A stretch of 64,000 nt of DNA from Chrysoperla carnea (lineage: Eukaryota > Arthropoda > Insecta > Neuroptera > Chrysopidae), in the NCBI RefSeq assembly GCF_905475395.1, contig NC_058342.1, positions 14,790,640 through 14,854,639 of the forward strand, in the 5' to 3' direction. Position 1 is the first letter of the stretch; each line of letters begins with the position of its first letter. Position numbers and translations under genes: made by a program. Below the pieces are notes generated by a model, which worked only from the letters and a program-made list of their open reading frames with translations, had not been told where the DNA came from and searched no databases. This document shows, one piece after another, positions 1-64,000 of the stretch.

Positions 1-395
1 TATCACTATACACCCACGTTTCACAAATACAAATAACCTCAAACTTTGCTATTCTTTGTTGTTCATAGGTATCCATGTTTAAAAAGTTTTTAAAACCATT
101 ACAATTCCAGAAGAGCATATTCCATTTCCGTCCCATATCCATGTCCGATCTATTGCTGTTTATCTTGTGTTCTTGTTGCTATTTGTTCGGTATTGCATGG
201 TTTTCTTCTGAAGATATACCGCTTTGATTGAAGGAATGAGCTCGCGGAAAAAAGAAACAAAGTTAGATTTGAATATTAATAGTTAAAATCTAAAAATTTA
301 GCATTTTACCTACTTTCAATATAGATGTAATTCTTAAGTTATTCGTAATAATGTATTTAATCGAGGAAATGAAACCAAAAACACCCTCTAACTGA
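1..395. other. Intergenic, nothing recognised
   Basis: AT-rich sequence with no supported ORF, RNA gene or repeat found. It ends at the terminal repeat of the element that follows. Confidence 0.5.
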
Positions 396-1153
396 GGAAT
401 TCTCTCCTCGTCAGTAGATTTTTATGGAAGCCGGTGGAAAATGTTTGTCTGAGTGTACTCAAAAATGCTATATGCGTGAGTGCTTGAGACCAGAAATTGT
501 GGCCAGAATATGCGATTTTTTTTTCGAAGTCTTATATATCGAAAACGGTGAGGTTTAGCAAAAAGTGTCAAAAGTCAAAAAGTCTTTAGAATGGTTCAAA
601 ATAAAATGCCATATTTTTTTCAAATAAAATTTTTAACCAAAATCACAAAATAATCATTCATTAGTAATTAATTCATTTTCGTCAATAACGAATTTTTGGC
701 AAAAAAAGTTATGTTTTTTTTCAAACGATATATATATCAAAAAGGATGAGGTTTGGTGAAAATTGTCAAGAGTACAAAAATGCTTAGAATAGTCTAATTT
801 ATAATATCTTAGGACTTTCAAATTAAATTTTTGACTCGAACCACGAAAAAATGTTTATTTTCGTTAACAACGAATATTCGGAAAAATTCCGCAATATTTT
901 TTTCAAATGTTTATGTCTCGAAAACGGTGAGATTAAGTAAAAAATGTTTATAATTGTCCAAAACATAAAATCCAATAGTTTTTTCAAATGTTTAATAAAG
1001 ACAACATGGTGCCCAGGAGTAGGGAACTTCTTCCCCGACGCATAGGCGTAAATAAAAAAAGCACATTACTCAAGTATATGACATTTTTTAGTACACTCAG
1101 ACAAACATTTTCCACCTGCTCCCATAAAAATCTACTGACGAGGAGAGAACTCT
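396..1153. repeat. MITE-like element with long terminal inverted repeats and internal tandem copies
   Basis: The left end (396 to about 476, beginning GGAATTCTCTCCTCGTCAG) is matched in inverted orientation by about 1078-1152. Both arms contain TCAGTAGATTTTTATGG and TGTTTGTCTGAGTGTACT. Between them a unit of about 190 bp recurs roughly three times, each with a 'tcgaaaacggtgagg..ta' stretch (near 540, 735 and 918). No transposase ORF is present. This is a non-autonomous element, and no target-site duplication was recognised. Confidence 0.6.
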
Positions 1154-1449
1154 TGGGTCAAATTTCCTACAGTCATTTCAAATAGTAAATTTTTTTCTGT
1201 CATGCAAGATAAGTACTCTCTTTCTGCACTGTTTTTCGTGCCCAAAATAGTTAATTACCTACTGCGGAGGCCAAATTTATTTATCGCACGCCAAAAATAA
1301 ATTACCTTGGTAGTTTATTATTAACGTGAAATAAAAAAAATTTTAGCACACAGTAATTTGTCCTTTCACAGAAAATCGTGCAGAAATAAAGAATTAATCT
1401 AGAAAAATATCATTTACAATCAGAGCTAATTGTTTATTACAAACTCGAA

Positions 1450-1965
1450 TGATAAAATGGTACTTTTTATAGAACGAATAGTTTCGAAGATACAGCTTTT
1501 CAAAGTTAGTATTTTTTCAAGTTACACGATTTTACGCAAAATTCCATCTTGTAAACCGATAGAGATAGAACAAATGTTTAAATGTAAAAAAAGTTTCTTA
1601 TAAAAAAATTAACAACTTTTGTTTGGACCTTTTTTCGTAAACACCACTGGTTTTTGAAATGTTTCGAAAAATTATTTTCCAGAATATTTTATAAGACCAC
1701 GTTGAAGCTATCTGAAAAATTTCAATTCCCTATCTATTATAGTTTTGGAGAAAATGGACACCGAAATTTGGCCTAATTTGCTCCTTCACCGGTAAACAGT
1801 GATGTTTACGAAAAAATATTGCTGATTTTTTTATAAGAAACATTTATTTTTAAACTTTTGTTCTATCTCTAACGGTTTACAAAATGAAATTTTGCGAAAA
1901 ATCGTATAACCTTATAAGTTGTATCTCCGAAACTATCGCTCCTATAAAAACCGGCTTGATCTCAA
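1450..1965. repeat. Inverted-repeat element sharing the R1 core
   Basis: Arms at about 1450-1665 and 1785-1965 are inverted copies. Each contains the stretch 'taaaccgttagagatagaac' or close variants, followed by 'aacaacttttgtttg' and 'gtaaacatcactg'. The same stretch lies in the middle of the R1 repeats elsewhere in the window, so this element and R1 share a module of about 110 bp. There is no coding capacity. Confidence 0.55.
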
Positions 1966-2275
1966 ATTGCTGCAGATTTAACCTTCTCTAAAAATAAATT
2001 CTAAAATTTTTGATGAAAAACCAGTCCTTCCAAATCAAAATCGGCAAAAACTAAAATAAGGTCAAAATTTTTGAGATTTTTTTATTTTTCAGGATGATTC
2101 GGTTTTTTTCTGAAGTCGAAAACTTGGATTTAACATTGCCTTTACATTGCAAACAACATATCAAAACTACCTGATTTGATGCAATGTCCAATGTTTATTT
2201 TAATTGAATTAATGGTTTCTGGGTTATTTTATTATAATCTTTTTATTAAAAAAGTGATTTGAAATAAAAACTATA
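1966..2275. other. 3' flank of G1, nothing recognised
   Basis: AT-rich DNA downstream of the G1 polyadenylation signals. No ORF, RNA gene or repeat could be supported. Confidence 0.4.
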
Positions 2276-2353
2276 TTTATTTGTCAGCAAAAAAATATTT
2301 ATTTTTTTATAAAGTAAGAACTAGTTTTAAAAGTTTTTCTCGCACTTAACATT

Positions 2354-4699
2354 TTATAAGATGCATGGTCTACCAAAATTGCCTGGATTGCCACTAATGT
2401 TGACTTCTACTGGAGCAACTTGGTTGTTGGTAATTTGATTATTATTTGGGTATCCTACTGATCCTCCAATAACTGATGGTTGTTGAACAGCATATTGAGC
2501 TGGCAAAACTTGTTGAACACTTGGATAGCTTACAACTTGATTGTAAACTGGTAAAGTCTGTAAAATAAATTTTTATCATTTTCCAATTGTTTCGAATTAA
2601 AGTGTTTCAACCCAATCTGATTTAAAAAGGAAGCGAACTTGACGTTTATCGGAAAAATGGTAAAATAAAGTGATTTGAAATATTACCTGGGAAATGGTGG
2701 AGTATTGTGGAGATAATAAACCGTTGTTTACGTTATTGATGATGTTGGACCCTAATCCATTATTTCCAACGATTCCAACACTGTTGATTGCATTTGGATA
2801 TGAAGAAATGGTTTGGATTTGAGAACCTCCAACAACTGATTGAACATTTGGGTAGCTTACAATTTGGTTAACTGGTAATGTCTGCAAAATATAATTTGTT
2901 TAAATATTTTCGATTAACAAATTGGATATACAATGGACCTTGGTTAAGAGGGACCTGAATAAGCGAGAAACCTCCATAAGTGGAACTCATGCTGAGGTCC
3001 CAACACTTTGGCACTAAATTAACTCTGTTAGTTGGACGAAGCAAACCTCTGTATCTGGGATTCGTTCTTTGGATTTTATCGTCATAGTTACCTCTATAGC
3101 TGAGACAGTGAGTGAATTTTATATGAATTAACCTCTATAACTGAAAACTGAGAAAATATTGTTTTTTTTTTTGTTTGTTTACTTATTCTTATTCTACCCG
3201 TAAATTCCACACTAACTAATTTTGAGCCTCAAGTTTTAGTTTTGTTTATCTCGCAGTACTAGCGTAAAATCCCACGGGCCCCCATGATAAATTTCTTATT
3301 TGATTTTTTTTGATAAATCACAATGTGTAGGAGTTAGAAACTTGTTTTTCCCTATAGCTTCCTATTTTTAACTACACCTAAACTGTATAGTAGCTGGTTT
3401 AAGACATTACCTGTGCATAACCAGGATATTGAACAGTTGATAAACCACTGTTTACGTTGTTTATGATGTTGGAACCACCAAGTCCATTGTTTCCAATGAG
3501 TCCAACACTGCTAATTACATTTGGATATGCACCAATAGTTTGGATTTGTGGATTTCCAATGTTGTTAATGTAGTTGACTGGTCCAGACTATAAGTTCAGA
3601 AAAATTGTTGAAAATATGTTTAGTTTTTCGATATTCAATGATTTAAAATTTTAAGCTTAATTTATGGACAAATCATTGTAGGAATATTGTTGTTAATAGA
3701 AAATTTGACCTATTTAAGTTCGAAAACTTCTAGAATTTATTTTGTTTTAAGTCTTTTTTTGTGAGCTTGGTTACATTCCGGATTTAATCCTAGTAGGAAC
3801 AATTTAAAAAAAAAAAAACAAAAACTAAAAATATTCCTTTAAAGTATAGAATTAAAACATATTTCTGCCATCTATTGCGCAAAAAAAACAATTTTTGGAA
3901 ATTTAAAACAAATAAACATGTGCTAAAATATATAAATAAATTATTATACCATGTATATATGTAATATGCAAGGTATACTAAGTTTAGTCCCAAGTTTGTA
4001 ACGCTTAAAAATATTCATGCTATGAACAAAATTTTGGTATGGGTGTTCATAAAATCACCTAATTAGTCCATTTTCGGTTTTCTATCCGTCTGTCCGTCTG
4101 TCTGTCAACAAGATAACTCAACAATGGTATTTCAACAATTAACTCAGTCAATTGTTTGTTTTCACTTGTTAAATTTTAAAATTATCAAATAGTCTCAAAA
4201 AAATATCTGAAAGAATTAATTTGATATTTTTAAGAAAAAATTTATCTTCAAAATATTGTACTAATTTAATAATTTGATAAAATTTTTGATCAATTTTACA
4301 TTTTCATATCCAAAATTCATAGACCGGAAAAAATAGACCGAAAAAAATTTCTGTAATAGTGTCCCAGAATCCAAAAAACTCCTCTATTGTAAACAAACTC
4401 AACCCAACCAACTCACTCGTAATTACAACAAATCTACGGATCAATAAAATTTTCGGTTAATTTTTCCGGTTGTATTTTTTCCGAATATCGATAAAAATAG
4501 TAGCGAAATATCCTGTTTTAAAATTATTTACCTGAATTGGATACACAGATTGCACTTGATTATCATTTAAGTAAGTAAGTGAACCTTGGTTGGAGAATGG
4601 TGAACCATTTTGATTGTCTGATAAATAGCTTAATGGTTGAGCCATGGTACAACAAACAACTGCTACCAACAATGAAGCACAAACTTGTTTGAATGCCAT
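2354..4699 (-). CDS. G1: secreted N/Q/G-rich family protein, four exons, 247 aa
   Basis: Inferred exons on the minus strand are 4699-4532, 3587-3411, 2881-2687 and 2557-2354. They are 56, 59, 65 and 67 codons plus stop, all with GT..AG junctions in phase 0. Residues 1-20 (MAFKQVCASLLVAVVCCTMA) look like a signal peptide. Next come module A (two YL.DN motifs), module B (IQTIGAYPNVISSVGLIGNN), an extra exon starting TLPVNQIVSYPN and running into a second B-type segment (IQTISSYPNAINSVGIVGNN), and module C ending in GRPCIL. The extra exon makes G1 the longest member and looks like an internal exon duplication. Tandem AATAAA signals lie at 2298-2303 and 2276-2281. Intron 1 carries an R1 copy and intron 2 a decayed transposon-like segment. 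The function is unknown. A secreted structural or effector-like protein is an inference. Confidence 0.85.
2934..3170. repeat. Decayed pogo/Tigger-like repeat inside G1 intron 2
   Basis: The segment contains degenerate repeats of 'acctctataactga' and 'aagagggacctgaataag', the kind of terminal sequence seen in pogo/Tigger-type elements. It lies wholly within the 529-bp intron 2882-3410. There is no ORF. The class assignment rests on terminal-motif resemblance only. Confidence 0.3.
3946..4168 (+). repeat. R1 element, internally deleted copy
   Basis: It has the R1 start (ATACCATGTATA), the GTCC/GTCT microsatellite and the R1 end (TCAACAATTAACTCAGTC ... CACTTG), but the central part of about 400 bp is missing. 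It is flanked by TT on both sides and lies in intron 1 of G1. Confidence 0.7.
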
Positions 4700-4779
4700 T
4701 TTTAATAATTTTTATTGTTAATTATTGTTAAATAATTTAATTATTTTAAATTCAGAATGTAATTCGTATGTTTTGAAGT

Positions 4780-4840
4780 CTTTTTATATACAAATGTGAA
4801 CATGCTTAAACGCATTTTTGACAATATTTGTGCGTGATTA
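4780..4840 (-). promoter_or_regulatory. G1 core promoter and family upstream element
   Basis: Minus strand. TATATAAAAAG lies at 4790-4780, about 80 bases before the ATG, followed by the family start-site sequence ACTTCAAAACATACGAATT. Upstream are ATGCGTTTAAGCATG and TAATCACGCACAA, shared with other members. Confidence 0.7.
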
Positions 4841-4956
4841 TAAAGAAAAACATTAAGATTAGATATTAAATTGAGAATTAAATTTTGAAAAAGGCATTAA
4901 TAATTTCATATATATTCATTCATTATTTCTGTATCAGTAACATATATTAATCTTTT

Positions 4957-5225
4957 AATAATAATAATAATAATAGGGTTTAACCTCCGTTTTTGTGACA
5001 TTTTTATTAAATTACATTCATGTTTCTATAATTATATTATTTATTATTTATTAACGGTTATTTCGTTCTTATCCAAGCGACGACAATGGACCAATTCTAC
5101 CGCCTCATTAATTATAATTTTAATTGATTAGACTGCCGCTGCCTGGATTCGAACCTGCAACCTAATTCTAAGCAGTCAAACGGTCAAAGACTAAAGCCTT
5201 AGACCGCTCGGCTATTTAGGTTGTA
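4957..5225 (-). repeat. tRNA-derived SINE
   Basis: Read on the minus strand, 5214-5197 matches an A box (TAGCCGAGCGGTCTAAGG, Leu/Ser type) and 5155-5145 a B box (GGTTCGAATCC). The body then runs to a (TTA)n-like tail at about 4976-4957. The cloverleaf is not well preserved and the body is too long for a tRNA gene, so a SINE, or a tRNA pseudogene with repeat tail, is the better reading. Confidence 0.55.
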
Positions 5226-5417
5226 AATCCTTTAACTTCTATTCTCGTGTTTGAGGTTTTACGTTTCAGAGTACGTAGATTACGAAAATTAAAAAAAAAA
5301 TTGTATCCGCTTTACTCCAAATGCCGTAACTCAAAATCTTTTCCAGAGTTTATCTCGTTTCCCTAGAATGTTGAAAATAGGTATATAACTTTGAGTTTTT
5401 GGCCTTTAGTATCTTCC

Positions 5418-6415
5418 CCCGCACACAATTTATTGATTTTTGGTTTCGGTTAAGACTTTTTTAAAATTATGGATTAAGGTAGGATCATGGTGATCAAAAG
5501 TTTTTGTAGAATTAACCGTCGAAAACCCTTCCTCTCTAGCTACGAACCTTCAAAGATTATACCTACATGAGATATTGATTTTTGGGTTCGTTTAAAATTT
5601 TTTTAAAACTATAAATTAAGGAAATTTTGATTATGGTGATCAAAAGTTCTTATGGATTCAACCTCAAAAACCCTTTCCGTCAGAGCTACGGCCCTTCAAA
5701 GGGCACAAATTTAGAGTTCCGAATTTTCCACATTGTTGTGTTATAAATCTTGCTTATATTTCGGTAACGATTTTTCTCGTTCGAAAAATGAAAGTATGAG
5801 TATGTCAAGACCCAATAGGCTCAACCCTTGGCAACCCTTTTTTTCCTAGATATGGCCCTTCATAGGGCCAAAATTCTAGATTTCCTTATTTTCAACACAC
5901 TCTTTTTATGAATGTTATGTGTGTATCGATAACTATTTTTCTCGTTAGAAAAATGGCTTGTGATTAAAGTGTAAAGCCCTTATGAATCAATCATTAAAAA
6001 CTGATTACTTCGACTCAGACAAGATTTTTTTTTTGTATAGTCATACTATAAATGCCATTTCTGTCTTGTTCTACCCTTTATTTTCTTTTTGTAAATTATT
6101 TTCTTTGGAAGCATGCAATCGTGCACGTGACAATCTGCAAATATCTCATGCAGGCATAACTTTTGAAGGGCCGTAGCTCGGAAAGCAAGGGTTTTTTGAG
6201 AATTGGTCCAGAATTACTTTTGATCAGCATGACCAAAACTACCTTAATCTATAGTTTTCAAAAAATCGAAATCGAAACCAAAAATCAATATCTCATGTAG
6301 GCATTATCTTTGAAGAGCTGTAGTTTGAACTTTTGATGAGCATAATCAAAATTACCTTAATCCATGGTTCTAAAAAATTCTAATCGAAGCCAAAAATCAT
6401 TGAATTGTGTGCGGG
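5418..6415. repeat. Long-inverted-repeat element, about 1.0 kb
   Basis: Ends CCCGCACACAATT (5418) and AATTGTGTGCGGG (to 6415) are inverted copies. Inverted similarity continues for roughly 280 bp, with 'tattgatttttgg..tcg', 'ggtgatcaaaag' and 'gagctacggcccttc' seen on both arms. Within each arm a unit is repeated about twice. The ORF reading through it is short and not protein-like. No transposase was found. Confidence 0.6.
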
Positions 6416-7457
6416 ATCCTTTCATATCAACTGGACTGAGAATCTTAAGAGAGTGAAAGAAGCGGGGCCGGATGAAACCATGCCTTCGAACAAAATCTAA
6501 TAAAAAGTGTGATGTGCTTTATTTACTACGACATTAAAGTGCTAAATTAAACCAAAATAATGAAGTTTACTTTTTTTTTGCCTATGATCCTGTTCATTGT
6601 AAAACAAGCGAATATTCAGTATATATACGTCAAGCGACGTTGTCGTTCAGAGTCCATTTTACATACGAAAGAGACAAAGAAACCACCTATCTTTTCTTTC
6701 TTGTCGATTACAGTGTTGCTTACTCAACCCGATAGTGTCAGCGGTAAAAGTCAAGACGTAATCAGTCGTTTTCTCAGTATCCTGGTTAAGTAATTACTTG
6801 TGAAATAAATAGATAATATGCATAATTTTGGAAAAATAAGTAGTGTGTTAAACCCAGGCCAAATCTTTTGCCCTTACTTAATGCAAAAAAGTGAAATAAT
6901 GAAAAATAAAAAGAATTTGAAAGACCTCAACAGGAAAGATTATTTTTCAATAAAAGTTATGGAAGAAAGTAGAGATATACTCCCAAAATTAGAAGAAGCA
7001 TAGAAGAAGGGAAATAAATACCCCTAAATCGAGACAGAGCGAGATCGTTTTTAGGCACCTTTTTTTTTAAATTAACTTGTACCCTTGATCCGGCGCTGCG
7101 TATCTAAAATACGTCAAACTTATTATAAAAGAAAGCGTAACTAAAGAAAAACAAAAGAGAGAGCTGTCTTCGTCGCTACAAAACAACATAAATCCAAGAA
7201 AACAAGATATATGACACGTCAAAGTACAAAAGGACTAATGCCTTCGTTTTATGAGAAATAGGTCAAATATTTTTTCTAACTATACAACCAATAAGAAGCA
7301 GAGTAAGTAATAAACGAAAAAGAAAAACGTGTGGGAAAAAGACCACAACCCTTCAGCAAGCACAGACAAAACATTTAGAGTAATTAAAGAACCAGGAGGA
7401 AGTAGCTGGAAGAAGCCTATTATTCGGATAAAGGATTACATAAAATAGCCAATCTTA
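6416..7457 (+). other. Degraded region, possible LINE ORF1 remnant
   Basis: Short open stretches lie at 6560-6793 and 6818-7003. The second ends with SIKVMEESRDILPKLEEA and continues past a stop as KKG. This basic, helical pattern resembles the tail of some LINE ORF1-type proteins. Similarity is weak and no start or full domain is seen. The rest is AT-rich with nothing recognised. Confidence 0.2.
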
Positions 7458-8589
7458 GGAAGTCCTCAATAACAGCTCCGATTTTGTTTTCAAAACGATT
7501 CTTTTTGTATACTATTTAAAATCCGAAACATTTCAGATGGGGGAAATAATCTGGAGGGGGAATAGCCAATGTCGTGACTGATATATCGACTCCCAGCCTA
7601 AATCGCTAATGATAGAAGTTTGAAATTTCGAGAAGATATGGACTTTATACTGTAAGTGTTACATAAGAAAGAATTTTTCGAAATTCATCTCCTGAAAGGG
7701 GGAAATAGGGAAAGTTGTATGAAAATATATAAAACTGTACTTAACTGATTTTAAAAATTCTTTCACCTATAGAATGCTACATTATCAGCAAGTAACATAT
7801 GTTGTATTTTATTTTCAAAAAAAGTTAGGGTTCCGCACTAAAAGTTAAAATTAATTTTTATTGCTATTAAGTTGAAATACATTTTTTGTGGAAAAAAATC
7901 ACGCAAGAATGAATTTTTTATATAAGTTGCAAAAATATTGTTTAAAAAATATAAATAACTAGTAAGTATCCACGTTATAGTCTTTAATTCTCTTAAGTTC
8001 CCTTATGTTCAGTATTTAATGGATTGTCCTGACCATGACTTTTAGTGCGAATCCCGAATAATTTTGAAAAGATTCGGTCATGTCACTTGTTGATAATATA
8101 GCATTCTAAAGATGAATAAATTTTTAAAATCGGTAACGTAGTGAACTCAAAAATGTCGGTTTCAGTATTTAATTGATTTTAACTTTTGGTGCGGAACCTT
8201 AATTTTTTGAAAATAAAATATAGCTCATTTTACTTGTTGATAATGTAGCATTCTATAGGTGAAAGAACTTATAAAATCGGTTACGTATATTGAATTCAAA
8301 AATGACGGTTTTTATATATTTTCATACAAACTTTCATCCCCTATTTCACCCTTTTAGGGAATGAATTTCGAAAAATCCTTTTTTATGTGACATTTCTAGT
8401 TTAAAATCAATATTCAAACTTCTATCATTAGCGATTTAGGTTGGGAGTCGATATATCAATCGCGACATTGTTTATTCCCCCTCCAGGTTATTTCCCCCAT
8501 CTGAAATGTTTCTGATTTTAAAGAATATACAAAAAGATTCATTTTGAAAAAAAAAAAAATCAAAATCGGCGCTGTTATTGAGGACTTCC
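7458..8589. repeat. Long-inverted-repeat element with internal tandem copies
   Basis: GGAAGTCCTCAATAACAGC at 7458 is matched inverted at the right end (to 8589). The arms stay similar for about 400 bp, sharing 'atttcagatgggggaaataa', 'gcgatttaggttgggagtcg' and 'agaatgctacattatca'. In the right half a unit of about 135 bp carrying 'cttgttgataatrtagcattc' occurs twice. There is no coding capacity. This is a foldback-like non-autonomous element. Confidence 0.6.
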
Positions 8590-8746
8590 AAGTAAAAACA
8601 TTCATTGATGCGACTATATGGAGATAGGGTTCCGATCTATTGAAAATTTTTTTGCATTTAATATATTTAAAATGCATATAATTATAATTATAGATTGAAA
8701 ATAAATGTGCTTTACCATTGATACGGCCTCATATCATTGATACGGC

Positions 8747-8762
8747 GGTAGCTACGCCCCTG
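8747..8762 (-). repeat. hAT-type terminal repeat remnant
   Basis: CAGGGGCGTAGCTACC on the minus strand is typical of hAT superfamily termini. The rest of the element is not recognisable between here and the R1 copy. Confidence 0.3.
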
Positions 8763-8960
8763 ATTTCACCGTTAAATTGTTATAAACAAATTAAGGGTCT
8801 AAAACAATTTCTTTCTAATTTTTTTTCTGCTCAACAAAAGGTTGTATGGATATAATATTTCGGCAGAAATGTTGTGTTTTGAGAATACACAGTTTTTTTT
8901 TGTTAATATATCTATTCTGTTAATATATCTACTATAAATATATATATTCATCGCATTTTT

Positions 8961-9561
8961 ATACCATGTATATGAAATATATCAAGGTATACTCAGTTTA
9001 TTATACCATGTATATGAAATATATTAAGGTATACTAAGTTTAGTCCCAAGTTTGTAAAATTTTGGTACAGGGGTTCATAAAATCACCTAATTAGTCCATT
9101 TCTGGTTGTCCGTCTGTCTGTCTGTCAGTCGTATGTCATCACGATAACTCAAAAACGAAAATAAAATTTCAAGTTGAAATTTTTACGTGTGTGCTCAGGT
9201 CGTAAAAAGTGAGGCCGAGTTTGTAAATGAGCAACATATGTCAATTGGGTCTTGGGTTCAATATTGTAAACCGTTAGAGTTAGAACAAAAATTTGAATGT
9301 AAAAAATGTTATAAAATAATAAACAACTTCTGTTTGAAACATTTTTTTTGTAAACATCACTGTTTATCCACGAGGGTGCTAATTAGGTGCAAATTTTATA
9401 GTTTGTATTAATATGGAAATAACAGTTATGTGTGTGGGGCTGTTTAAGAGTGGATATCTTTCTTTATTTACGTGACGTCAATAAACAAACAATTGCGTCG
9501 TAAACACTGTCTATACATGGTATTACAATAGTTAACTCAGTCAATTGTTTGTTTTCACTTG
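8961..9561 (+). repeat. R1 element (full-length-like) preceded by a partial 5' end
   Basis: A 40-bp fragment of the R1 5' end (8961-8999) is followed by a longer copy at 9003-9561. That copy has ATACCATGTATATG, the GTCCGTCTGTCTGTCTG microsatellite, the core 'aaaccgttagagttagaac', the subterminal CATGGTAT and the terminal hairpin before CACTTG|TT. An ORF at 9187-9411 is chance reading through the repeat. Confidence 0.75.
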
Positions 9562-9595
9562 TTGAATAATATGTTTAAAACAAAACAGCATTTTT

Positions 9596-9817
9596 TTTTA
9601 AATATTTTAAGACTCAATTCACTTAGCTTACACCTTTTCTGCGCTACTTTTTTTAAAAATAGTTTAGAATTTAAAAAAATTGTATGAAAAAAATGGTGAT
9701 TTAAAAAAAAAATTTATTAATTTGTCAGCAAAAATATATTTATTTTTTATAAACAAAATAACAATATTTGTACAAAATTTTTCTGACACTCAACATTTTA
9801 GCAAAATATATCCTGGA
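9596..9817 (-). other. G2 3' UTR/flank, duplicated at G9
   Basis: This stretch downstream of the G2 stop is closely similar to 53100-53326 downstream of G9. Both contain 'attcacttagcttacac' and 'tctgcgctactttttt', then the polyadenylation region (AATAAA at 9744-9739) with the family motif TTTTTGCTGACAAATTAAT. The duplication that produced G2 and G9 therefore included at least 200 bp beyond the gene. Confidence 0.65.
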
Positions 9818-10608
9818 TTAAAAGTAAACTGGACCATTACCAATGTAACCAGGGCAAGGTTGTTGACCACCAATGTTGACTTCCACTGGAGCAACTTGGT
9901 TGTTGGTGATTTGATTGTTATTGTTTGGGTATCCTACTGGTCCACCAATGTAAGCTGGTTGTTGAACAGCATATTGAGCAACTGGTAAGACTTGTTGAGC
10001 ACTTGGGTAACTTACAACTTGATTGTAAACTGGTAAAGCCTATAAAATAAATTTTGGTTATTTTAAAAATTTCTTCGAATCAAAGTATTTCAAATTAAGA
10101 TTATTATAAGAAAAACTTTGTTGTTTAGAAGTCAGCCTTCTTAAATTTGTTAATGTGTTCAAAATTTGAAAAAAAATTACCTGTGCATAACCCGGATATT
10201 GAATTGAGGATAATCCATTTACATTGTTGAAAATATTAGAACCGAATACGTTGTTTCCAACGAGTCCAACATTGCTAATCACACCTGGATATGACCCAAT
10301 GGTTTGTACTTGAGAGCTACCAATGTTGTTGATATAGTTCACTGGTCCTGACTATAAAATTAAAAGTAAAACAATCAATTAAAAAAATTACAAGAATTAA
10401 GACAATTGTTTAATTCAATAATTACCTGTGGGTAAACAATGGGTTGGTTTACGCCATCATCTCTTAAGTAAGTAAAGGAACCTTGGTTTGAGAATGGTGA
10501 ACCATTTTGATCGTTATCTCTTAAGTAACTCAATGGTGTTGCCACTGATAAAACAGTGCAACAAGCTACTGTTACCAACAATGAAGTACAAACTTGTTTG
10601 AATGCCAT
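9818..10608 (-). CDS. G2: secreted family protein, three exons, 191 aa
   Basis: Exons are 10608-10426 (61 codons), 10351-10181 (57) and 10039-9818 (73 plus stop). All introns are short (74 and 141 bp), GT..AG and phase 0. Residues 1-23 form a signal peptide (MAFKQVCTSLLVTVACCTVL, then SVA before TPLSY). Module A has YLRDNDQNGSPFSNQG and a second YLRD. Module B has QVQTIGSYPGVISNVGLVGN, with FGSNIFNNVN. Module C has ALPVYNQVVSYPSAQQVLP and ends QQPCPGYIGNGPVYF with one cysteine. It is closest to G9, especially in exon 3 and beyond the stop. The open frames beginning inside exon 2 or 3 are not separate genes. Role unknown. The absence of transmembrane segments and enzymatic motifs fits a secreted structural or effector-like protein. 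Confidence 0.87.
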
Positions 10609-10685
10609 TTTTAATAATTTTTATTTAATTATTGTTAAATAATTTAATTATTTTAGTTGAGTATGAAATTCACTTACTTGGAATT

Positions 10686-10747
10686 CTTTTTATATAAAAT
10701 TTTTATCATGATTAAAGTTTTTTAATCCAAAATTGTGCGTGATTATA
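10686..10747 (-). promoter_or_regulatory. G2 core promoter and family upstream element
   Basis: Minus strand: TATATAAAAAG at 10696-10686 and, about 40 bases further upstream, ATAATCACGCACAATTTTGG, the conserved element of the family. Confidence 0.7.
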
Positions 10748-10884
10748 AATGAAAACAATTTGATTCGAAATTGATAAAAGATATGTTGATATGAAAAAGA
10801 TAAAAACATTTATTTTTATAAGAAGAATAAATGAATGAAATTTTTGAAACATTCAAAAATATTTTATACATCAGCTATATTTTT

Positions 10885-11705
10885 ATACCATGTATATGAA
10901 ATATATCAAGATATATTAAGTTTAACCCCATGTTTGTAACGCTTAAAAATATTGATGTTACGAAAAAAAATTTGTTATTCGCACCGTGCGTGAGTTTTAT
11001 TGGAGGCGTTTCCATGGTAAAGATATACTACTTTAATTATAGAATTGCATGGATGCATAAATAATTGTATGGATTGCATTTATGACTTCCATTGAAAATT
11101 TAATATTATTGTCTCACAAATTTAAATAAATAATTATGATAATTTACATTTGAAAAATAATATAATTTGACATTTTCTATAACATTAACATGTAAAGAAT
11201 TGCAAATAAGTCATAACAGCGTCCTTTATCGCCAAAATTTTTCACTGGAAGCGCTAGCATCGATTTTATTGTCCTTACCATGACTACGCACACAACGAAT
11301 AGGTGTTCATAAAATCACTTAATTAGAAAATTTAAGGTTGTTTGTCCGTCCGTCCGTTTGTCAACTCGATAATTCAAAAATGAAAACAGAAATCAAGCTG
11401 AAATTTTTACAGTGTACTCAGTACGTCGAGTTCGAAAATGAGCAACATAGGTCAATTGGGTCTTGTAAACCGTTGGAGATAGAACAAAAGTGTAAATGTA
11501 AAAAATGTTCCGTATAAAAAAATAAACAACTTTTGTTTGAAACATTTTTTCGTAAACATCACTGTTTATATATCCCATATAATGTTATATGGGATATCAG
11601 TTATAAATTCTTGACGTGTATGTATGTGTAATGTGATAGAGTAATCAACACTGTGTATACATGGAATTTCTACAATTAACTCTGTCAATTGTTTGTTTTC
11701 ACTTC
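10885..11705 (+). repeat. R1 element interrupted by a nested insertion
   Basis: The R1 5' end is at 10885 and the 3' end (degenerate 'cacttct') near 11705. Between about 10979 and 11283 some 300 bp are inserted that are absent from other R1 copies. The inserted piece has CCATGGTAA near its left end and TTACCATG near its right end, suggesting a separate small element. Confidence 0.6.
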
Positions 11706-12549
11706 TTTCCATTATTATTATTTCCATATGTACTCCTCATTCAAGCCAGTCTCCACTTACTCAAAATCGAGCTCGTTAAAAAAAAAAAAAAAAAATGGCG
11801 AATAGCTTAGAGTATTTTTCTAAGAGGTAATTTGGTGCGCTGATCATGATTTTGGATCATTTTGCTCTCCGGCTAGAGCAGAAAACAAGATATGGACATT
11901 TTTAAACGCGAAATTTGAATTGAACATTGAAATTTCGGTTTTCTTGAGTCTAGCTTTTAACAGAAAGGTCAGATCAAAAAAATTTTCAGATAAAAGTTGT
12001 CTCTAGAGTACATATATACAATTTTCAGCCCATTTAAAGGTCATGGGCCCCAAATATGATCCCTTATGCCCAATTTTACTGTTTTTTTTCTTGAGTGTTT
12101 TTTTCGAGTTGATGGAAGACTCTAGTAATAAAATATATGTTAGGAGTGATAGTAGTTTTTATGCGGTTTCACAAAATTGAGTTTTTAGGCCCAAAAATGC
12201 AGTTAGTAAAAAAATCAAAATAGGTCTTGTAGATTTAGGTCATTATAATCTAAAAATACCATCCATTGTAAGTTTGGTCAATACCTCCACTTCTGAGCTA
12301 ACTTTAAACCTCGAAAATGTGGTTTTCGAGGTTAAAATTATTTTAGATTGGCCAAATTTTACACGTTTTTCGAAACGGAAACTCGGAAACGGCTCCAACG
12401 ATTTTCATGAAATTTTGTAAGCAGTGGGTTTCGGGGCCGAAAAATTGATCTAGCTATGTTTTATTTTTAGAAAACGTCGTTTTACTATGTTTTCAGAAAA
12501 AACTGAAACATAAACTGCAAAATATGACTTTTCCTGACATCAATTGGCG
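11706..12549. other. Intergenic, nothing recognised
   Basis: AT-rich with a 16-A run near 11780. No supported coding sequence, RNA or interspersed repeat was found. Confidence 0.4.
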
Positions 12550-12560
12550 AGAAAGTTTGA

Positions 12561-12602
<42 letters not shown>

Positions 12603-12613
12603 TCAAACTTTCT
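12550..12613. repeat. Perfect AT-rich palindrome around (AT)n
   Basis: AGAAAGTTTGAAATAAT at the left end and ATTATTTCAAACTTTCT at the right end are exact reverse complements flanking about 30 bases of (AT)n. The whole 64-bp stretch can form one uninterrupted hairpin or cruciform. Confidence 0.75.
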
Positions 12614-13367
12614 GTAAGTTTGTAACAACATTCTACATGTAGTTGGCCCAATTACATATGGGCTAGATATGATGGATTTGCGACCATAATAACCAACTCC
12701 TCTATTTAAAGTAAACGCAAAGAAATTTTCTTTTAATTCATCGGTTTTTATATTCCAACTAAGTACAATTTTATTTTCCATCAATAAAATACATGACTTT
12801 AAACTAAAATCAATCTCTTTCATAGAAGTAATTATTTTGGTTATTTAACTTCAGTGATTTTGTATCAATGAATTCATATTTTAAATTCAATTCCATTCTA
12901 TTGTAAATACAAATATTTAGCTGTGCTACCAATCTTTAGACAATTGTTTGAAAGTATTTTTACTTTATTTTAATATAAAACGGCTAACTTCGGAATGAGG
13001 TTGTCAATTTTTTTTCAGTGTACTTATAAAATTGACAGTATAATAACGAAAAAAGACAATTACGTTATAGTTTTTTTTTTAATGATTATTAACTTGAATT
13101 GAAATTAAAATAATTTTAAGTAATAGTAAACAAAAATCAGTTAGTCAAAACCACTTTTGACCAGCTTCATTGAGCAAAAGTATTTTTGAAGTAAAAAGTA
13201 GTTTTGACCGGTTAAGAATTTTGAGTGTAAAATATTCAACTTCTCCAAATAATCTTTTATTAGTCCAAACATTCATTTTAACAAAAATGAGCAAAGATTT
13301 CAAAGCATAACCTGCATTTAATGAAAATTTATTCACCAATTGCTAATCAAAAAATTTTTTGGTAAAC
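12614..13367. other. Intergenic with a short repeated motif
   Basis: There is no gene. Around 13144-13234 are copies of a motif like 'gtcaaaactacttttgac'. Similar motifs recur at about 15893-15945 and 17290-17370, so this is a degenerate short repeat. ORFs at 12485-12823 and 13145-13339 show no protein-like pattern. Confidence 0.35.
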
Positions 13368-13426
13368 ATCACACACAATTCTTGATTAAAATGCGTTTAA
13401 TCATATTCATATTTTTGTATAAAAAG
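13368..13426 (+). promoter_or_regulatory. G3 core promoter and family upstream element
   Basis: ATCACACACAATTCTTG, then TTAAAATGCGTTTAATCAT, then TATAAAAAG at 13418-13426, followed by ACTTCAAAACATACGAATT. The ATGCGTTTAATCAT part is shared exactly with G4. Confidence 0.7.
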
Positions 13427-13508
13427 ACTTCAAAACATACGAATTACATTCTGAATTTAAAATAATTAAATTATTTAACAATAAATAAAAATAAACAATT
13501 TATTAAAA

Positions 13509-15368
13509 ATGGCATTCAAACAAGTTTGTACTTCATTGTTGGTAGCCGTAGCTTGTTGCAGCGTTTTATCGAAGGTAAGTCCGAATGTTAACCAAAGATT
13601 TAAATTTTTTCTAAATTAATTTTTTTTTTGTAGGCCCAACAATTGAGTTATTTATCAGACAACAATCAAAATGGTTATCCATTCGGAAATCAAGGATCCC
13701 TTACATATTTAAGCGATAATACCGCTAACCAAGTGTACCCAATCCAGGTAAATTCCTTCATAAAATTGTCCATATATTTTTTACATTTTATTTCTTTATA
13801 TAGGGTGAGCCATTTAAAATTTTTAATTACAATCGGTTATAAAAAAAACTAATATATATTTTTCCAAATTCCGGTTTTATTTAGAGTGGTTAAACCTTGA
13901 AGTTTAAGAATGAAACATTAAATCATTCAAACGATTGCCACGTCTGGCCCGACAATACTTCCTCAGATCAAACCAATTTTTAAGCACTTTTTCGTCTTTT
14001 CGATTATGTTGACGAATTGTGGCCTAGGATAAGCCAACCCTTTTTCAATATTACAACTACTGGTGTCCCACTCCAAGACCGCAAATCCAACTTTATTTTA
14101 CCTAACCTTAGTTTATTAACGGTCCAGTTTCACGAACACCCTCCACAAATTGACACACAACTGAACTAAAGACCTTTTTTATTTGGTAATTTTTCATATA
14201 TAATCTTTAGTACAGTAAAAGATGTTACAAATTAAGAAAAATGAAATAAACCGCTTACTTTTTCTTAAAACCTGATGAAATTGTTTCTAAGGTGTCAAAT
14301 ATCATTACTAAGGAATGAGTTAGTGGAGCATATGTTTCTATTTGTAAATAAATGTTGAATGAAACGGTCAATGCAAAAGTTCACTCAAAATTTAATAAAT
14401 AGGCAATTTGTAATACATATATGTGAGTATTTATCAAAGAATCGAAAAACTATTTTAAAGTATATAACTTATAGGTAATACAAATTGCCTATTTCTTAAT
14501 TTTTAAGTCAGCTTTTCCATGGACATTAAATTATTTGTTTATTAAAAAATGGAAACATTTTTCCATTAATTCATGATATTTGACATCTAAGAAACACAAT
14601 CACACAAATAATTAGGCGATTATTGTAACATCATTTACTGTACTAATAGTTAGAATAGTACTAATAGACTAATAGACTCACTGCTTTGGAAGTAAGTTTT
14701 TGATATTTCCCAATTTTATTCATAACATAAAACGAAATTTTTTTGTTTAAATGATTGTCATTCTATCTTTCAAGATAAGCGGCAGTTCAAATTTAAAACG
14801 TTAGACGATCCATCAGTTACTTAGCTCAGTTTCACTATCTTTGTTTAAATTTAATCGTTGATTAACTTGTCTAGAACGACACTTCAATTATATTTCAATG
14901 TAATTTATTTTTTTTGCTTTAATTTAAATTTACTATTATGTTTTTAATTTACAGTCAGTACCAGTTAACAATCTCTTGGTTAACAACCTCGGAGGCTCTC
15001 AAATTTTTGGAAGTTCTCAAATCCAAACTATTGGTGCATATCCAAATGTAATTAGCAATGTTGGACTCATTGGAAACAATGGATTTGGTGGTTCCAACAT
15101 CATAAACAACGTAAACAGTGGTTTATCAACAGTTCAATATCCTGGTTATGCACAGAGTTTACCCGTTTACAATCAAATTGTAAGCTATCCAAGTGCTCAA
15201 CAAGTCTTACCAGTTGCTCAATATGTTCCACAACCATCAATCATTGGAGGATCTGTAGGATACCCAAACAATAACAACCAAATTACCAATACTCAAAGCG
15301 CTCCAGTAGAAATCAACTTTGGAAGTCAACAACCTTGCCTTCAAAGCACCATTAGATCTTTACTTTAA
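13509..15368 (+). CDS. G3: secreted family protein with an extra signal-peptide intron, 197 aa
   Basis: Exons are 13509-13574 (22 codons, MAFKQVCTSLLVAVACCSVL then SK), 13634-13747 (38), and 14955-15368 (137 plus stop). Unlike its relatives it has a 59-base intron (13575-13633, AAG|GTAAGT .. TTTTGTAG|GCC) exactly between signal peptide and mature protein. Without splicing the frame stops soon after. Intron 2 (1207 bp) contains a palindromic MITE. Modules B and C, separated by an intron in G1, G2 and G9, are fused here (YPGYAQ directly followed by SLPVYNQ), as expected from a precise intron loss. Mature protein: YLSDNNQNGYPFGNQG, then SQIFGSSQIQTIGAYPN, then VSYPSAQQVLPVAQYVP, ending QQPCLQSTIRSLL. 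AATAAA is at 15473-15478. Function unknown. Confidence 0.83.
13802..14150. repeat. Candidate AGGGTG-ended element in G3 intron
   Basis: AGGGTGAGCCATTTAAAAT begins at 13802, and the opposite end near 14150 reads 'cacgaacaccctcc', i.e. GGAGGGTGTTCGTG on the other strand. A similar motif (ACAGGGTGCCC, minus strand) occurs near 30395. This could be one family of inverted-end elements. No ORF was recognised and the assignment is tentative. Confidence 0.25.
14211..14642. repeat. Palindromic Tc1/mariner-like MITE in G3 intron
   Basis: TACAGTAAAAGATGTTACAA at 14211 is inverted at the right end (TACAGTAAATGATGTTACAA on the other strand, to 14642), 19 of 20 bases matching. The boundary dinucleotides are TA, as expected for Tc1/mariner target duplications. 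Inner stretches such as 'aataggcaatttgtaatac' and 'gtaatacaaattgcctat' are also inverted, so almost the whole 432 bp is self-complementary. A related fragment is at about 61935-62055. Confidence 0.6.
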
Positions 15369-15591
15369 TCTAGGATCACTTTAATCTAGATTCTAGGATA
15401 ATATTCAAGGAATATTTCCTAGAATTGCCATGTCATAAAACTTAGTGCACAAATTTTTATTTTTGATAAGAAAATAAATATATTTTTGCTCACAAATAAA
15501 TAACATTGCTTTTTAAATCAAATTGTTTTTTTTTTTTTTTTTTTTAAATTCTGTCAATTATTCCATAAATAGCTTTTTTATTCTCATTTAC

Positions 15592-15635
15592 AGTGGCGGA
15601 TTTGCCACCAATAGGCTAAGTGGCTCCAGTTGCAT
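15592..15635 (+). repeat. hAT-type terminal repeat remnant
   Basis: CAGTGGCGGATTTGCCACC resembles hAT-superfamily termini. No matching right end was identified nearby. Confidence 0.25.
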
Positions 15636-15701
15636 TCAACTTCTAATTTCAGAAAAATTTTACTTTTTTTGTGAAAAATAATGATTAAAGTTTTGCTGGC
15701 A

Positions 15702-15890
15702 ATCACCAAATTAGCCCATTTCCGATTGTCCGTCCGTCCGTCTGTATGTCAACTCTATAACTCAAGAATGAAAAAAGATATCAAGCTGAAATTTTACAGC
15801 TTACACAGCACGTCGAGTTGGTTCTTGGGTCAAATGGTTCTTGGGACCGTAGGACCCATCTTGTAAACCGTTAGGAAATAAAACTATTTC
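15702..15890 (+). repeat. R1 element, partial copy
   Basis: It contains the R1 stretch from 'aatcaccaaattagccc' through GTCCGTCCGTCCGTCTG to 'cttgtaaaccgttag'. Both ends of the element are missing. An ORF at 15681-15866 runs through it by chance. Confidence 0.55.
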
Positions 15891-16371
15891 AGTTTAAAGT
15901 AGCTTTGACTGAAAATCATTGGTTAAAAGTTCTTTTGACTGACGATTCTAGAAAAAACTAGATTTAATTGATAGAGAGTCAATCAAATTTTTTATTTAAT
16001 TGATACGAAAGCTGGCAACGTTTACGAGAGTTTATTTTAAGGTGGTTGAATTTCGGGTAGCTCTTTTCTTATTGAAATTAGGGAGGCATGAAATACGTCT
16101 TAAATCTGAGAGCAGTTGCGTTACTTAATTGTCTGGCAAATGTAATTTACATTGCTAAAAATCACAAAATAATTTGTTAAAAGATGTCTTAAAATGATTT
16201 TAAATTTAGCAACTTTCGTAATTTTCTTTGGTAATATTTCAACCCTATTTAATTTTAAACACAAATTAAATATCCAAAATCCAACCAATCTTTAAATCAA
16301 CTTTTTCGTGGCATTGCTAGCTCTTATATCAAATTATTCGGAATGGAAATAAAACTATTTATTTAAATGCA
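15891..16371. other. Intergenic, nothing recognised
   Basis: Apart from short 'ttttgact' repeats near 15900-15945, no feature can be supported. Confidence 0.4.
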
Positions 16372-16677
16372 GAATGTTCGATTTACATCTAGGCAAATAA
16401 ATATCACGAGTATATCAGAATACATCCGTTAAGCAATGCATCTAAGTGAGAGGTATGGTATACATGTGTTGAAGCTTCGATATGCGTTGAGATAGTTGTA
16501 AGACGCTTGTAAAGTGGGAGTTTCTTAGTTGAATAGATGAACTACAACAGATAAGCCACGATACAAGTCACTTTTGCAATTTCATATAACACCTACCTCT
16601 TACTTAGATGCATTGCTTAGCGCATGTACTCTGTCTTACTCGTGATATTTATATGCCTAGATGTAAATCAATCATTC
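16372..16677. repeat. MITE with terminal inverted repeats of about 80 bp
   Basis: The left arm contains ATTTACATCTAGGCA, AAATATCACGAGTA and AAGCAATGCATCTAAGT. The right arm carries the same blocks inverted (ACTTAGATGCATTGCTTAG ... TGCCTAGATGTAAAT). Length is about 305 bp, with no coding capacity. Confidence 0.6.
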
Positions 16678-17428
16678 TCTATGTAATTTTGCGAGATTGT
16701 TTATTACAAAAGTTTGGTATTTCAACTGAGACAAAAAAAAATTAACAAGTACTTAAAAAATTAATAGTTAAATAATATAAAAGTACTTTTAAAGAGCTAA
16801 GAGGTTTCGGATTTTACAATTCTTTAAGAATTGACCATGTCAGCCGAAAACATAATTTGCATTATAATTTCTTCAGAATACAACTTTATATCCCAATCTT
16901 GTATAACTGCTTGGAGTTTCGATACTAGACCTCTCTTTTTCTCTTGACGCACCTCGCACATTGATAAATATATGTTAAATAATTATTTTGTTATATTTGC
17001 TTACATTTTTGCCGTTTCATTTTTAAGCCTATCTGGGCTAATTATGTGTCCAATAGAAATATGAGCAGCATCAATAGTGTCGTTTGAATCGACTGTACTG
17101 CAACGGCGTTTTTTTTTCTTCTAATTTTGCGTCTTCCACGTCCAATCGTTTAAATTCTTTGTAAAAAGCGTTCTTTCCTTCTTGATCACTGATTTTTCCA
17201 ATATGTTATGCATATGCGTTTCTTTCTTTTTTTTTTTTTTTATAGATTTCTTTAACTTTTTAAGAGTTTTGACTGGTATGATATTTTGCCCAATGACGTT
17301 GGTCAAAAGTGGTTTTGCCTGATTTTATCAGTTAAAAGTAGTTTTGGCCAGCTAAGAGCTTTGACTGTAACATATACACTATTTAAAAAATTACTGGGTC
17401 GAGAAAACACGTTTACATGGCGGTTGAT
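16678..17428. other. Intergenic, nothing recognised
   Basis: No supported gene. A copy of the short 'tcaaaagtggttttg' repeat lies at about 17294-17309. ORFs at 17121-17306 and 17286-17567 are low-complexity or cross the next repeat. Confidence 0.4.
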
Positions 17429-18003
17429 ATGGCACGCTATTTTACTATTTAATGTCCGAAAAAAAATGATCGTAATAATAATACATTATTATTATGTTAT
17501 CATTATAATAATAATCATTTTCATTATGTACATAATTTTAATTCAATCATTTTTATTATGTACATAATTTTAATTCATATTGAATAGTAAAACGGCGTGC
17601 CATATATTTCCATTATGTACATAATTTTAATTCAATCATTTTTATTATGTACATAATTTTAATTCAATCATTTTTATTATGTACATAATTTTAATTCTCT
17701 ATTTCCATTATGTACATAATTTTAATTCAATCATTTTTTTTAATCTAATTCAAATAAAATTAACTGATTTATTATTATGTATCATCATAATAATAATACA
17801 TTTTTATTATGATGATAACATAATTTTAATTCTCATCTCTCTTTTCTCATCTTATCTTATATCAATCTCTCTTTTACTAAGATTTATTTTACAAAATATA
17901 AAATATAAAATATAAAATATAAAATTTCTGATTGAAAAAAAATAATTCATTAATTTTTTTCTCGATAAAAATTAGCCTATTAAATAGTAAAATGGCGTGC
18001 CAT
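17429..18003. repeat. Nested MITE with short terminal repeats and about 32-bp tandem units
   Basis: ATGGCACGCTATTTTACTAT at 17429 is inverted twice downstream, ending at 17603 (ATAGTAAAACGGCGTGCCAT) and at 18003 (ATAGTAAAATGGCGTGCCAT). Between them 'attatgtacataattttaat' is repeated about six times with a period near 32 bp. One MITE of 175 bp inside or next to another of 575 bp would explain this. Overlapping ORFs are repeat translations. Confidence 0.55.
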
Positions 18004-19190
18004 ACGGTTGATGTTCTTATAATAGTTAAAACAAGTAAATATTTGTTGAGCCAACGAAAGTCTAAGTATTAGAAAGCTTAAAAATATTCTTCAACCAAGG
18101 AAATATTTATTTGCCATCATGTTAAGAATATATTTTCTTACAACTAATACTTTTTTTCAGCGTATTTATATAAAACAATCACACCAATCACAACGACTTG
18201 GAAAATTTGAAAGATCTATGTAGGTCTTTCCGTTTTGAAGCCAATTGACAAAATTCATGAACAAAAACATTGTGCAGTTTGTTATTGAAAATATTTCCTT
18301 TTTGGAATATGTTCTGAGGTTTTCCCTCAAATGAAAACCTCAGTTGACGAGATAGGGGAGGGGGGGCTAATTTAAGCCGCCATCTTGAACGACAAAAATA
18401 GTAAGCAAAATTTTCGCTAACCTTTATTGCATAGGTTTTATTTATAACGCTTCAAACTTCTTTCAACGTGGTTATTGTTAAATATTTAGTTAGTGGTTGA
18501 TGATACGTTAACCTTTGTAGAACATTAAATTTGCTATAAATTTTATTCAAAATTGGATGCCGTAACATTTATAGTTTAAGAGCTATAACGGTGTAAATGG
18601 TGAATCGACGCACAATAGCCATGATATTAAAATGCTGTATTTTCCATCATGGACCTATATACTTCATTACTTGCCATGCTGGAAACTACCCCCCTCCCTT
18701 ATCCCTGAGACGGCCGTTGGTCTTGGCTCCGTTTCATAGACATTAAGGCCATTTATTACAATAAATTATTATTTATACAATAATTTAAATATTCTGCCAA
18801 TCAATACTAACTTAAAAAAAACTGACATACCCAAAACTGGCCCTCAAAAAATTCCCCGCCAAAAATTTGTCTTTCAAATAATAGAAAAAAATTCTAAATG
18901 CAAAAAACCGCATATCTCTAGCATGTATAACAGAAAAAGGGTAGTTTTGAGGGTGTTTTCCCATTTGTGTAGGGTAGCAATGAAGGTAATGAAATTTTTC
19001 GAAGTATCTTCTTAATTTGAGTTTATTTCGAGTCACCTTCTCAATTCGTCACCCCTTCAAAATTTTACCAAGCAAAGTTTCAAAGTTCGCAAGCAATAGC
19101 TCTTTAATGCAACTTTATATGTTGTTGGTCCCGTGACGGTCCAACAAAATGTAGTTTCCTTTTTCTCAAAAACTACAAAAGATGTTTGTT
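18004..19190. other. Intergenic, nothing recognised
   Basis: AT-rich. A G-run (ggggaggggggg, near 18354) and its complement-like counterpart 'ccccctccctt' near 18690 suggest the ends of a degenerate inverted element. No ORF or RNA was recognised. Confidence 0.3.
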
Positions 19191-19442
19191 ATATATATAT
19201 ATAATATATATATATAATAATAAACTTTATTGATATGCCAATTGGCTAATCAAAGTAATACATAGTTAACATTATATAACTTATACACAAAAAATCAGAA
19301 TAAAACTGAAAGATAACATATTACAAAAAGAAACATCATGAAAAATATAAATAATAGAAATTTTAAACCAAATGTCCAATCAGAGATAAATGAATAAAAT
19401 AAAATAAAATATGGTCACAAGTACAACAAGGCAAACTGAAAT

Positions 19443-21838
19443 TCAAAGATATTGTGAGCGCTTGTCCAAGATGAAACGCAAATATTTATACACTGCTTTA
19501 AGATCTACAATATTCTTAGCGTCCAAAATCAATTTCGTATTATTCAATCCGCGACTGTAAAGATCGTCTCTTTCATTCCCTACTGTCCCATATCACTCCT
19601 CTATAAGATGTTCAATTGTTTCAATTCCGTTACACAGAACACAAACTCTATCCCCGCTTCGGTTTTTCTTATTTTCCCAAGCAAACCTGTTCATTCTGAA
19701 AATAGCAATAGTTCTTCTTACATCTCTGTCTGTTAAATTTACATACATTGCTCCACCCTCATAGTGATCCAATTTTGAATACAAATCCAATGAAACCTTA
19801 TTCCTCACATCCAATAGCATTTCTTTCAGGAAGTACTCATACACTGTACTTTTGACATGTTTTCCGATCTCTAAATAATTGTCATGAGCCACATCCATCG
19901 CGTTAAATCCTAATTCCAATAATTTGTTTTTAATTATTGGAGTTGTATCGTTTAAGCTGTAACAATTTCTCTGTAATATTTTGTTGCTTAAATGAATTCG
20001 ACAATAATAGTTTATAAGATGTTGTAATATAGTGGCTTCGATCGAGATTTCCCCTAACTCCAACTTAACCGCACTGTTTGGTGATGATTTTGCAACTCCT
20101 AAAACTTCTTTATAAAAGCTATGAACAAATATACCGATAGACTTTTCACATTTTTCTAGACCCCAAATTTCTTTCCCATATAATAAGATGGGTAGTACCA
20201 TCACCCTAAACATATTTAATAGAATTTTAGGTGGAAAATTTTCATAGCTATAAATTTTTCTTCGAATCACCATTAATGCTTTGTTGGCTTTCTCAATCAT
20301 TTTGCTTTGATGCAGACCCCATTTTCCGTTGCTACAAATAAAAAGCCCCAAATATTGAAAGTTATCAACTACCTCGATTTTGAAACCATTATACATCCAA
20401 TTTTCGTTCCTGCCCTGCTTGCTACCATTTCGGATTGTTAGCATTTTCGTTTTTTTCACATTAACCGTTAACTTCCATTTGTCGCAAAAATCTTCAAGCC
20501 CTTTTAAAGCTCTTCGCATTCCACCAACTGAGTTTGACAACAGAACTGCATCATCGGCATATAACAGAATTTTAATTTCATCCCCTTTGATACAGGGAGA
20601 AATAGTTTCAAGACCTTCCATATGATTAACAATATTATCGATAAATAAAACAAACAATATAGCAGACAATTGACATCCTTGTCTTAATCCCTTCATAGTG
20701 TAAAATACGTCCGACACATGATATTTATCAATACGTAAACAGCATCCAGGTTCTTTATATATTGACTTTAAAATTTCCACCATATTTACAGACATTTTCA
20801 TTTTTAACAGTTTTTTCCATAATAAATTTCTATCGACAGAATCGAATGCCTTTTCAAAATCAATGAAACGGCAATACAATTTATTACGTTTTAATGTAAG
20901 TGTTTTTTGAATCAATGTTCTCATAACTAGTAAATTGTCCAGTACCTCATACCCCACTCTAAATCCTGTTTGATATTTAGAAATTTTCTGTTCAGTCTCA
21001 ACCCATTCTTGAATCCTCATTGACAACAGCTTAGTGTAAATTTTACTGATACTCGGCATTAAAGTCAATCCTCGATAATTATTTGGATCCAGTGCACTTC
21101 CCCTGCCTTTAAATAAATTACAAATTATACCGACATTCCATTCCTTTGGAAATATTTTGACTTCCATCAATTTGTTTCATAAATTCACAAAAATAATCAA
21201 AGCATCATAATTATTATTCAAAAACCCACACTTTAAAAATTCATTCACAATACCATCTCTGCCGCCAGCTTTATTTGATTTTAAATTACTTAGTACCAAG
21301 CGAACCTCTGATATATTTATCGCTGCATCCAAAACATCGCTGTAAGTGTTATATTCTCTTTCATCGCTAATTTCCCCCAAGTTAACTTCCGCATAATCAC
21401 ACTGTTCGCCGTATAAATTCCGATAATGTTGAATCCATTCATGAGGAGCAATATTATTAAAATTATTATTATTATTGGCTCTATGATCATTATTTTTCAA
21501 TAACAGCCAGAGCCCTTTATTTTCCTTTGCCTCTAAGGCTGCATGTATTTCCTGAATATATTTTAATACGTGCTCAAATTTTTTCGTTCTGCATAAATTT
21601 TTATGATATTTTCGACATTCTACATATTCTATAATGCTTTCCTGATTTACATTTTTTCTCATGATTCGTAATTTACATTTTAAATCTTTCTTCTTGCTTT
21701 TACATTCAGCATCAAACCAAGTGTTTTTGTTGTTTGCATTTGGCGCTCGACCAATAAACTCACTTTCCATTTCACTTCCCAAGAAACTAAACCATTTATG
21801 CATAAGCAAAACTGTATTGGTTATATCATTTCATTCCA
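19443..21838 (-). pseudogene. LINE ORF2: linker, reverse transcriptase and C-terminal zinc motif
   Basis: One frame runs from about 21838 to TGA at 19445-19443, interrupted by TGA at 21179 and 19595. Visible RT landmarks are PKEWNVGIICNLFKGRG, NNYRGLTLMPSISKIY, RFIDFEKAFDSVDR, GLRQGCQLSAILFVLFID and the catalytic LLYADDAVLL, followed by FQYLGLFICSNG. Near the end CVLCNGIETIEHLIEE reads like the start of a CxxC..H....C knuckle. The expected last cysteine position is the TGA at 19595, after which the frame continues for about 49 codons (YGTVGNERDDLYSRGLNN...). The enzyme would copy the element's own RNA at the target site. This copy cannot make the full protein. Confidence 0.8.
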
Positions 21839-21883
21839 GCATCCATTTTAAGCCAATTAAAAATAACTCAGTTTCATTTCCAT

Positions 21884-22813
21884 TCAAATTACATAAAAAA
21901 TTATCCCTCTCATTTTCCTTCCATTTAAACACTTTCTGATTTTAGATCCTACTGAGCGTTTTTCTCCTTCCGTTTTTATCGAATTCAGTTGTACCTCCAC
22001 AGGAAAATGCTGTGATTGACTTTCATCTCCAACTTTTAAATCAATGCCGTCGTTCCACAATGCGGACGTTACAATAACATAATCTACTAAACTGCAGCCA
22101 TTTTTCGATACAAAAGTCAACTCGCCCGCCTTATCACTTTTATTTCTACCATTTAAAATTATAAAATCTAAATCGCGTACAAATTTTAAAAATTGCTTAC
22201 CGTATTTATTCAAAACCTTATCCTTACTTTTCCTGTCCCTTATTTTAGTATTTAACACATCATACGCAAAAGAACAACAATATCTATCCACTTCAGTTTG
22301 ATCATCACCTTCTGCATTTCCAGTTCGAGCATTCCAATCCCCACCCATAATTATTTCTGCCTTTGGATACCTTTGAGACAAGCTTATTATTTCTTCTTGC
22401 AACTGGTTAAAAAAGTCAATATTGGCCAAAACCGAACTTTCTGGATGTAAGTAAACTATTCCCAACAGAAAAACTGTGTCACAATCCTCAAATAAAACCC
22501 ACATTACCTCTTGTAAACTACTAAAAATTTCCGTAACTTTATTTTGAAATTGCGAACTATAGAACACCGCTAATCCACCCGGAAATCTACCTCTTTCTAC
22601 AATTCTACTTCTATTTTCAACTAAACATTCATACCCATCTAATTCGAATTTCAAGTCGCCTTGTGACCATGTTTCAACTAAACAAATAAAAGAAAAATTT
22701 TTTATATAACTAATAATACTATTGTCCTGTAACTTAGATTTTAAACCCTCTATATTCCAGAACACTACACTTAAGTTTTTCTTAAAATCAATTAGTTTTT
22801 TGGTGGTTGATTT
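21884..22813 (-). pseudogene. LINE ORF2: AP-type endonuclease domain
   Basis: The frame is open from 22813 to 21884. Motifs of the APE/EEP endonuclease fold are visible: FWNIEGLKSKL, CLVETW (catalytic Glu), GGDWNAR (Asp/Asn), SLVDYVIVTS and SQHFPV (final His). No ATG lies at the front, so the 5' end is probably truncated. A frameshift near 21940 moves the coding into the next frame, where KENERDNFLCNLNGNE continues toward the RT. The domain would nick the target DNA for priming reverse transcription. Confidence 0.75.
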
Positions 22814-22852
22814 TTATTGGATCTAGATCGGAGAGTTCGCCCTATATATCCA

Positions 22853-22855
<3 letters not shown>

Positions 22856-22918
<63 letters not shown>
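22856..22918. repeat. (AT)n microsatellite
   Basis: About 30 uninterrupted AT units at the 5' border of the LINE copy. Confidence 0.9.
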
Positions 22919-22921
<3 letters not shown>

Positions 22922-23818
22922 GAGTATCGGAAATGGCACATCCTGTTGAAATAAAAAATCACAAATTTGCAAAAATATTATAAAATTTTTTTTTATTCTT
23001 GTGTGAATTTCATTACTTAAGCAAAAATAACCAATATAATTTTTGTATAAATAAAATCAATCGAAACCATTTTTTTCTAATTCAAAGTATTAATTTCTAG
23101 TTCTAATCAAAGTTTCGTAAAGTTCTAATAAAATTTTTGTCAGTCAAGTTCAAATTATGTCATTGTATTTTTATTGTATAATTTTAATAATCGGTTTAAT
23201 TTTGTTTTAATAAATTAAAGAATTAATATTGTGTAAAATAAATTATTCATTATTTCAACAAAACCTTCAGTCGTTTTTAAATAGAATAATTATAAATAAA
23301 TCGACGCACAGTCAAATCAAAAACACCGAAATAAATTATCGACGTTAAAAACAGTAATCGAACGCGACCGGAACTAACGATTAAATTAGAGCTCCGTTTC
23401 TTTTGTTTCTCGAAAAAACTAAGTGGCGATCCTCCTCATCTTTTAACAAGATTGCCAAGTCGTTCTCAAGCATTATAATTTGGAAAAAAGTGATTGGAAA
23501 TTAATAGTATAATATATTTGGGACACGACATATATATATATATATATATAGTTATGATTCTCTGAAATATTTGTCATTTGCCAAAAACTTCTTTTAGGTA
23601 GATCTCGGCAAGAAAGTTTTGTGTTAATATGGTTATAAAAAAAATATAAAAAAAATATCAGTCTACATAACCATGAAAACTAGGTTTTGCTTGGGATTGA
23701 ATAATCTCTTTGTCATTTTTGTAATCTCATTTTCTTTTAAGCAATTCCTTTGTCGTTTGTTTAGTTATCTCTTTGTCCTAATAACTAGAAAATTACCAAG
23801 AAAATATTTCATTTATCG
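22919..23818. other. Intergenic, nothing recognised
   Basis: No ORF, RNA gene or interspersed repeat was supported. There is a short (AT)n tract at about 23530-23550. Confidence 0.4.
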
Positions 23819-23876
23819 TCACGCACAAAAATGAGTTAAAATGCGTTTAATCATCTTCAAATTTGAATATAAAAAG
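23819..23876 (+). promoter_or_regulatory. G4 core promoter and family upstream element
   Basis: TCACGCACAA at 23819, TTAAAATGCGTTTAATCAT downstream of it, and TATAAAAAG at 23868-23876. It is nearly the same layout as G3 although the G4 mature protein is unrelated. Confidence 0.7.
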
Positions 23877-23950
23877 ATTTCAAAGCAAACAAACTTCATA
23901 CCGAATTCAAAATCAATTCAATTATTAACAATAATCAAAGATTGTCAACA

Positions 23951-24453
23951 ATGGCATTCAAACAAGTTTGTACTTCATTGTTAGTAGCAGTTATCTGTTG
24001 CAGTGTTATAACAGAGATCTGTGCTCAAGCCCAGGTTCCAATTCGCCCATTTGATTTGATAGGGGTAAATAATTTTTAAATTTTTATATCAATGTTTTTG
24101 ATATTTAAAAAAATTCCCCAGGTCGATTTTGTAAACTAACGTATGTCCATTCAATGTTAGTAAATGTTTCTTAAAAATAACTTTACCAACGGAGGAGTTT
24201 ACTTACTTTGACTTTTTTTTTTTTTTTTTTATTTTGACTTAAATAATACGTTCAACGTAAAGAAACGTTCAATATAAAGAACAGCACATTAGAACAGTCA
24301 TTGAACACGCAACTTCTTTAACTTTTTTTTTTTTAATTTAATTTCTTTTTCCAGACTGTTGCAGAGAATCTGGAGGATCAAGCTCAAGAGTTCTTTGAAG
24401 CTCCATTTAGTATGGCATTTTTGCTGGACCGCATCAACCCTTTCGAAAATTAA
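23951..24453 (+). CDS. G4: family signal peptide joined to an unrelated short mature protein, 70 aa
   Basis: Exons are 23951-24064 (38 codons) and 24355-24453 (32 plus stop), with a GT..AG phase-0 intron of 290 bp. Residues 1-25 (MAFKQVCTSLLVAVICCSVI, then TEICA) are the family signal peptide and are almost base-identical to G3. The mature part, QAQVPIRPFDLIG then TVAENLEDQAQEFFEAPFSM and AFLLDRINPFEN, has no YLRDN, SQIQTI or QQVLP modules. It is short, acidic and probably helical, without cysteines after the signal peptide. Promoter, start-site region and 3' UTR (AATAAA at 24457-24462, then TTTTTGTTTACAAATAAAT) match the family, so only the middle was replaced or diverged completely. No known domain is recognised. 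Splice sites are inferred from consensus and frame. Exon 2 alone would be missed by simple ORF finding. Confidence 0.72.
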
Positions 24454-24469
24454 AAAAATAAATATATTT

Positions 24470-25349
24470 TTGTTTACAAATAAATAGAATTTTATTCCAA
24501 TACATATTTTAGTTTTTATTTTTTGAAATCCACATTCCTTTAACAAGCGGAACACTTATATTTGTGTTCCCACGCCCATGTGATGGCAAAAATATAAAAT
24601 ACTTATTTTAAGAAGTTTTTTGTGAGTAACAATTTATTTTAGTCTTTATTAGACTTTTTTAAAGAATACTTGCTAATAACAACCATGAGCGAAGCCATGG
24701 GGGAAGCAAGATGAGCAATCGGTCCTTAATTAAAATTCCCTGGCCACACCAATGATGGCTAGGAATACTTGATTAAATTTTAAAGTTTAAGCAGTTTTAT
24801 AAATGTTTTTATTATACTTTTGAATACTTTTTAGAGTAAGAGCCAGCGCCTGCCAGACATACGTTAAAGTATAAAAACTGAAATTTTGTTTGCGTATTCT
24901 CACTGGTGTAGGGACCAATCTTTGGGGTAGGGACCAATCTTTTACAATCTTTTACTCACGATAAAGTATAAAAGCTGAAATTCACACAGAGTGTTCAAAT
25001 GACCATTTTAAGTCAATATTGAAAAAGACATATCAATCCATCCAACTAACATTAGAAGACATATCGGTCAAATATTCAATAAGTAAATCGTCATAGTTGT
25101 ATAAGTCATAAACGGTTAGTGATACAAAAAAAATTAGTTTACAAAAAAGTAGGTAATTTAATTATCTACAATAAAAGTTATTACCATTTTTGGTCTAAAG
25201 CGCACGGTTATGGAGATATAGCCTAAAACGGGTTTCCTTAAAATGGAGGCACTTCCCCCGCTTATTTTTGTAAGGATTTTGTGCTTTTAAATTCAGTACG
25301 TGAGACTGAACATATTTAAATAATAAAATAACTTTTGCAGTGAAATAAG
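24470..25349. other. Intergenic, nothing recognised
   Basis: No supported gene or RNA. 'gtagggaccaatct' occurs twice near 24908-24940, a small local duplication. Confidence 0.4.
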
Positions 25350-25762
25350 TTCATAATCACTAAATTAGTCCATTTCCAGTTGTCTGTCTGTCTGTTGTCT
25401 GTCTGTCCGTCTGTCATAACGATTACTCAAAAACGAAAGGAGGTATCAAGCTGAAATTTTTATAGTGTGCTAAGGGCTGGAGTAAAGTCGAGTTCGTAAA
25501 TGAGCAACATAGGTCAATTGATTCTTGGGTCCGTAGGACTCAATTGATACAACAGAAGTTTAACATTTTTTCGTATACATCACTGTTTACCCGTTAGAGC
25601 GCAAATTATGCGCAAATTGTTTAGTATGTATTATATGGAAATATCAGTTATATGTGTGTGACATGTATGTATGTGTAATGTGACACTATCTATGCATGGT
25701 AATCAACCTGTCTATGCATGGTATTTCAACAATTAACTCAGTCAATTGTTTGTTTTCACTTG
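25350..25762 (+). repeat. R1 element, 5'-truncated copy
   Basis: It begins in the 'ttcataatcactaaattagtcc' part, has an expanded GTCTGTCTGTTGTCTGTCTG microsatellite and reaches the intact 3' end (CATGGTATTTCAACAATTAA ... CACTTG|TT). Confidence 0.65.
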
Positions 25763-26228
25763 TTCCGCGTAAAATTTGGATAAAAAATTTGTTGCTGCTT
25801 ACACTTTAACTTGTTACGGTGCATAGAGTCAGCAAGGTTTTCTCGATCGGTTCGAGAAAATCGTTTTTTTCACAACTAATTAGCAACTAATAATCTAAAA
25901 ATTATGGCGTTATTTTTTTTTTTTTCATTTCAGCTAATTTAACATTGCCAGTTTTATAGACCTAAATAATTGGTTACAGCGAAACACTTGTGTCAATTTA
26001 CCTAATTATATTTGTTAATAAGCTCCAATGGACCTTTTAATTATTCTTATTTACGTGCAGAAAAAGAAGTTGTAGTAAGGAGCACAATTATTAAAAATTT
26101 CTTAATGTGTTGGACTCCGTCAAATGGGAGGAGCCTAAGAAACACGCCGTCAATAAGGGTAAATTTACAATAGTTCCTATAGTTTACCGTGCAATTTCTT
26201 AATTTCTTAATTTTTAAATTAAAATAAA
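25763..26228. other. Intergenic, nothing recognised
   Basis: AT-rich DNA between an R1 copy and the SWIM-like fragment. No feature supported. Confidence 0.35.
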
Positions 26229-26498
26229 ATGATAAGTATTGGCACAATATGTGATTGGACTGATACAAACCCTCGGAAAAGAAATTTCGTTGAAGGTGAG
26301 CGTGTTTTTAATGCCAATCACATAATCAAATTCGGAAAAAACGGATCTGAAAGCGAACCTTCAAATTCTGTGAAGTTTAGTGCCTACTGTCTACAAACTT
26401 CAGATTTAAAAAGTGATTCGCATGAAAGACATGTTGAGGTGACTTCAAGTGGCAATATTATATCAATGACTTGCACGGTACAAACAAAAATGAATTGA
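26229..26498 (+). pseudogene. Fragment of a SWIM zinc-finger transposon-type protein (tentative)
   Basis: An 89-codon open stretch contains EGERVFNANHIIKFG, VKFSAYCLQTSDLKSDSHE and VEVTSSGNIISMTCT. The spacing (GE..NA.HI, then a CLQ/S block, then a strand ending MTCT) is that of the region just before a SWIM finger (CxC...CxH) in insect repetitive proteins. Here the frame ends one residue after the first cysteine, so the CxC and CxH ligands are absent. It is a truncated, non-functional piece if the assignment is right. No neighbouring part of such a gene is seen. Confidence 0.3.
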
Positions 26499-26620
26499 AC
26501 CGCCCTTGGTCGGTATTATATTATTTAAACAACAATTTCGAAAGTGCCTTATATACTTTTGTTCAAAACCAAATAGTTAAGAAATTATGGGCACTATCAA
26601 GACCTCAAAGATAATAAAAA

Positions 26621-27209
26621 CAAGTGAAAACAAACAATTGACTGAGTTAATTGTTGAAATACCATGTATAGACAGTGTTGATGCGCAATCGTTTTTTTTT
26701 TTTGACGTCACGTAAATAACAAAAGATATTCACTTTTAAATAGACACACACGTAACTGATATTCCTATATTAATACATATTATAAAATTTGCACATAATT
26801 AACGCCCTCGTGGGTAAACAGTGATGTTTACAAAACAATGTTTCAAACAAAAGTTTTTTATTTTTTTATAAGGATCATTTTTTACAAACTTTTGTTCTAT
26901 CTCTAACGGTTTACAAGATGGGTCCTACGGACCCAAGACCCAATTGACCTACGATGCTCATTTACGAACTTGACCTCACTTTTTACGTCCTGAGTACGCA
27001 GTAAAAATTTCAGCTCGATATCTTTTTTCGTGTTTGAGTTATCGTGTCCACATACGGACGGACGGACGGACGGACAACCGGAAATGGATTAATTAGGTGA
27101 TTCTATGAACACCTATACCAAAATTTTTTTCGTAGCATCAATATTTTTAAGCGTTACAAACTTGGGACGAAACTTAATATACTATGTATATTTCATATAT
27201 ACATGGTAT
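26621..27209 (-). repeat. R1 element, full-length-like copy
   Basis: On the minus strand it runs from ATACCATGTATATATG (27209) to CACTTG (26621), bordered by TT at each end. It contains GTCCGTCCGTCCGTCCG, the core 'aaaccgttagagatagaac' and the terminal hairpin CAATTAACTCAGTCAATTG. Confidence 0.75.
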
Positions 27210-27221
27210 AAAAATAGTAAA

Positions 27222-27790
27222 CAAGTGAACAAAAATCATTGACTAAGTTGAAATACCATGTAAAGATAGTGTTGATTACGCAATCATTTGTTTTTTTACG
27301 TCATACAATTAACGAAAGATAGCCACACATACATACATACTTGTCACACAAACTTAACTGATATTCCCATATAATACATACTATATAATTTGCGCCTAAT
27401 TTGCTCTCTCACGGGTAAACAGTGATGTTTACGAAAAAACAAAAGTTGTTTATTTTTTATAAGGAACATTTTTTACATTTAAACTTTTGTTTTATCTCTA
27501 ACGGTTTTTAAAATGGGTCCTAAGAACCCAAGACTTTGACCTACGTTGTTCATTTACTCAACCTCAGTTTTAATGTCCTGGGCACGCTCTAAAAATTTCA
27601 GCTTGATATAATTTATTGTTTTTGAGTTATCGAGTTGACAGACGGACGGACGGGAAACCGAAAATGGACTAATTAGGTGATTTTATGAACACCTATATCA
27701 AAATTTTGTTCGTAGCGTCAATATTTTTAAGTGTTACAAACTTGGGAGTAAACTTAGTATACCGTGATATATTTCATATGTACATGGTAT
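27222..27790 (-). repeat. R1 element, full-length-like copy
   Basis: A second minus-strand R1 only 12 bp from the previous one. It has the same order of blocks, with a degenerate terminal hairpin and a shortened GTCC tract. Confidence 0.75.
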
Positions 27791-27898
27791 AATTAATCTG
27801 GTAAGCTATGTAATTGTTTTGCCATTTTATTGTTAAGGTGAAATTTGATAATGTATGTTTGTTTTTATTTTTTAAGTTGTAATTTTAAGATTAATTTA

Positions 27899-28054
27899 AT
27901 GGCTACATGTAAAAACCAAGAATATGTCGATATTCACCTTATTTACGCATATAATGACGGAAATGGAACAGCGTCAGTACTGGAATATCAGCGTCAGATT
28001 CTTCATCGAAGAGCTCCTAATAAAGAAGTGTTTCGACGAAGAAGCTATCCTTAA
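27899..28054 (+). pseudogene. Fragment of a helix-turn-helix (DUF4817-like) transposon protein (tentative)
   Basis: From ATG 27899 the frame reads MATCKNQEYVDIHLIYAYND, then GNGTASVLEYQRQIL and HRRAPNKEVF, and stops soon after. This resembles the small N-terminal helix-turn-helix region ('YTNEEYADM.L.YGE..GNAR.A...Y.ERFPNRRHP...TF') common in insect transposon-derived proteins. Only this N-terminal piece is present and it ends in a frame-disrupted RRRSYP. It would be a DNA-binding remnant. Not a host gene. Confidence 0.35.
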
Positions 28055-28143
28055 TATGGTCGAAAATAGCCCCTTTAGTAGTGTATGAAGAAAAATTTTC
28101 ACTACTTTTCTCACGAATGCAGTGTCCGATCAAGGGGGGGGGG

Positions 28144-28340
28144 GCTACAATGGTTACACAGTAATCTCGGTAACCCATGTAGGAAAGTACGGCGGGAGCA
28201 GGCTTGGTCCAACTATCCAGAACTCTGGGCCAGACTTGTAAGCCAGACTTGGCCCACGCCTGGTTGGCAGGGCTGGGCCATAGTTAAGTTTTAAGTCTGG
28301 CCCATGCCTGGTTGGCAGGGCTAGGCCATAGTTAAGTTTT
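28144..28340. repeat. GC-rich short duplication
   Basis: A unit of about 57 bp ('ggcccatgcctggttggcag', then 'ggccatagttaagttttaag') occurs twice in a row and a partial third time. It has GC content far above its surroundings and TTGGCCCA-type words like the minisatellite at 28894. A run of at least 11 G precedes it. Confidence 0.6.
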
Positions 28341-28754
28341 AAGATTATTTTATGAAGAATTCTATTTTGTGATTTATTTGACAGCGCCAATCCCAGCTGT
28401 ACTGCAACACTGAGTCAACCCGCGGTAGAAGAGGAGCAAGCTCTTCAAGCTCTTACACGTTGATCTTAGCTCAATGAGCCGAGAAGCGAGAACATTGTAC
28501 CGGTTTATATACACCTTACTAGAACATCTTACTAGTGAGAGGTTTTAAAAATAAATATTACTTTGTAAAAAGGATAGTGACTAAAAGACAGAGAAGGAGG
28601 AAGTTATTGTAAGTACATGTACCTACTCCATAAACAGTATTACACATGCATTGTATACCTTTTGGTTGTATATGCCATTTTTTGTTAGGTATTTAAAATT
28701 TTTACAATGTCAAAGGTGCCCATTTCAGGAGTTTATGTCATCAATGTAATTAAT

Positions 28755-28756
<2 letters not shown>
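28341..28756. other. Intergenic between two GC-rich repeat blocks
   Basis: It contains GC-richer words ('gagccgagaagcgagaac', 'caagctcttcaagctctt') that may be part of the same composite repeat. No gene recognised. Confidence 0.3.
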
Positions 28757-28847
<91 letters not shown>

Positions 28848-28848
28848 T
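28757..28848. repeat. (TAA)n microsatellite
   Basis: About 30 uninterrupted AAT/TAA units. A minus-strand ORF with a poly-isoleucine run is simply this repeat translated. Confidence 0.95.
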
Positions 28849-28893
28849 GACGATTTATTCTGCGATTTCCCTTCAATAAGTGAATATTGTCAG

Positions 28894-29405
28894 CCAAGAC
28901 TAGGATGCCTAGTCTTGGCCCAAGACTGGGCTCCCTTGCGTTTGCCGTTCTATGGCAAACCAATGTTGGCCCAGGCTTGGATAATCATTGGATTGGCCAA
29001 GGCTAGGATGCCTAGTCTTGGCCCAAGACTGGGCTCCCTTGCGTTGGCCGTTCTATGGCAAACCAATGTTGGCCCTGGCTTGGATAATCATTGGATTGGC
29101 CAAGGCTAGGATGCCTAGTCTTAGCCCAAGACTGGGCTCCCTTGCGTTTGCCGTTCTATGGCAAACCAATGTTGGCCCAGGCTTGGATAATCATTGGATT
29201 GGCCAAGGCTAGGATGCCTAGTCTTGGCCCAAGATTGGGCTTCCTTGCGTTGGCTGTTCTATGGCAAACCAATGTTGGCCCAGGCTTGGATAATCATTGG
29301 ATCGGTCAAGGCTGGGCAACCCAGCCTTGTCCCAGGCTCGGGCAATCGTTGGGTCGGCCAAGGTTAATTATTTCATCTTGGCTCAAGCATGGGCCAAAAT
29401 CGGGG
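28894..29405. repeat. 103-bp GC-rich minisatellite with hairpin-forming units
   Basis: Units start at 28894, 28997, 29100 and 29203 (exact 103-bp spacing), with a diverged fifth from 29306. Each unit has AGTCTTGG-C-CCAAGACT, a perfect hairpin, and next to it CCAAGRCTAGG-ATG-CCTAGTCTTGG, a near-perfect one. The unit is much richer in G+C than the rest of the window. Overlapping ORFs (28915-29536) are the repeat read in frame-shifted turns since 103 is not divisible by three. Confidence 0.9.
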
Positions 29406-29629
29406 CGCCAAAGCTGGTATCCCTAGTACTGGACCAGGCGAGGCCCGGTCGTTCAACTATGGCGGTTCCTACATGGGAATCGGAACTCAATAAGACCAGG
29501 GCTGTTTCGAAAACTGAGATTGTCTGGAAAAATTAACTATAATTTATAAATAAAATAAAATACCATTGAAATCTATGTATTTAAGCGAAATTGTATGTAT
29601 ATATAATACATTTAAGCGAAATTGTATGT

Positions 29630-30404
29630 ATACAGGTGATTTTTAAGTTGGTATTTGCTTAAAACTCCAAAAATAACTGTTATCGATAAAAATGCTTCAA
29701 GCGACAATGTTTTCCAGCTCAATCTACTCCATAACTGCAGGTAATCGATTAATGAACACTTTAAATTAGAAAGTTGTTAATGATTAAAAAAGTAACATTT
29801 TTTGATCGAACCATTTTCCGTTATCGTACAGTTTAGGCAAAAACGGACTGAAAAGTTTTACACAAAATTGTTCGTATCAAAATTGTTATTTTGTATAATC
29901 GTTTCTGCGAAATTTGGGCACTCTTCGAAAAAAATTTTCTATTAAATAATATAAAAATGGTTCGTTTTTGTATAAAGACTATTTTAGTTCAAAATGAATG
30001 AACAAACGCGCTAAAAGTTGATTTTTGCTATCAATTACTGTCTTAACTATTCGGTTGACAAAAAAATATTTACTTTTTATAAAGAACAACTTTCTAATTC
30101 ATCTGTTTGCCAGTTATGAATCAATGTTCATTTTCCTCAATCAATCATTTTTCTCGATGAAATTTATTTTTCGAGTTTCAAGATATGTCAACTTAATAAA
30201 AACAGCCTGTGTATGGTATGATTGCAAAGGGCGGCAACTATTATTTTTTGTCCGTAGCGGCTAAATAGATCGAACCCTGCAACAATGTCTTTAATTTATT
30301 GGTTGAATTCAATAGGGTTTTGGACAAAAGTATCGCCTCAAAATTATCCAAAGAATACGCTCTAAAGCTATGTCCATCGAGCCACGGGCACCCTGTATAC
30401 AGTT
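29630..30404. repeat. Candidate inverted-end element (TATACAGGG-type ends)
   Basis: TATACAGGTG near 29630 faces TATACAGGGTGCCCGTGG on the opposite strand near 30404. The interior is AT-rich and without a coding ORF. Terminal repeats of only about 11 bp make this tentative. Confidence 0.3.
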
Positions 30405-30547
30405 TTTGTAAACAATTATTAAAAAAATTAAAAACAAAGTGATTCGAAATAAATTTTTTTTTTGTATTTGTCAGCAAAAAAATTATTATTATGATTTCAC
30501 AAAAATAACAAATTTTGTACAAATTTTTCTGATATTGCCACAATTTT

Positions 30548-31605
30548 CTAGCGACCATAGTTGATTTCAACTGGAGCAACTTGGTTGTTGGTGATTTGAT
30601 TGTTATTATTTGAGTATCCTACTGGTCCACCAATGTAAGCTGGTTGTTGAACAGCATATTGAGCAACTGGTAAGACTTGTTGAACACTTGGGTAGCTTAC
30701 AAGTGGAGCTTGTGCAAAAGTGCTTGTGGGATATTGGATTGTTGATAAACCGTTTAATCCATTTACGTTATTAACGTTGTTTATGATATTGGAACCAAAT
30801 CCATTGTTTCCAACGAGTCCAACATTGCCAATTACTCCTGGATATGAACCAATAGTTTGTACTTGAGAACTACCAATGTTGTTGATATAGTTCACTGGTC
30901 CTGACTATAAAATTAAAACAAAAACAATGAGTATATTATTCAGAAGAAATATAGTTCAGGAAATAATGAACACCAAAGTTTCTTCCTAAGTTGCCATCTC
31001 ACGGATAAAAAGATGTTTACGAAAATGATTCAAATAAAAGTTACTTATTTTTTTATAATTTTTTAAGGAATAACTTTTACATTTAAACTTTTGGTCTATC
31101 TCTAACGGTTCACAAGATGGATATTTTTTCCTTTGATTGAATGAGCCAAAAAATTACATTTTAAAATTTTCATATCTCGGACAATTTTGAAGCTAGAAAG
31201 TCGAAAAAAAACGAAAAGCTTTTTTTGTAATTTGTATAAAAATGAGTAAAATTCCCAACTACCCCCCAGAAATGGGGATTAGGCGAGCCCCTAAGAGGTC
31301 GACTTTCTTTTACGAAGTTTTTACAACCTTATAAACAATTGTGGAAAATTTAATTTTTCCCTTTTAGATAATTAGTTTAATTGTAGTTATTGTACAAATT
31401 AAATTGTAAAAAAATTATTTACCTGTACTGGATAAACGGCTGATACTTGGTCATTATCTCTCAAATAAGTAAATGTACCTTGATTTCCGAATGGAGAACC
31501 ATTTTGGTCGTTATCTCTTAAGTAACTCAATGGTGTTGCCACTGACAAAACAGTGCAACAAGCTACTGCTACCAACAATGAAGTACAAACTTGTTTGAAT
31601 GCCAT
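30548..31605 (-). CDS. G5: secreted family protein, two exons, shortened C terminus, 179 aa
   Basis: Exons are 31605-31423 (61 codons) and 30904-30548 (118 plus TAG), phase-0 GT..AG intron of 518 bp. There is a signal peptide as in G2, then YLRDNDQNGSPFGNQG and YLRDNDQVSAVYPVQ. Modules B and C are in one exon, with INNVNNVNGLNGLSTIQYPT. A two-codon insertion (TS) lies before FAQAPLVSYPS, created by a duplicated ACAAGC. The protein ends PVEINYGR, whereas G6-G8 continue SGSQGYLGSPIIF: about 30 bases of the tail are deleted relative to them. Exon 1 and the intron are close to those of G6. The AATAAA signal is degenerate here. Probably still a working secreted protein, though the altered 3' end could mark early decay. 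Confidence 0.82.
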
Positions 31606-31691
31606 TTTTAATAATTTGTTTTGTTTATTTTTAATTATTGTTAAATAATTTAATTATTTTAATTTAGTATATAATTCGTCTGTTTTGAAGT

Positions 31692-31746
31692 CTTTTTATA
31701 CAAAAATATAAATATGATTAAATTTTAACCAAAATTTGTACGTGAT
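31692..31746 (-). promoter_or_regulatory. G5 core promoter and family upstream element
   Basis: Minus strand: ATCACGTACAAATTTTGG, then TTAAAATTTAATCAT, then TATAAAAAG at 31700-31692 and ACTTCAAAAC. It is almost the same as G6. Confidence 0.7.
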
Positions 31747-32018
31747 ATTGAATCAAAATATTTTGATTAGGAATTGATAAAAGATTGTCATCTAAAAACC
31801 GACCAAAATTTTCTTAACAGTAAAATTCGAACCTTATCTGGGCAATCATTGTTTTTTATTGTTTTCAAAACTTTATATTGGGTATATGTGTGAAGTATCA
31901 AATATTTTTGTTAAAGGCTAATTTGTTTAAAGCGAAATTTTAGCCTTATGTGCCACAAAATCAATACAAAAGAAACAATGATATTTTTTTTCCTTTTGCG
32001 TTATGCTAATGAAAGTCA

Positions 32019-32310
32019 ACCCTAGTGGCTCAGTTGGTTAAAGCGTAACTAATCCTGTTACGGATTTGTCTAAGGTAGTGGGTTCGATTCCCGCCGTCAA
32101 AAATTCAACAAATGGTTGTGATGGGCTAGAGTAGTGCATGGTTTATACTTGAAGGAGGTGCACTCAGGCTCACAAAACAATTGAGAAGCCGAAAAATAAA
32201 ATTATCGGCGGAAAAGGTGGTAAAACACATATATGGTATCACAATGGCCCTTATGGCCTATGTGTGTCCTTCGTGGATAGTCAATATAACCTAACCTAAT
32301 CTAACCTAGG
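32019..32310 (+). repeat. tRNA-derived SINE with telomere-like tail
   Basis: A box GTGGCTCAGTTGGTTAAAGC (32025-32044) and B box GGTTCGATTCC (32081-32091) are at tRNA spacing. A body of about 200 bp follows, and the tail AACCTAACCTAATCTAACCT ends near 32310. The tRNA-like part is followed directly by SINE body sequence and lacks a clear mature 3' end, so it is not called a tRNA gene. Confidence 0.65.
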
Positions 32311-33063
32311 TAAATTGGCTAAAATTTGGTATGTAAAACGAATTATTATACTATAATAATAACCGAGCTATAGCTGATCAAAATCGGACAAAGTTTCTCG
32401 AAATGTAAAAAAGTAGCTGAAAAATTAAGCTTTTTTCCTATTTACCACCTATTACTAACTATTTATTACCATGATTTCCATGTTAATTAGGTTAATCACA
32501 CATCAATATCAACAGTTTAGTACAACTATAACCTGAACCATACCAACTCTCCCCTGTATTTATTCTTTTCATTGTTGTCGGTTATTTGTAAATGATAATC
32601 TGTTTTTCATTTGCGTGAACCATTTTTTTAATTTTCCATTGCCCGCTTGTGTGTTTTGTTGCTATTTATTACTGAATATCTTATTTAATTAGTAGAATTA
32701 TATAGTTGCTTACATTTTCCATAAATTTTCCAAATTTTTGAGATTTTTTTATGTATAATGCTTTAAATAAGTAAAAACATTCCGAAATCATAAAACAAAA
32801 TTATTTTGAATGAAAATAATTAATATTTAAAAAATTATTATAGTCGTGTCATTTTAGCCTTTCATAGACAATTTTTTTGTACCTCAGCCTATCGATCCAG
32901 TTTTTTTTTTTTTAAATGATCAGGAAGGTCCATATATCGGAATTTAATCTAATTTTTTGCCGCAAGAAAGTTTTGGTTTTTACTATAGGCCCAATAGGCT
33001 AATCATTAGAATCCATTTATGAGCTGATTTTTGAAAATTTTAATACCTTGAAAATATGGGCCA
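32311..33063. other. Intergenic, nothing recognised
   Basis: AT-rich DNA before the gypsy remnant. No LTR could be recognised here. If the 5' part of the element (gag, 5' LTR) was ever present it is gone or unrecognisable. Confidence 0.4.
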
Positions 33064-33955
33064 GAAGATGATGACTTAATAGTGGGTAAAACGGCTCTCG
33101 ATAGGCCGGATTTGAAGATCACTATAGAGAGAAATAAATTCAAAATTGAGAAAATACCGGACGAAGAAACTAAAGAACAAGGTATCTAGTTGAAAGTAAA
33201 ACAAATGAAAATTTTCGTCGAAGATGATGTGGAAATGAACACGAGCATGAAAGATTCAGAAAAGGAGCAATTACTGGAAATTTTAAACAATTATCGTAAA
33301 TGTTTTCCAGAGAATCTTGACGAATTGGGAAACACAGGAATGATTGAGATGAAAATCGAATTACAATCTACCGAACCGATCAAAAGCCGACTCTACCGAG
33401 CGCCCTACACCCAACGTGAGAAAATTAATAAAATGCTGGATGAATTAATGCAAGCAGGAATAATACAAAAATCAAGTTCTACTTAAGTTCGGTAATATTG
33501 GTGAAAAACCGAACCAGGGAAGACCGTCTTTGTATAGACTATCGGAAAATAAACGCCGTCACCAGAAAAATGTAAATACCAATACCAATTATGGAGGAGG
33601 TCATCGATAAACTGACAAATCAACAATACTTCACCGCATTAGATATCGCAAATCTCTACGAATTTAACAGAATCCCATTTGGACTTGTAAACGCGCCGGC
33701 AGTTTTCACCAATTAATGGCCAAATTACATCAAATGGATGAAGGAAGCAATTTTGATTACTACATGGACGCCATGATTTTGGCGAGCAGAAGTATTACAG
33801 ACGGATTAAGGAAACTAGAAAACGTCTTAAAACTAATACAAAACATAGGTCTAACGTTAAAACTGAAAAAATGTTCATTCCTCCAAGAGAAAAGCTATTT
33901 TCTAGACTACGAAGTGGATGGCATTGGAATCAAACCGGGGAAACAAAAAACCTAG
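33064..33955 (+). pseudogene. gypsy protease tail and reverse transcriptase
   Basis: Frame pieces show PENLDELGNTGMIEMKIEL, IKSRLYRAPYTQREKINKML, VKNRTREDRLCIDYRKINA, then after a deletion YEFNRIPFGLVNAPAVFTN. The catalytic box reads YYMDAMILAS where YxDD is expected, so one catalytic Asp is replaced by Ala. GLTLKLKKCSFLQEKSYFL follows. Several stops and frame changes occur within it. Confidence 0.75.
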
Positions 33956-33999
33956 GCAATCGATCGAAAATAGTACACCAAGTTAGATAATTTCTGGGA

Positions 34000-34518
34000 T
34001 TGGGTGGATTTTTTAGAAAATTCATTAAAGCATATGCGGAAATTGGCAAACCCCTGACCCAACTAACAAAAAAGGATGAAAAATTTATCTGGGGCGAAAC
34101 TCAAGACGAGGCGTTTCAAGAACTCAAGACTAAACTAATGCCCCAACCGATATTGAGCATTTACAATCCAGAATTGGAAACCGAAATTCATACAGATGCC
34201 AGAAAAATAGGAGTGGGGGGAATGATGCTGCAACGTGCGAACGACAAATTGGCCCGAGTGATAACATACTATAGTCGACAAACCACGGAGCAACAAGCGA
34301 AATATTCAAGTTTCGAATTAGAGGCTCTGGCTTTAGTGGAAACGATCGTACCATTTAGAATGTCTTTACTAGGACGAAATTTCAAAGTTTTCACAGATTG
34401 TAATTCACTCAAGGCAACAATGAACAAACGCGAATTAAACCCAAGGATTGCGAGATGGTGGCTGAAACTACAGGAGTATGATTTCACACTAGAACATCGA
34501 CCTGGTGTTCTAGTGTGA
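34000..34518 (+). pseudogene. gypsy RNase H domain
   Basis: A 172-codon open stretch contains FFRKFIKAYAEIGKPLTQLT, IHTDARKIGVGGMMLQ (the first Asp box), YSRQTTEQQAKYSSFELEAL (Glu), FKVFTDCNSLKA (Asp) and DFTLEHRPG. The domain itself is nearly intact. It would degrade the RNA strand during cDNA synthesis. Confidence 0.8.
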
Positions 34519-34549
34519 AATCCGAAATCCAAGTGAAACGGGACGTGAA

Positions 34550-35783
34550 GTGGAAACAGTGAATCTAAACGTTATGGCATTGAGAATATCTGACGCTGAT
34601 TGGCTCCTTACCATGCAGCTTCAGGATATCAAAATCAAAAAAATGTACGAAATTTTACATCGAGATCCTAAAGCAAACGAAGAAAAAGAAATACACACGG
34701 ATTACAAAATTAAAAATGGAAGAGTGTGTTACAAGGTCGAAAAAGGACTGAGGTGAGTTGTGTCTAAGGCAGTGAGGTGTAAGGTGATGCAACAAAGCCA
34801 TGGAACAGGTCACTTCCGGCGGAACAAACACTGCAGGACCTTCAAAAATATTTTTGGTTCGCTGGCATGCGCCAATACGTCACGGGCTTTATAAAAGCCT
34901 GCATAGAATCGTCGATAAAGTATATCTATACCTATACCTTTCGATACGGTTCACGTAGATCACCTAGGCCCTTTCCCGAAAAGTCGAATAAATAACCAGT
35001 ACATGTTATCCCTCGTCGATACCTTCACGAAATTTCTGATCTTAAAACCTGTAAAAAATGTAACAGCAAAACTCACCTGTTCGGCAATAGACGAAACAAT
35101 CACGATATTTGGTCCACCGAGAAAACTAATTACAGACCGAGGTACAGCTTTCACGGCAAAACTATTATTAAAGATTATTGTGATGAATACGGAATACTTT
35201 TAATTCAAAACGCAACCGGGACACCGAGAGCTAACGGTCAAGTGGAACGATATAACAAAACAGTATCGACCGCGGTAGCAAGCATGTGCCGAGAAGAAGA
35301 GGGAAGGGATTGGTACCTGCACCTTAAAGCCATACAGTAGCAATTAAACAACAACAAAATAAAACTACGAAACAGTCGCCACACGTGCTGCTATTCGGAT
35401 TTGAACCCAGAAATCCCTTGGCTAACAAATTAACCCTGGCATTGCAGGATGGCGAACAGGAAGAAATAAATTTAGAAGAAACCCGCAATCAATTGAGGAC
35501 GAAGGCAGAAGAATGCACGAAAGCGGACCAAGTGTATCAGAAGGCTCGGTTCGACAAAAAGCATTTAGCGCCACACAAATATAATATTAACGACCTGGTT
35601 CTAATAAAAAGAGACATTGCCGCATGCGGAGACTCCAAGAAACTGGCAGCCAAATATAAAGGCCCGTACATTGTAACCAAAATCCTAGGGAACAACCGTT
35701 ATGTTTTGAAAGAAATCCCCGGAGCCAAACGAATACAACGAACTTTCAATTCTGCATATACAACAGACAGAATGAAGCCATGA
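34550..35783 (+). pseudogene. gypsy integrase remnant
   Basis: Broken frames hold a linker (ISDADWLLTMQLQDIKIKKM), core pieces LSLVDTFTKFLILKPV and GPPRKLITDRGTAF (catalytic Asp region), ATGTPRANGQVERYNKTV (catalytic Glu region) and the C-terminal YNINDLVLIKRDI with YKGPYIVTKILGNNRYVLKE. Frames change at least three times. Confidence 0.75.
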
Positions 35784-36201
35784 CCTCCTCATGAATACGA
35801 GTTTACCGATGAATTTGATCAAGGAGATGAAGCAATTGAAGAACCGAATCAAGAAGTTCAAGAAACGGAAAAGGATGACGGATCAGACTGAAAACAATCA
35901 GTTGTCAGTTTGGCCGAGTGTAGGTTAGCGATTTAATTTCATATAATTAGTAGAATGAACAATAAATTATTTACTTACCTTATATTATAATTATCCTTTG
36001 AAATGTACCTGAATATATCTAGTCAGATTGAGGACAATTAGTTGTCAGTTTGGCCGAGTTGTCAGCCCTTGGTCTCCTGGTGAAAGTAAGCAAGTTGGGT
36101 TGCGGTGGGTGGAACTTGGTCTCCTGGTGAAAGTAAGCGAGTTTGGTTGCGGTGGGTGGAAGTGGGGGGTTGTGAGTGGCAAAAATGTGAAAATATATAT
36201 A

Positions 36202-36670
36202 TCTGTCCTTTTCTTACTCATGTGAACTTTCGGGAATTTTCAGAACTATTCTAGAGAGGTCTAGAAATGATTTAGAAAGTTTGTTTAAACCGAAAACTAT
36301 AATCATGATCAACTTTAAACTGACCGCCGAGAACTAGTGCCATCAACGACCAGTAGAAGAATCAAGAGCCAGAACCGGACAAGAAATTTAAATCTTTTAA
36401 TTTCAACCAAGTTTAGTGTTTTTTCAAGGATTTTATTGTTAAAAGTAAGTTATTTATATTAAAATATTCTGTCTGGATAAAAATTTTACTAAGTTAAACG
36501 ATTTTCGAACAAGAAAAAGGACAATAGATGCTATTAGAATAGAATAAAACCCTTTTCTCGAACATTTTTTTAACCAGAAGCCTCTAGAACAACCTCAGGG
36601 TATAAATATTATTTATACCATTAAACATGCGATGTATTTTTACCCGAGCAACGCCGGGTTTGGCTGCTAG
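36202..36670 (+). mobile_element. Non-autonomous Helitron (3' end clear, 5' end tentative)
   Basis: The 3' terminus has the hairpin CCCGAGCAACGCCGGG followed by TTTGGCTGCTAG and then T, the classical Helitron ending (stem-loop, CTAG, insertion before T). A possible 5' start is TC at 36202-36203, preceded by A. There is no Rep/helicase ORF. It abuts the gypsy remnant. Confidence 0.55.
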
Positions 36671-36859
36671 TTTTGTTATAAATGACTATGATAGATCTTA
36701 TTATGTATGATGAATGTGAAATGAAAGCTTACAAGAGCTTACAGAAATATTACTTCAGTATCTTTCCAGAATTGAGATAGGTACGTTTTTAGGGAGTACA
36801 CACTTTTACACAAGGCTCATTTGATTTCCATCAGCTGCAGTTCTTAGTGTTACAAAGGC

Positions 36860-37850
36860 TCTTACAGTGATCAATAACAACTTCTATGCACGACTCATTT
36901 ATGGAATCCAGCGTCATGAGTTCAGGCACGAGTTGATCACCATCAATGGACCAGCTATTGTCTTCAAGACAAGACTGAAAATATAAATAAATAAGATCAT
37001 TGAATACCGTTTTTTCCGCCTTTCATGTAAATATCCAGGGAAACTCACTTATGAATAGCACCTTCTGATGTGCAGCCAAAGCGTAGAATCAACCTACATA
37101 GAAACTTAAATTATTTCTAAAATGTTTCATAAGACAGAGGATATAAACTTAACTCGTTTTGGAAGTACCTAGCTCATACAATTTGACGACAAACGTTCCT
37201 ACTCTCTTGAAAACGTTCTCATCCAGGGTTGAGCATGCAAGTACGCTGAGAAGTTAACGGATAAAAGCTTCCAGGCGTCTATATTTCAGATGACTGACTT
37301 TGTTAGGTAAAAGTTTCTTGCAAATGTCATGCACTGGAATGTATATGTATCCCGCGCAGTGCCGCTCCTAACCCACAGATGCAAGCACTTCATTTTGGCA
37401 AAGTGTCATAACAACAATATTTTTAGCTGTACTGTCGACTGCATGAAGAATCATACGGGTATCAGTTTTTTCGTGTGACGCTCTCAGTAAATCAACATTG
37501 CGAGTTCGATTGATGGGCTCAGCTTGCAATATCTTCTAAAATCCTCCTGGAAGCATCACTTCAAGATCACCTAAGTCTTATTCTAGTATTCTATCAGACA
37601 AATACCTACCTACACAAGCCTACCTTTTTCTCCGAAAAACTAAAAATTATGGTAAGTCCTTCGGCAACGTTAGAATCATTGGTTTCCCTGGAACGGAACC
37701 CTTGGATCTTTTTTTCTCTCTTGTTAAACTTTTTATGGATTGAGACAAGTACTCACCAAATACAACGTGAACTTCACTATAATTAAATCCATGACTCAAT
37801 ATTCTTTCTATAAAGCAGTTAGCGTCGTCACCAAATATTTCAGCTTTCGG
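36860..37850 (-). pseudogene. Decayed transposon ORF with HEKTDTR / YIPVHDI motifs
   Basis: The minus strand encodes, across several stops, FGDDANCFIERILSHGFNY, VHVVFGEYLSQSIKSLTR, GSVPGKPMILTLPKDL, SHEKTDTRMILHAVDSTAKN, GYIYIPVHDICKKLLPNK and LDENVFKRVGTFVVKLYELG. This pattern (VFD.Y..SIK, HE.ADTR.ILHA, YIPVHEI) recurs in a repetitive protein family widespread in invertebrate genomes and is of transposon-like distribution. It is not functional here. Gene family naming was not attempted. Confidence 0.45.
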
Positions 37851-37854
37851 AGAA

Positions 37855-38055
37855 CAAGGAGGATTTAAGAAGGTTTTTGTCCGATAGAATACTAGAAAAT
37901 CACATTGGTGGTCTTGAAATGGCTCTCTCAGGACGATTTAAGGAACTGTCAGGCACCAATTCAACTCCCTTGTTAATTTGCTCAATTCGTCACACGAAAA
38001 AGCTGATAACCGTATAATTTTTCATGCTGTCGACAGTACAGCTAAAAAGTAAGAG
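37855..38055 (+). pseudogene. Inverted partial copy of the same transposon ORF
   Basis: The plus strand reads SHEKADNRIIFHAVDSTAKK at 37990-38050, homologous to the minus-strand SHEKTDTRMILHAVDSTAKN at about 37482-37420. The neighbouring 'tctagtattctatc' is inverted as well. Two pieces of one family thus face each other. Confidence 0.45.
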
Positions 38056-39032
38056 CTGAATGAAAGCGAGTGTGTCTGCCTCAATTCTGGAGAGACACAC
38101 TATTAATTTTTCATCAAATACAGTCTTATATTTTGTACTTGAATTAAAAGAAGTGTATTTTCAAGTTCCTCATACTCAAAAACGTATAATTGTGCAGTTT
38201 GGGTGCCTTCCTAAGTTAAAGGAGGGCTTTAAGGCGCCAATTTCGGATTTCGGCACCATTTTGGCCGCCATTTTGAATATCGCACTTCTGGTTGAAATTT
38301 TGGTTGGGCAACCAGCAGATTCGGATTCAGTAAGGTTGAATTAGGCGGAGAAGATCTTTTGCACAAAAGCAATATGAAATACTTCTTCGAAAAATTTTAT
38401 TAGACTAGATGGACTAAAGTATGTACTGATGAGAAAACGTTATCAAATGATAATTTTGCATAGTTTTTTTTTCTATATGTAACGGGGCCTCCTTGAACTA
38501 CTATATTCCCAAAATAGCTCATCACCTCTTTTTTTCAGTTCTAGAATCAGTTAAATATAGCAAGTTTATAAAATTTGTATAACCAGTGAATAAGTTATTA
38601 TTTTGCTCATGGCAATTTAAAACAAAAATATAGTTTGTGAATCGTTCCAGTACATCAATCACTGCTAGAAGATAAAAACTTCTTTTTAATCAAGTAGGTA
38701 CCTTAAAGTGATTAGGAATGGATATTTAAAAACAATAATGATTTCGTTTGCAATTTTTATAACTGATTCGACTATACTAAAACTTTAAAAGTTTGGCTTG
38801 CTTATCATTGGCTTAAGAGATGGCCTCATCCATTCAAATAAAGTTCAGTTTTGATAACCTGATTTTTAAGTACCTAAACGATTTTTTCCTGCTTATAAGG
38901 GGACGTATTATGCATAATGCATAGGCTAGGAACTATGGTTTTACGGATTTATTCAATAATAAGGGAAGTTGGAATTATTAGATGTTCAAAAATTATGGAA
39001 ATAAATTTCAAAAAATCTCATTCAAATTAAGT
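38056..39032. other. Intergenic, nothing recognised
   Basis: An ORF at 38060-38344 has no recognisable pattern. The rest is AT-rich 3' flank of G6. Confidence 0.35.
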
Positions 39033-39112
39033 TTTATTTATCAACAAAAATATAATTATTTTTAAATAAAAAATAACAACTTTTGTACAAAATTTTACTG
39101 ATACTCAACATT

Positions 39113-40208
39113 TTAGAAAATGATTGGGCTACCAAGATATCCTTGGCTACCACTAAAGTTAACTTCAACTGGGGCAACTTGATTGTTGGTGATTTGATTG
39201 TTATTGTTTGAGTATCCTACTGGTCCACCAATGTAAGCTGGTTGTTGAACAGCATATTGAGCAACTGGTAAGACTTGTTGAACACTTGGGTAGCTTACAA
39301 GTGGAGCTTGTGCAAAAGTGGGATATTGGATTGTTGATAAACCGTTTAATCCATTTACGTTATTAACGTTGTTTATGATATTGGAACCAAATCCATTGTT
39401 TCCAACGAGTCCAACATTGCCAATTACACCTGGATATGAACCAATAGTTTGTACTTGAGAACTACCAATGTTGTTGATATAGTTCACTGGTCCTGACTAT
39501 AAAATTAAAACAAAAGCAATGAGTATATTATCCAGAAGAAATAGTTCGGGAAATAATGGACACCAAAGTTTCTTCCTAAGTTGCGATCTCACGGATAAAT
39601 AAATGTTTAGATGTTTACGAAATGATTCAAATAAAAGTTGTTTATTTTTTTTATAAGGAATAACTTTTACATTTAATTTTTTGTTCTATCTCTAACGGGT
39701 CACAAGATTGGCACATTTTTTTTTGATTGAATGAGCAAAAAAATTACATTTTAAAATTTTCATATCTCGGACAATTTTGAAGCTAGAAAGTCGGAAAAAA
39801 CGAGAAGCTTTTTTTGTAATTTGTATAAGTATGATTAAAATTCCCAACTACCCCCCAGGAATGGGGATTAGACGAGCCCTTAAGAGGTCGACTTTCTTTT
39901 ACGAAGTTTTTACAACCTTGTAAAGAACTGTGGGAAATTTCAAGGATGCATTAATTTTTCCGTTTTAGATATTTAGTTTAATTGTAGTGCTATTGTACAA
40001 ATTAAAATGGAAAAAAATTATTTACCTGTACTGGATAAACTGCTGATACTTGGTCATTATCTCTCAAATAAGTAAATGAACCTTGATTTCCGAAAGGGAA
40101 ACCATTTTGGTCGTTATCTCTTAAGTAACTGAGTGGTGTTGCCACTGATAAAACAGTGCAACAAGCTACTGTTACCAACAATGAAGTACAAACTTGTTTG
40201 AATGCCAT
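39113..40208 (-). CDS. G6: secreted family protein, two exons, 188 aa
   Basis: Exons are 40208-40026 (61 codons) and 39496-39113 (127 plus TAA); GT..AG, phase-0 intron of 529 bp. The signal peptide is MAFKQVCTSLLVTVACCTVL then SVA. Module A is YLRDNDQNGFPFGNQG and YLRDNDQVSAVYPVQ. Module B is SSQVQTIGSYPGVIGNVGLV with INNVNNVNGLNGLSTIQ. Module C is APLVSYPSVQQVLPVAQYAV, ending SGSQGYLGSPIIF without cysteine. The mature protein has no Cys. Exon 1, the intron and the start of exon 2 match G5; from about the codon for YPGV onward and into the 3' UTR the sequence matches G7/G8 instead. AATAAA on the minus strand is at 39038-39033. Function unknown. Secretion is inferred from the signal peptide. 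Confidence 0.87.
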
Positions 40209-40294
40209 TTTTAATAAATTTTTTTGTTTATTCTTAATTATTGTTAAATAATTTAATTATTTTAATTTAGTATATAATTCGTATGTTTTGAAGT

Positions 40295-40350
40295 CTTTTT
40301 ATACAAAAATATAAATATGATTAAATTTTAACCAAAATTTGTACGTGATT
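40295..40350 (-). promoter_or_regulatory. G6 core promoter and family upstream element
   Basis: Minus strand: AATCACGTACAAATTTTGG, TTAAAATTTAATCAT, then TATAAAAAG at 40303-40295. Confidence 0.7.
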
Positions 40351-40662
40351 ATAAACTAAAATATTCTGATTAGGAATTGATAAAAGATTGTCAACTAAAA
40401 AACTACAAAAATTTTCTTAACAGTTATATTTGTGGTTTTTTGTAATTATTTTTGTTTTCAACACTTTTCAAATAATACAAAAGAGGATATTTCATTTTAA
40501 AAATTTGACGAAATATAGCCGTAGATCATTTTTTATGTTTTTAAGCCTTATAGCAGGCTGCGGAAAACTGATCGAGTGGATGATAAATCCAAAAAAAGTC
40601 TTGGGCTCAAAATTTTAAAGTTTTGAATCTTTTGAGTAATAATAGTTGAAACATATTCAAAA
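40351..40662. other. Intergenic, nothing recognised
   Basis: Short AT-rich interval upstream of G6. The ORF at 40430-40618 shows no recognisable pattern. Confidence 0.3.
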
Positions 40663-41088
40663 CTAGCTGTGAACTAACCGCTTCGCTGGGTCACTTTAAT
40701 TTTAAATACAATGACTATTTTGTTATAACCTTCACTTCATTTGCCGTCACTTTCCTCGTTTTGTTCACAACTTCATCGATTTTATTATTTTGGTGCGGAA
40801 CCCTAATTTTAGTGGAAAAAGTCCTAGCTGTACCCTGGCACGCTTCGCTACGTACATCATGGTTGTATAGAAATAGATGAGAAGATTCTAATAAATATGA
40901 AATTTGATAAACCCCGGCTAAAACAGTCCTGTAGAAGGAAGTGAAAATTTAAAACTTTGGAATAACTGTGTTCACGGCCTGGTCTTCTGATTTTTCAAAA
41001 TTTTCATTTGTAATTGTATTATTTTTTTAAATAAGCAGCTTGACCCGTATGGAAGTCCGCAGTGCGTAAGCCGTGGCTAAAAATAGAG
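40663..41088 (-). mobile_element. Helitron-like element (tentative)
   Basis: On the minus strand the end reads GACCCAGCGAAGCGGTTAG, then TTCACAGCTAG|T, similar to Helitron 3' termini (CTAG before T, preceded by a GC-rich short stem). The other end lies near 41088, where TCTATTTTTAGCCACGGC starts. An internal 'gcacgcttcgctacgtac' block is GC-rich. No Rep/helicase gene. Confidence 0.4.
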
Positions 41089-41492
41089 AAATAATATATA
41101 TATTCAGTAATTTGCTTTATTTTTATTTATAGGCAGTTTTATTACAGATATGTTATAAAAATTACATAATGAACACAATTAAATATTAATATTATTTCTC
41201 TAGCCTGTTTTTTTCTAAGCAGCACAATTTTAGTCCGAAAGTCTATTTAGCCAGCGCGATAAGTTTTAAAATGAGGAATAAATCATGGAATTAAGAACTA
41301 ATATATAAGATATATGTTTAAGAAAACAAAAATTCATATAATAGAATAGATAAAAAAGCGGCTGTTCTTCCCCGAAAATTTTTTTAGGAGCTGTTTTTCG
41401 TTTTTTGAAATTTTCATGTTTTGAAATGAATTTAAAAAATAAAAAAAAAATTTAAGCCGATAATTTATTCCTTTGATCCTCTTACAGTAATT
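41089..41492. other. Intergenic, nothing recognised
   Basis: AT-rich. No feature supported. Confidence 0.35.
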
Positions 41493-41702
41493 CGGCTGTT
41501 TGATCAAGTACGTTGAATGTTCATTTTTTTTTTTTTTTGCGGTAAATGATGGCACGAAGTCCCTTGATCACAATAAACACAGTTTTGGGGCCTCTTACGG
41601 GGCAAAATTGAGAACTATTTCATTTAAAATTGTGATTTTTAACACAATACCTTATGGAAGAACACATACTATTCTGTTTATACGAAAAAAACATTACCTT
41701 AC
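41493..41702 (+). repeat. Interspersed repeat, copy 1 (partner near 62968)
   Basis: It shares 'gaatgttcatttttt', 'gcggtaaatgat', 'aataaacacagttttggggc' and 'attgtgatttttaacacaat' with 62968-63249 in the same orientation. Copy 2 is longer by an internal segment of about 70 bp. Element class unknown. Confidence 0.6.
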
Positions 41703-41737
41703 CTTAGTACAGTAAATATAGATATTTTATTTAAAAA

Positions 41738-42732
41738 CAAGTGAAAACAAACAATTGACTGAGGTTAATGTTAAAATACCATGTATAGACAGTGTTGATC
41801 ACATTACACATACATACATGTCACACATACATAACTGATATTCCCTTATAATATATACTATAAAATTTGCACCTAATTAGCGCCCTCGTGGTTTACAGTG
41901 ATGTTTACAAAAAAATGTTTTAAACAAAAGTTGTTTATTTTTTTATAAGGAACATTTTTTACATTAAAGCTTTTGTTCTATCTCTAACGGTTTACAAGAT
42001 GAGTCCTACGGACCCAAGACCCAATTGACCTATGTTGGTCATTTACGAAATCGACCTCACTTTTTACGTCCTAAGCACGCTATAAAAATTTCAGCTTGAT
42101 GTATCTTTTCGTTTTTGAGTTACCGTGCTGACGGCACGATATATGACTTTTAATAAGGTAATCCAATATTTTTGAAAAAGTATTTCAAGATGTTGATTTT
42201 GCTACCAAAGCCACCAAAAATTTATTTCGGAAAAATACACACGCTTTCTTGCCAAAAACTTAAATTAAATTTTAAATCTTTTTTAAACTGTCAAAAACGC
42301 GAGCATTCAATTTGGTGACGTAATATCGGTATCATTATACGAAATAACACAAATAAGTTTGACAGATATATTCATAGACATCTGATTATAAAAATATGAA
42401 TACTTTTTATCTATGGATATATTATACCCAGCTGTCTATACTGAACTAAATGATGGTCTATGATTCATACCGCTATGACATCACAGCAGGGCTTACCCGC
42501 GTTTTAGGTCACGTGATATACAGTTTAAAAATTACGATTTTTAATTTTAATATTTTAAAAGAAAAAAGTGCTTTTCAAATTTCATGATTTATTTTTGACT
42601 AACGATAATACCCTATTAGATCATTCTATGAACACCTATACCAAAATTTTTTTCGTAGCATCAATATTTATAAGCGTTACAAACTTGGGACTAAACTTAA
42701 TATACTATTTATATTTCATATATGCATGATAT
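41738..42732 (-). repeat. R1 element interrupted by about 470 bp
   Basis: The R1 3' end is at 41738 and the 5' end near 42732 (minus strand). Between about 42131 and 42604, replacing the microsatellite part, is unrelated sequence, either a nested insertion or a recombination product. Confidence 0.6.
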
Positions 42733-42869
42733 AAGAATACTTAATGACTGAGGACATGACCAGAGTCTAAAACCGAGTTTTCGTATTCGTGGTGGTGGAG
42801 GGAAATACAACCCCGCGTCAAAACAGTAATGAGTTCATTTTAATAAGTACTTTTGTTGCTATTGCACGT

Positions 42870-43055
42870 TCAGTCAATTTCTATTTATCATTTTTTGTGG
42901 AATTTGATTATCTATCGAAAGGTAACAAAATCGTAGGTCAATAAGGTCAATGACAACGGCCGGTAAAATGTCAAATGTGAGAGGTAGTTTTCGTTTATTG
43001 ATAAATACTGAATACCTGACATGTTTTTTCATTCATTTAGACCTCGAACCAATTG
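42870..43055 (+). repeat. Direct repeat of 51970-52150
   Basis: It shares 'gtaggtcaataaggtcaatg', 'ggccggtaaaatgtcaaatg' and 'attgataaatactgaata' in the same order and orientation with 51970-52150. It lies just outside the G7 arm of the large palindrome. Class unknown. Confidence 0.6.
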
Positions 43056-43225
43056 ATAAACGTCTAGGTACGTTTACCGGGCGTTGGTAAACAAATATCA
43101 CCAACGAAACCAAATTGAATAAAATTCCTTGGATTGATAATTGAGTGAAATTTTTTAAACAAATTTATCTTTTGATCGTATCTTATCTTTTAAAAATTTT
43201 TCTAATCACAAATGTTTTTATTTTT

Positions 43226-43272
43226 AATCACGAAGAATTTTGGCAAATATGCTCATATTTTTGTATAAAAAG
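43226..43272 (+). promoter_or_regulatory. G7 core promoter and family upstream element
   Basis: AATCACGAAGAATTTTGG, then TATAAAAAG at 43264-43272, followed by ACTTCAAAACATACGAAC. The upstream element is a weaker match (ATCACGAAGAA for ATCACGYACAA). Confidence 0.65.
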
Positions 43273-43357
43273 ACTTCAAAACATACGAACTATATGCAAA
43301 ATTAAAATAAGCAAATTAATTAACAATAATTAAAAATAAAAAAAAAATTTATTAAAA

Positions 43358-44645
43358 ATGGCATTCAAACAAGTTTGTACTTCATTGTTGGTAACAGTAG
43401 CTTGTTGCAGCGTTTTATCAGTGGCAACACCATTGAGTTACTTAAGAGATAATGACCAAAATGTTTCACCATTCCAAAACCAAAACCAAGGTTTTGTATA
43501 TTTAAGAGACAATGGAGTTAATCAACCAGCCGTTTATCCAGTACAGGTATTATTTTTTTTAAAATTATTTGTTTATATTTTTTTATCCCATTCGAAGAAG
43601 AAAATAAGCAACTATTTTTGAATAACTTACAACGGTTTTTCATATCGGTTCAATTTATGATCTATTTAAAAAAGAAATTCTTAACTTTTTATCTATCTGA
43701 AAATCATAAAGCGATTTTGAATGCGTCAAAATTTAAATTAGGATAATTATCAAATATAGAGGGAGGACACATGGTGAAAGTAAATTGAAAGCTCTCAAGT
43801 TAAAAAAGAATTTTAAACATGCTATTTCTGCATTTCAAATTCAAATTGTAATGACCTTGTATAATAAACGTTTTCATTTTAAAAAGTGATTACCTTTTGA
43901 TAAAATGAATTACAAATAACTTGTATCTTTGTCTAATTTATTACTGTGTCTACAAAACAATAATGAATCGTAATTGAAATTAGAAGGTCTTTTCAAAATC
44001 ATCATAGAGACCGTTCCTACAACATCAGCTATAGTTACTAAAAGCTCAGACTTAAGAGGTAGCGTTCAAACGTTTCAATCTAACGTCATCTATTTTTAAA
44101 TAATTTTTGAAAAAATTTTTTGAAATAATTTATCAAAAATTCAAAACGAATCTGCATTTTTTTAAATAAAACTCGAATCCCCAAATTATCTTCTATCTTC
44201 GTTATTGTTATACTCATTGTAATTTTTTTTTTTTAATTTACAGTCAGGACCAGTAAATGTTGTTAATAATCTTGGAAACTCACAAATCCTTGGAAGTTCT
44301 CAAATCCAAACGATCTCTTCATACCCAGGTGTAATTGGCAATGTTGGACTCGTTGGAAACAATGGATTTGGTTCCAATATCATAAACAACGTTAATAACG
44401 TAAATGGATTAAACGGTTTATCAACAATCCAATATCCCACTTTTGCACAAGCTCCACTTGTAAGCTACCCAAGTGTTCAACAAGTCTTACCAGTTGCTCA
44501 ATATGCTGTTCAACAACCAGCTTACATTGGTGGACCAGTAGGATACTCAAACAATAACAATCAAATCACCAACAATCAAGTTGCCCCAGTTGAAGTTAAC
44601 TTTAGTGGTAGCCAAGGATATCTTGGAAGCCCAATCATTTTCTAA
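43358..44645 (+). CDS. G7: secreted family protein, two exons, 196 aa
   Basis: Exons are 43358-43546 (63 codons) and 44244-44645 (133 plus TAA), GT..AG phase-0 intron of 697 bp. The signal peptide is MAFKQVCTSLLVTVACCSVL then SVA. Module A is YLRDNDQNVSPFQNQNQG, VYLRDNGVNQPAVYPVQ. Module B starts SGPVNVVNNLGNSQILGSSQ, closer to the start of the G3 exon than to G6, and from YPGV onward is the G6 sequence. Module C ends SGSQGYLGSPIIF. The mature protein lacks cysteine. AATAAA is at 44720-44725. Gene and flanks are duplicated in inverted orientation as G8 with the same protein. Role unknown. Confidence 0.88.
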
Positions 44646-45007
44646 AATGTTGAGTATCAGTAAAATTTTGTACAAAAGTTGTTATTTTTTACTTGAAAAT
44701 AATTATATTTTTGTTGATAAATAAAACTTAATTTGAATGAGATTTTTTGAATTTAATATTTTTTCATAATTTGTGAACATCCAATATCCACAACATCCTT
44801 AATAATTTTTAAATGCCCATTTCTTTTCCTTTTAACCAAAACTATCCGAAAATATTAAAATATATATCAGATATGAATATCTCTTATCTAAATTTTCAGA
44901 AAAGCGAAATTTCTTTTAAGTTGGTAATAGACTAATAGAGAGAAAAAACATATTCGAGAACCTTAAAAAAATGGACATATAAGTATGTCATAAATTGTAC
45001 TTAAATT

Positions 45008-45192
45008 ATTATAAAATTATATCTTTATAAACTATCTTTAAAAAAATAATAAGAGGGTCTATAAAAGTACAAAATTGTGTACTAATTGTTCACAATAAAG
45101 TATTTAAATTTTGTATTATTAAAAACAAATGAATATTATGTGTCAAAATACAGTTTAAAATTCAGTGATTCTCAAAGTGCTTCATATGGACC
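45008..45192. repeat. Flank segment S1 with hAT-like terminus
   Basis: The segment from 'ataaaattatatctttat' to CAGTGATTCTCAAAGTGC occurs three times: here (plus), at 46840-47696 (inverted, split by an R1 insertion) and at 47978-48162 (inverted, the palindrome partner). CAGTGATTCTCAAAGTG is hAT-terminus-like. Confidence 0.6.
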
Positions 45193-45199
45193 ACTTCGT

Positions 45200-45960
45200 G
45201 TAACGCATCTGACCAGATAGATTATCGCCCAGATAATTAAACCTTTTCACTTGGACTGATATACCGTTTCTTCGTTGATTGTCAATATTAACAATGTATC
45301 TATTTTCGATAGGGTGATTGTTGCTCGCAGCTTCATAAATTTCAATTTCTGTTAATTAATTTTTAGTTCTTTGGACTTTGCTGCCTTTTCAAGATTCTTT
45401 AATTCATCTAGGAGTGTTTTCTTCCTTCTCGCAAGAATTGCTATATCGTCCGCATACGCTACGCACTGATTCAACTGATTATATAGTGTCTTTTGCTATT
45501 TATTCCACTCTCTCTAATTGCATCGTCTAACAGTATGTTAAATATAGTAAATAAGGGGTACCCTTGCCTTTTCCTTTTTTGACCCCCAGTTCTCGAGAGA
45601 CATAACCCTCGATCAGAATTTTTATTTTGGTATCGGTAAGTGTCATTTCCACAAGTCTTAATAGTTTTGCTTACATTTCTTACATTTGTAACTTTTCCAT
45701 TGCCTCGTACAGCTTATACCTGTTAATGGAGTCGTATGCTTACTTGAAATCGATGAACAGAATGTGAAGAGGAAGGCCTTGGTCATAGCTGCTGCATTGG
45801 ATCTGGTTTATTTAAAAAATTTGATCAATTGTTGATATGATTTTCCGGAAACCACACTGATAGGCTCCTATTTCATTTTTTATGTGTATTTTTAACCTGC
45901 CTTTTATTGTAATTACCAGTATTTTGTAGGCGATGTCAAAAAGTATAATTTCTTTCACAC
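45200..45960 (-). pseudogene. Decayed non-LTR reverse-transcriptase fragment
   Basis: The minus strand reads HILFIDFK, a stop, AYDSINRYKLYEAMEKLQ, further on CVAYADDIAILARRKKTFLD with the YADD catalytic box, ELKNLEKAAKSKELKIN, and near 45230 VKRFNYLGDNLSGQ. Multiple stops and frameshifts occur. It belongs to a different, older LINE than the one at 19-23 kb. The inner breakpoint of the large palindrome (45473) falls just before the YADD box. Confidence 0.65.
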
Positions 45961-46059
45961 CTCACATATAAGTTCATCTTTTATCAAATAAAAAAATTTG
46001 AATGTTTCATTCTTATACATGGCCACCATATTGCTGTTATTTAAGGGTTTATTTTAAAG

Positions 46060-46866
46060 CAGAGGTCCCCAAACTTTTTTGTCTCGTGGATCACTTGCCA
46101 TGTTTCTATGTGGATCCTGGTTAGCTAATATTGCATTTTTGAAAATTTTTCAACTTCAAAAGTGTTTTGGCTGATTTCTAACTGTAGTGAGTAAATTTTA
46201 ACATTTAATTTTTATAAATTTATTTATGAGACTGAAACCACAATACAATTAAGTACCAATGTATTATATTTTAAATAAAAATCAAAGTTGCTTTGATAAA
46301 TAATTGTCATTATTTGGCGTCAAATTACTGACGTTTAATCTAAACCACTAGATACGAAGATGGGAAATCAATTAAATAGATACTTTCTGGCAATACTCCA
46401 TAATGCGAGATAAGCTACAAGTATATCTTTTTGAAGCCAGAATAGCTGATTCTCGTTTCTAAAGTGTAACTTGATTATTCATTGTGGTATTACCATTACC
46501 ACATTAAAAACATCCTCAAATCTTATTTCAAAGTCTGAATAGAGGGCATTTAAATATTGAATTTAAGTTAAAACGTCATCTTACTGACAGTTTATCTGTG
46601 ACAAATTAGGAAACTGAGAAAATTGTTGATAAATCGTCGTCGGTCTATTGTCTGCTGTAAAAATAAATAAAAAACTATCATTTTGTGTTAGTTGTTGCAT
46701 TAATGAAGAGTGAAAATGGAAGTTGCAACCTGCTTAAATGAGATCAACTATCGTAGACCCCCGGTTACATCTCGCAAACCCCAATTTCCCTTTTTCTCTC
46801 GCATGGACCTCTTATAGATGATCGTGGATCCGTGGAGGTCCATATGAAGCACTTTGAGAATCACTG
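46060..46866. mobile_element. Non-autonomous hAT-like element in the palindrome loop
   Basis: The left end CAGAGGTCCCCAAACT (46060) and the right end, read inverted, CAGTGATTCTCAAAGT (46866) are imperfect terminal repeats of hAT type. ATTTTAAA (8 bp) occurs one base outside each end (46051-46058 and 46868-46875), the length expected for a hAT target duplication. No transposase ORF. Confidence 0.5.
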
Positions 46867-46987
46867 AATTTTAAACTGTATTTTGACACATAATATTCTT
46901 TTGTTTTTAATAATACCAAATTTAAATATTTTATTGTGAACAATTAGTACACAATTTTGTACTTTTATAGACCCTCTTATTATTTTT

Positions 46988-47654
46988 ATACCATGTATAT
47001 ATGAAATATACATAGTATTATAAGTTTAGTCCCAAGTTTGTAACGCCTAAAAATATTGATGCTACAAAAAAAAAATTGGTATAGGTGTTCATAAAATCAC
47101 CTAATTAATCCATTTCCGGTTGTCCGTCCGTCCGGCCGTCCGTCCGTCCGTCCGTCTGTGGTCACGATTACTCAAAAACGAAAAGAGATATCAAGCTGAA
47201 ATTTACAGCGTGCTTAGGACGTAAAAAGTGAGGTCAAGTTCGTAAATGAGCAACATGGGTCAATTGGGTCATGGGTCCGTAGTACCCATCTTGTAAACCG
47301 TTAGAGATAGAATAAAAGTTTAAATGTAAAAAATGTTCCTTACAAAAAAATAAACAACTTTTGATTGAAACATTTTTTTGTAAACATCACTGTTTACCCA
47401 CGAGGGCGTTAATTAGGTACAAATTTTATAGTATGTATTAATATAGGAATATCAAAGTGAATATCTTTTGTTATTTACATGACGTCAAAAAAAACAAACG
47501 ATTGCGCATCAACACTTGCGCATTATATGAGAATATATGAGAATATCAGTTAAATATGTCAGATATGTATGTATGTGAAATGTGACAGAGTTATCAACAC
47601 TGCCTATACATGGTATTTCAACAATTAACTCAGTCAATTGTTTGTTTTCACTTG
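46988..47654 (+). repeat. R1 element with a known empty site
   Basis: A full-length-like copy from ATACCATGTATATATG to CACTTG. It splits flank segment S2. The uninterrupted version at 48110-48140 reads cttatta-T7-aaagatag, while here T5 precedes and T4 follows the element, so insertion was into a T run with two extra T. It contains an expanded GTCCGTCCGTCCGGCCGTCC microsatellite. Confidence 0.8.
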
Positions 47655-47696
47655 TTTTAAAGATAGTTTATAATGATATACTTTTATAATAATTTA

Positions 47697-47960
47697 TGAA
47701 TCAGTGCGTAGCGTATGCGGACGATATAGCAATTCTTGCGAGAAGGAAGAAAACATTCCTAGATGAATTAAAGAATCTTGAAAAGGCAGCAAAGTCCAAA
47801 GAACTAAAAATTAATTAACAGAAATTGAAATTTATGAAGCTGCGAGCAACAATCACCCTATCGAAAATAGATACATTGTTAATATTGACAATCAACGAAG
47901 AAACGGTATATCAGTCCAAGTGAAAAGGTTTAATTATCTGGGCGATAATCTATCTGGTCA
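47697..47960 (+). pseudogene. Reverse-transcriptase fragment, inverted copy
   Basis: The plus strand reads QCVAYADDIAILARRKKTF, LDELKNLEKAAKSKELKIN and, in another frame, VQVKRFNYLGDNLSGQ. It is the partner of the minus-strand fragment in the left arm, but only the part from the YADD box onward was duplicated. Confidence 0.65.
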
Positions 47961-48524
47961 GATGCGTTACACGAAGTGGTCCATATGAAGCACTTTGAGA
48001 ATCACTGAATTTTAAACTGTATTTTGACACATAATATTCATTTGTTTTTAATAATACAAAATTTAAATACTTTATTGTGAACAATTAGTACACAATTTTG
48101 TACTTTTATAGACCCTCTTATTATTTTTTTAAAGATAGTTTATAAAGATATAATTTTATAATAATTTAAGTACAATTTATGACATACTTATATGTCCATT
48201 TTTTTAAGGTTCTCGAATATGTTTTTTCTCTCTATTAGTCTATTACCAACTTAAAAGAAATTTCGCTTTTCTGAAAATTTAGATAAGAGATATTCATATC
48301 TGATATATATTTTAATATTTTCGGATAGTTTTGGTTAAAAGGAAAAGAAATGGGCATTTAAAAATTATTAAGGATGTTGTGGATATTGGATGTTCACAAA
48401 TTATGAAAAAATATTAAATTCAAAAAATCTCATTCAAATTAAGTTTTATTTATCAACAAAAATATAATTATTTTCAAGTAAAAAATAACAACTTTTGTAC
48501 AAAATTTTACTGATACTCAACATT

Positions 48525-49812
48525 TTAGAAAATGATTGGGCTTCCAAGATATCCTTGGCTACCACTAAAGTTAACTTCAACTGGGGCAACTTGATTGTTG
48601 GTGATTTGATTGTTATTGTTTGAGTATCCTACTGGTCCACCAATGTAAGCTGGTTGTTGAACAGCATATTGAGCAACTGGTAAGACTTGTTGAACACTTG
48701 GGTAGCTTACAAGTGGAGCTTGTGCAAAAGTGGGATATTGGATTGTTGATAAACCGTTTAATCCATTTACGTTATTAACGTTGTTTATGATATTGGAACC
48801 AAATCCATTGTTTCCAACGAGTCCAACATTGCCAATTACACCTGGGTATGAAGAGATCGTTTGGATTTGAGAACTTCCAAGGATTTGTGAGTTTCCAAGA
48901 TTATTAACAACATTTACTGGTCCTGACTGTAAATTAAAAAAAAAAAATTACAATGAGTATAACAATAACGAAGATAGAAGATAATTTGGGGATTCGAGTT
49001 TTATTTAAAAAAATGCAGATTCGTTTTGAATTTTTGATAAATTATTTCAAAAAATTTTTTCAAAAATTATTTAAAAATAGATGACGTTAGATTGAAACGT
49101 TTGAACGCTACCTCTTAAGTCTGAGCTTTTAGTAACTATAGCTGATGTTGTAGGAACGGTCTCTATGATGATTTTGAAAAGACCTTCTAATTTCAATTAC
49201 GATTCATTATTGTTTTGTAGACACAGTAATAAATTAGACAAAGATACAAGTTATTTGTAATTCATTTTATCAAAAGGTAATCACTTTTTAAAATGAAAAC
49301 GTTTATTATACAAGGTCATTACAATTTGAATTTGAAATGCAGAAATAGCATGTTTAAAATTCTTTTTTAACTTGAGAGCTTTCAATTTACTTTCACCATG
49401 TGTCCTCCCTCTATATTTGATAATTATCCTAATTTAAATTTTGACGCATTCAAAATCGCTTTATGATTTTCAGATAGATAAAAAGTTAAGAATTTCTTTT
49501 TTAAATAGATCATAAATTGAACCGATATGAAAAACCGTTGTAAGTTATTCAAAAATAGTTGCTTATTTTCTTCTTCGAATGGGATAAAAAAATATAAACA
49601 AATAATTTTAAAAAAAATAATACCTGTACTGGATAAACGGCTGGTTGATTAACTCCATTGTCTCTTAAATATACAAAACCTTGGTTTTGGTTTTGGAATG
49701 GTGAAACATTTTGGTCATTATCTCTTAAGTAACTCAATGGTGTTGCCACTGATAAAACGCTGCAACAAGCTACTGTTACCAACAATGAAGTACAAACTTG
49801 TTTGAATGCCAT
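48525..49812 (-). CDS. G8: secreted family protein, inverted twin of G7, 196 aa
   Basis: Exons are 49812-49624 (63 codons) and 48926-48525 (133 plus TAA), exact mirror positions of G7. The first-exon frame, intron borders and final SGSQGYLGSPIIF agree with G7, and no coding difference was seen. Promoter and 3' UTR (AATAAA at 48450-48445) are included in the duplication, so it should be expressed like G7. The two genes converge tail to tail with about 3.9 kb between their stops. As with G7, secretion is supported by the signal peptide and function is unknown. A collapsed or duplicated assembly region cannot be excluded from sequence alone. Confidence 0.85.
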
Positions 49813-49897
49813 TTTTAATAAATTTTTTTTTTATTTTTAATTATTGTTAATTAATTTGCTTATTTTAATTTTGCATATAGTTCGTATGTTTTGAAGT

Positions 49898-49944
49898 CTT
49901 TTTATACAAAAATATGAGCATATTTGCCAAAATTCTTCGTGATT
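49898..49944 (-). promoter_or_regulatory. G8 core promoter
   Basis: Mirror copy of the G7 promoter: TATAAAAAG at 49906-49898 (minus strand) with the same upstream AATCACGAAGAATTTTGG. Confidence 0.65.
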
Positions 49945-50017
49945 AAAAATAAAAACATTTGTGATTAGAAAAATTTTTAAAAGATAAGATACGATCAAAA
50001 GATAAATTTGTTTAAAA

Positions 50018-51969
50018 TACTAAAATTTTATTTATACCTAAAATAAATATTTTATCGAGCCATTTTCCGAAAATTATACCTCTAAAATGTGTATGTTAAT
50101 TTTATTTAGTCCAAATTTAGGACCGGGACAGCGGGGCCAACAATTTAAGGCCCGCATCAATTCGGATTAAATAACAAAATTATTTGCATGTTCTTTATTT
50201 GATCCCAAATTCGATAGAAACTAAGAAAGGTATTCTAGTGTAGTTGTGAACAAAGTTAGCTGATGAATTGATTAAAAACAGTACGAAAAGAAAAAAGGTG
50301 AATCCGATGAAACTTTTCTTTATCGGATAATTTTGCTAAATAATCTGCAATCTTCCTTTTGCAATAGAAAAGTAGCACCATTTATTTATTTATCGATTAA
50401 TTATGGTAGCTACTTGGATTGGGGAAAGAAAATTTTCACGTGCAAAACCCATTTCCGTACTTTGAATCAAAATACACAGAAAAATATTCATAATTTTTTT
50501 ATTGAGGTACCATTTTTACACACACATGGACTTCTATCTAGAAATAGTTTGAAAAGCTTTCGAAAACAGGAATTTATAGAAATATTCCTAAAAATAAATG
50601 AATTAAAATTACATTTTCTAAAATAATAATTAAAAACTTTTAAAATCAGTATTCTATGATTTTTGGTTACAAATATCTTTTAAATGCTTACAATAGTCTG
50701 TTAAATAAAAGAAACCATTTTTGTAGATCAGTTAATTTTCGAGAAAAATATGTGTTGAGATTTGCTGTACGTTCAATTAATAGCAAGGTTTGAATTTGTT
50801 CATATGGGACAGAAGTAAAAATAGAAAACTTTGATGGGGAGGACCTTCCTATTAATATTAAGAGCTCATATTTGGAGATAATTTTCTAGAAGTGCATAGC
50901 AATCAATTTTTCGGTATCGGAAGTAAAAAAATCGATTGTTTCGACCCACCTTGGTGTAGGTAGTAGGTACAGATGCATCTCCCTGAATGTAATCCGCTGA
51001 CGACGTAATGAAAGATATGTTTTCATCTTTTTGACTCCTGGATGTTGACTCATGAGGGATGTTCTCTCATAAGTAGTGCTGGATTAAGGCTTACGCACGT
51101 GGGGCAGTTACCTAGGGCGGCAAAATTTTCGAATAGTTAAAATTTTAATGGCGAAATAATTCAAGGGCAATTCGAATTTTTTCTATAAAACTTAATAACT
51201 TAATAACCAAAAACCCAATGACCTAATTTATTTTTTAATTAACCGCAATGTTAATTTTTTAATAGATCAATAGGCTTTTATCAATATTAGTCTTGATCGA
51301 TAAATACTATGGATTATTTAAAAAAAAAAAAAGAATGATAAATTGAAAAATTCATCATGTAATCTACCTATAAGAACCCATGATTCTGATTCTGGAAATT
51401 TTATTTTAAAGAACTGCTTTTAAAACTGAAGGGGGCCCAAATGAAGGTTTGTCAACTAATTTTGATACAGGGCCCCTCCTAGGCGAGCTATTCCACTGAC
51501 TGCCAGGCTATATATAGCCGATGTATGATACTTTTGATGTCACGATAATCTAAACAATTAATTTTGCTTTATTACAACCAAATTATATTAAATTTTGGGT
51601 TTCATAAAACAAGTATATGTGAAACTACTAAGTGGGTTATATTTTTCAAACTTTTGGTCAAATTTAACATATCTCAAATAGTTTTGAAGAATATGGGAGC
51701 CTGTTCACGACAGTTACTTTAAGAATGAATTACAGCCAAAAAATTACCAAATTATTAAATCATATTAAATTTGAGGCACAGTTTTTAAATTTTTGGAAAA
51801 TTCCTTTAATAGCATTCAAGGATAAGGGTTTTGGGAATTTTTGGTGAGCAATGTATGCCCACAAGTCATATCGAGCTATTTTTAATATTTCTAGTTCACA
51901 AAAAAAAAAAAAAAATTAATTTTCAAAAATACTTAATGGGTGAAATTTTTAGGGGGTGATTGGTATTGC
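50018..51969. other. Intergenic, mostly unrecognised
   Basis: There is no gene. 'agtgctggattaaggc' near 51076 and 'gggcccctcctaggcg' near 51473 look like ends of a degenerate cut-and-paste element, but no pairing is convincing. The ORF at 50333-50626 shows no known pattern. Confidence 0.3.
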
Positions 51970-52150
51970 TATCACACGTACAGTCAAGTACTATATATCA
52001 ATTTTTTTTGAATTTTGATTATCTATAGATCGTAGGTCAATAAGGTCAATGACAATGGCCGGTAAAATGTCAAATGTGAGACGTGTTCTTGTTTATTGAT
52101 AAATACTGAATAACTGACATGTTTTTTCTTCATTTAGACTTGACACCTAT
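51970..52150 (+). repeat. Direct repeat of 42870-43055
   Basis: Same blocks and order as the copy upstream of G7 ('gtaggtcaataaggtcaatg', 'ggccggtaaaatgtcaaatg', 'tgacatgttttttc'). Confidence 0.6.
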
Positions 52151-52246
52151 TACAGACGCTTAAAATTAGGTCAAACGTAAAATCTGGAGGTAATTTTCGT
52201 TTATTGATAAATTTGTGACTCGATAATCAGTTTTAATGTACAGTTT

Positions 52247-52651
52247 TTATGCTTGCAACTTGGTTGTTTTGGTTGGAAAACTTCCGTCTTCTTCGTATTC
52301 GCCATTGCTTCCGAATATTTCACCATGGTTCTTTTCTATCCAATCACCTTCATCTTCTTCAGGATTTACTTGCTGGATTTCGTCGTTGTGAAGAAAATCA
52401 TTGTCTTCCTTCAAGCTGGAGTATTGGGCGATGTAGTTGCAAGCTGGACCGTTACAAGTCACCCAAATTGAAAAGCATTTCAACCCAGCTTTTCCACATC
52501 TACAGGCCTTCCCACAATCAGTTTTACAGGTGCAAGCAATAAGTTTCATCAAACTTGGCGGCGCTGGATCATTTTCGCAGGCAACAGTCATATAAATGTT
52601 CTTTGTTTTTTTCCATCGCAGTCTTCCGGACCTTTGTAATTTTCCATCCAA
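52247..52651 (-). pseudogene. Cys-rich (CXC-like) C-terminal fragment of a transposon-type protein
   Basis: An open frame of about 134 codons (no reliable ATG at the start) contains PAPPSLMKLIACTCKTDC, GKACRCGKAGLKCFSIWVTC, NGPACNY, followed by an acidic tail (NPEEDEGDWIEKNHGEIFGS). The pattern 'PP.L...I.C.CK..CG..C.C.KAGL.C' with a later C..C.G..C is a Cys-rich tail found on many repetitive insect proteins, related in spacing to CXC domains, and probably binds zinc. One expected Cys appears as Phe (KCFSIWVTC). The upstream part of the protein was not found, so a truncated transposon gene is the likeliest reading. Confidence 0.4.
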
Positions 52652-53099
52652 TTTTGAACCTGATCATATACTCCATTTTTTTTTGTCATCATCGTATTAA
52701 GCGCACATTGTTACATAAAAATAATAAATAAACTGGACTCTTAAACTTCGGACGTAAAAACAGTTTACTCGACCAAGCTTACATAGAAAGTCAATAATCT
52801 GGTTTAACATATACAATATTTTTAAATATTTAGTTTGTTTCTTCCTAGCGCAAATTTTGCAATCCAAGCAGAGACAGCTTTTTGCCTCTTGATTTCCTTT
52901 TAAATGGCTATAAATCTAAAATTTATTTTGACTGCTTTACTAAACATTGAGTAAAAGACGTTGTATTAATGATAACAGACTTAATATCGCATTTAAAATG
53001 TAGAAAAAATTTCGGATCATAATCAGATTCAGTTTCGTCTTTAGTTTGTAGAACAATCCATATTTTAATAATTTAAGTTTTAAGTTTAAAACTAAACAG
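52652..53099. other. Intergenic, nothing recognised
   Basis: AT-rich sequence between the Cys-rich fragment and the G9 3' flank. No feature supported. Confidence 0.35.
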
Positions 53100-53326
53100 G
53101 ATAAATCTTTTCAATATTTTAAGATTCAATTCACTTAGCTTACACTTTTTCTGCGCTACTTTTTTTTTGAATAGTTTAGAATTAAAAAAATTGTATAAAA
53201 AAAGGTGATTTAAATTAAAAATTTATTAATTTGTCAGCAAAAATATATTTATTTTTTATAAACAAAATAACAATATTTGTACAAAATTTTTCTGACACTC
53301 AACATTTTAACAAAATATATCCTGGA

Positions 53327-54863
53327 TTAAAAGTAAACTGGACCATTACCAATGTAACCAGCGCAAGGTTGTTGACCACCAATGTTGACTTCCACTGGAG
53401 CAACTTGATTGTTGGTGATTTGATTGTTATTATTTGGGTATCCTACTGGTCCACCAATGTAAGCTGGTTGTTGAACAGCATATTGGGCAACTGGTAAGAC
53501 TTGTTGAGCACTTGGGTAACTTACAACTTGATTGTAAACTGGTAAAATCTGCAAAATAAATTTTGTTTTTACTTTTCAAATCAAAAAAATTAATCCAATT
53601 TTTTATAAAATTGCAAGAGATTAATCCTTATTTTGGCAGTTTTTAAAAATTACCTGTTCGAAAGTAGGATATTGGATAGCAGATAAACCGTTTACACCGT
53701 TTACGTTGTTGATGATGTTGGAACCAAATCCATTATTTCCAAAGAGTCCAACATTACTAATTGCATTGGGGTAGGTTGCAATAGTTTGGATTTGGGAACC
53801 CCCAATAAGATTGTTGACATAGTTTACTTGTCCATTCTATAAATTTTAAAAAAATACGTGAGTATTACAGTATTCAATAATTAAAAATTTAAGGTTAATT
53901 TATAACAAAGTCCTTCATTCCTTCAGAAGATCAAAAAGCATCTCTATCATCCTGTCATTCTGAACCTTCTAAAGTCTAAGCCCAGCCCTGGTTGTCACGA
54001 TAGCTTAGTATCTACGTAACCCGTCAGCACTTAGTATCTACTTAGTATCCACGTAACTCGTCAACTACCCGATTTAAAACATAAGTAAATAACTTTTATT
54101 TTCAAATGGTATTTCTGATTGAACCTTTTTCTATCTTTAATTATGTCTTTTCTTATTTTATCAGTTTTAAAAAATATATTTTTCCTTCAGAAATTTTGAG
54201 AATTTCTTTTATCATGAGAGTCAAGGTGTAAGCAAAAAAATATTAACTTCGTTAATTGTCGGTCTGGTCGTGTACTTTCGTTAGTATATTACAAGTCGTA
54301 CTGAGTAAATTAAAAAACTTGTAATAGAAATATGGTGAAATTAATTAAAATGTATCTGATAATTTAGATTGTTTCTCTACTCTAATATTTTCACTCTTAA
54401 ACATCATTTAATAATCACATAATCAAACTATTTTTAATTAGCTCGTGCATTAAAAAATAAATTTATATAAAATTTTGTAGAGGTTATGATTTACAAAGTT
54501 AAAATATATTTAACGCGCGAAATATTTGACGACGCATGTGCAGAAAGCATGAAAAAATCATCACGCGACTAAAGAATACCGAACGGTTGACGCGAATGCT
54601 GACGGGTTAATTTAAAACTCCATCACTATTCATGCAAAGCACCTTTAGGTTAAAACATTTTCTTTATTTACCTGGTATGGCAAAACAGTTTGCACTTGAT
54701 TTACGCCATTATCTCTTAAGTAGACAAAACCTTGATTTTGATTTTGGAAAGGTGAACCATTTTGGTCGTTATCTCTTAAGTAACTCAATGGTGTTGCCAC
54801 TGACAAAACAGTGCAACAAGCTACTGTTACCAACAATGAAGTACAAACTTGTTTGAATGCCAT
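53327..54863 (-). CDS. G9: secreted family protein, three exons, 198 aa
   Basis: Exons are 54863-54672 (64 codons), 53836-53654 (61) and 53548-53327 (73 plus stop), with phase-0 GT..AG introns of 835 and 105 bp. The signal peptide is as in G2. Module A is YLRDNDQNGSPFQNQNQG and VYLRDNGVNQVQTVLPYQ, combining the G7-type first exon with its own end. Module B starts NGQVNYVNNLIGGSQIQTI rather than SGPVNY and ends STYLE-like to the others with LSAIQYPTFEQ. Module C is ILPVYNQVVSYPSAQQVLP and ends QQPCAGYIGNGPVYF with one cysteine, nearly the same as G2. AATAAA lies at 53253-53248. The 3' flank is shared with G2. Function unknown. Confidence 0.86.
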
Positions 54864-54940
54864 TTCTAATTTTTTATTTTGTTTACTTTTAATTACTTTA
54901 AAATATTTTAGTTGAGTATATATTTCGTATGTTGTGAAGT

Positions 54941-54970
54941 GTTTTTATATAAAATTAGTACGTGCTTTTA
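54941..54970 (-). promoter_or_regulatory. G9 core promoter, diverged
   Basis: Minus strand: AAAAGCACGTACTAATTT directly before TATATAAAAAC (54951-54941). The CACGTAC block sits much closer to the TATA box than in other members. Confidence 0.5.
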
Positions 54971-56359
54971 CAAAATTTACTCTCAAACTTTGTCTTTCGT
55001 GATCCCAAACGAAAACAATTTGGAATTTTGTGTGAAAAGATAAAAAATTTTTAAACTTTAAAGAGCTTATCTAAATATTTTGGGCATTGGACATAATTTT
55101 TGCAATAACAAGAGAAAGGTTGTTACCTTTTACAATAATTTAATTATTTAGAAATTATCAGGGTTAAGAATAGTATTTTCACATACTTGACAATTTATCC
55201 AAACTAAAATTAGATTAATGAAAAACTATCAACCAAAGCATAATCAGCATTTTTTCTGAAGGCTGTATAATGGGACATGCAAATTATTAATTTTAAAAAC
55301 AGAAAATTTTGATTCCTTGCTTACCTCACCTCCCTGGAATAACACACTTACCACATCCGGATCCTTTGGAATCGGGCGAGAAAAATCGTAATAAAAAAGA
55401 AACTATTGTATAGATTTACTTTTTTGAGACCTCTTTAATACTTACATAAAAAGACTATTTAGGTTTTATAGCTTTAAATTAAATTTAAATAAGTTTAAAA
55501 AATTACTAAAGTTGAAAAATTGAGAAAAATGACTTTTTACCTATTAAAAAAATTCATAACTTTTTTAATTATCAATATTAAGGCATAAAAATTTAACTGA
55601 ATCTTCTACTAGTGCGCTAGTACAAGAGAAATAAACGGTCCGAAACATCGGACAAGACTTTATTATTATAAAATTAATATATTATAATTGTAATTGATTT
55701 ATTATTCTTGGAATCATACGGTAATGAGGAACAGGCTTAGGTATTTATTGGATTTAATACAATATTTAGAAGGATGAAGTTTGGTGAGGGTGATGTTAAG
55801 CAAAGATGTTGACCACTTTTGACGATTTGATCCCCTCCAGCTCCACGGTTCCAGAAGGAGGGGTCCCAGAGGGGAGTTATATCAAACCTAAGACCTTGCT
55901 GATATAAACACTAGGAAAACACTAAACAGGAAATTTCACTGCTGTCCTCTCAGCCTCGCCCTAGAAAATCCCATTTTCCTGTATTTGGAAAGCTTTCCCT
56001 AGGGTGTGGATCTTCTAGAATTTTCCCGGATATGTGGGTTATACCAATCCTAGAAACACCTGAAGGTCTAGCCTTGTGCCAAGTTTAATCGAAATCGTTA
56101 GGGCAGTCTTTTGAAAAAATCCCAAAATCGGCCGTCTGTAATTATGACTAAACTGAACCTATGTACCGCGAGTTTGAGAAAAATCGATTGAAAAATGAAG
56201 GCTCCAGCTTCGTAACAGACATATACCGACATACCGACGGACGCAATATTTTTTAAAAAACACTTTTTTGGAATCAGAGACCCTCAAAACGTGTATTTCC
56301 GTCGAAACCCCGGTATCGAATATTTTTCGATCGCAATACTTTATATATTTAAAATATAA
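54971..56359. other. Intergenic, nothing recognised
   Basis: AT-rich with a moderately GC-richer part at 55780-56130. No coding pattern, RNA gene or listed repeat. Confidence 0.35.
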
Positions 56360-56910
56360 CAAGTGAAAACAAACAATTGACAGAGTTAATTGTTGAAATA
56401 CCATGCATAGTCAGTGTTGATTTCTTTATCACATTACACATACAAACATGTGACACATACATAACTGATAATCAAATATAGTACATATTATAAAATTCCC
56501 GCCTAATTGGCGCCCTCACGGGTAAACAGTGATATTTACGAAAAAATGTTTCAAACCAAAGTTGTTTAATTTTTGATAAGGGACATTTTTCACACTTAAA
56601 CATTTGTTCTATATCTAACGGTTTACAAGATGGGTCCTACGGACCCAAGACCCAATTGACCTATGATGCTCATTTACGACCTTGACGTCACTTTTTACGT
56701 CCTGAGTACGCTGTAAAGCTCGATATATTTTTTCGTTTTTGAGTTATCGTGTCCACAGACGGACGGACGGGCGGACAACCGGAAATGGACTAATTAGGTG
56801 ATTTTATGAACATCTATGACAAAATTTTTTTCCTAGCATCATTATTTTTAAGCGTTACAAACTTGGGACTAAACTTAATATACTATACATATTTCATATA
56901 TACATGGTAT
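56360..56910 (-). repeat. R1 element, full-length-like copy
   Basis: Minus strand, ATACCATGTATATATG (56910) to CACTTG (56360). The microsatellite reads GTCCGCCCGTCCGTCTG and the terminal hairpin is present. Confidence 0.75.
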
Positions 56911-57380
56911 AATAAAGTAAAAATAGAAGTTATGTGGATCTTTCAGAAAGATTATTTTTTTTTTAGGGAATGACGATAAAAAGATGAAAAAATGAAATAC
57001 TCGTTTTCTTCAAAATACTCCACTATATCAGCTGTTACAGCATTATATTTATTCAAAATCTTATTATTTTCTTACATTTTTTATATGAAAGTAATATAAG
57101 ATGAATGAAACATCTATAAAAATAGTTTTTTTATTATTATATCTGATAAAAAAAAAAGACTTCAATTCTTATTTAAATTTCATAATATTCATTCCCATTT
57201 TGTAATTTTTTATGCAATACAAATTACATATTTGGTGGAATATTGTGTAGAAGTTTTGCTCCAATAAACAATTTACATTACTAAAATTTTATATATTTGT
57301 TATATTTATAAAAAAAATTAAACGTTGCTAAACATATATTATACCCTTTTTTTAATTTAAAGTCAAAATACATTTTAAAA
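56911..57380. other. Intergenic, nothing recognised
   Basis: Spacer between two minus-strand R1 copies. No feature supported. Confidence 0.35.
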
Positions 57381-57748
57381 CAAGTGAAAACAAACAATTG
57401 ACTAAGTTAATTGTTGAAATACCATGTAGAGACAGTGTTGATTACTCTTTTACATTACACATACATACATGTCACACATATTATATAACTGATATTCCAT
57501 TGTAATACATACCATAATTCCCGAGTAATCGGTATAAGGTATACGAACAAATGTTTTAAACAAAAGTTGTTTATTTTTTGTAAAGGAACAGATGACAGAC
57601 AGACAGGTAGACAACTTAAAATGGACTAATTAGGTAATTTTATGAACATCTATTCCAAAATTTTGTTTGTAGCATCAATATTTTCAGCGTTACAAACTTG
57701 GTACTTAACTTAGTATACCTTGATATATGTTTCATATATACATGATAT
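57381..57748 (-). repeat. R1 element, internally deleted copy
   Basis: Both ends are recognisable but about 200 bp of the core are missing, and the microsatellite is reduced to CTGTCTGTCTGTC. Confidence 0.65.
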
Positions 57749-58590
57749 AAAAATATTCATTCCAAAAAATCATTTTCAAACGTACTTACCACACTCGGAC
57801 TTACCAAACCACTTTGTCAACATCTGCCAAAAGTATACTAAGGGCTCTAACGTTACGCAAAACGGCCTGAAGGGTGGTTAAACTCTTCAATTATTAGGAA
57901 ATGTGTTGTAGATCGGTAATCATTTGCTTTAAGTAAGTACTGAAAATTGAGTTGCAAAAAAGATCTGAGCCCTGTAGACCCAACGTGGTAAGCAAAGGTT
58001 AAACACAAGTCCTTAAAAATTTTAAAAATCCTAGCAGGCACTACCTAGGTACTATCTGAACTTACGTACAAATTTCCAACGCTCTAATGAGGTTCAAAAT
58101 GAGATTTTTCTCTGAGAATTTCTCCCATTTTCTTGAAATTTAGCAAAGAGCACTGTCAGTTAAGTTATTTAAAAAAAAAAAAAAAATAATAATAATTTAG
58201 TAGATAATAATTGAAAATCGGTATGCAAAAAATTTCAAATGTAAGACAGTCCAATTAATTTAATTTCTACAGTTACGAGTCATTTTAATAAACATGAATA
58301 AGCTAGCGTTGGAACTCTCAATAGTCAAAGAATATGAAAAGGACACAAAATGGATACGGAAGAGAGAGCTCAATCTGGTCGGGAGATATTCAGAATGACA
58401 GTATATCTAGTAATTGTAGACAGACTTGTGGTTGGATTTCAAACGAAGCGAGAATTGTCCAGAACTTTTTACAGTTAATTTTCGTTTTTAAATGCAATTG
58501 GATCAATTTCAATACTGAAATTCAATTTGATCAATTTGAACACGTTCTTATTTATCAACGATATATTGAGCTAGAGAATTGCCTCGAGCA
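57749..58590. other. Intergenic, no gene supported
   Basis: An ORF at 58334-58663 has no recognisable domain, and its last part lies in a tandem duplication. It is not called as a gene. Confidence 0.3.
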
Positions 58591-58980
58591 ACCAACACGG
58601 ATTTTACAGGTTCTAAGAAATGAAGAACTTGTTACTGAAGAACTAAAAAAAGGTCTTTATTGAAAGATTTTTAGTAAAGGGTACGCAAACTTTTAAAACT
58701 GCCTACGGCCGCAAATTTTCTGAATCCTGCTCTGCTCTAGAAAACCCATCTTTTTCGACATTTTTATGACCTTAAACATCTATACAGCCTCTCAAAATCG
58801 AGATGAGATAGAGGATTTTACGGGTTCTACGGAATGAAAAATTTGTAATTAAAGAACTAAAAAAAAGGTTTTATTGATATATTTTATTTGGGGGGGGGGG
58901 TGTAGTGGGTGAGGCTAATTTTTGAAACTGCCTACGTGCGCAAAATTTCTCAATCTGCCTCTGAACAGACACATATATAT
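58591..58980. repeat. Tandem duplication with a period near 220 bp
   Basis: 'ggattttacaggttctaaga' with 'gaactaaaaaaaggt' and 'actgcctacggccgcaaa' near 58598-58720 recur as 'ggattttacgggttctacgg', 'gaactaaaaaaaaggt' and 'actgcctacgtgcgcaaa' near 58813-58945. The second copy includes a run of ten G. Confidence 0.6.
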
Positions 58981-61835
58981 AGACGTTAACAGCCTTCTTT
59001 TGTGTTAAAAGTTAAAAATAGAGCCTTTAAGTTTGAAAATGATTTACATTTTATTGTATTTGTATTAACCTTATAATCATATCTTTAAATCCGTAACGAA
59101 AACTTCAAACTCGGTTCCAACCCTCAAAAAAGGTGATGGGCACGGCACACCACCCGAAAAAAGGCCAAATGCGAATTAGAGTATGAACTCGCTGACCAAG
59201 ATTTTGTACAGTGTATTTGTAAATTAATCAACCTGTAAAATGTTAGTTTGTTCGCTTACAAAGATTACAAAAGTAAATGTGCGGTTGTTTATACATCACA
59301 GCGTTAAATTTGGACTCTGAAATACTGAACCAATTTTGATGAAATTTTTACAACTTCAAATTAAAATAAACGCCAGTATACATTTTACATTAAAAAATTT
59401 TATTTAGGTTCTTTACTTAAATAACAAATTCAAGCTTTCGTTTTTTTCGCGAAAGCATTAATAATATCATCGATTTCCAGATGTTAAACCTTGGTCAGGT
59501 GCTTCAATGAGATCAACTACCGACTCTGGTATGACGGAATTGTTTTCACATTCTGTTTTCCATTTGGCCATCCAAAGTCGGTATTCCTTTAAAATAGTTA
59601 ATTCACTATCATTGTAGTGGCTCTCTCTAATGGACGTAATATCCAAAGTCGGAATAGTTCTCGAATAAATTTATACGGAAAAATGTGAATGAAATAAAAT
59701 GGTTGCACTAACCTTTTGAACGCCTACTCCGGTAATAATCTTCAAACTTCTTCTGGTTTCACCCACGTAATTTGGATAAAAGGATGGATAATTATAATAA
59801 GCACAAAAATGAGGGACACACTGTCCGCTTTAAATTCACAATGAGAACGAACTGTTCGCGTTGACTAACTCTCGATAAGTCAAAAAGATTGCGCAAAGGG
59901 CAATTACTCAAATTAAAAGGAGACAGAATATCTCCGTTCAAAAAAAAAATAGATTTAATTCTCTTTAAACAAAATTTGTGTAAACACCAAAAACCAGAGT
60001 CGGATTTGAAGATAAGTTCAAAGTCCGAATTCCGGCGTAAACAATCATTAATGAATCGCTGGAACATCTGAACCCCTTTTTTTACTGCCTGGATATCGAT
60101 AATCAAGTACTTGACACAAACATTTGGTTTATTGATAACGGAATCTAATATTGGGGTATGTTAATTGATTTTGGAAAGTTCTCTTCTGCCGATTTTGCTA
60201 CGATTTTTTTTCGATTTTTAGAATCTACATGCTTTGAAACGAATTTTTAAACACACAAAAGATGTTCCCCCCAAAAATTATAAGATGGGGGTTTAGTATG
60301 AAGACTAGGAACAATATTATAATTTTTATTTATGACTAATTATTTAAAGCGATTCATTAATTTTTTTTTTTAATTTTATTAAATTATAAGTCTCTTTAGG
60401 TGATGGGCATGCCCATCATGCCCATATGGGTGGATCCACCACTGGAAAACCTTAATACTTAAGGAAAACTATCAAAATAATTAGGTTTCAATAAAAATTA
60501 AAAAACTGTTCTACAACAAAAGTGCCATAACTTTTAAATAGAATATCTTGTTAAGAATATTTTTAAGAATTTGATCAATTAAAATTCTTCGACCACCGTT
60601 GCTCTGCAATTACTCCAATGGAGGATGTTTTAATTTCAAACCATTATATTATTCTATGTTTGAGAGTCTTTTAATATTTTTATATTATTTGCAAGAAACA
60701 TTTCCCGAGACTCAAACCTCTTAGTACGTTGATATACTTACAGATGGAGTTTAACATACGTATTAATGAAAATAACACATTATAACGTGGCAGAAACGTT
60801 TAACGTTCTAATCTGAACGGTGTAGTATGATGTTATCAAATAAGTGATGACCAAAATTTTATTTAGGTCAGTGAGAATAAATGACACAGTTTTGTGTTTA
60901 ATTGAATGTATAATTCGAACGGTGATATTCACAATAAAAATAAAAGTCAATTAATTTCATTGTCATCATTAAATCGGCTGCCAGATTTATCACTTTTATT
61001 GATTCATTTTTCGTATGTTCCAATTTTCAACCCCTAAAAAGTACATTTATTCAAAGTTGTCTTTAGATAATCGGAATTCGACTATCATCAATATTGCGTC
61101 TTTTTATGTATCGGAGTAATGATCCTCCAAGAAAAATGTTATTAATAAGAGCTACTTTTATTGCGCCTCCACCCGACCCGTTAATGTTAAAGTTTGTTTT
61201 TTTACTTTGGAGATAAAAATTGTCTCCTAGATTTGATCCAAAAAACAAAAACAAAGCTTAAACAGGGTAAACTTTGCGATTGAAACACCAGTTCTTGATA
61301 CCCTATTAAAACCGATTATATTTGCATATGTAGGCCTGAAATGCTACCTGAAATGAAATCGATTTTTGTTATTTTTAATTCAAAATTAGGTACTGTATTA
61401 TAACAAATTCTTGGTAATTTTTTGATTATTTCAAACTGAAAAATTGCAAAACGATTGCGAAAATTATTATATCCTTAATTTGTATAAAAATTATTTTCTA
61501 GTGTAGTGTTTTCGAAATGAAAAAATCGATGTTATTTTAATTTCTGAGATGTTATCACAAATCGTATACAAAAGGCATTTTCAGTCAATAAATCGAAACA
61601 ATTTTAGTCGGTATCTTAGAAACATATCCTTCGATCGCAAAATGGACCAGATTTTCGTATTTTTTCCAACAAATCAAAGGTCTAGAGTCAGTAGGCATCA
61701 AAAGCAATTAAGTACACTGCAATTGATTTTACATTATCTATCCCCTTTTTTTGATCTTCATTAAAATTTTTTTCTTTGATCTTACCTGAAAATTTTGGAT
61801 CAAATTTTGACGTCTGATCAATTATTTACATAGTA
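58981..61835. other. Intergenic, mostly unrecognised
   Basis: No gene could be supported. At about 60411-60449 the minus strand reads CAGTGGTGGATCCACCC, a hAT-like terminus. ORFs at 59792-60106, 61063-61254 and 61549-61764 have no recognisable pattern. Confidence 0.35.
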
Positions 61836-62060
61836 TAGTCTCGATAACCAGGACTCAATAAGAACCTAAGTTGTTCGGATTTCTGGATTTTTGCGGATAA
61901 CTGGGATTGTATTGAAAAATATATCAGGCCCAGTAGTACAGTAAAATACAGATGTTACATAAATCGGTTAATAAAGGAAACTGAAAGAAAACGCTCGCAT
62001 TTTGCTAAAATCTCGTGGAATGTGTTTCATAGGTGTCAAATATCATTAGTATGGCGCAAA
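61836..62060. repeat. pogo/Tigger-like and MITE fragments
   Basis: 'agtctcgataaccaggact' with 'tgcggataactgggattgta' resembles pogo/Tigger termini. It is followed at 61935 by 'tacagtaaaatacagatgtt' and 'gtgtcaaatatcatta', a partial relative of the palindromic MITE in the G3 intron. Confidence 0.35.
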
Positions 62061-62073
62061 TGTTTTTATTTTT

Positions 62074-62631
62074 ATACCATGCATATATGTAATATGCAAG
62101 GTATACTAAGTTTAGTGCCAAGTTTGTAACGCTTAAAAATATTGATGCTATGAAAAAAATTTTGTCATAGGTTTAATTTTGTCAAAATCACCTAATTAGT
62201 CCATTTCCGGTTGTCCGTCCGTCCATCTGTGGACACGATAATTCAAAAACGAAAAAATATATCGAGCTTAAATTTTACAGCGTACTCAGGACGTGAAAAG
62301 TGAGGTCAAGTTCGTAAATGAGCATCATAGATCAATTGGGTCTTGGGTCCGTAGGACTCATCTTGTAAACCGTTAGAGATAGAACAAAAGTTTAAATGTA
62401 AAAAATGTTCCTTATCAAAAATTAAAGAACTTTTGTTTGAAACATTTTTGCGTAAACATCACTGTTTACCCGTGAGGGCGCCAATTAGGCGGAAATTTTA
62501 TAATATGTACTATACTTGATTATTAGTTATGTGTGTGTCACATGTTTGTATGTGTAATGTGATAAAGAAATCAACACTAACTATGCATGGTATTTCAACA
62601 ATTAACTCAGTCAATTGTTTGTTTTCACTTG
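62074..62631 (+). repeat. R1 element, full-length-like copy
   Basis: ATACCATGCATATATG to CACTTG, with GTCCGTCCGTCCATCTG, the core and terminal hairpin, bordered by TT at both ends. Confidence 0.75.
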
Positions 62632-62967
62632 TTTTACATCAAATCGATTTTATATATTACTAAAGGAATTAATGTTTTTAAGAATTGAATTTCACCCCTT
62701 TCGCCTCATACTTTTATATTATCAGGTGTGGAGCGTAAGGGTTGAGCGTAAGGATCCAGAATTTTTGGTGCCTTTAGCTTATACCACCTGAGAAGTTAGA
62801 GGCCTGGTTATTTACTCAACCATAATATCCATTTTGCCAAAAAACAGATTTTTATAGGGATATAACTTAGTGTCCGACATTATTGCTAAATTGTTTTAAA
62901 TAGAGGGTGGGAGCCTTTTGTATCCACGAGACCCTGAATTGCATCCTCAAACGCCCTTAAAGTTGTC
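62632..62967. other. Intergenic, nothing recognised
   Basis: 'gagcgtaagg' is repeated twice near 62727-62753. Otherwise no feature. Confidence 0.35.
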
Positions 62968-63249
62968 CGGCTGTTTCAGTAAGTACGGTGAATGTTCATT
63001 TTTTTGTTGCGGTAAATGATAATTCAAAGTCCCTTGATTACAATAAACACAGTTTTGGGGCCTCTTGTGGGGCAAAATTGAGAATTATTTCATTTTAAAA
63101 TTGTGATTTTTAACACAATACCTAATTGAAGGACCTACAATAATGTTAATTGTACAAAAATTAATCGGTGATTGAGCTTCAAAAAAGTTTTCATCATGAA
63201 GAAAATTTATCACAAATTCTGTTTATATAAAACAAAAACATTACCTTAC
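62968..63249 (+). repeat. Interspersed repeat, copy 2 (partner at 41493)
   Basis: See the copy at 41493-41702. The same blocks occur in the same order with an additional internal segment of about 70 bp. Confidence 0.6.
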
Positions 63250-63313
63250 GGAGCTTTCCAAAAAGAAAACATAAAAAAATTTTGATTTTTGACGCTTTTA
63301 CGATATTTTTAGA

Positions 63314-63470
63314 AGATCATTTTATTACATTTACGTCATACAAATTGCCTAGTTTACGATGTTAGAGCATTTTATTACATTTACGTCATACAAATTGCCT
63401 AGTTTACGATAGTTTTAGAGCATTTTATTACATTTACGTCATAAAAATTTGCCTAGTTAACTACACAGTT
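63314..63470. repeat. Three-unit tandem repeat, period 50-53 bp
   Basis: 'cattttattacatttacgtc' starts at 63318, 63368 and 63421, each time followed by 'aaattgcctagtt' or a close variant. Confidence 0.85.
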
Positions 63471-63803
63471 GACTGACTATACAGCCGGATTACTTTAAAT
63501 AGATCCGCCTCTGACACTAATTTTCAATTTTCTATCTATTATATTCTTGGAGAAAAGCTCTGAAAATTTTTACCGTATGATAGACCGCAATTTTGAATTT
63601 TTAAAACATCGCTCTCTAAAACCCCAAAACTTGAGTGCAATTTTCTGTGACAATAATTTTTTTTTTAACAATAACTTCTAATTATCTTTTTTTGTAAAAA
63701 CTGGAATAGAGGTTAAAATTATAGTATTTTTAATTGATCAAAGTCTTCTGTGGTTAATGATTCACTACCACAATTTTTTTCCAAAATTTATTTGAAATTT
63801 TTC
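63471..63803. other. Intergenic, nothing recognised
   Basis: AT-rich, no feature supported. Confidence 0.35.
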
Positions 63804-64000
63804 TACCATGTATATATGAAATATATCAAGTTATACTAAGTTTAGTCCCAAGTTTGTAATAATTAAAAATATTGATGCTATGAACAAAATTTTGGTATAA
63901 TTGTTCATAAAATTACCTAATTAGTCCGCCTGTCTGTACGTCTGCCTCTCGCTACGATAACTCAAAAACAAAAAGAGATATCACGCTGAAATTTTTGCAA
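63804..64000 (+). repeat. R1 element cut by the window end
   Basis: It starts TACCATGTATATATG and continues through 'aagtttagtcccaagtttgt' and the GTCTGTACGTCTG stretch to the last base of the window. Confidence 0.7.

What the first reader, a model, noticed from the sequence alone, without database searches (positions are those of the whole stretch)
23951..24453. Chimeric family member: constant promoter, signal peptide and 3' UTR, entirely different mature protein
G4 has the same TATA/upstream element, an almost base-identical signal-peptide exon start (MAFKQVCTSLLVAV) and the same 3' UTR motif (AATAAATATATTTTTG, then ACAAATAAAT) as G3, but none of the family modules. The middle has been exchanged or has diverged beyond recognition while the ends stayed constant. 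This constant-signal/hypervariable-mature pattern is known for secreted salivary gland proteins of gall midges. If the same here, the locus would be a generator of new secreted proteins.
Basis: partly seen in the sequence, partly recalled or inferred. Interest (0 to 1): 0.8.

Follow-up and report, generated by a model that had tools for sequence, protein, structure and literature searches.

The report
Lacewing secreted-protein gene with replaced middle
In a green lacewing gene cluster, one of nine related genes keeps the family's on-switch, secretion signal and end signal but encodes an unrelated small protein, a likely example of a new secreted protein made on an old chassis, while the other eight genes are ordinary conserved relatives.

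Summary
The window is green lacewing (Chrysoperla carnea), not gall midge: five gene models here equal four NCBI lacewing proteins letter for letter. Nine genes begin MAFKQVC. G4 (23951-24453) is a family member at both ends: profiles built without it find its promoter plus signal peptide (E 2.5e-35) and 3' tail (E 8.2e-6). Between them nothing matches the family on either strand. Its predicted 70-aa product had no match among database proteins of about 39-122 aa. Relative g54863 has a 5' cassette about as diverged as G4's yet keeps a 68-83% identical mature protein, which favours replacement over gradual change; but G4's signal codons are more diverged than any canonical pair's. The locus shows exon mosaicism, exon duplication and phase 0 at all 14 introns. 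The gall-midge parallel holds for G4 alone: the other genes are conserved (pN below pS in 21 of 21 pairs), so a 'generator' is not supported. Expression, other genome copies and the donor of the new exons were untested; the genome search did not complete (19 tries).

The parts
23819..23950 (+). G4 promoter (TATAAAAAG 23868-23876) and 5' UTR, homologous to the 8 family genes
   Evidence: leave-G4-out profile hit 23819-24009 E 2.5e-35; 401 vs 153 sd 13 shuffles; alignment A1
23951..24013 (+). G4 signal-peptide codons, homologous to family; codons 1-10 identical at silent sites to the seven aligned relatives
24014..24064 (+). rest of G4 exon 1, start of the mature part, no homology to the family
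   Evidence: 10/60 shuffles as good; GC 0.49
24065..24354 (+). G4 intron, 290 bp, GTAAAT...TTCCAG, phase 0 (predicted)
24355..24453 (+). G4 exon 2, 32 codons plus stop, no homology to the family
   Evidence: 45/60 shuffles as good; no homologue found in the size range searched
24453..24500 (+). G4 3' tail with AATAAA signals, homologous to family tails
   Evidence: leave-G4-out profile E 8.2e-6; alignment A2
2354..4699 (-). g4699, canonical member, 247 aa, 4 exons with a duplicated module exon (3587-3411 and 2881-2687)
9818..10608 (-). g10608, canonical member, 191 aa = P0003 (LOC123302402)
30548..31605 (-). g31605, canonical member, 179 aa = P0002 (LOC123302958)
39113..40208 (-). g40208, canonical member, 188 aa, mosaic of g31605-like 5' part and g43358-like 3' part
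   Evidence: 61/66 and 54/57 informative sites, 0/300 permutations
43358..44645 (+). g43358, canonical member, 196 aa = P0001 (LOC123302399)
48525..49812 (-). g49812, inverted near-identical copy of g43358, same protein P0001
   Evidence: arms 43153-45473 and 47697-50017, 1 difference in 2321 bp
53327..54863 (-). g54863, canonical member, 198 aa = P0004 (LOC123302396); internal control with a diverged promoter but canonical protein

Best explanation
G4 is an old duplicate in a lacewing cluster of secreted, probably disordered proteins. Its inner coding part was replaced by unrelated sequence, while its promoter, 5' UTR, signal peptide and polyadenylation region were kept. Shown: family homology of both ends, none detectable in the middle. 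Inferred: the gene is transcribed by the same TATA promoter in the same cells, its 290-bp intron is spliced, and the cell secretes a Cys-free acidic peptide of about 45 residues (net charge -6 if cut after EICA; the cut site is my reading, no predictor was run) through the old signal peptide. The likely route is recombination or exon acquisition in a cluster whose 14 introns are all phase 0 and whose members visibly exchange and duplicate exons; that route itself is not shown.
For: Both ends homologous with G4 left out of the profile: E 2.5e-35 and 8.2e-6. Middle at shuffle level by DNA on both strands, by the canonical protein profile (best E 0.76) and by local protein alignment (582/1000 shuffles as good). 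Internal control: g54863's 5' cassette differs from the other six distinct canonical genes by 0.216-0.263, G4's from seven by 0.213-0.333, yet g54863's mature protein stays 68-83% identical. Coding signs in the new parts: GC 0.49 and 0.43 against 0.24 in the intron; codon-position GC 0.61/0.33/0.41. Locus plasticity: mosaic g40208, duplicated exon in g4699, all 14 introns phase 0.
Against: By the signal-peptide part alone G4 is more diverged (0.130-0.159) than any canonical pair (0-0.111; silent sites 0.25-0.43 against 0-0.25), so it may be older than the g54863 control, whose divergence lies mostly in the promoter. Gene conversion could also spoil this clock. No transcript or peptide seen for G4; database proteins of about 23-74 aa and 39-122 aa gave no match. 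No convincing donor for the new exons in the window (best E other than itself 0.08 for DNA, 1.0 for protein). The open frame alone is weak: 6% of single-base shuffles stay open. Two pairwise tests were borderline (G4 mature vs g4699, 3/200 shuffles; vs g43358, 7/200); the test over all seven genes was not (582/1000 local, 86/1000 semi-global).
Confidence: 0.55

Rival explanations
1. G4's mature part descends from the canonical one by very fast but continuous change (relaxed or positive selection after an old duplication), with constraint holding only promoter, signal peptide and poly(A) region.
For: The homologous blocks end where function would end; most introns of the family no longer align over 250 bp or more.
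Against: The canonical mature part is conserved (pN below pS in 21/21 pairs), and pairs with 5' cassettes about as diverged keep 68-83% identity. No residual similarity to the canonical profile in six frames.
Confidence: 0.23
2. G4 is a dead remnant: an internal deletion or rearrangement joined the two ends around non-coding DNA that happens to stay open for 49 codons.
For: No annotated protein in the size ranges searched. Open frame by chance in 6% of shuffles. 7 of 86 strong acceptors in the window, family genes not excluded, have as long and as GC-rich an open frame.
Against: GC and codon-position pattern are coding-like, intron AT-rich. Exon 2 stops right before the conserved tail. Signal-peptide frame intact, with pN 0.05-0.09 below pS 0.25-0.43.
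Confidence: 0.14
3. Reverse polarity: a short G4-like gene is ancestral and the canonical modules were added later.
For: G4's 5' cassette sits on a long branch and the tree root is open. G4 has a simple two-exon structure.
Against: Nothing positive for it. The other eight genes share the modules. The tree is unresolved (support 20-60).
Confidence: 0.08

Closest known systems
Hessian fly SSSGP genes (PMC2955719; text parts 1-3 of 5 read)
   Same: Clustered small secreted-protein genes with constant promoter, UTRs and signal peptide around an unrelated mature part; an inverted duplicate in the cluster.
   Different: There the pattern runs through several gene families, introns are conserved in SSSGP-1, and mature dN/dS exceeds 1 in the pairs tabulated. 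Here 1 of 9 genes shows it, the G4 intron is not conserved, and the canonical genes have pN below pS. Different insect order.
Pea aphid KQY/KHI cassette effectors (PMC7495047; passages and Discussion read)
   Same: Conserved signal-peptide region joined to divergent downstream coding sequence; swapping proposed; mosaic genes mentioned.
   Different: Those are large genes of many miniature exons, mostly scattered. Here they are small 2-4 exon genes in one cluster.
Neuropterin-1 and N-TIL-like genes of Chrysoperla carnea (PMC12758981; sections 7-10 read)
   Same: Same species; [quoted passage not shown]
   Different: A TIL-domain family, to which no link was tested here; low similarity remained there, while none is detectable in G4. 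Expression and venom peptides were shown there, nothing of the kind here.

Membership tests
Hessian fly-type SSSGP (SSSGP-1 pattern) | conserved promoter, 5' UTR and signal-peptide coding region | tested here: met
Hessian fly-type SSSGP (SSSGP-1 pattern) | conserved 3' UTR | tested here: met
   only about 50 bp around the poly(A) signals
Hessian fly-type SSSGP (SSSGP-1 pattern) | conserved intron, in or at the border of the signal peptide | tested here: not met
   G4 intron not homologous, 17 codons past the compared signal codons
Hessian fly-type SSSGP (SSSGP-1 pattern) | super-diversified mature parts across the family | tested here: not met
   only G4 of 9; the 7 distinct canonical genes are 68-96% identical in the mature part
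Hessian fly-type SSSGP (SSSGP-1 pattern) | dN/dS above 1 in mature parts | tested here: not met
   pN below pS in 21 of 21 canonical pairs; not computable for G4
Hessian fly-type SSSGP (SSSGP-1 pattern) | clustered genes with an inverted copy | tested here: met
Hessian fly-type SSSGP (SSSGP-1 pattern) | salivary gland expression | not testable with these tools
   no expression data held
C. carnea canonical MAFKQVC family (six NCBI proteins seen: LOC123302396, 302399, 302402, 302403, 302407, 302958) | shared promoter, signal peptide and 3' tail | tested here: met
C. carnea canonical MAFKQVC family (six NCBI proteins seen: LOC123302396, 302399, 302402, 302403, 302407, 302958) | shared mature modules (LSYLRDN, SGPVNY, Q/N-rich C-terminus) | tested here: not met
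KQY/KHI cassette effectors | many miniature exons | tested here: not met
   2-4 exons, 66-414 nt
Neuropterin-1 / N-TIL-like | sequence relation to N-TIL-like genes | not tested
   their sequences are not in the text read; two canonical proteins scanned (P0001, P0003) have no Pfam match

The most novel reading that the evidence does not exclude
The MAFKQVC promoter-plus-signal cassette and its 3' tail act as a portable chassis in lacewings, onto which phase-0 exons from elsewhere are repeatedly loaded, so that the cluster and its copies elsewhere seed new orphan secreted proteins; G4 is the first such product seen.
Probability: 0.13. Interest if true: 0.65.

Novelty: new member of a known kind. 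Interest (0 to 1): 0.4.

Why it matters
It gives a single case, with an internal control, of a secreted-protein gene whose inside was probably exchanged while its switch, address label and end signal stayed. The unchanged siblings beside it serve as a rough clock. The same pattern is known from gall midge and aphid effectors, and a related one from one lacewing venom peptide. Finding it in a lacewing cluster that is otherwise conserved suggests such swaps can happen without a hypervariable family. It makes the origin of an orphan secreted protein testable by comparing sister Chrysoperla genomes.

Tried and rejected
Gall-midge origin: rejected, the gene models match Chrysoperla carnea proteins. 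G4 middle as an inverted piece or another frame of canonical exons: no support. A remnant of the 'YLRDNDQNGSPF' module in G4's C-terminus (LLDRINPFEN): looked suggestive (3/200), not significant (582/1000 local, 86/1000 semi-global). A donor for the new exons within the window: none convincing (best E other than itself 0.08 DNA, 1.0 protein). G4 as an alternative end of a neighbour: the tblastn hits of the two canonical proteins printed (P0003, P0006, of six searched) leave 24014-30553 empty at E<=1e-3. Tree of the 5' cassette: unresolved (support 20-60). First identity table with gapped global alignments: uninformative in AT-rich DNA and dropped in favour. nhmmer printed nothing; run again with a built profile. 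Rfam (gathering threshold) and tRNA scans of the window: nothing. Structure of the canonical protein: mean pLDDT 36.5 from six sequences, no usable fold, so no fold search was made. PDB sequence searches gave only one weak match each (E 0.56 and 0.033), not followed. Paper searches for MAFKQVC and for six LOC names: 0 papers. A search with Chrysoperla, gene-family and gene-conversion terms listed 8 of 221 papers, none holding the word Chrysoperla. Egg-stalk silk (PMC5485732) was looked at in passages only and no link was tested.

One search printed 38 of 105 gene triplets (0/300 permutations and statistic above 20). Rate differences along the gene contribute to some; only g40208 is relied on. 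The copy g49812, near-identical to g43358, was left out. The duplicated exon 3 of g4699 was left out of the alignments (protein profile).

Full report
What it is. The window is from the green lacewing Chrysoperla carnea. Exon 2 of one cluster gene hits six NCBI lacewing proteins, each on a contig of 38.6 Mb, and five of the gene models built here equal four of those proteins letter for letter: g43358 and g49812 = P0001, g31605 = P0002, g10608 = P0003, g54863 = P0004. The cluster has nine genes that begin MAFKQVC, on both strands, over about 52 kb.

The observation. G4 is at the stated coordinates. Exon 1 is 23951-24064, the intron 24065-24354 is 290 bp with GT-AG ends, exon 2 is 24355-24453, and the product is 70 aa. 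Scored against seven distinct relatives and 60 dinucleotide-preserving shuffles, three parts are homologous: the 139 bp before the ATG, the signal-peptide codons and the 3' tail (0/60 shuffles each). Far upstream, the rest of exon 1, the intron and exon 2 are at shuffle level, and no segment scores on the reverse strand. Profiles built without G4 find it at 23819-24009 (E 2.5e-35) and 24453-24500 (E 8.2e-6). Each profile finds nine places in the window at E<=1, all of them family genes, with G4 the weakest. Two-ended homology with nothing detectable between is therefore real; the tail, 11% GC, is the weaker end.

Is the middle only old? The other genes give a rough clock. Over the 5' cassette G4 differs from its seven relatives by 0.213-0.333; canonical g54863 differs from the other six by 0.216-0.263. 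Yet g54863's mature protein is 68-83% identical to theirs, whereas G4's mature part aligns no better than shuffled sequence. At the family's pace G4 should still look like its relatives, about 70-75% by a weak linear fit (r -0.34). The clock is not clean. Split into parts, g54863's divergence is mostly promoter (0.313-0.373) with signal codons at 0.016-0.111, while G4 has 0.246-0.417 in the promoter and 0.130-0.159 in the signal codons, more than any canonical pair. Silent sites say the same: G4's signal codons pS 0.25-0.43, canonical signal codons 0-0.25, canonical mature parts 0.09-0.45. So G4 may be the oldest branch, or conversion may keep the canonical signal codons alike: g10608 and g54863 are identical over 18 signal codons although their promoters differ by 37%. 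Even so, canonical mature parts at pS 0.33-0.45 still align well, with pN 0.10-0.18. Replacement is the simplest reading; very fast divergence of an older copy is the main rival.

Is it a gene? The new parts look coding: GC 0.49 and 0.43 against 0.24 in the intron, codon-position GC 0.61/0.33/0.41; the canonical exons too are GC-richer than their introns. The signal peptide keeps pN below pS. Against: no match or annotated protein in the searched size ranges, and a frame that stays open in 6% of shuffles. No transcript evidence was available.

How it could arise. All 14 introns in the nine gene models are phase 0, so exons can be exchanged without breaking the frame. Exchange is visible: g40208 matches g31605 at 61 of 66 informative sites on its left and g43358 at 54 of 57 on its right, 0/300 permutations. 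g4699 carries a duplicated module exon, and g13509 has an extra 59-bp intron exactly at the signal/mature border. A LINE-type element with endonuclease and reverse-transcriptase domains lies between g13509 and G4. No convincing donor of G4's exons was found in the window, and the rest of the genome could not be searched.

How it would work. By inference, the TATA promoter drives G4 in the same cells as its siblings, and the old signal peptide sends out a Cys-free acidic peptide of about 45 residues. Of the canonical proteins, P0001, P0003 and one exon have no Pfam match, and P0001 has no predicted fold (mean pLDDT 36.5 with six sequences). They look like disordered, Q/N-rich extracellular proteins of unknown tissue.

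What is known. In Hessian fly SSSGPs the pattern runs through several families with positive selection (PMC2955719, parts 1-3 of 5 read). Aphid KQY/KHI genes carry divergent parts behind a constant signal region (PMC7495047, passages and Discussion). In this very species, Neuropterin-1 kept signal peptide and exon structure while losing its domain (PMC12758981, sections 7-10). G4 works like these, but its family fails three defining SSSGP features: family-wide diversification, dN/dS above 1, and a conserved intron. No paper in the library holds MAFKQVC or the six LOC names searched.

Verdict. A sound observation; one likely swapped gene in an otherwise conserved lacewing family; a known kind of event in a new place. 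Moderate interest.

Noticed in passing
43153-45473 and 47697-50017: Inverted duplication, 2321-bp arms with one difference, holding g43358 and g49812: very recent, freshly converted, or an assembly palindrome.
   Followed up: partly
39113-40208: g40208 is a mosaic of a g31605-like 5' part and a g43358-like 3' part, with the switch inside the gene.
   Followed up: partly
first 10 codons of 8 aligned genes (e.g. 23951-23980): 29 of 30 columns invariant, silent sites included, while the 30 bp just upstream in G4 have 14 of 30. g10608 and g54863 are identical over 18 codons although their promoters differ by 37%. Nucleotide-level constraint or local gene conversion.
   Followed up: partly
2687-2881 and 3411-3587: g4699 carries a duplicated module exon, 247 aa against 179-198 in the other canonical genes.
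   Followed up: no
13575-13633: g13509, alone among the nine gene models, has a 59-bp phase-0 intron exactly between signal peptide and mature part.
   Followed up: no
19593-22813: LINE-type element with endonuclease and reverse transcriptase domains, minus strand, in three separate reading frames, next to a TA microsatellite.
   Followed up: no
33991-35783: LTR-type remnant: a reading frame with RNase H domain and further frames that read like integrase; the integrase label is my reading, not from a call.
   Followed up: no
26674-27220, 46977-47516, 56358-56923, 62063-62633, 9056-9563, 41687-42127: A dispersed repeat of about 400-570 bp, copies about 82-91% alike's list, with ATACCATGTATAT-like sequence at one end.
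   Followed up: no
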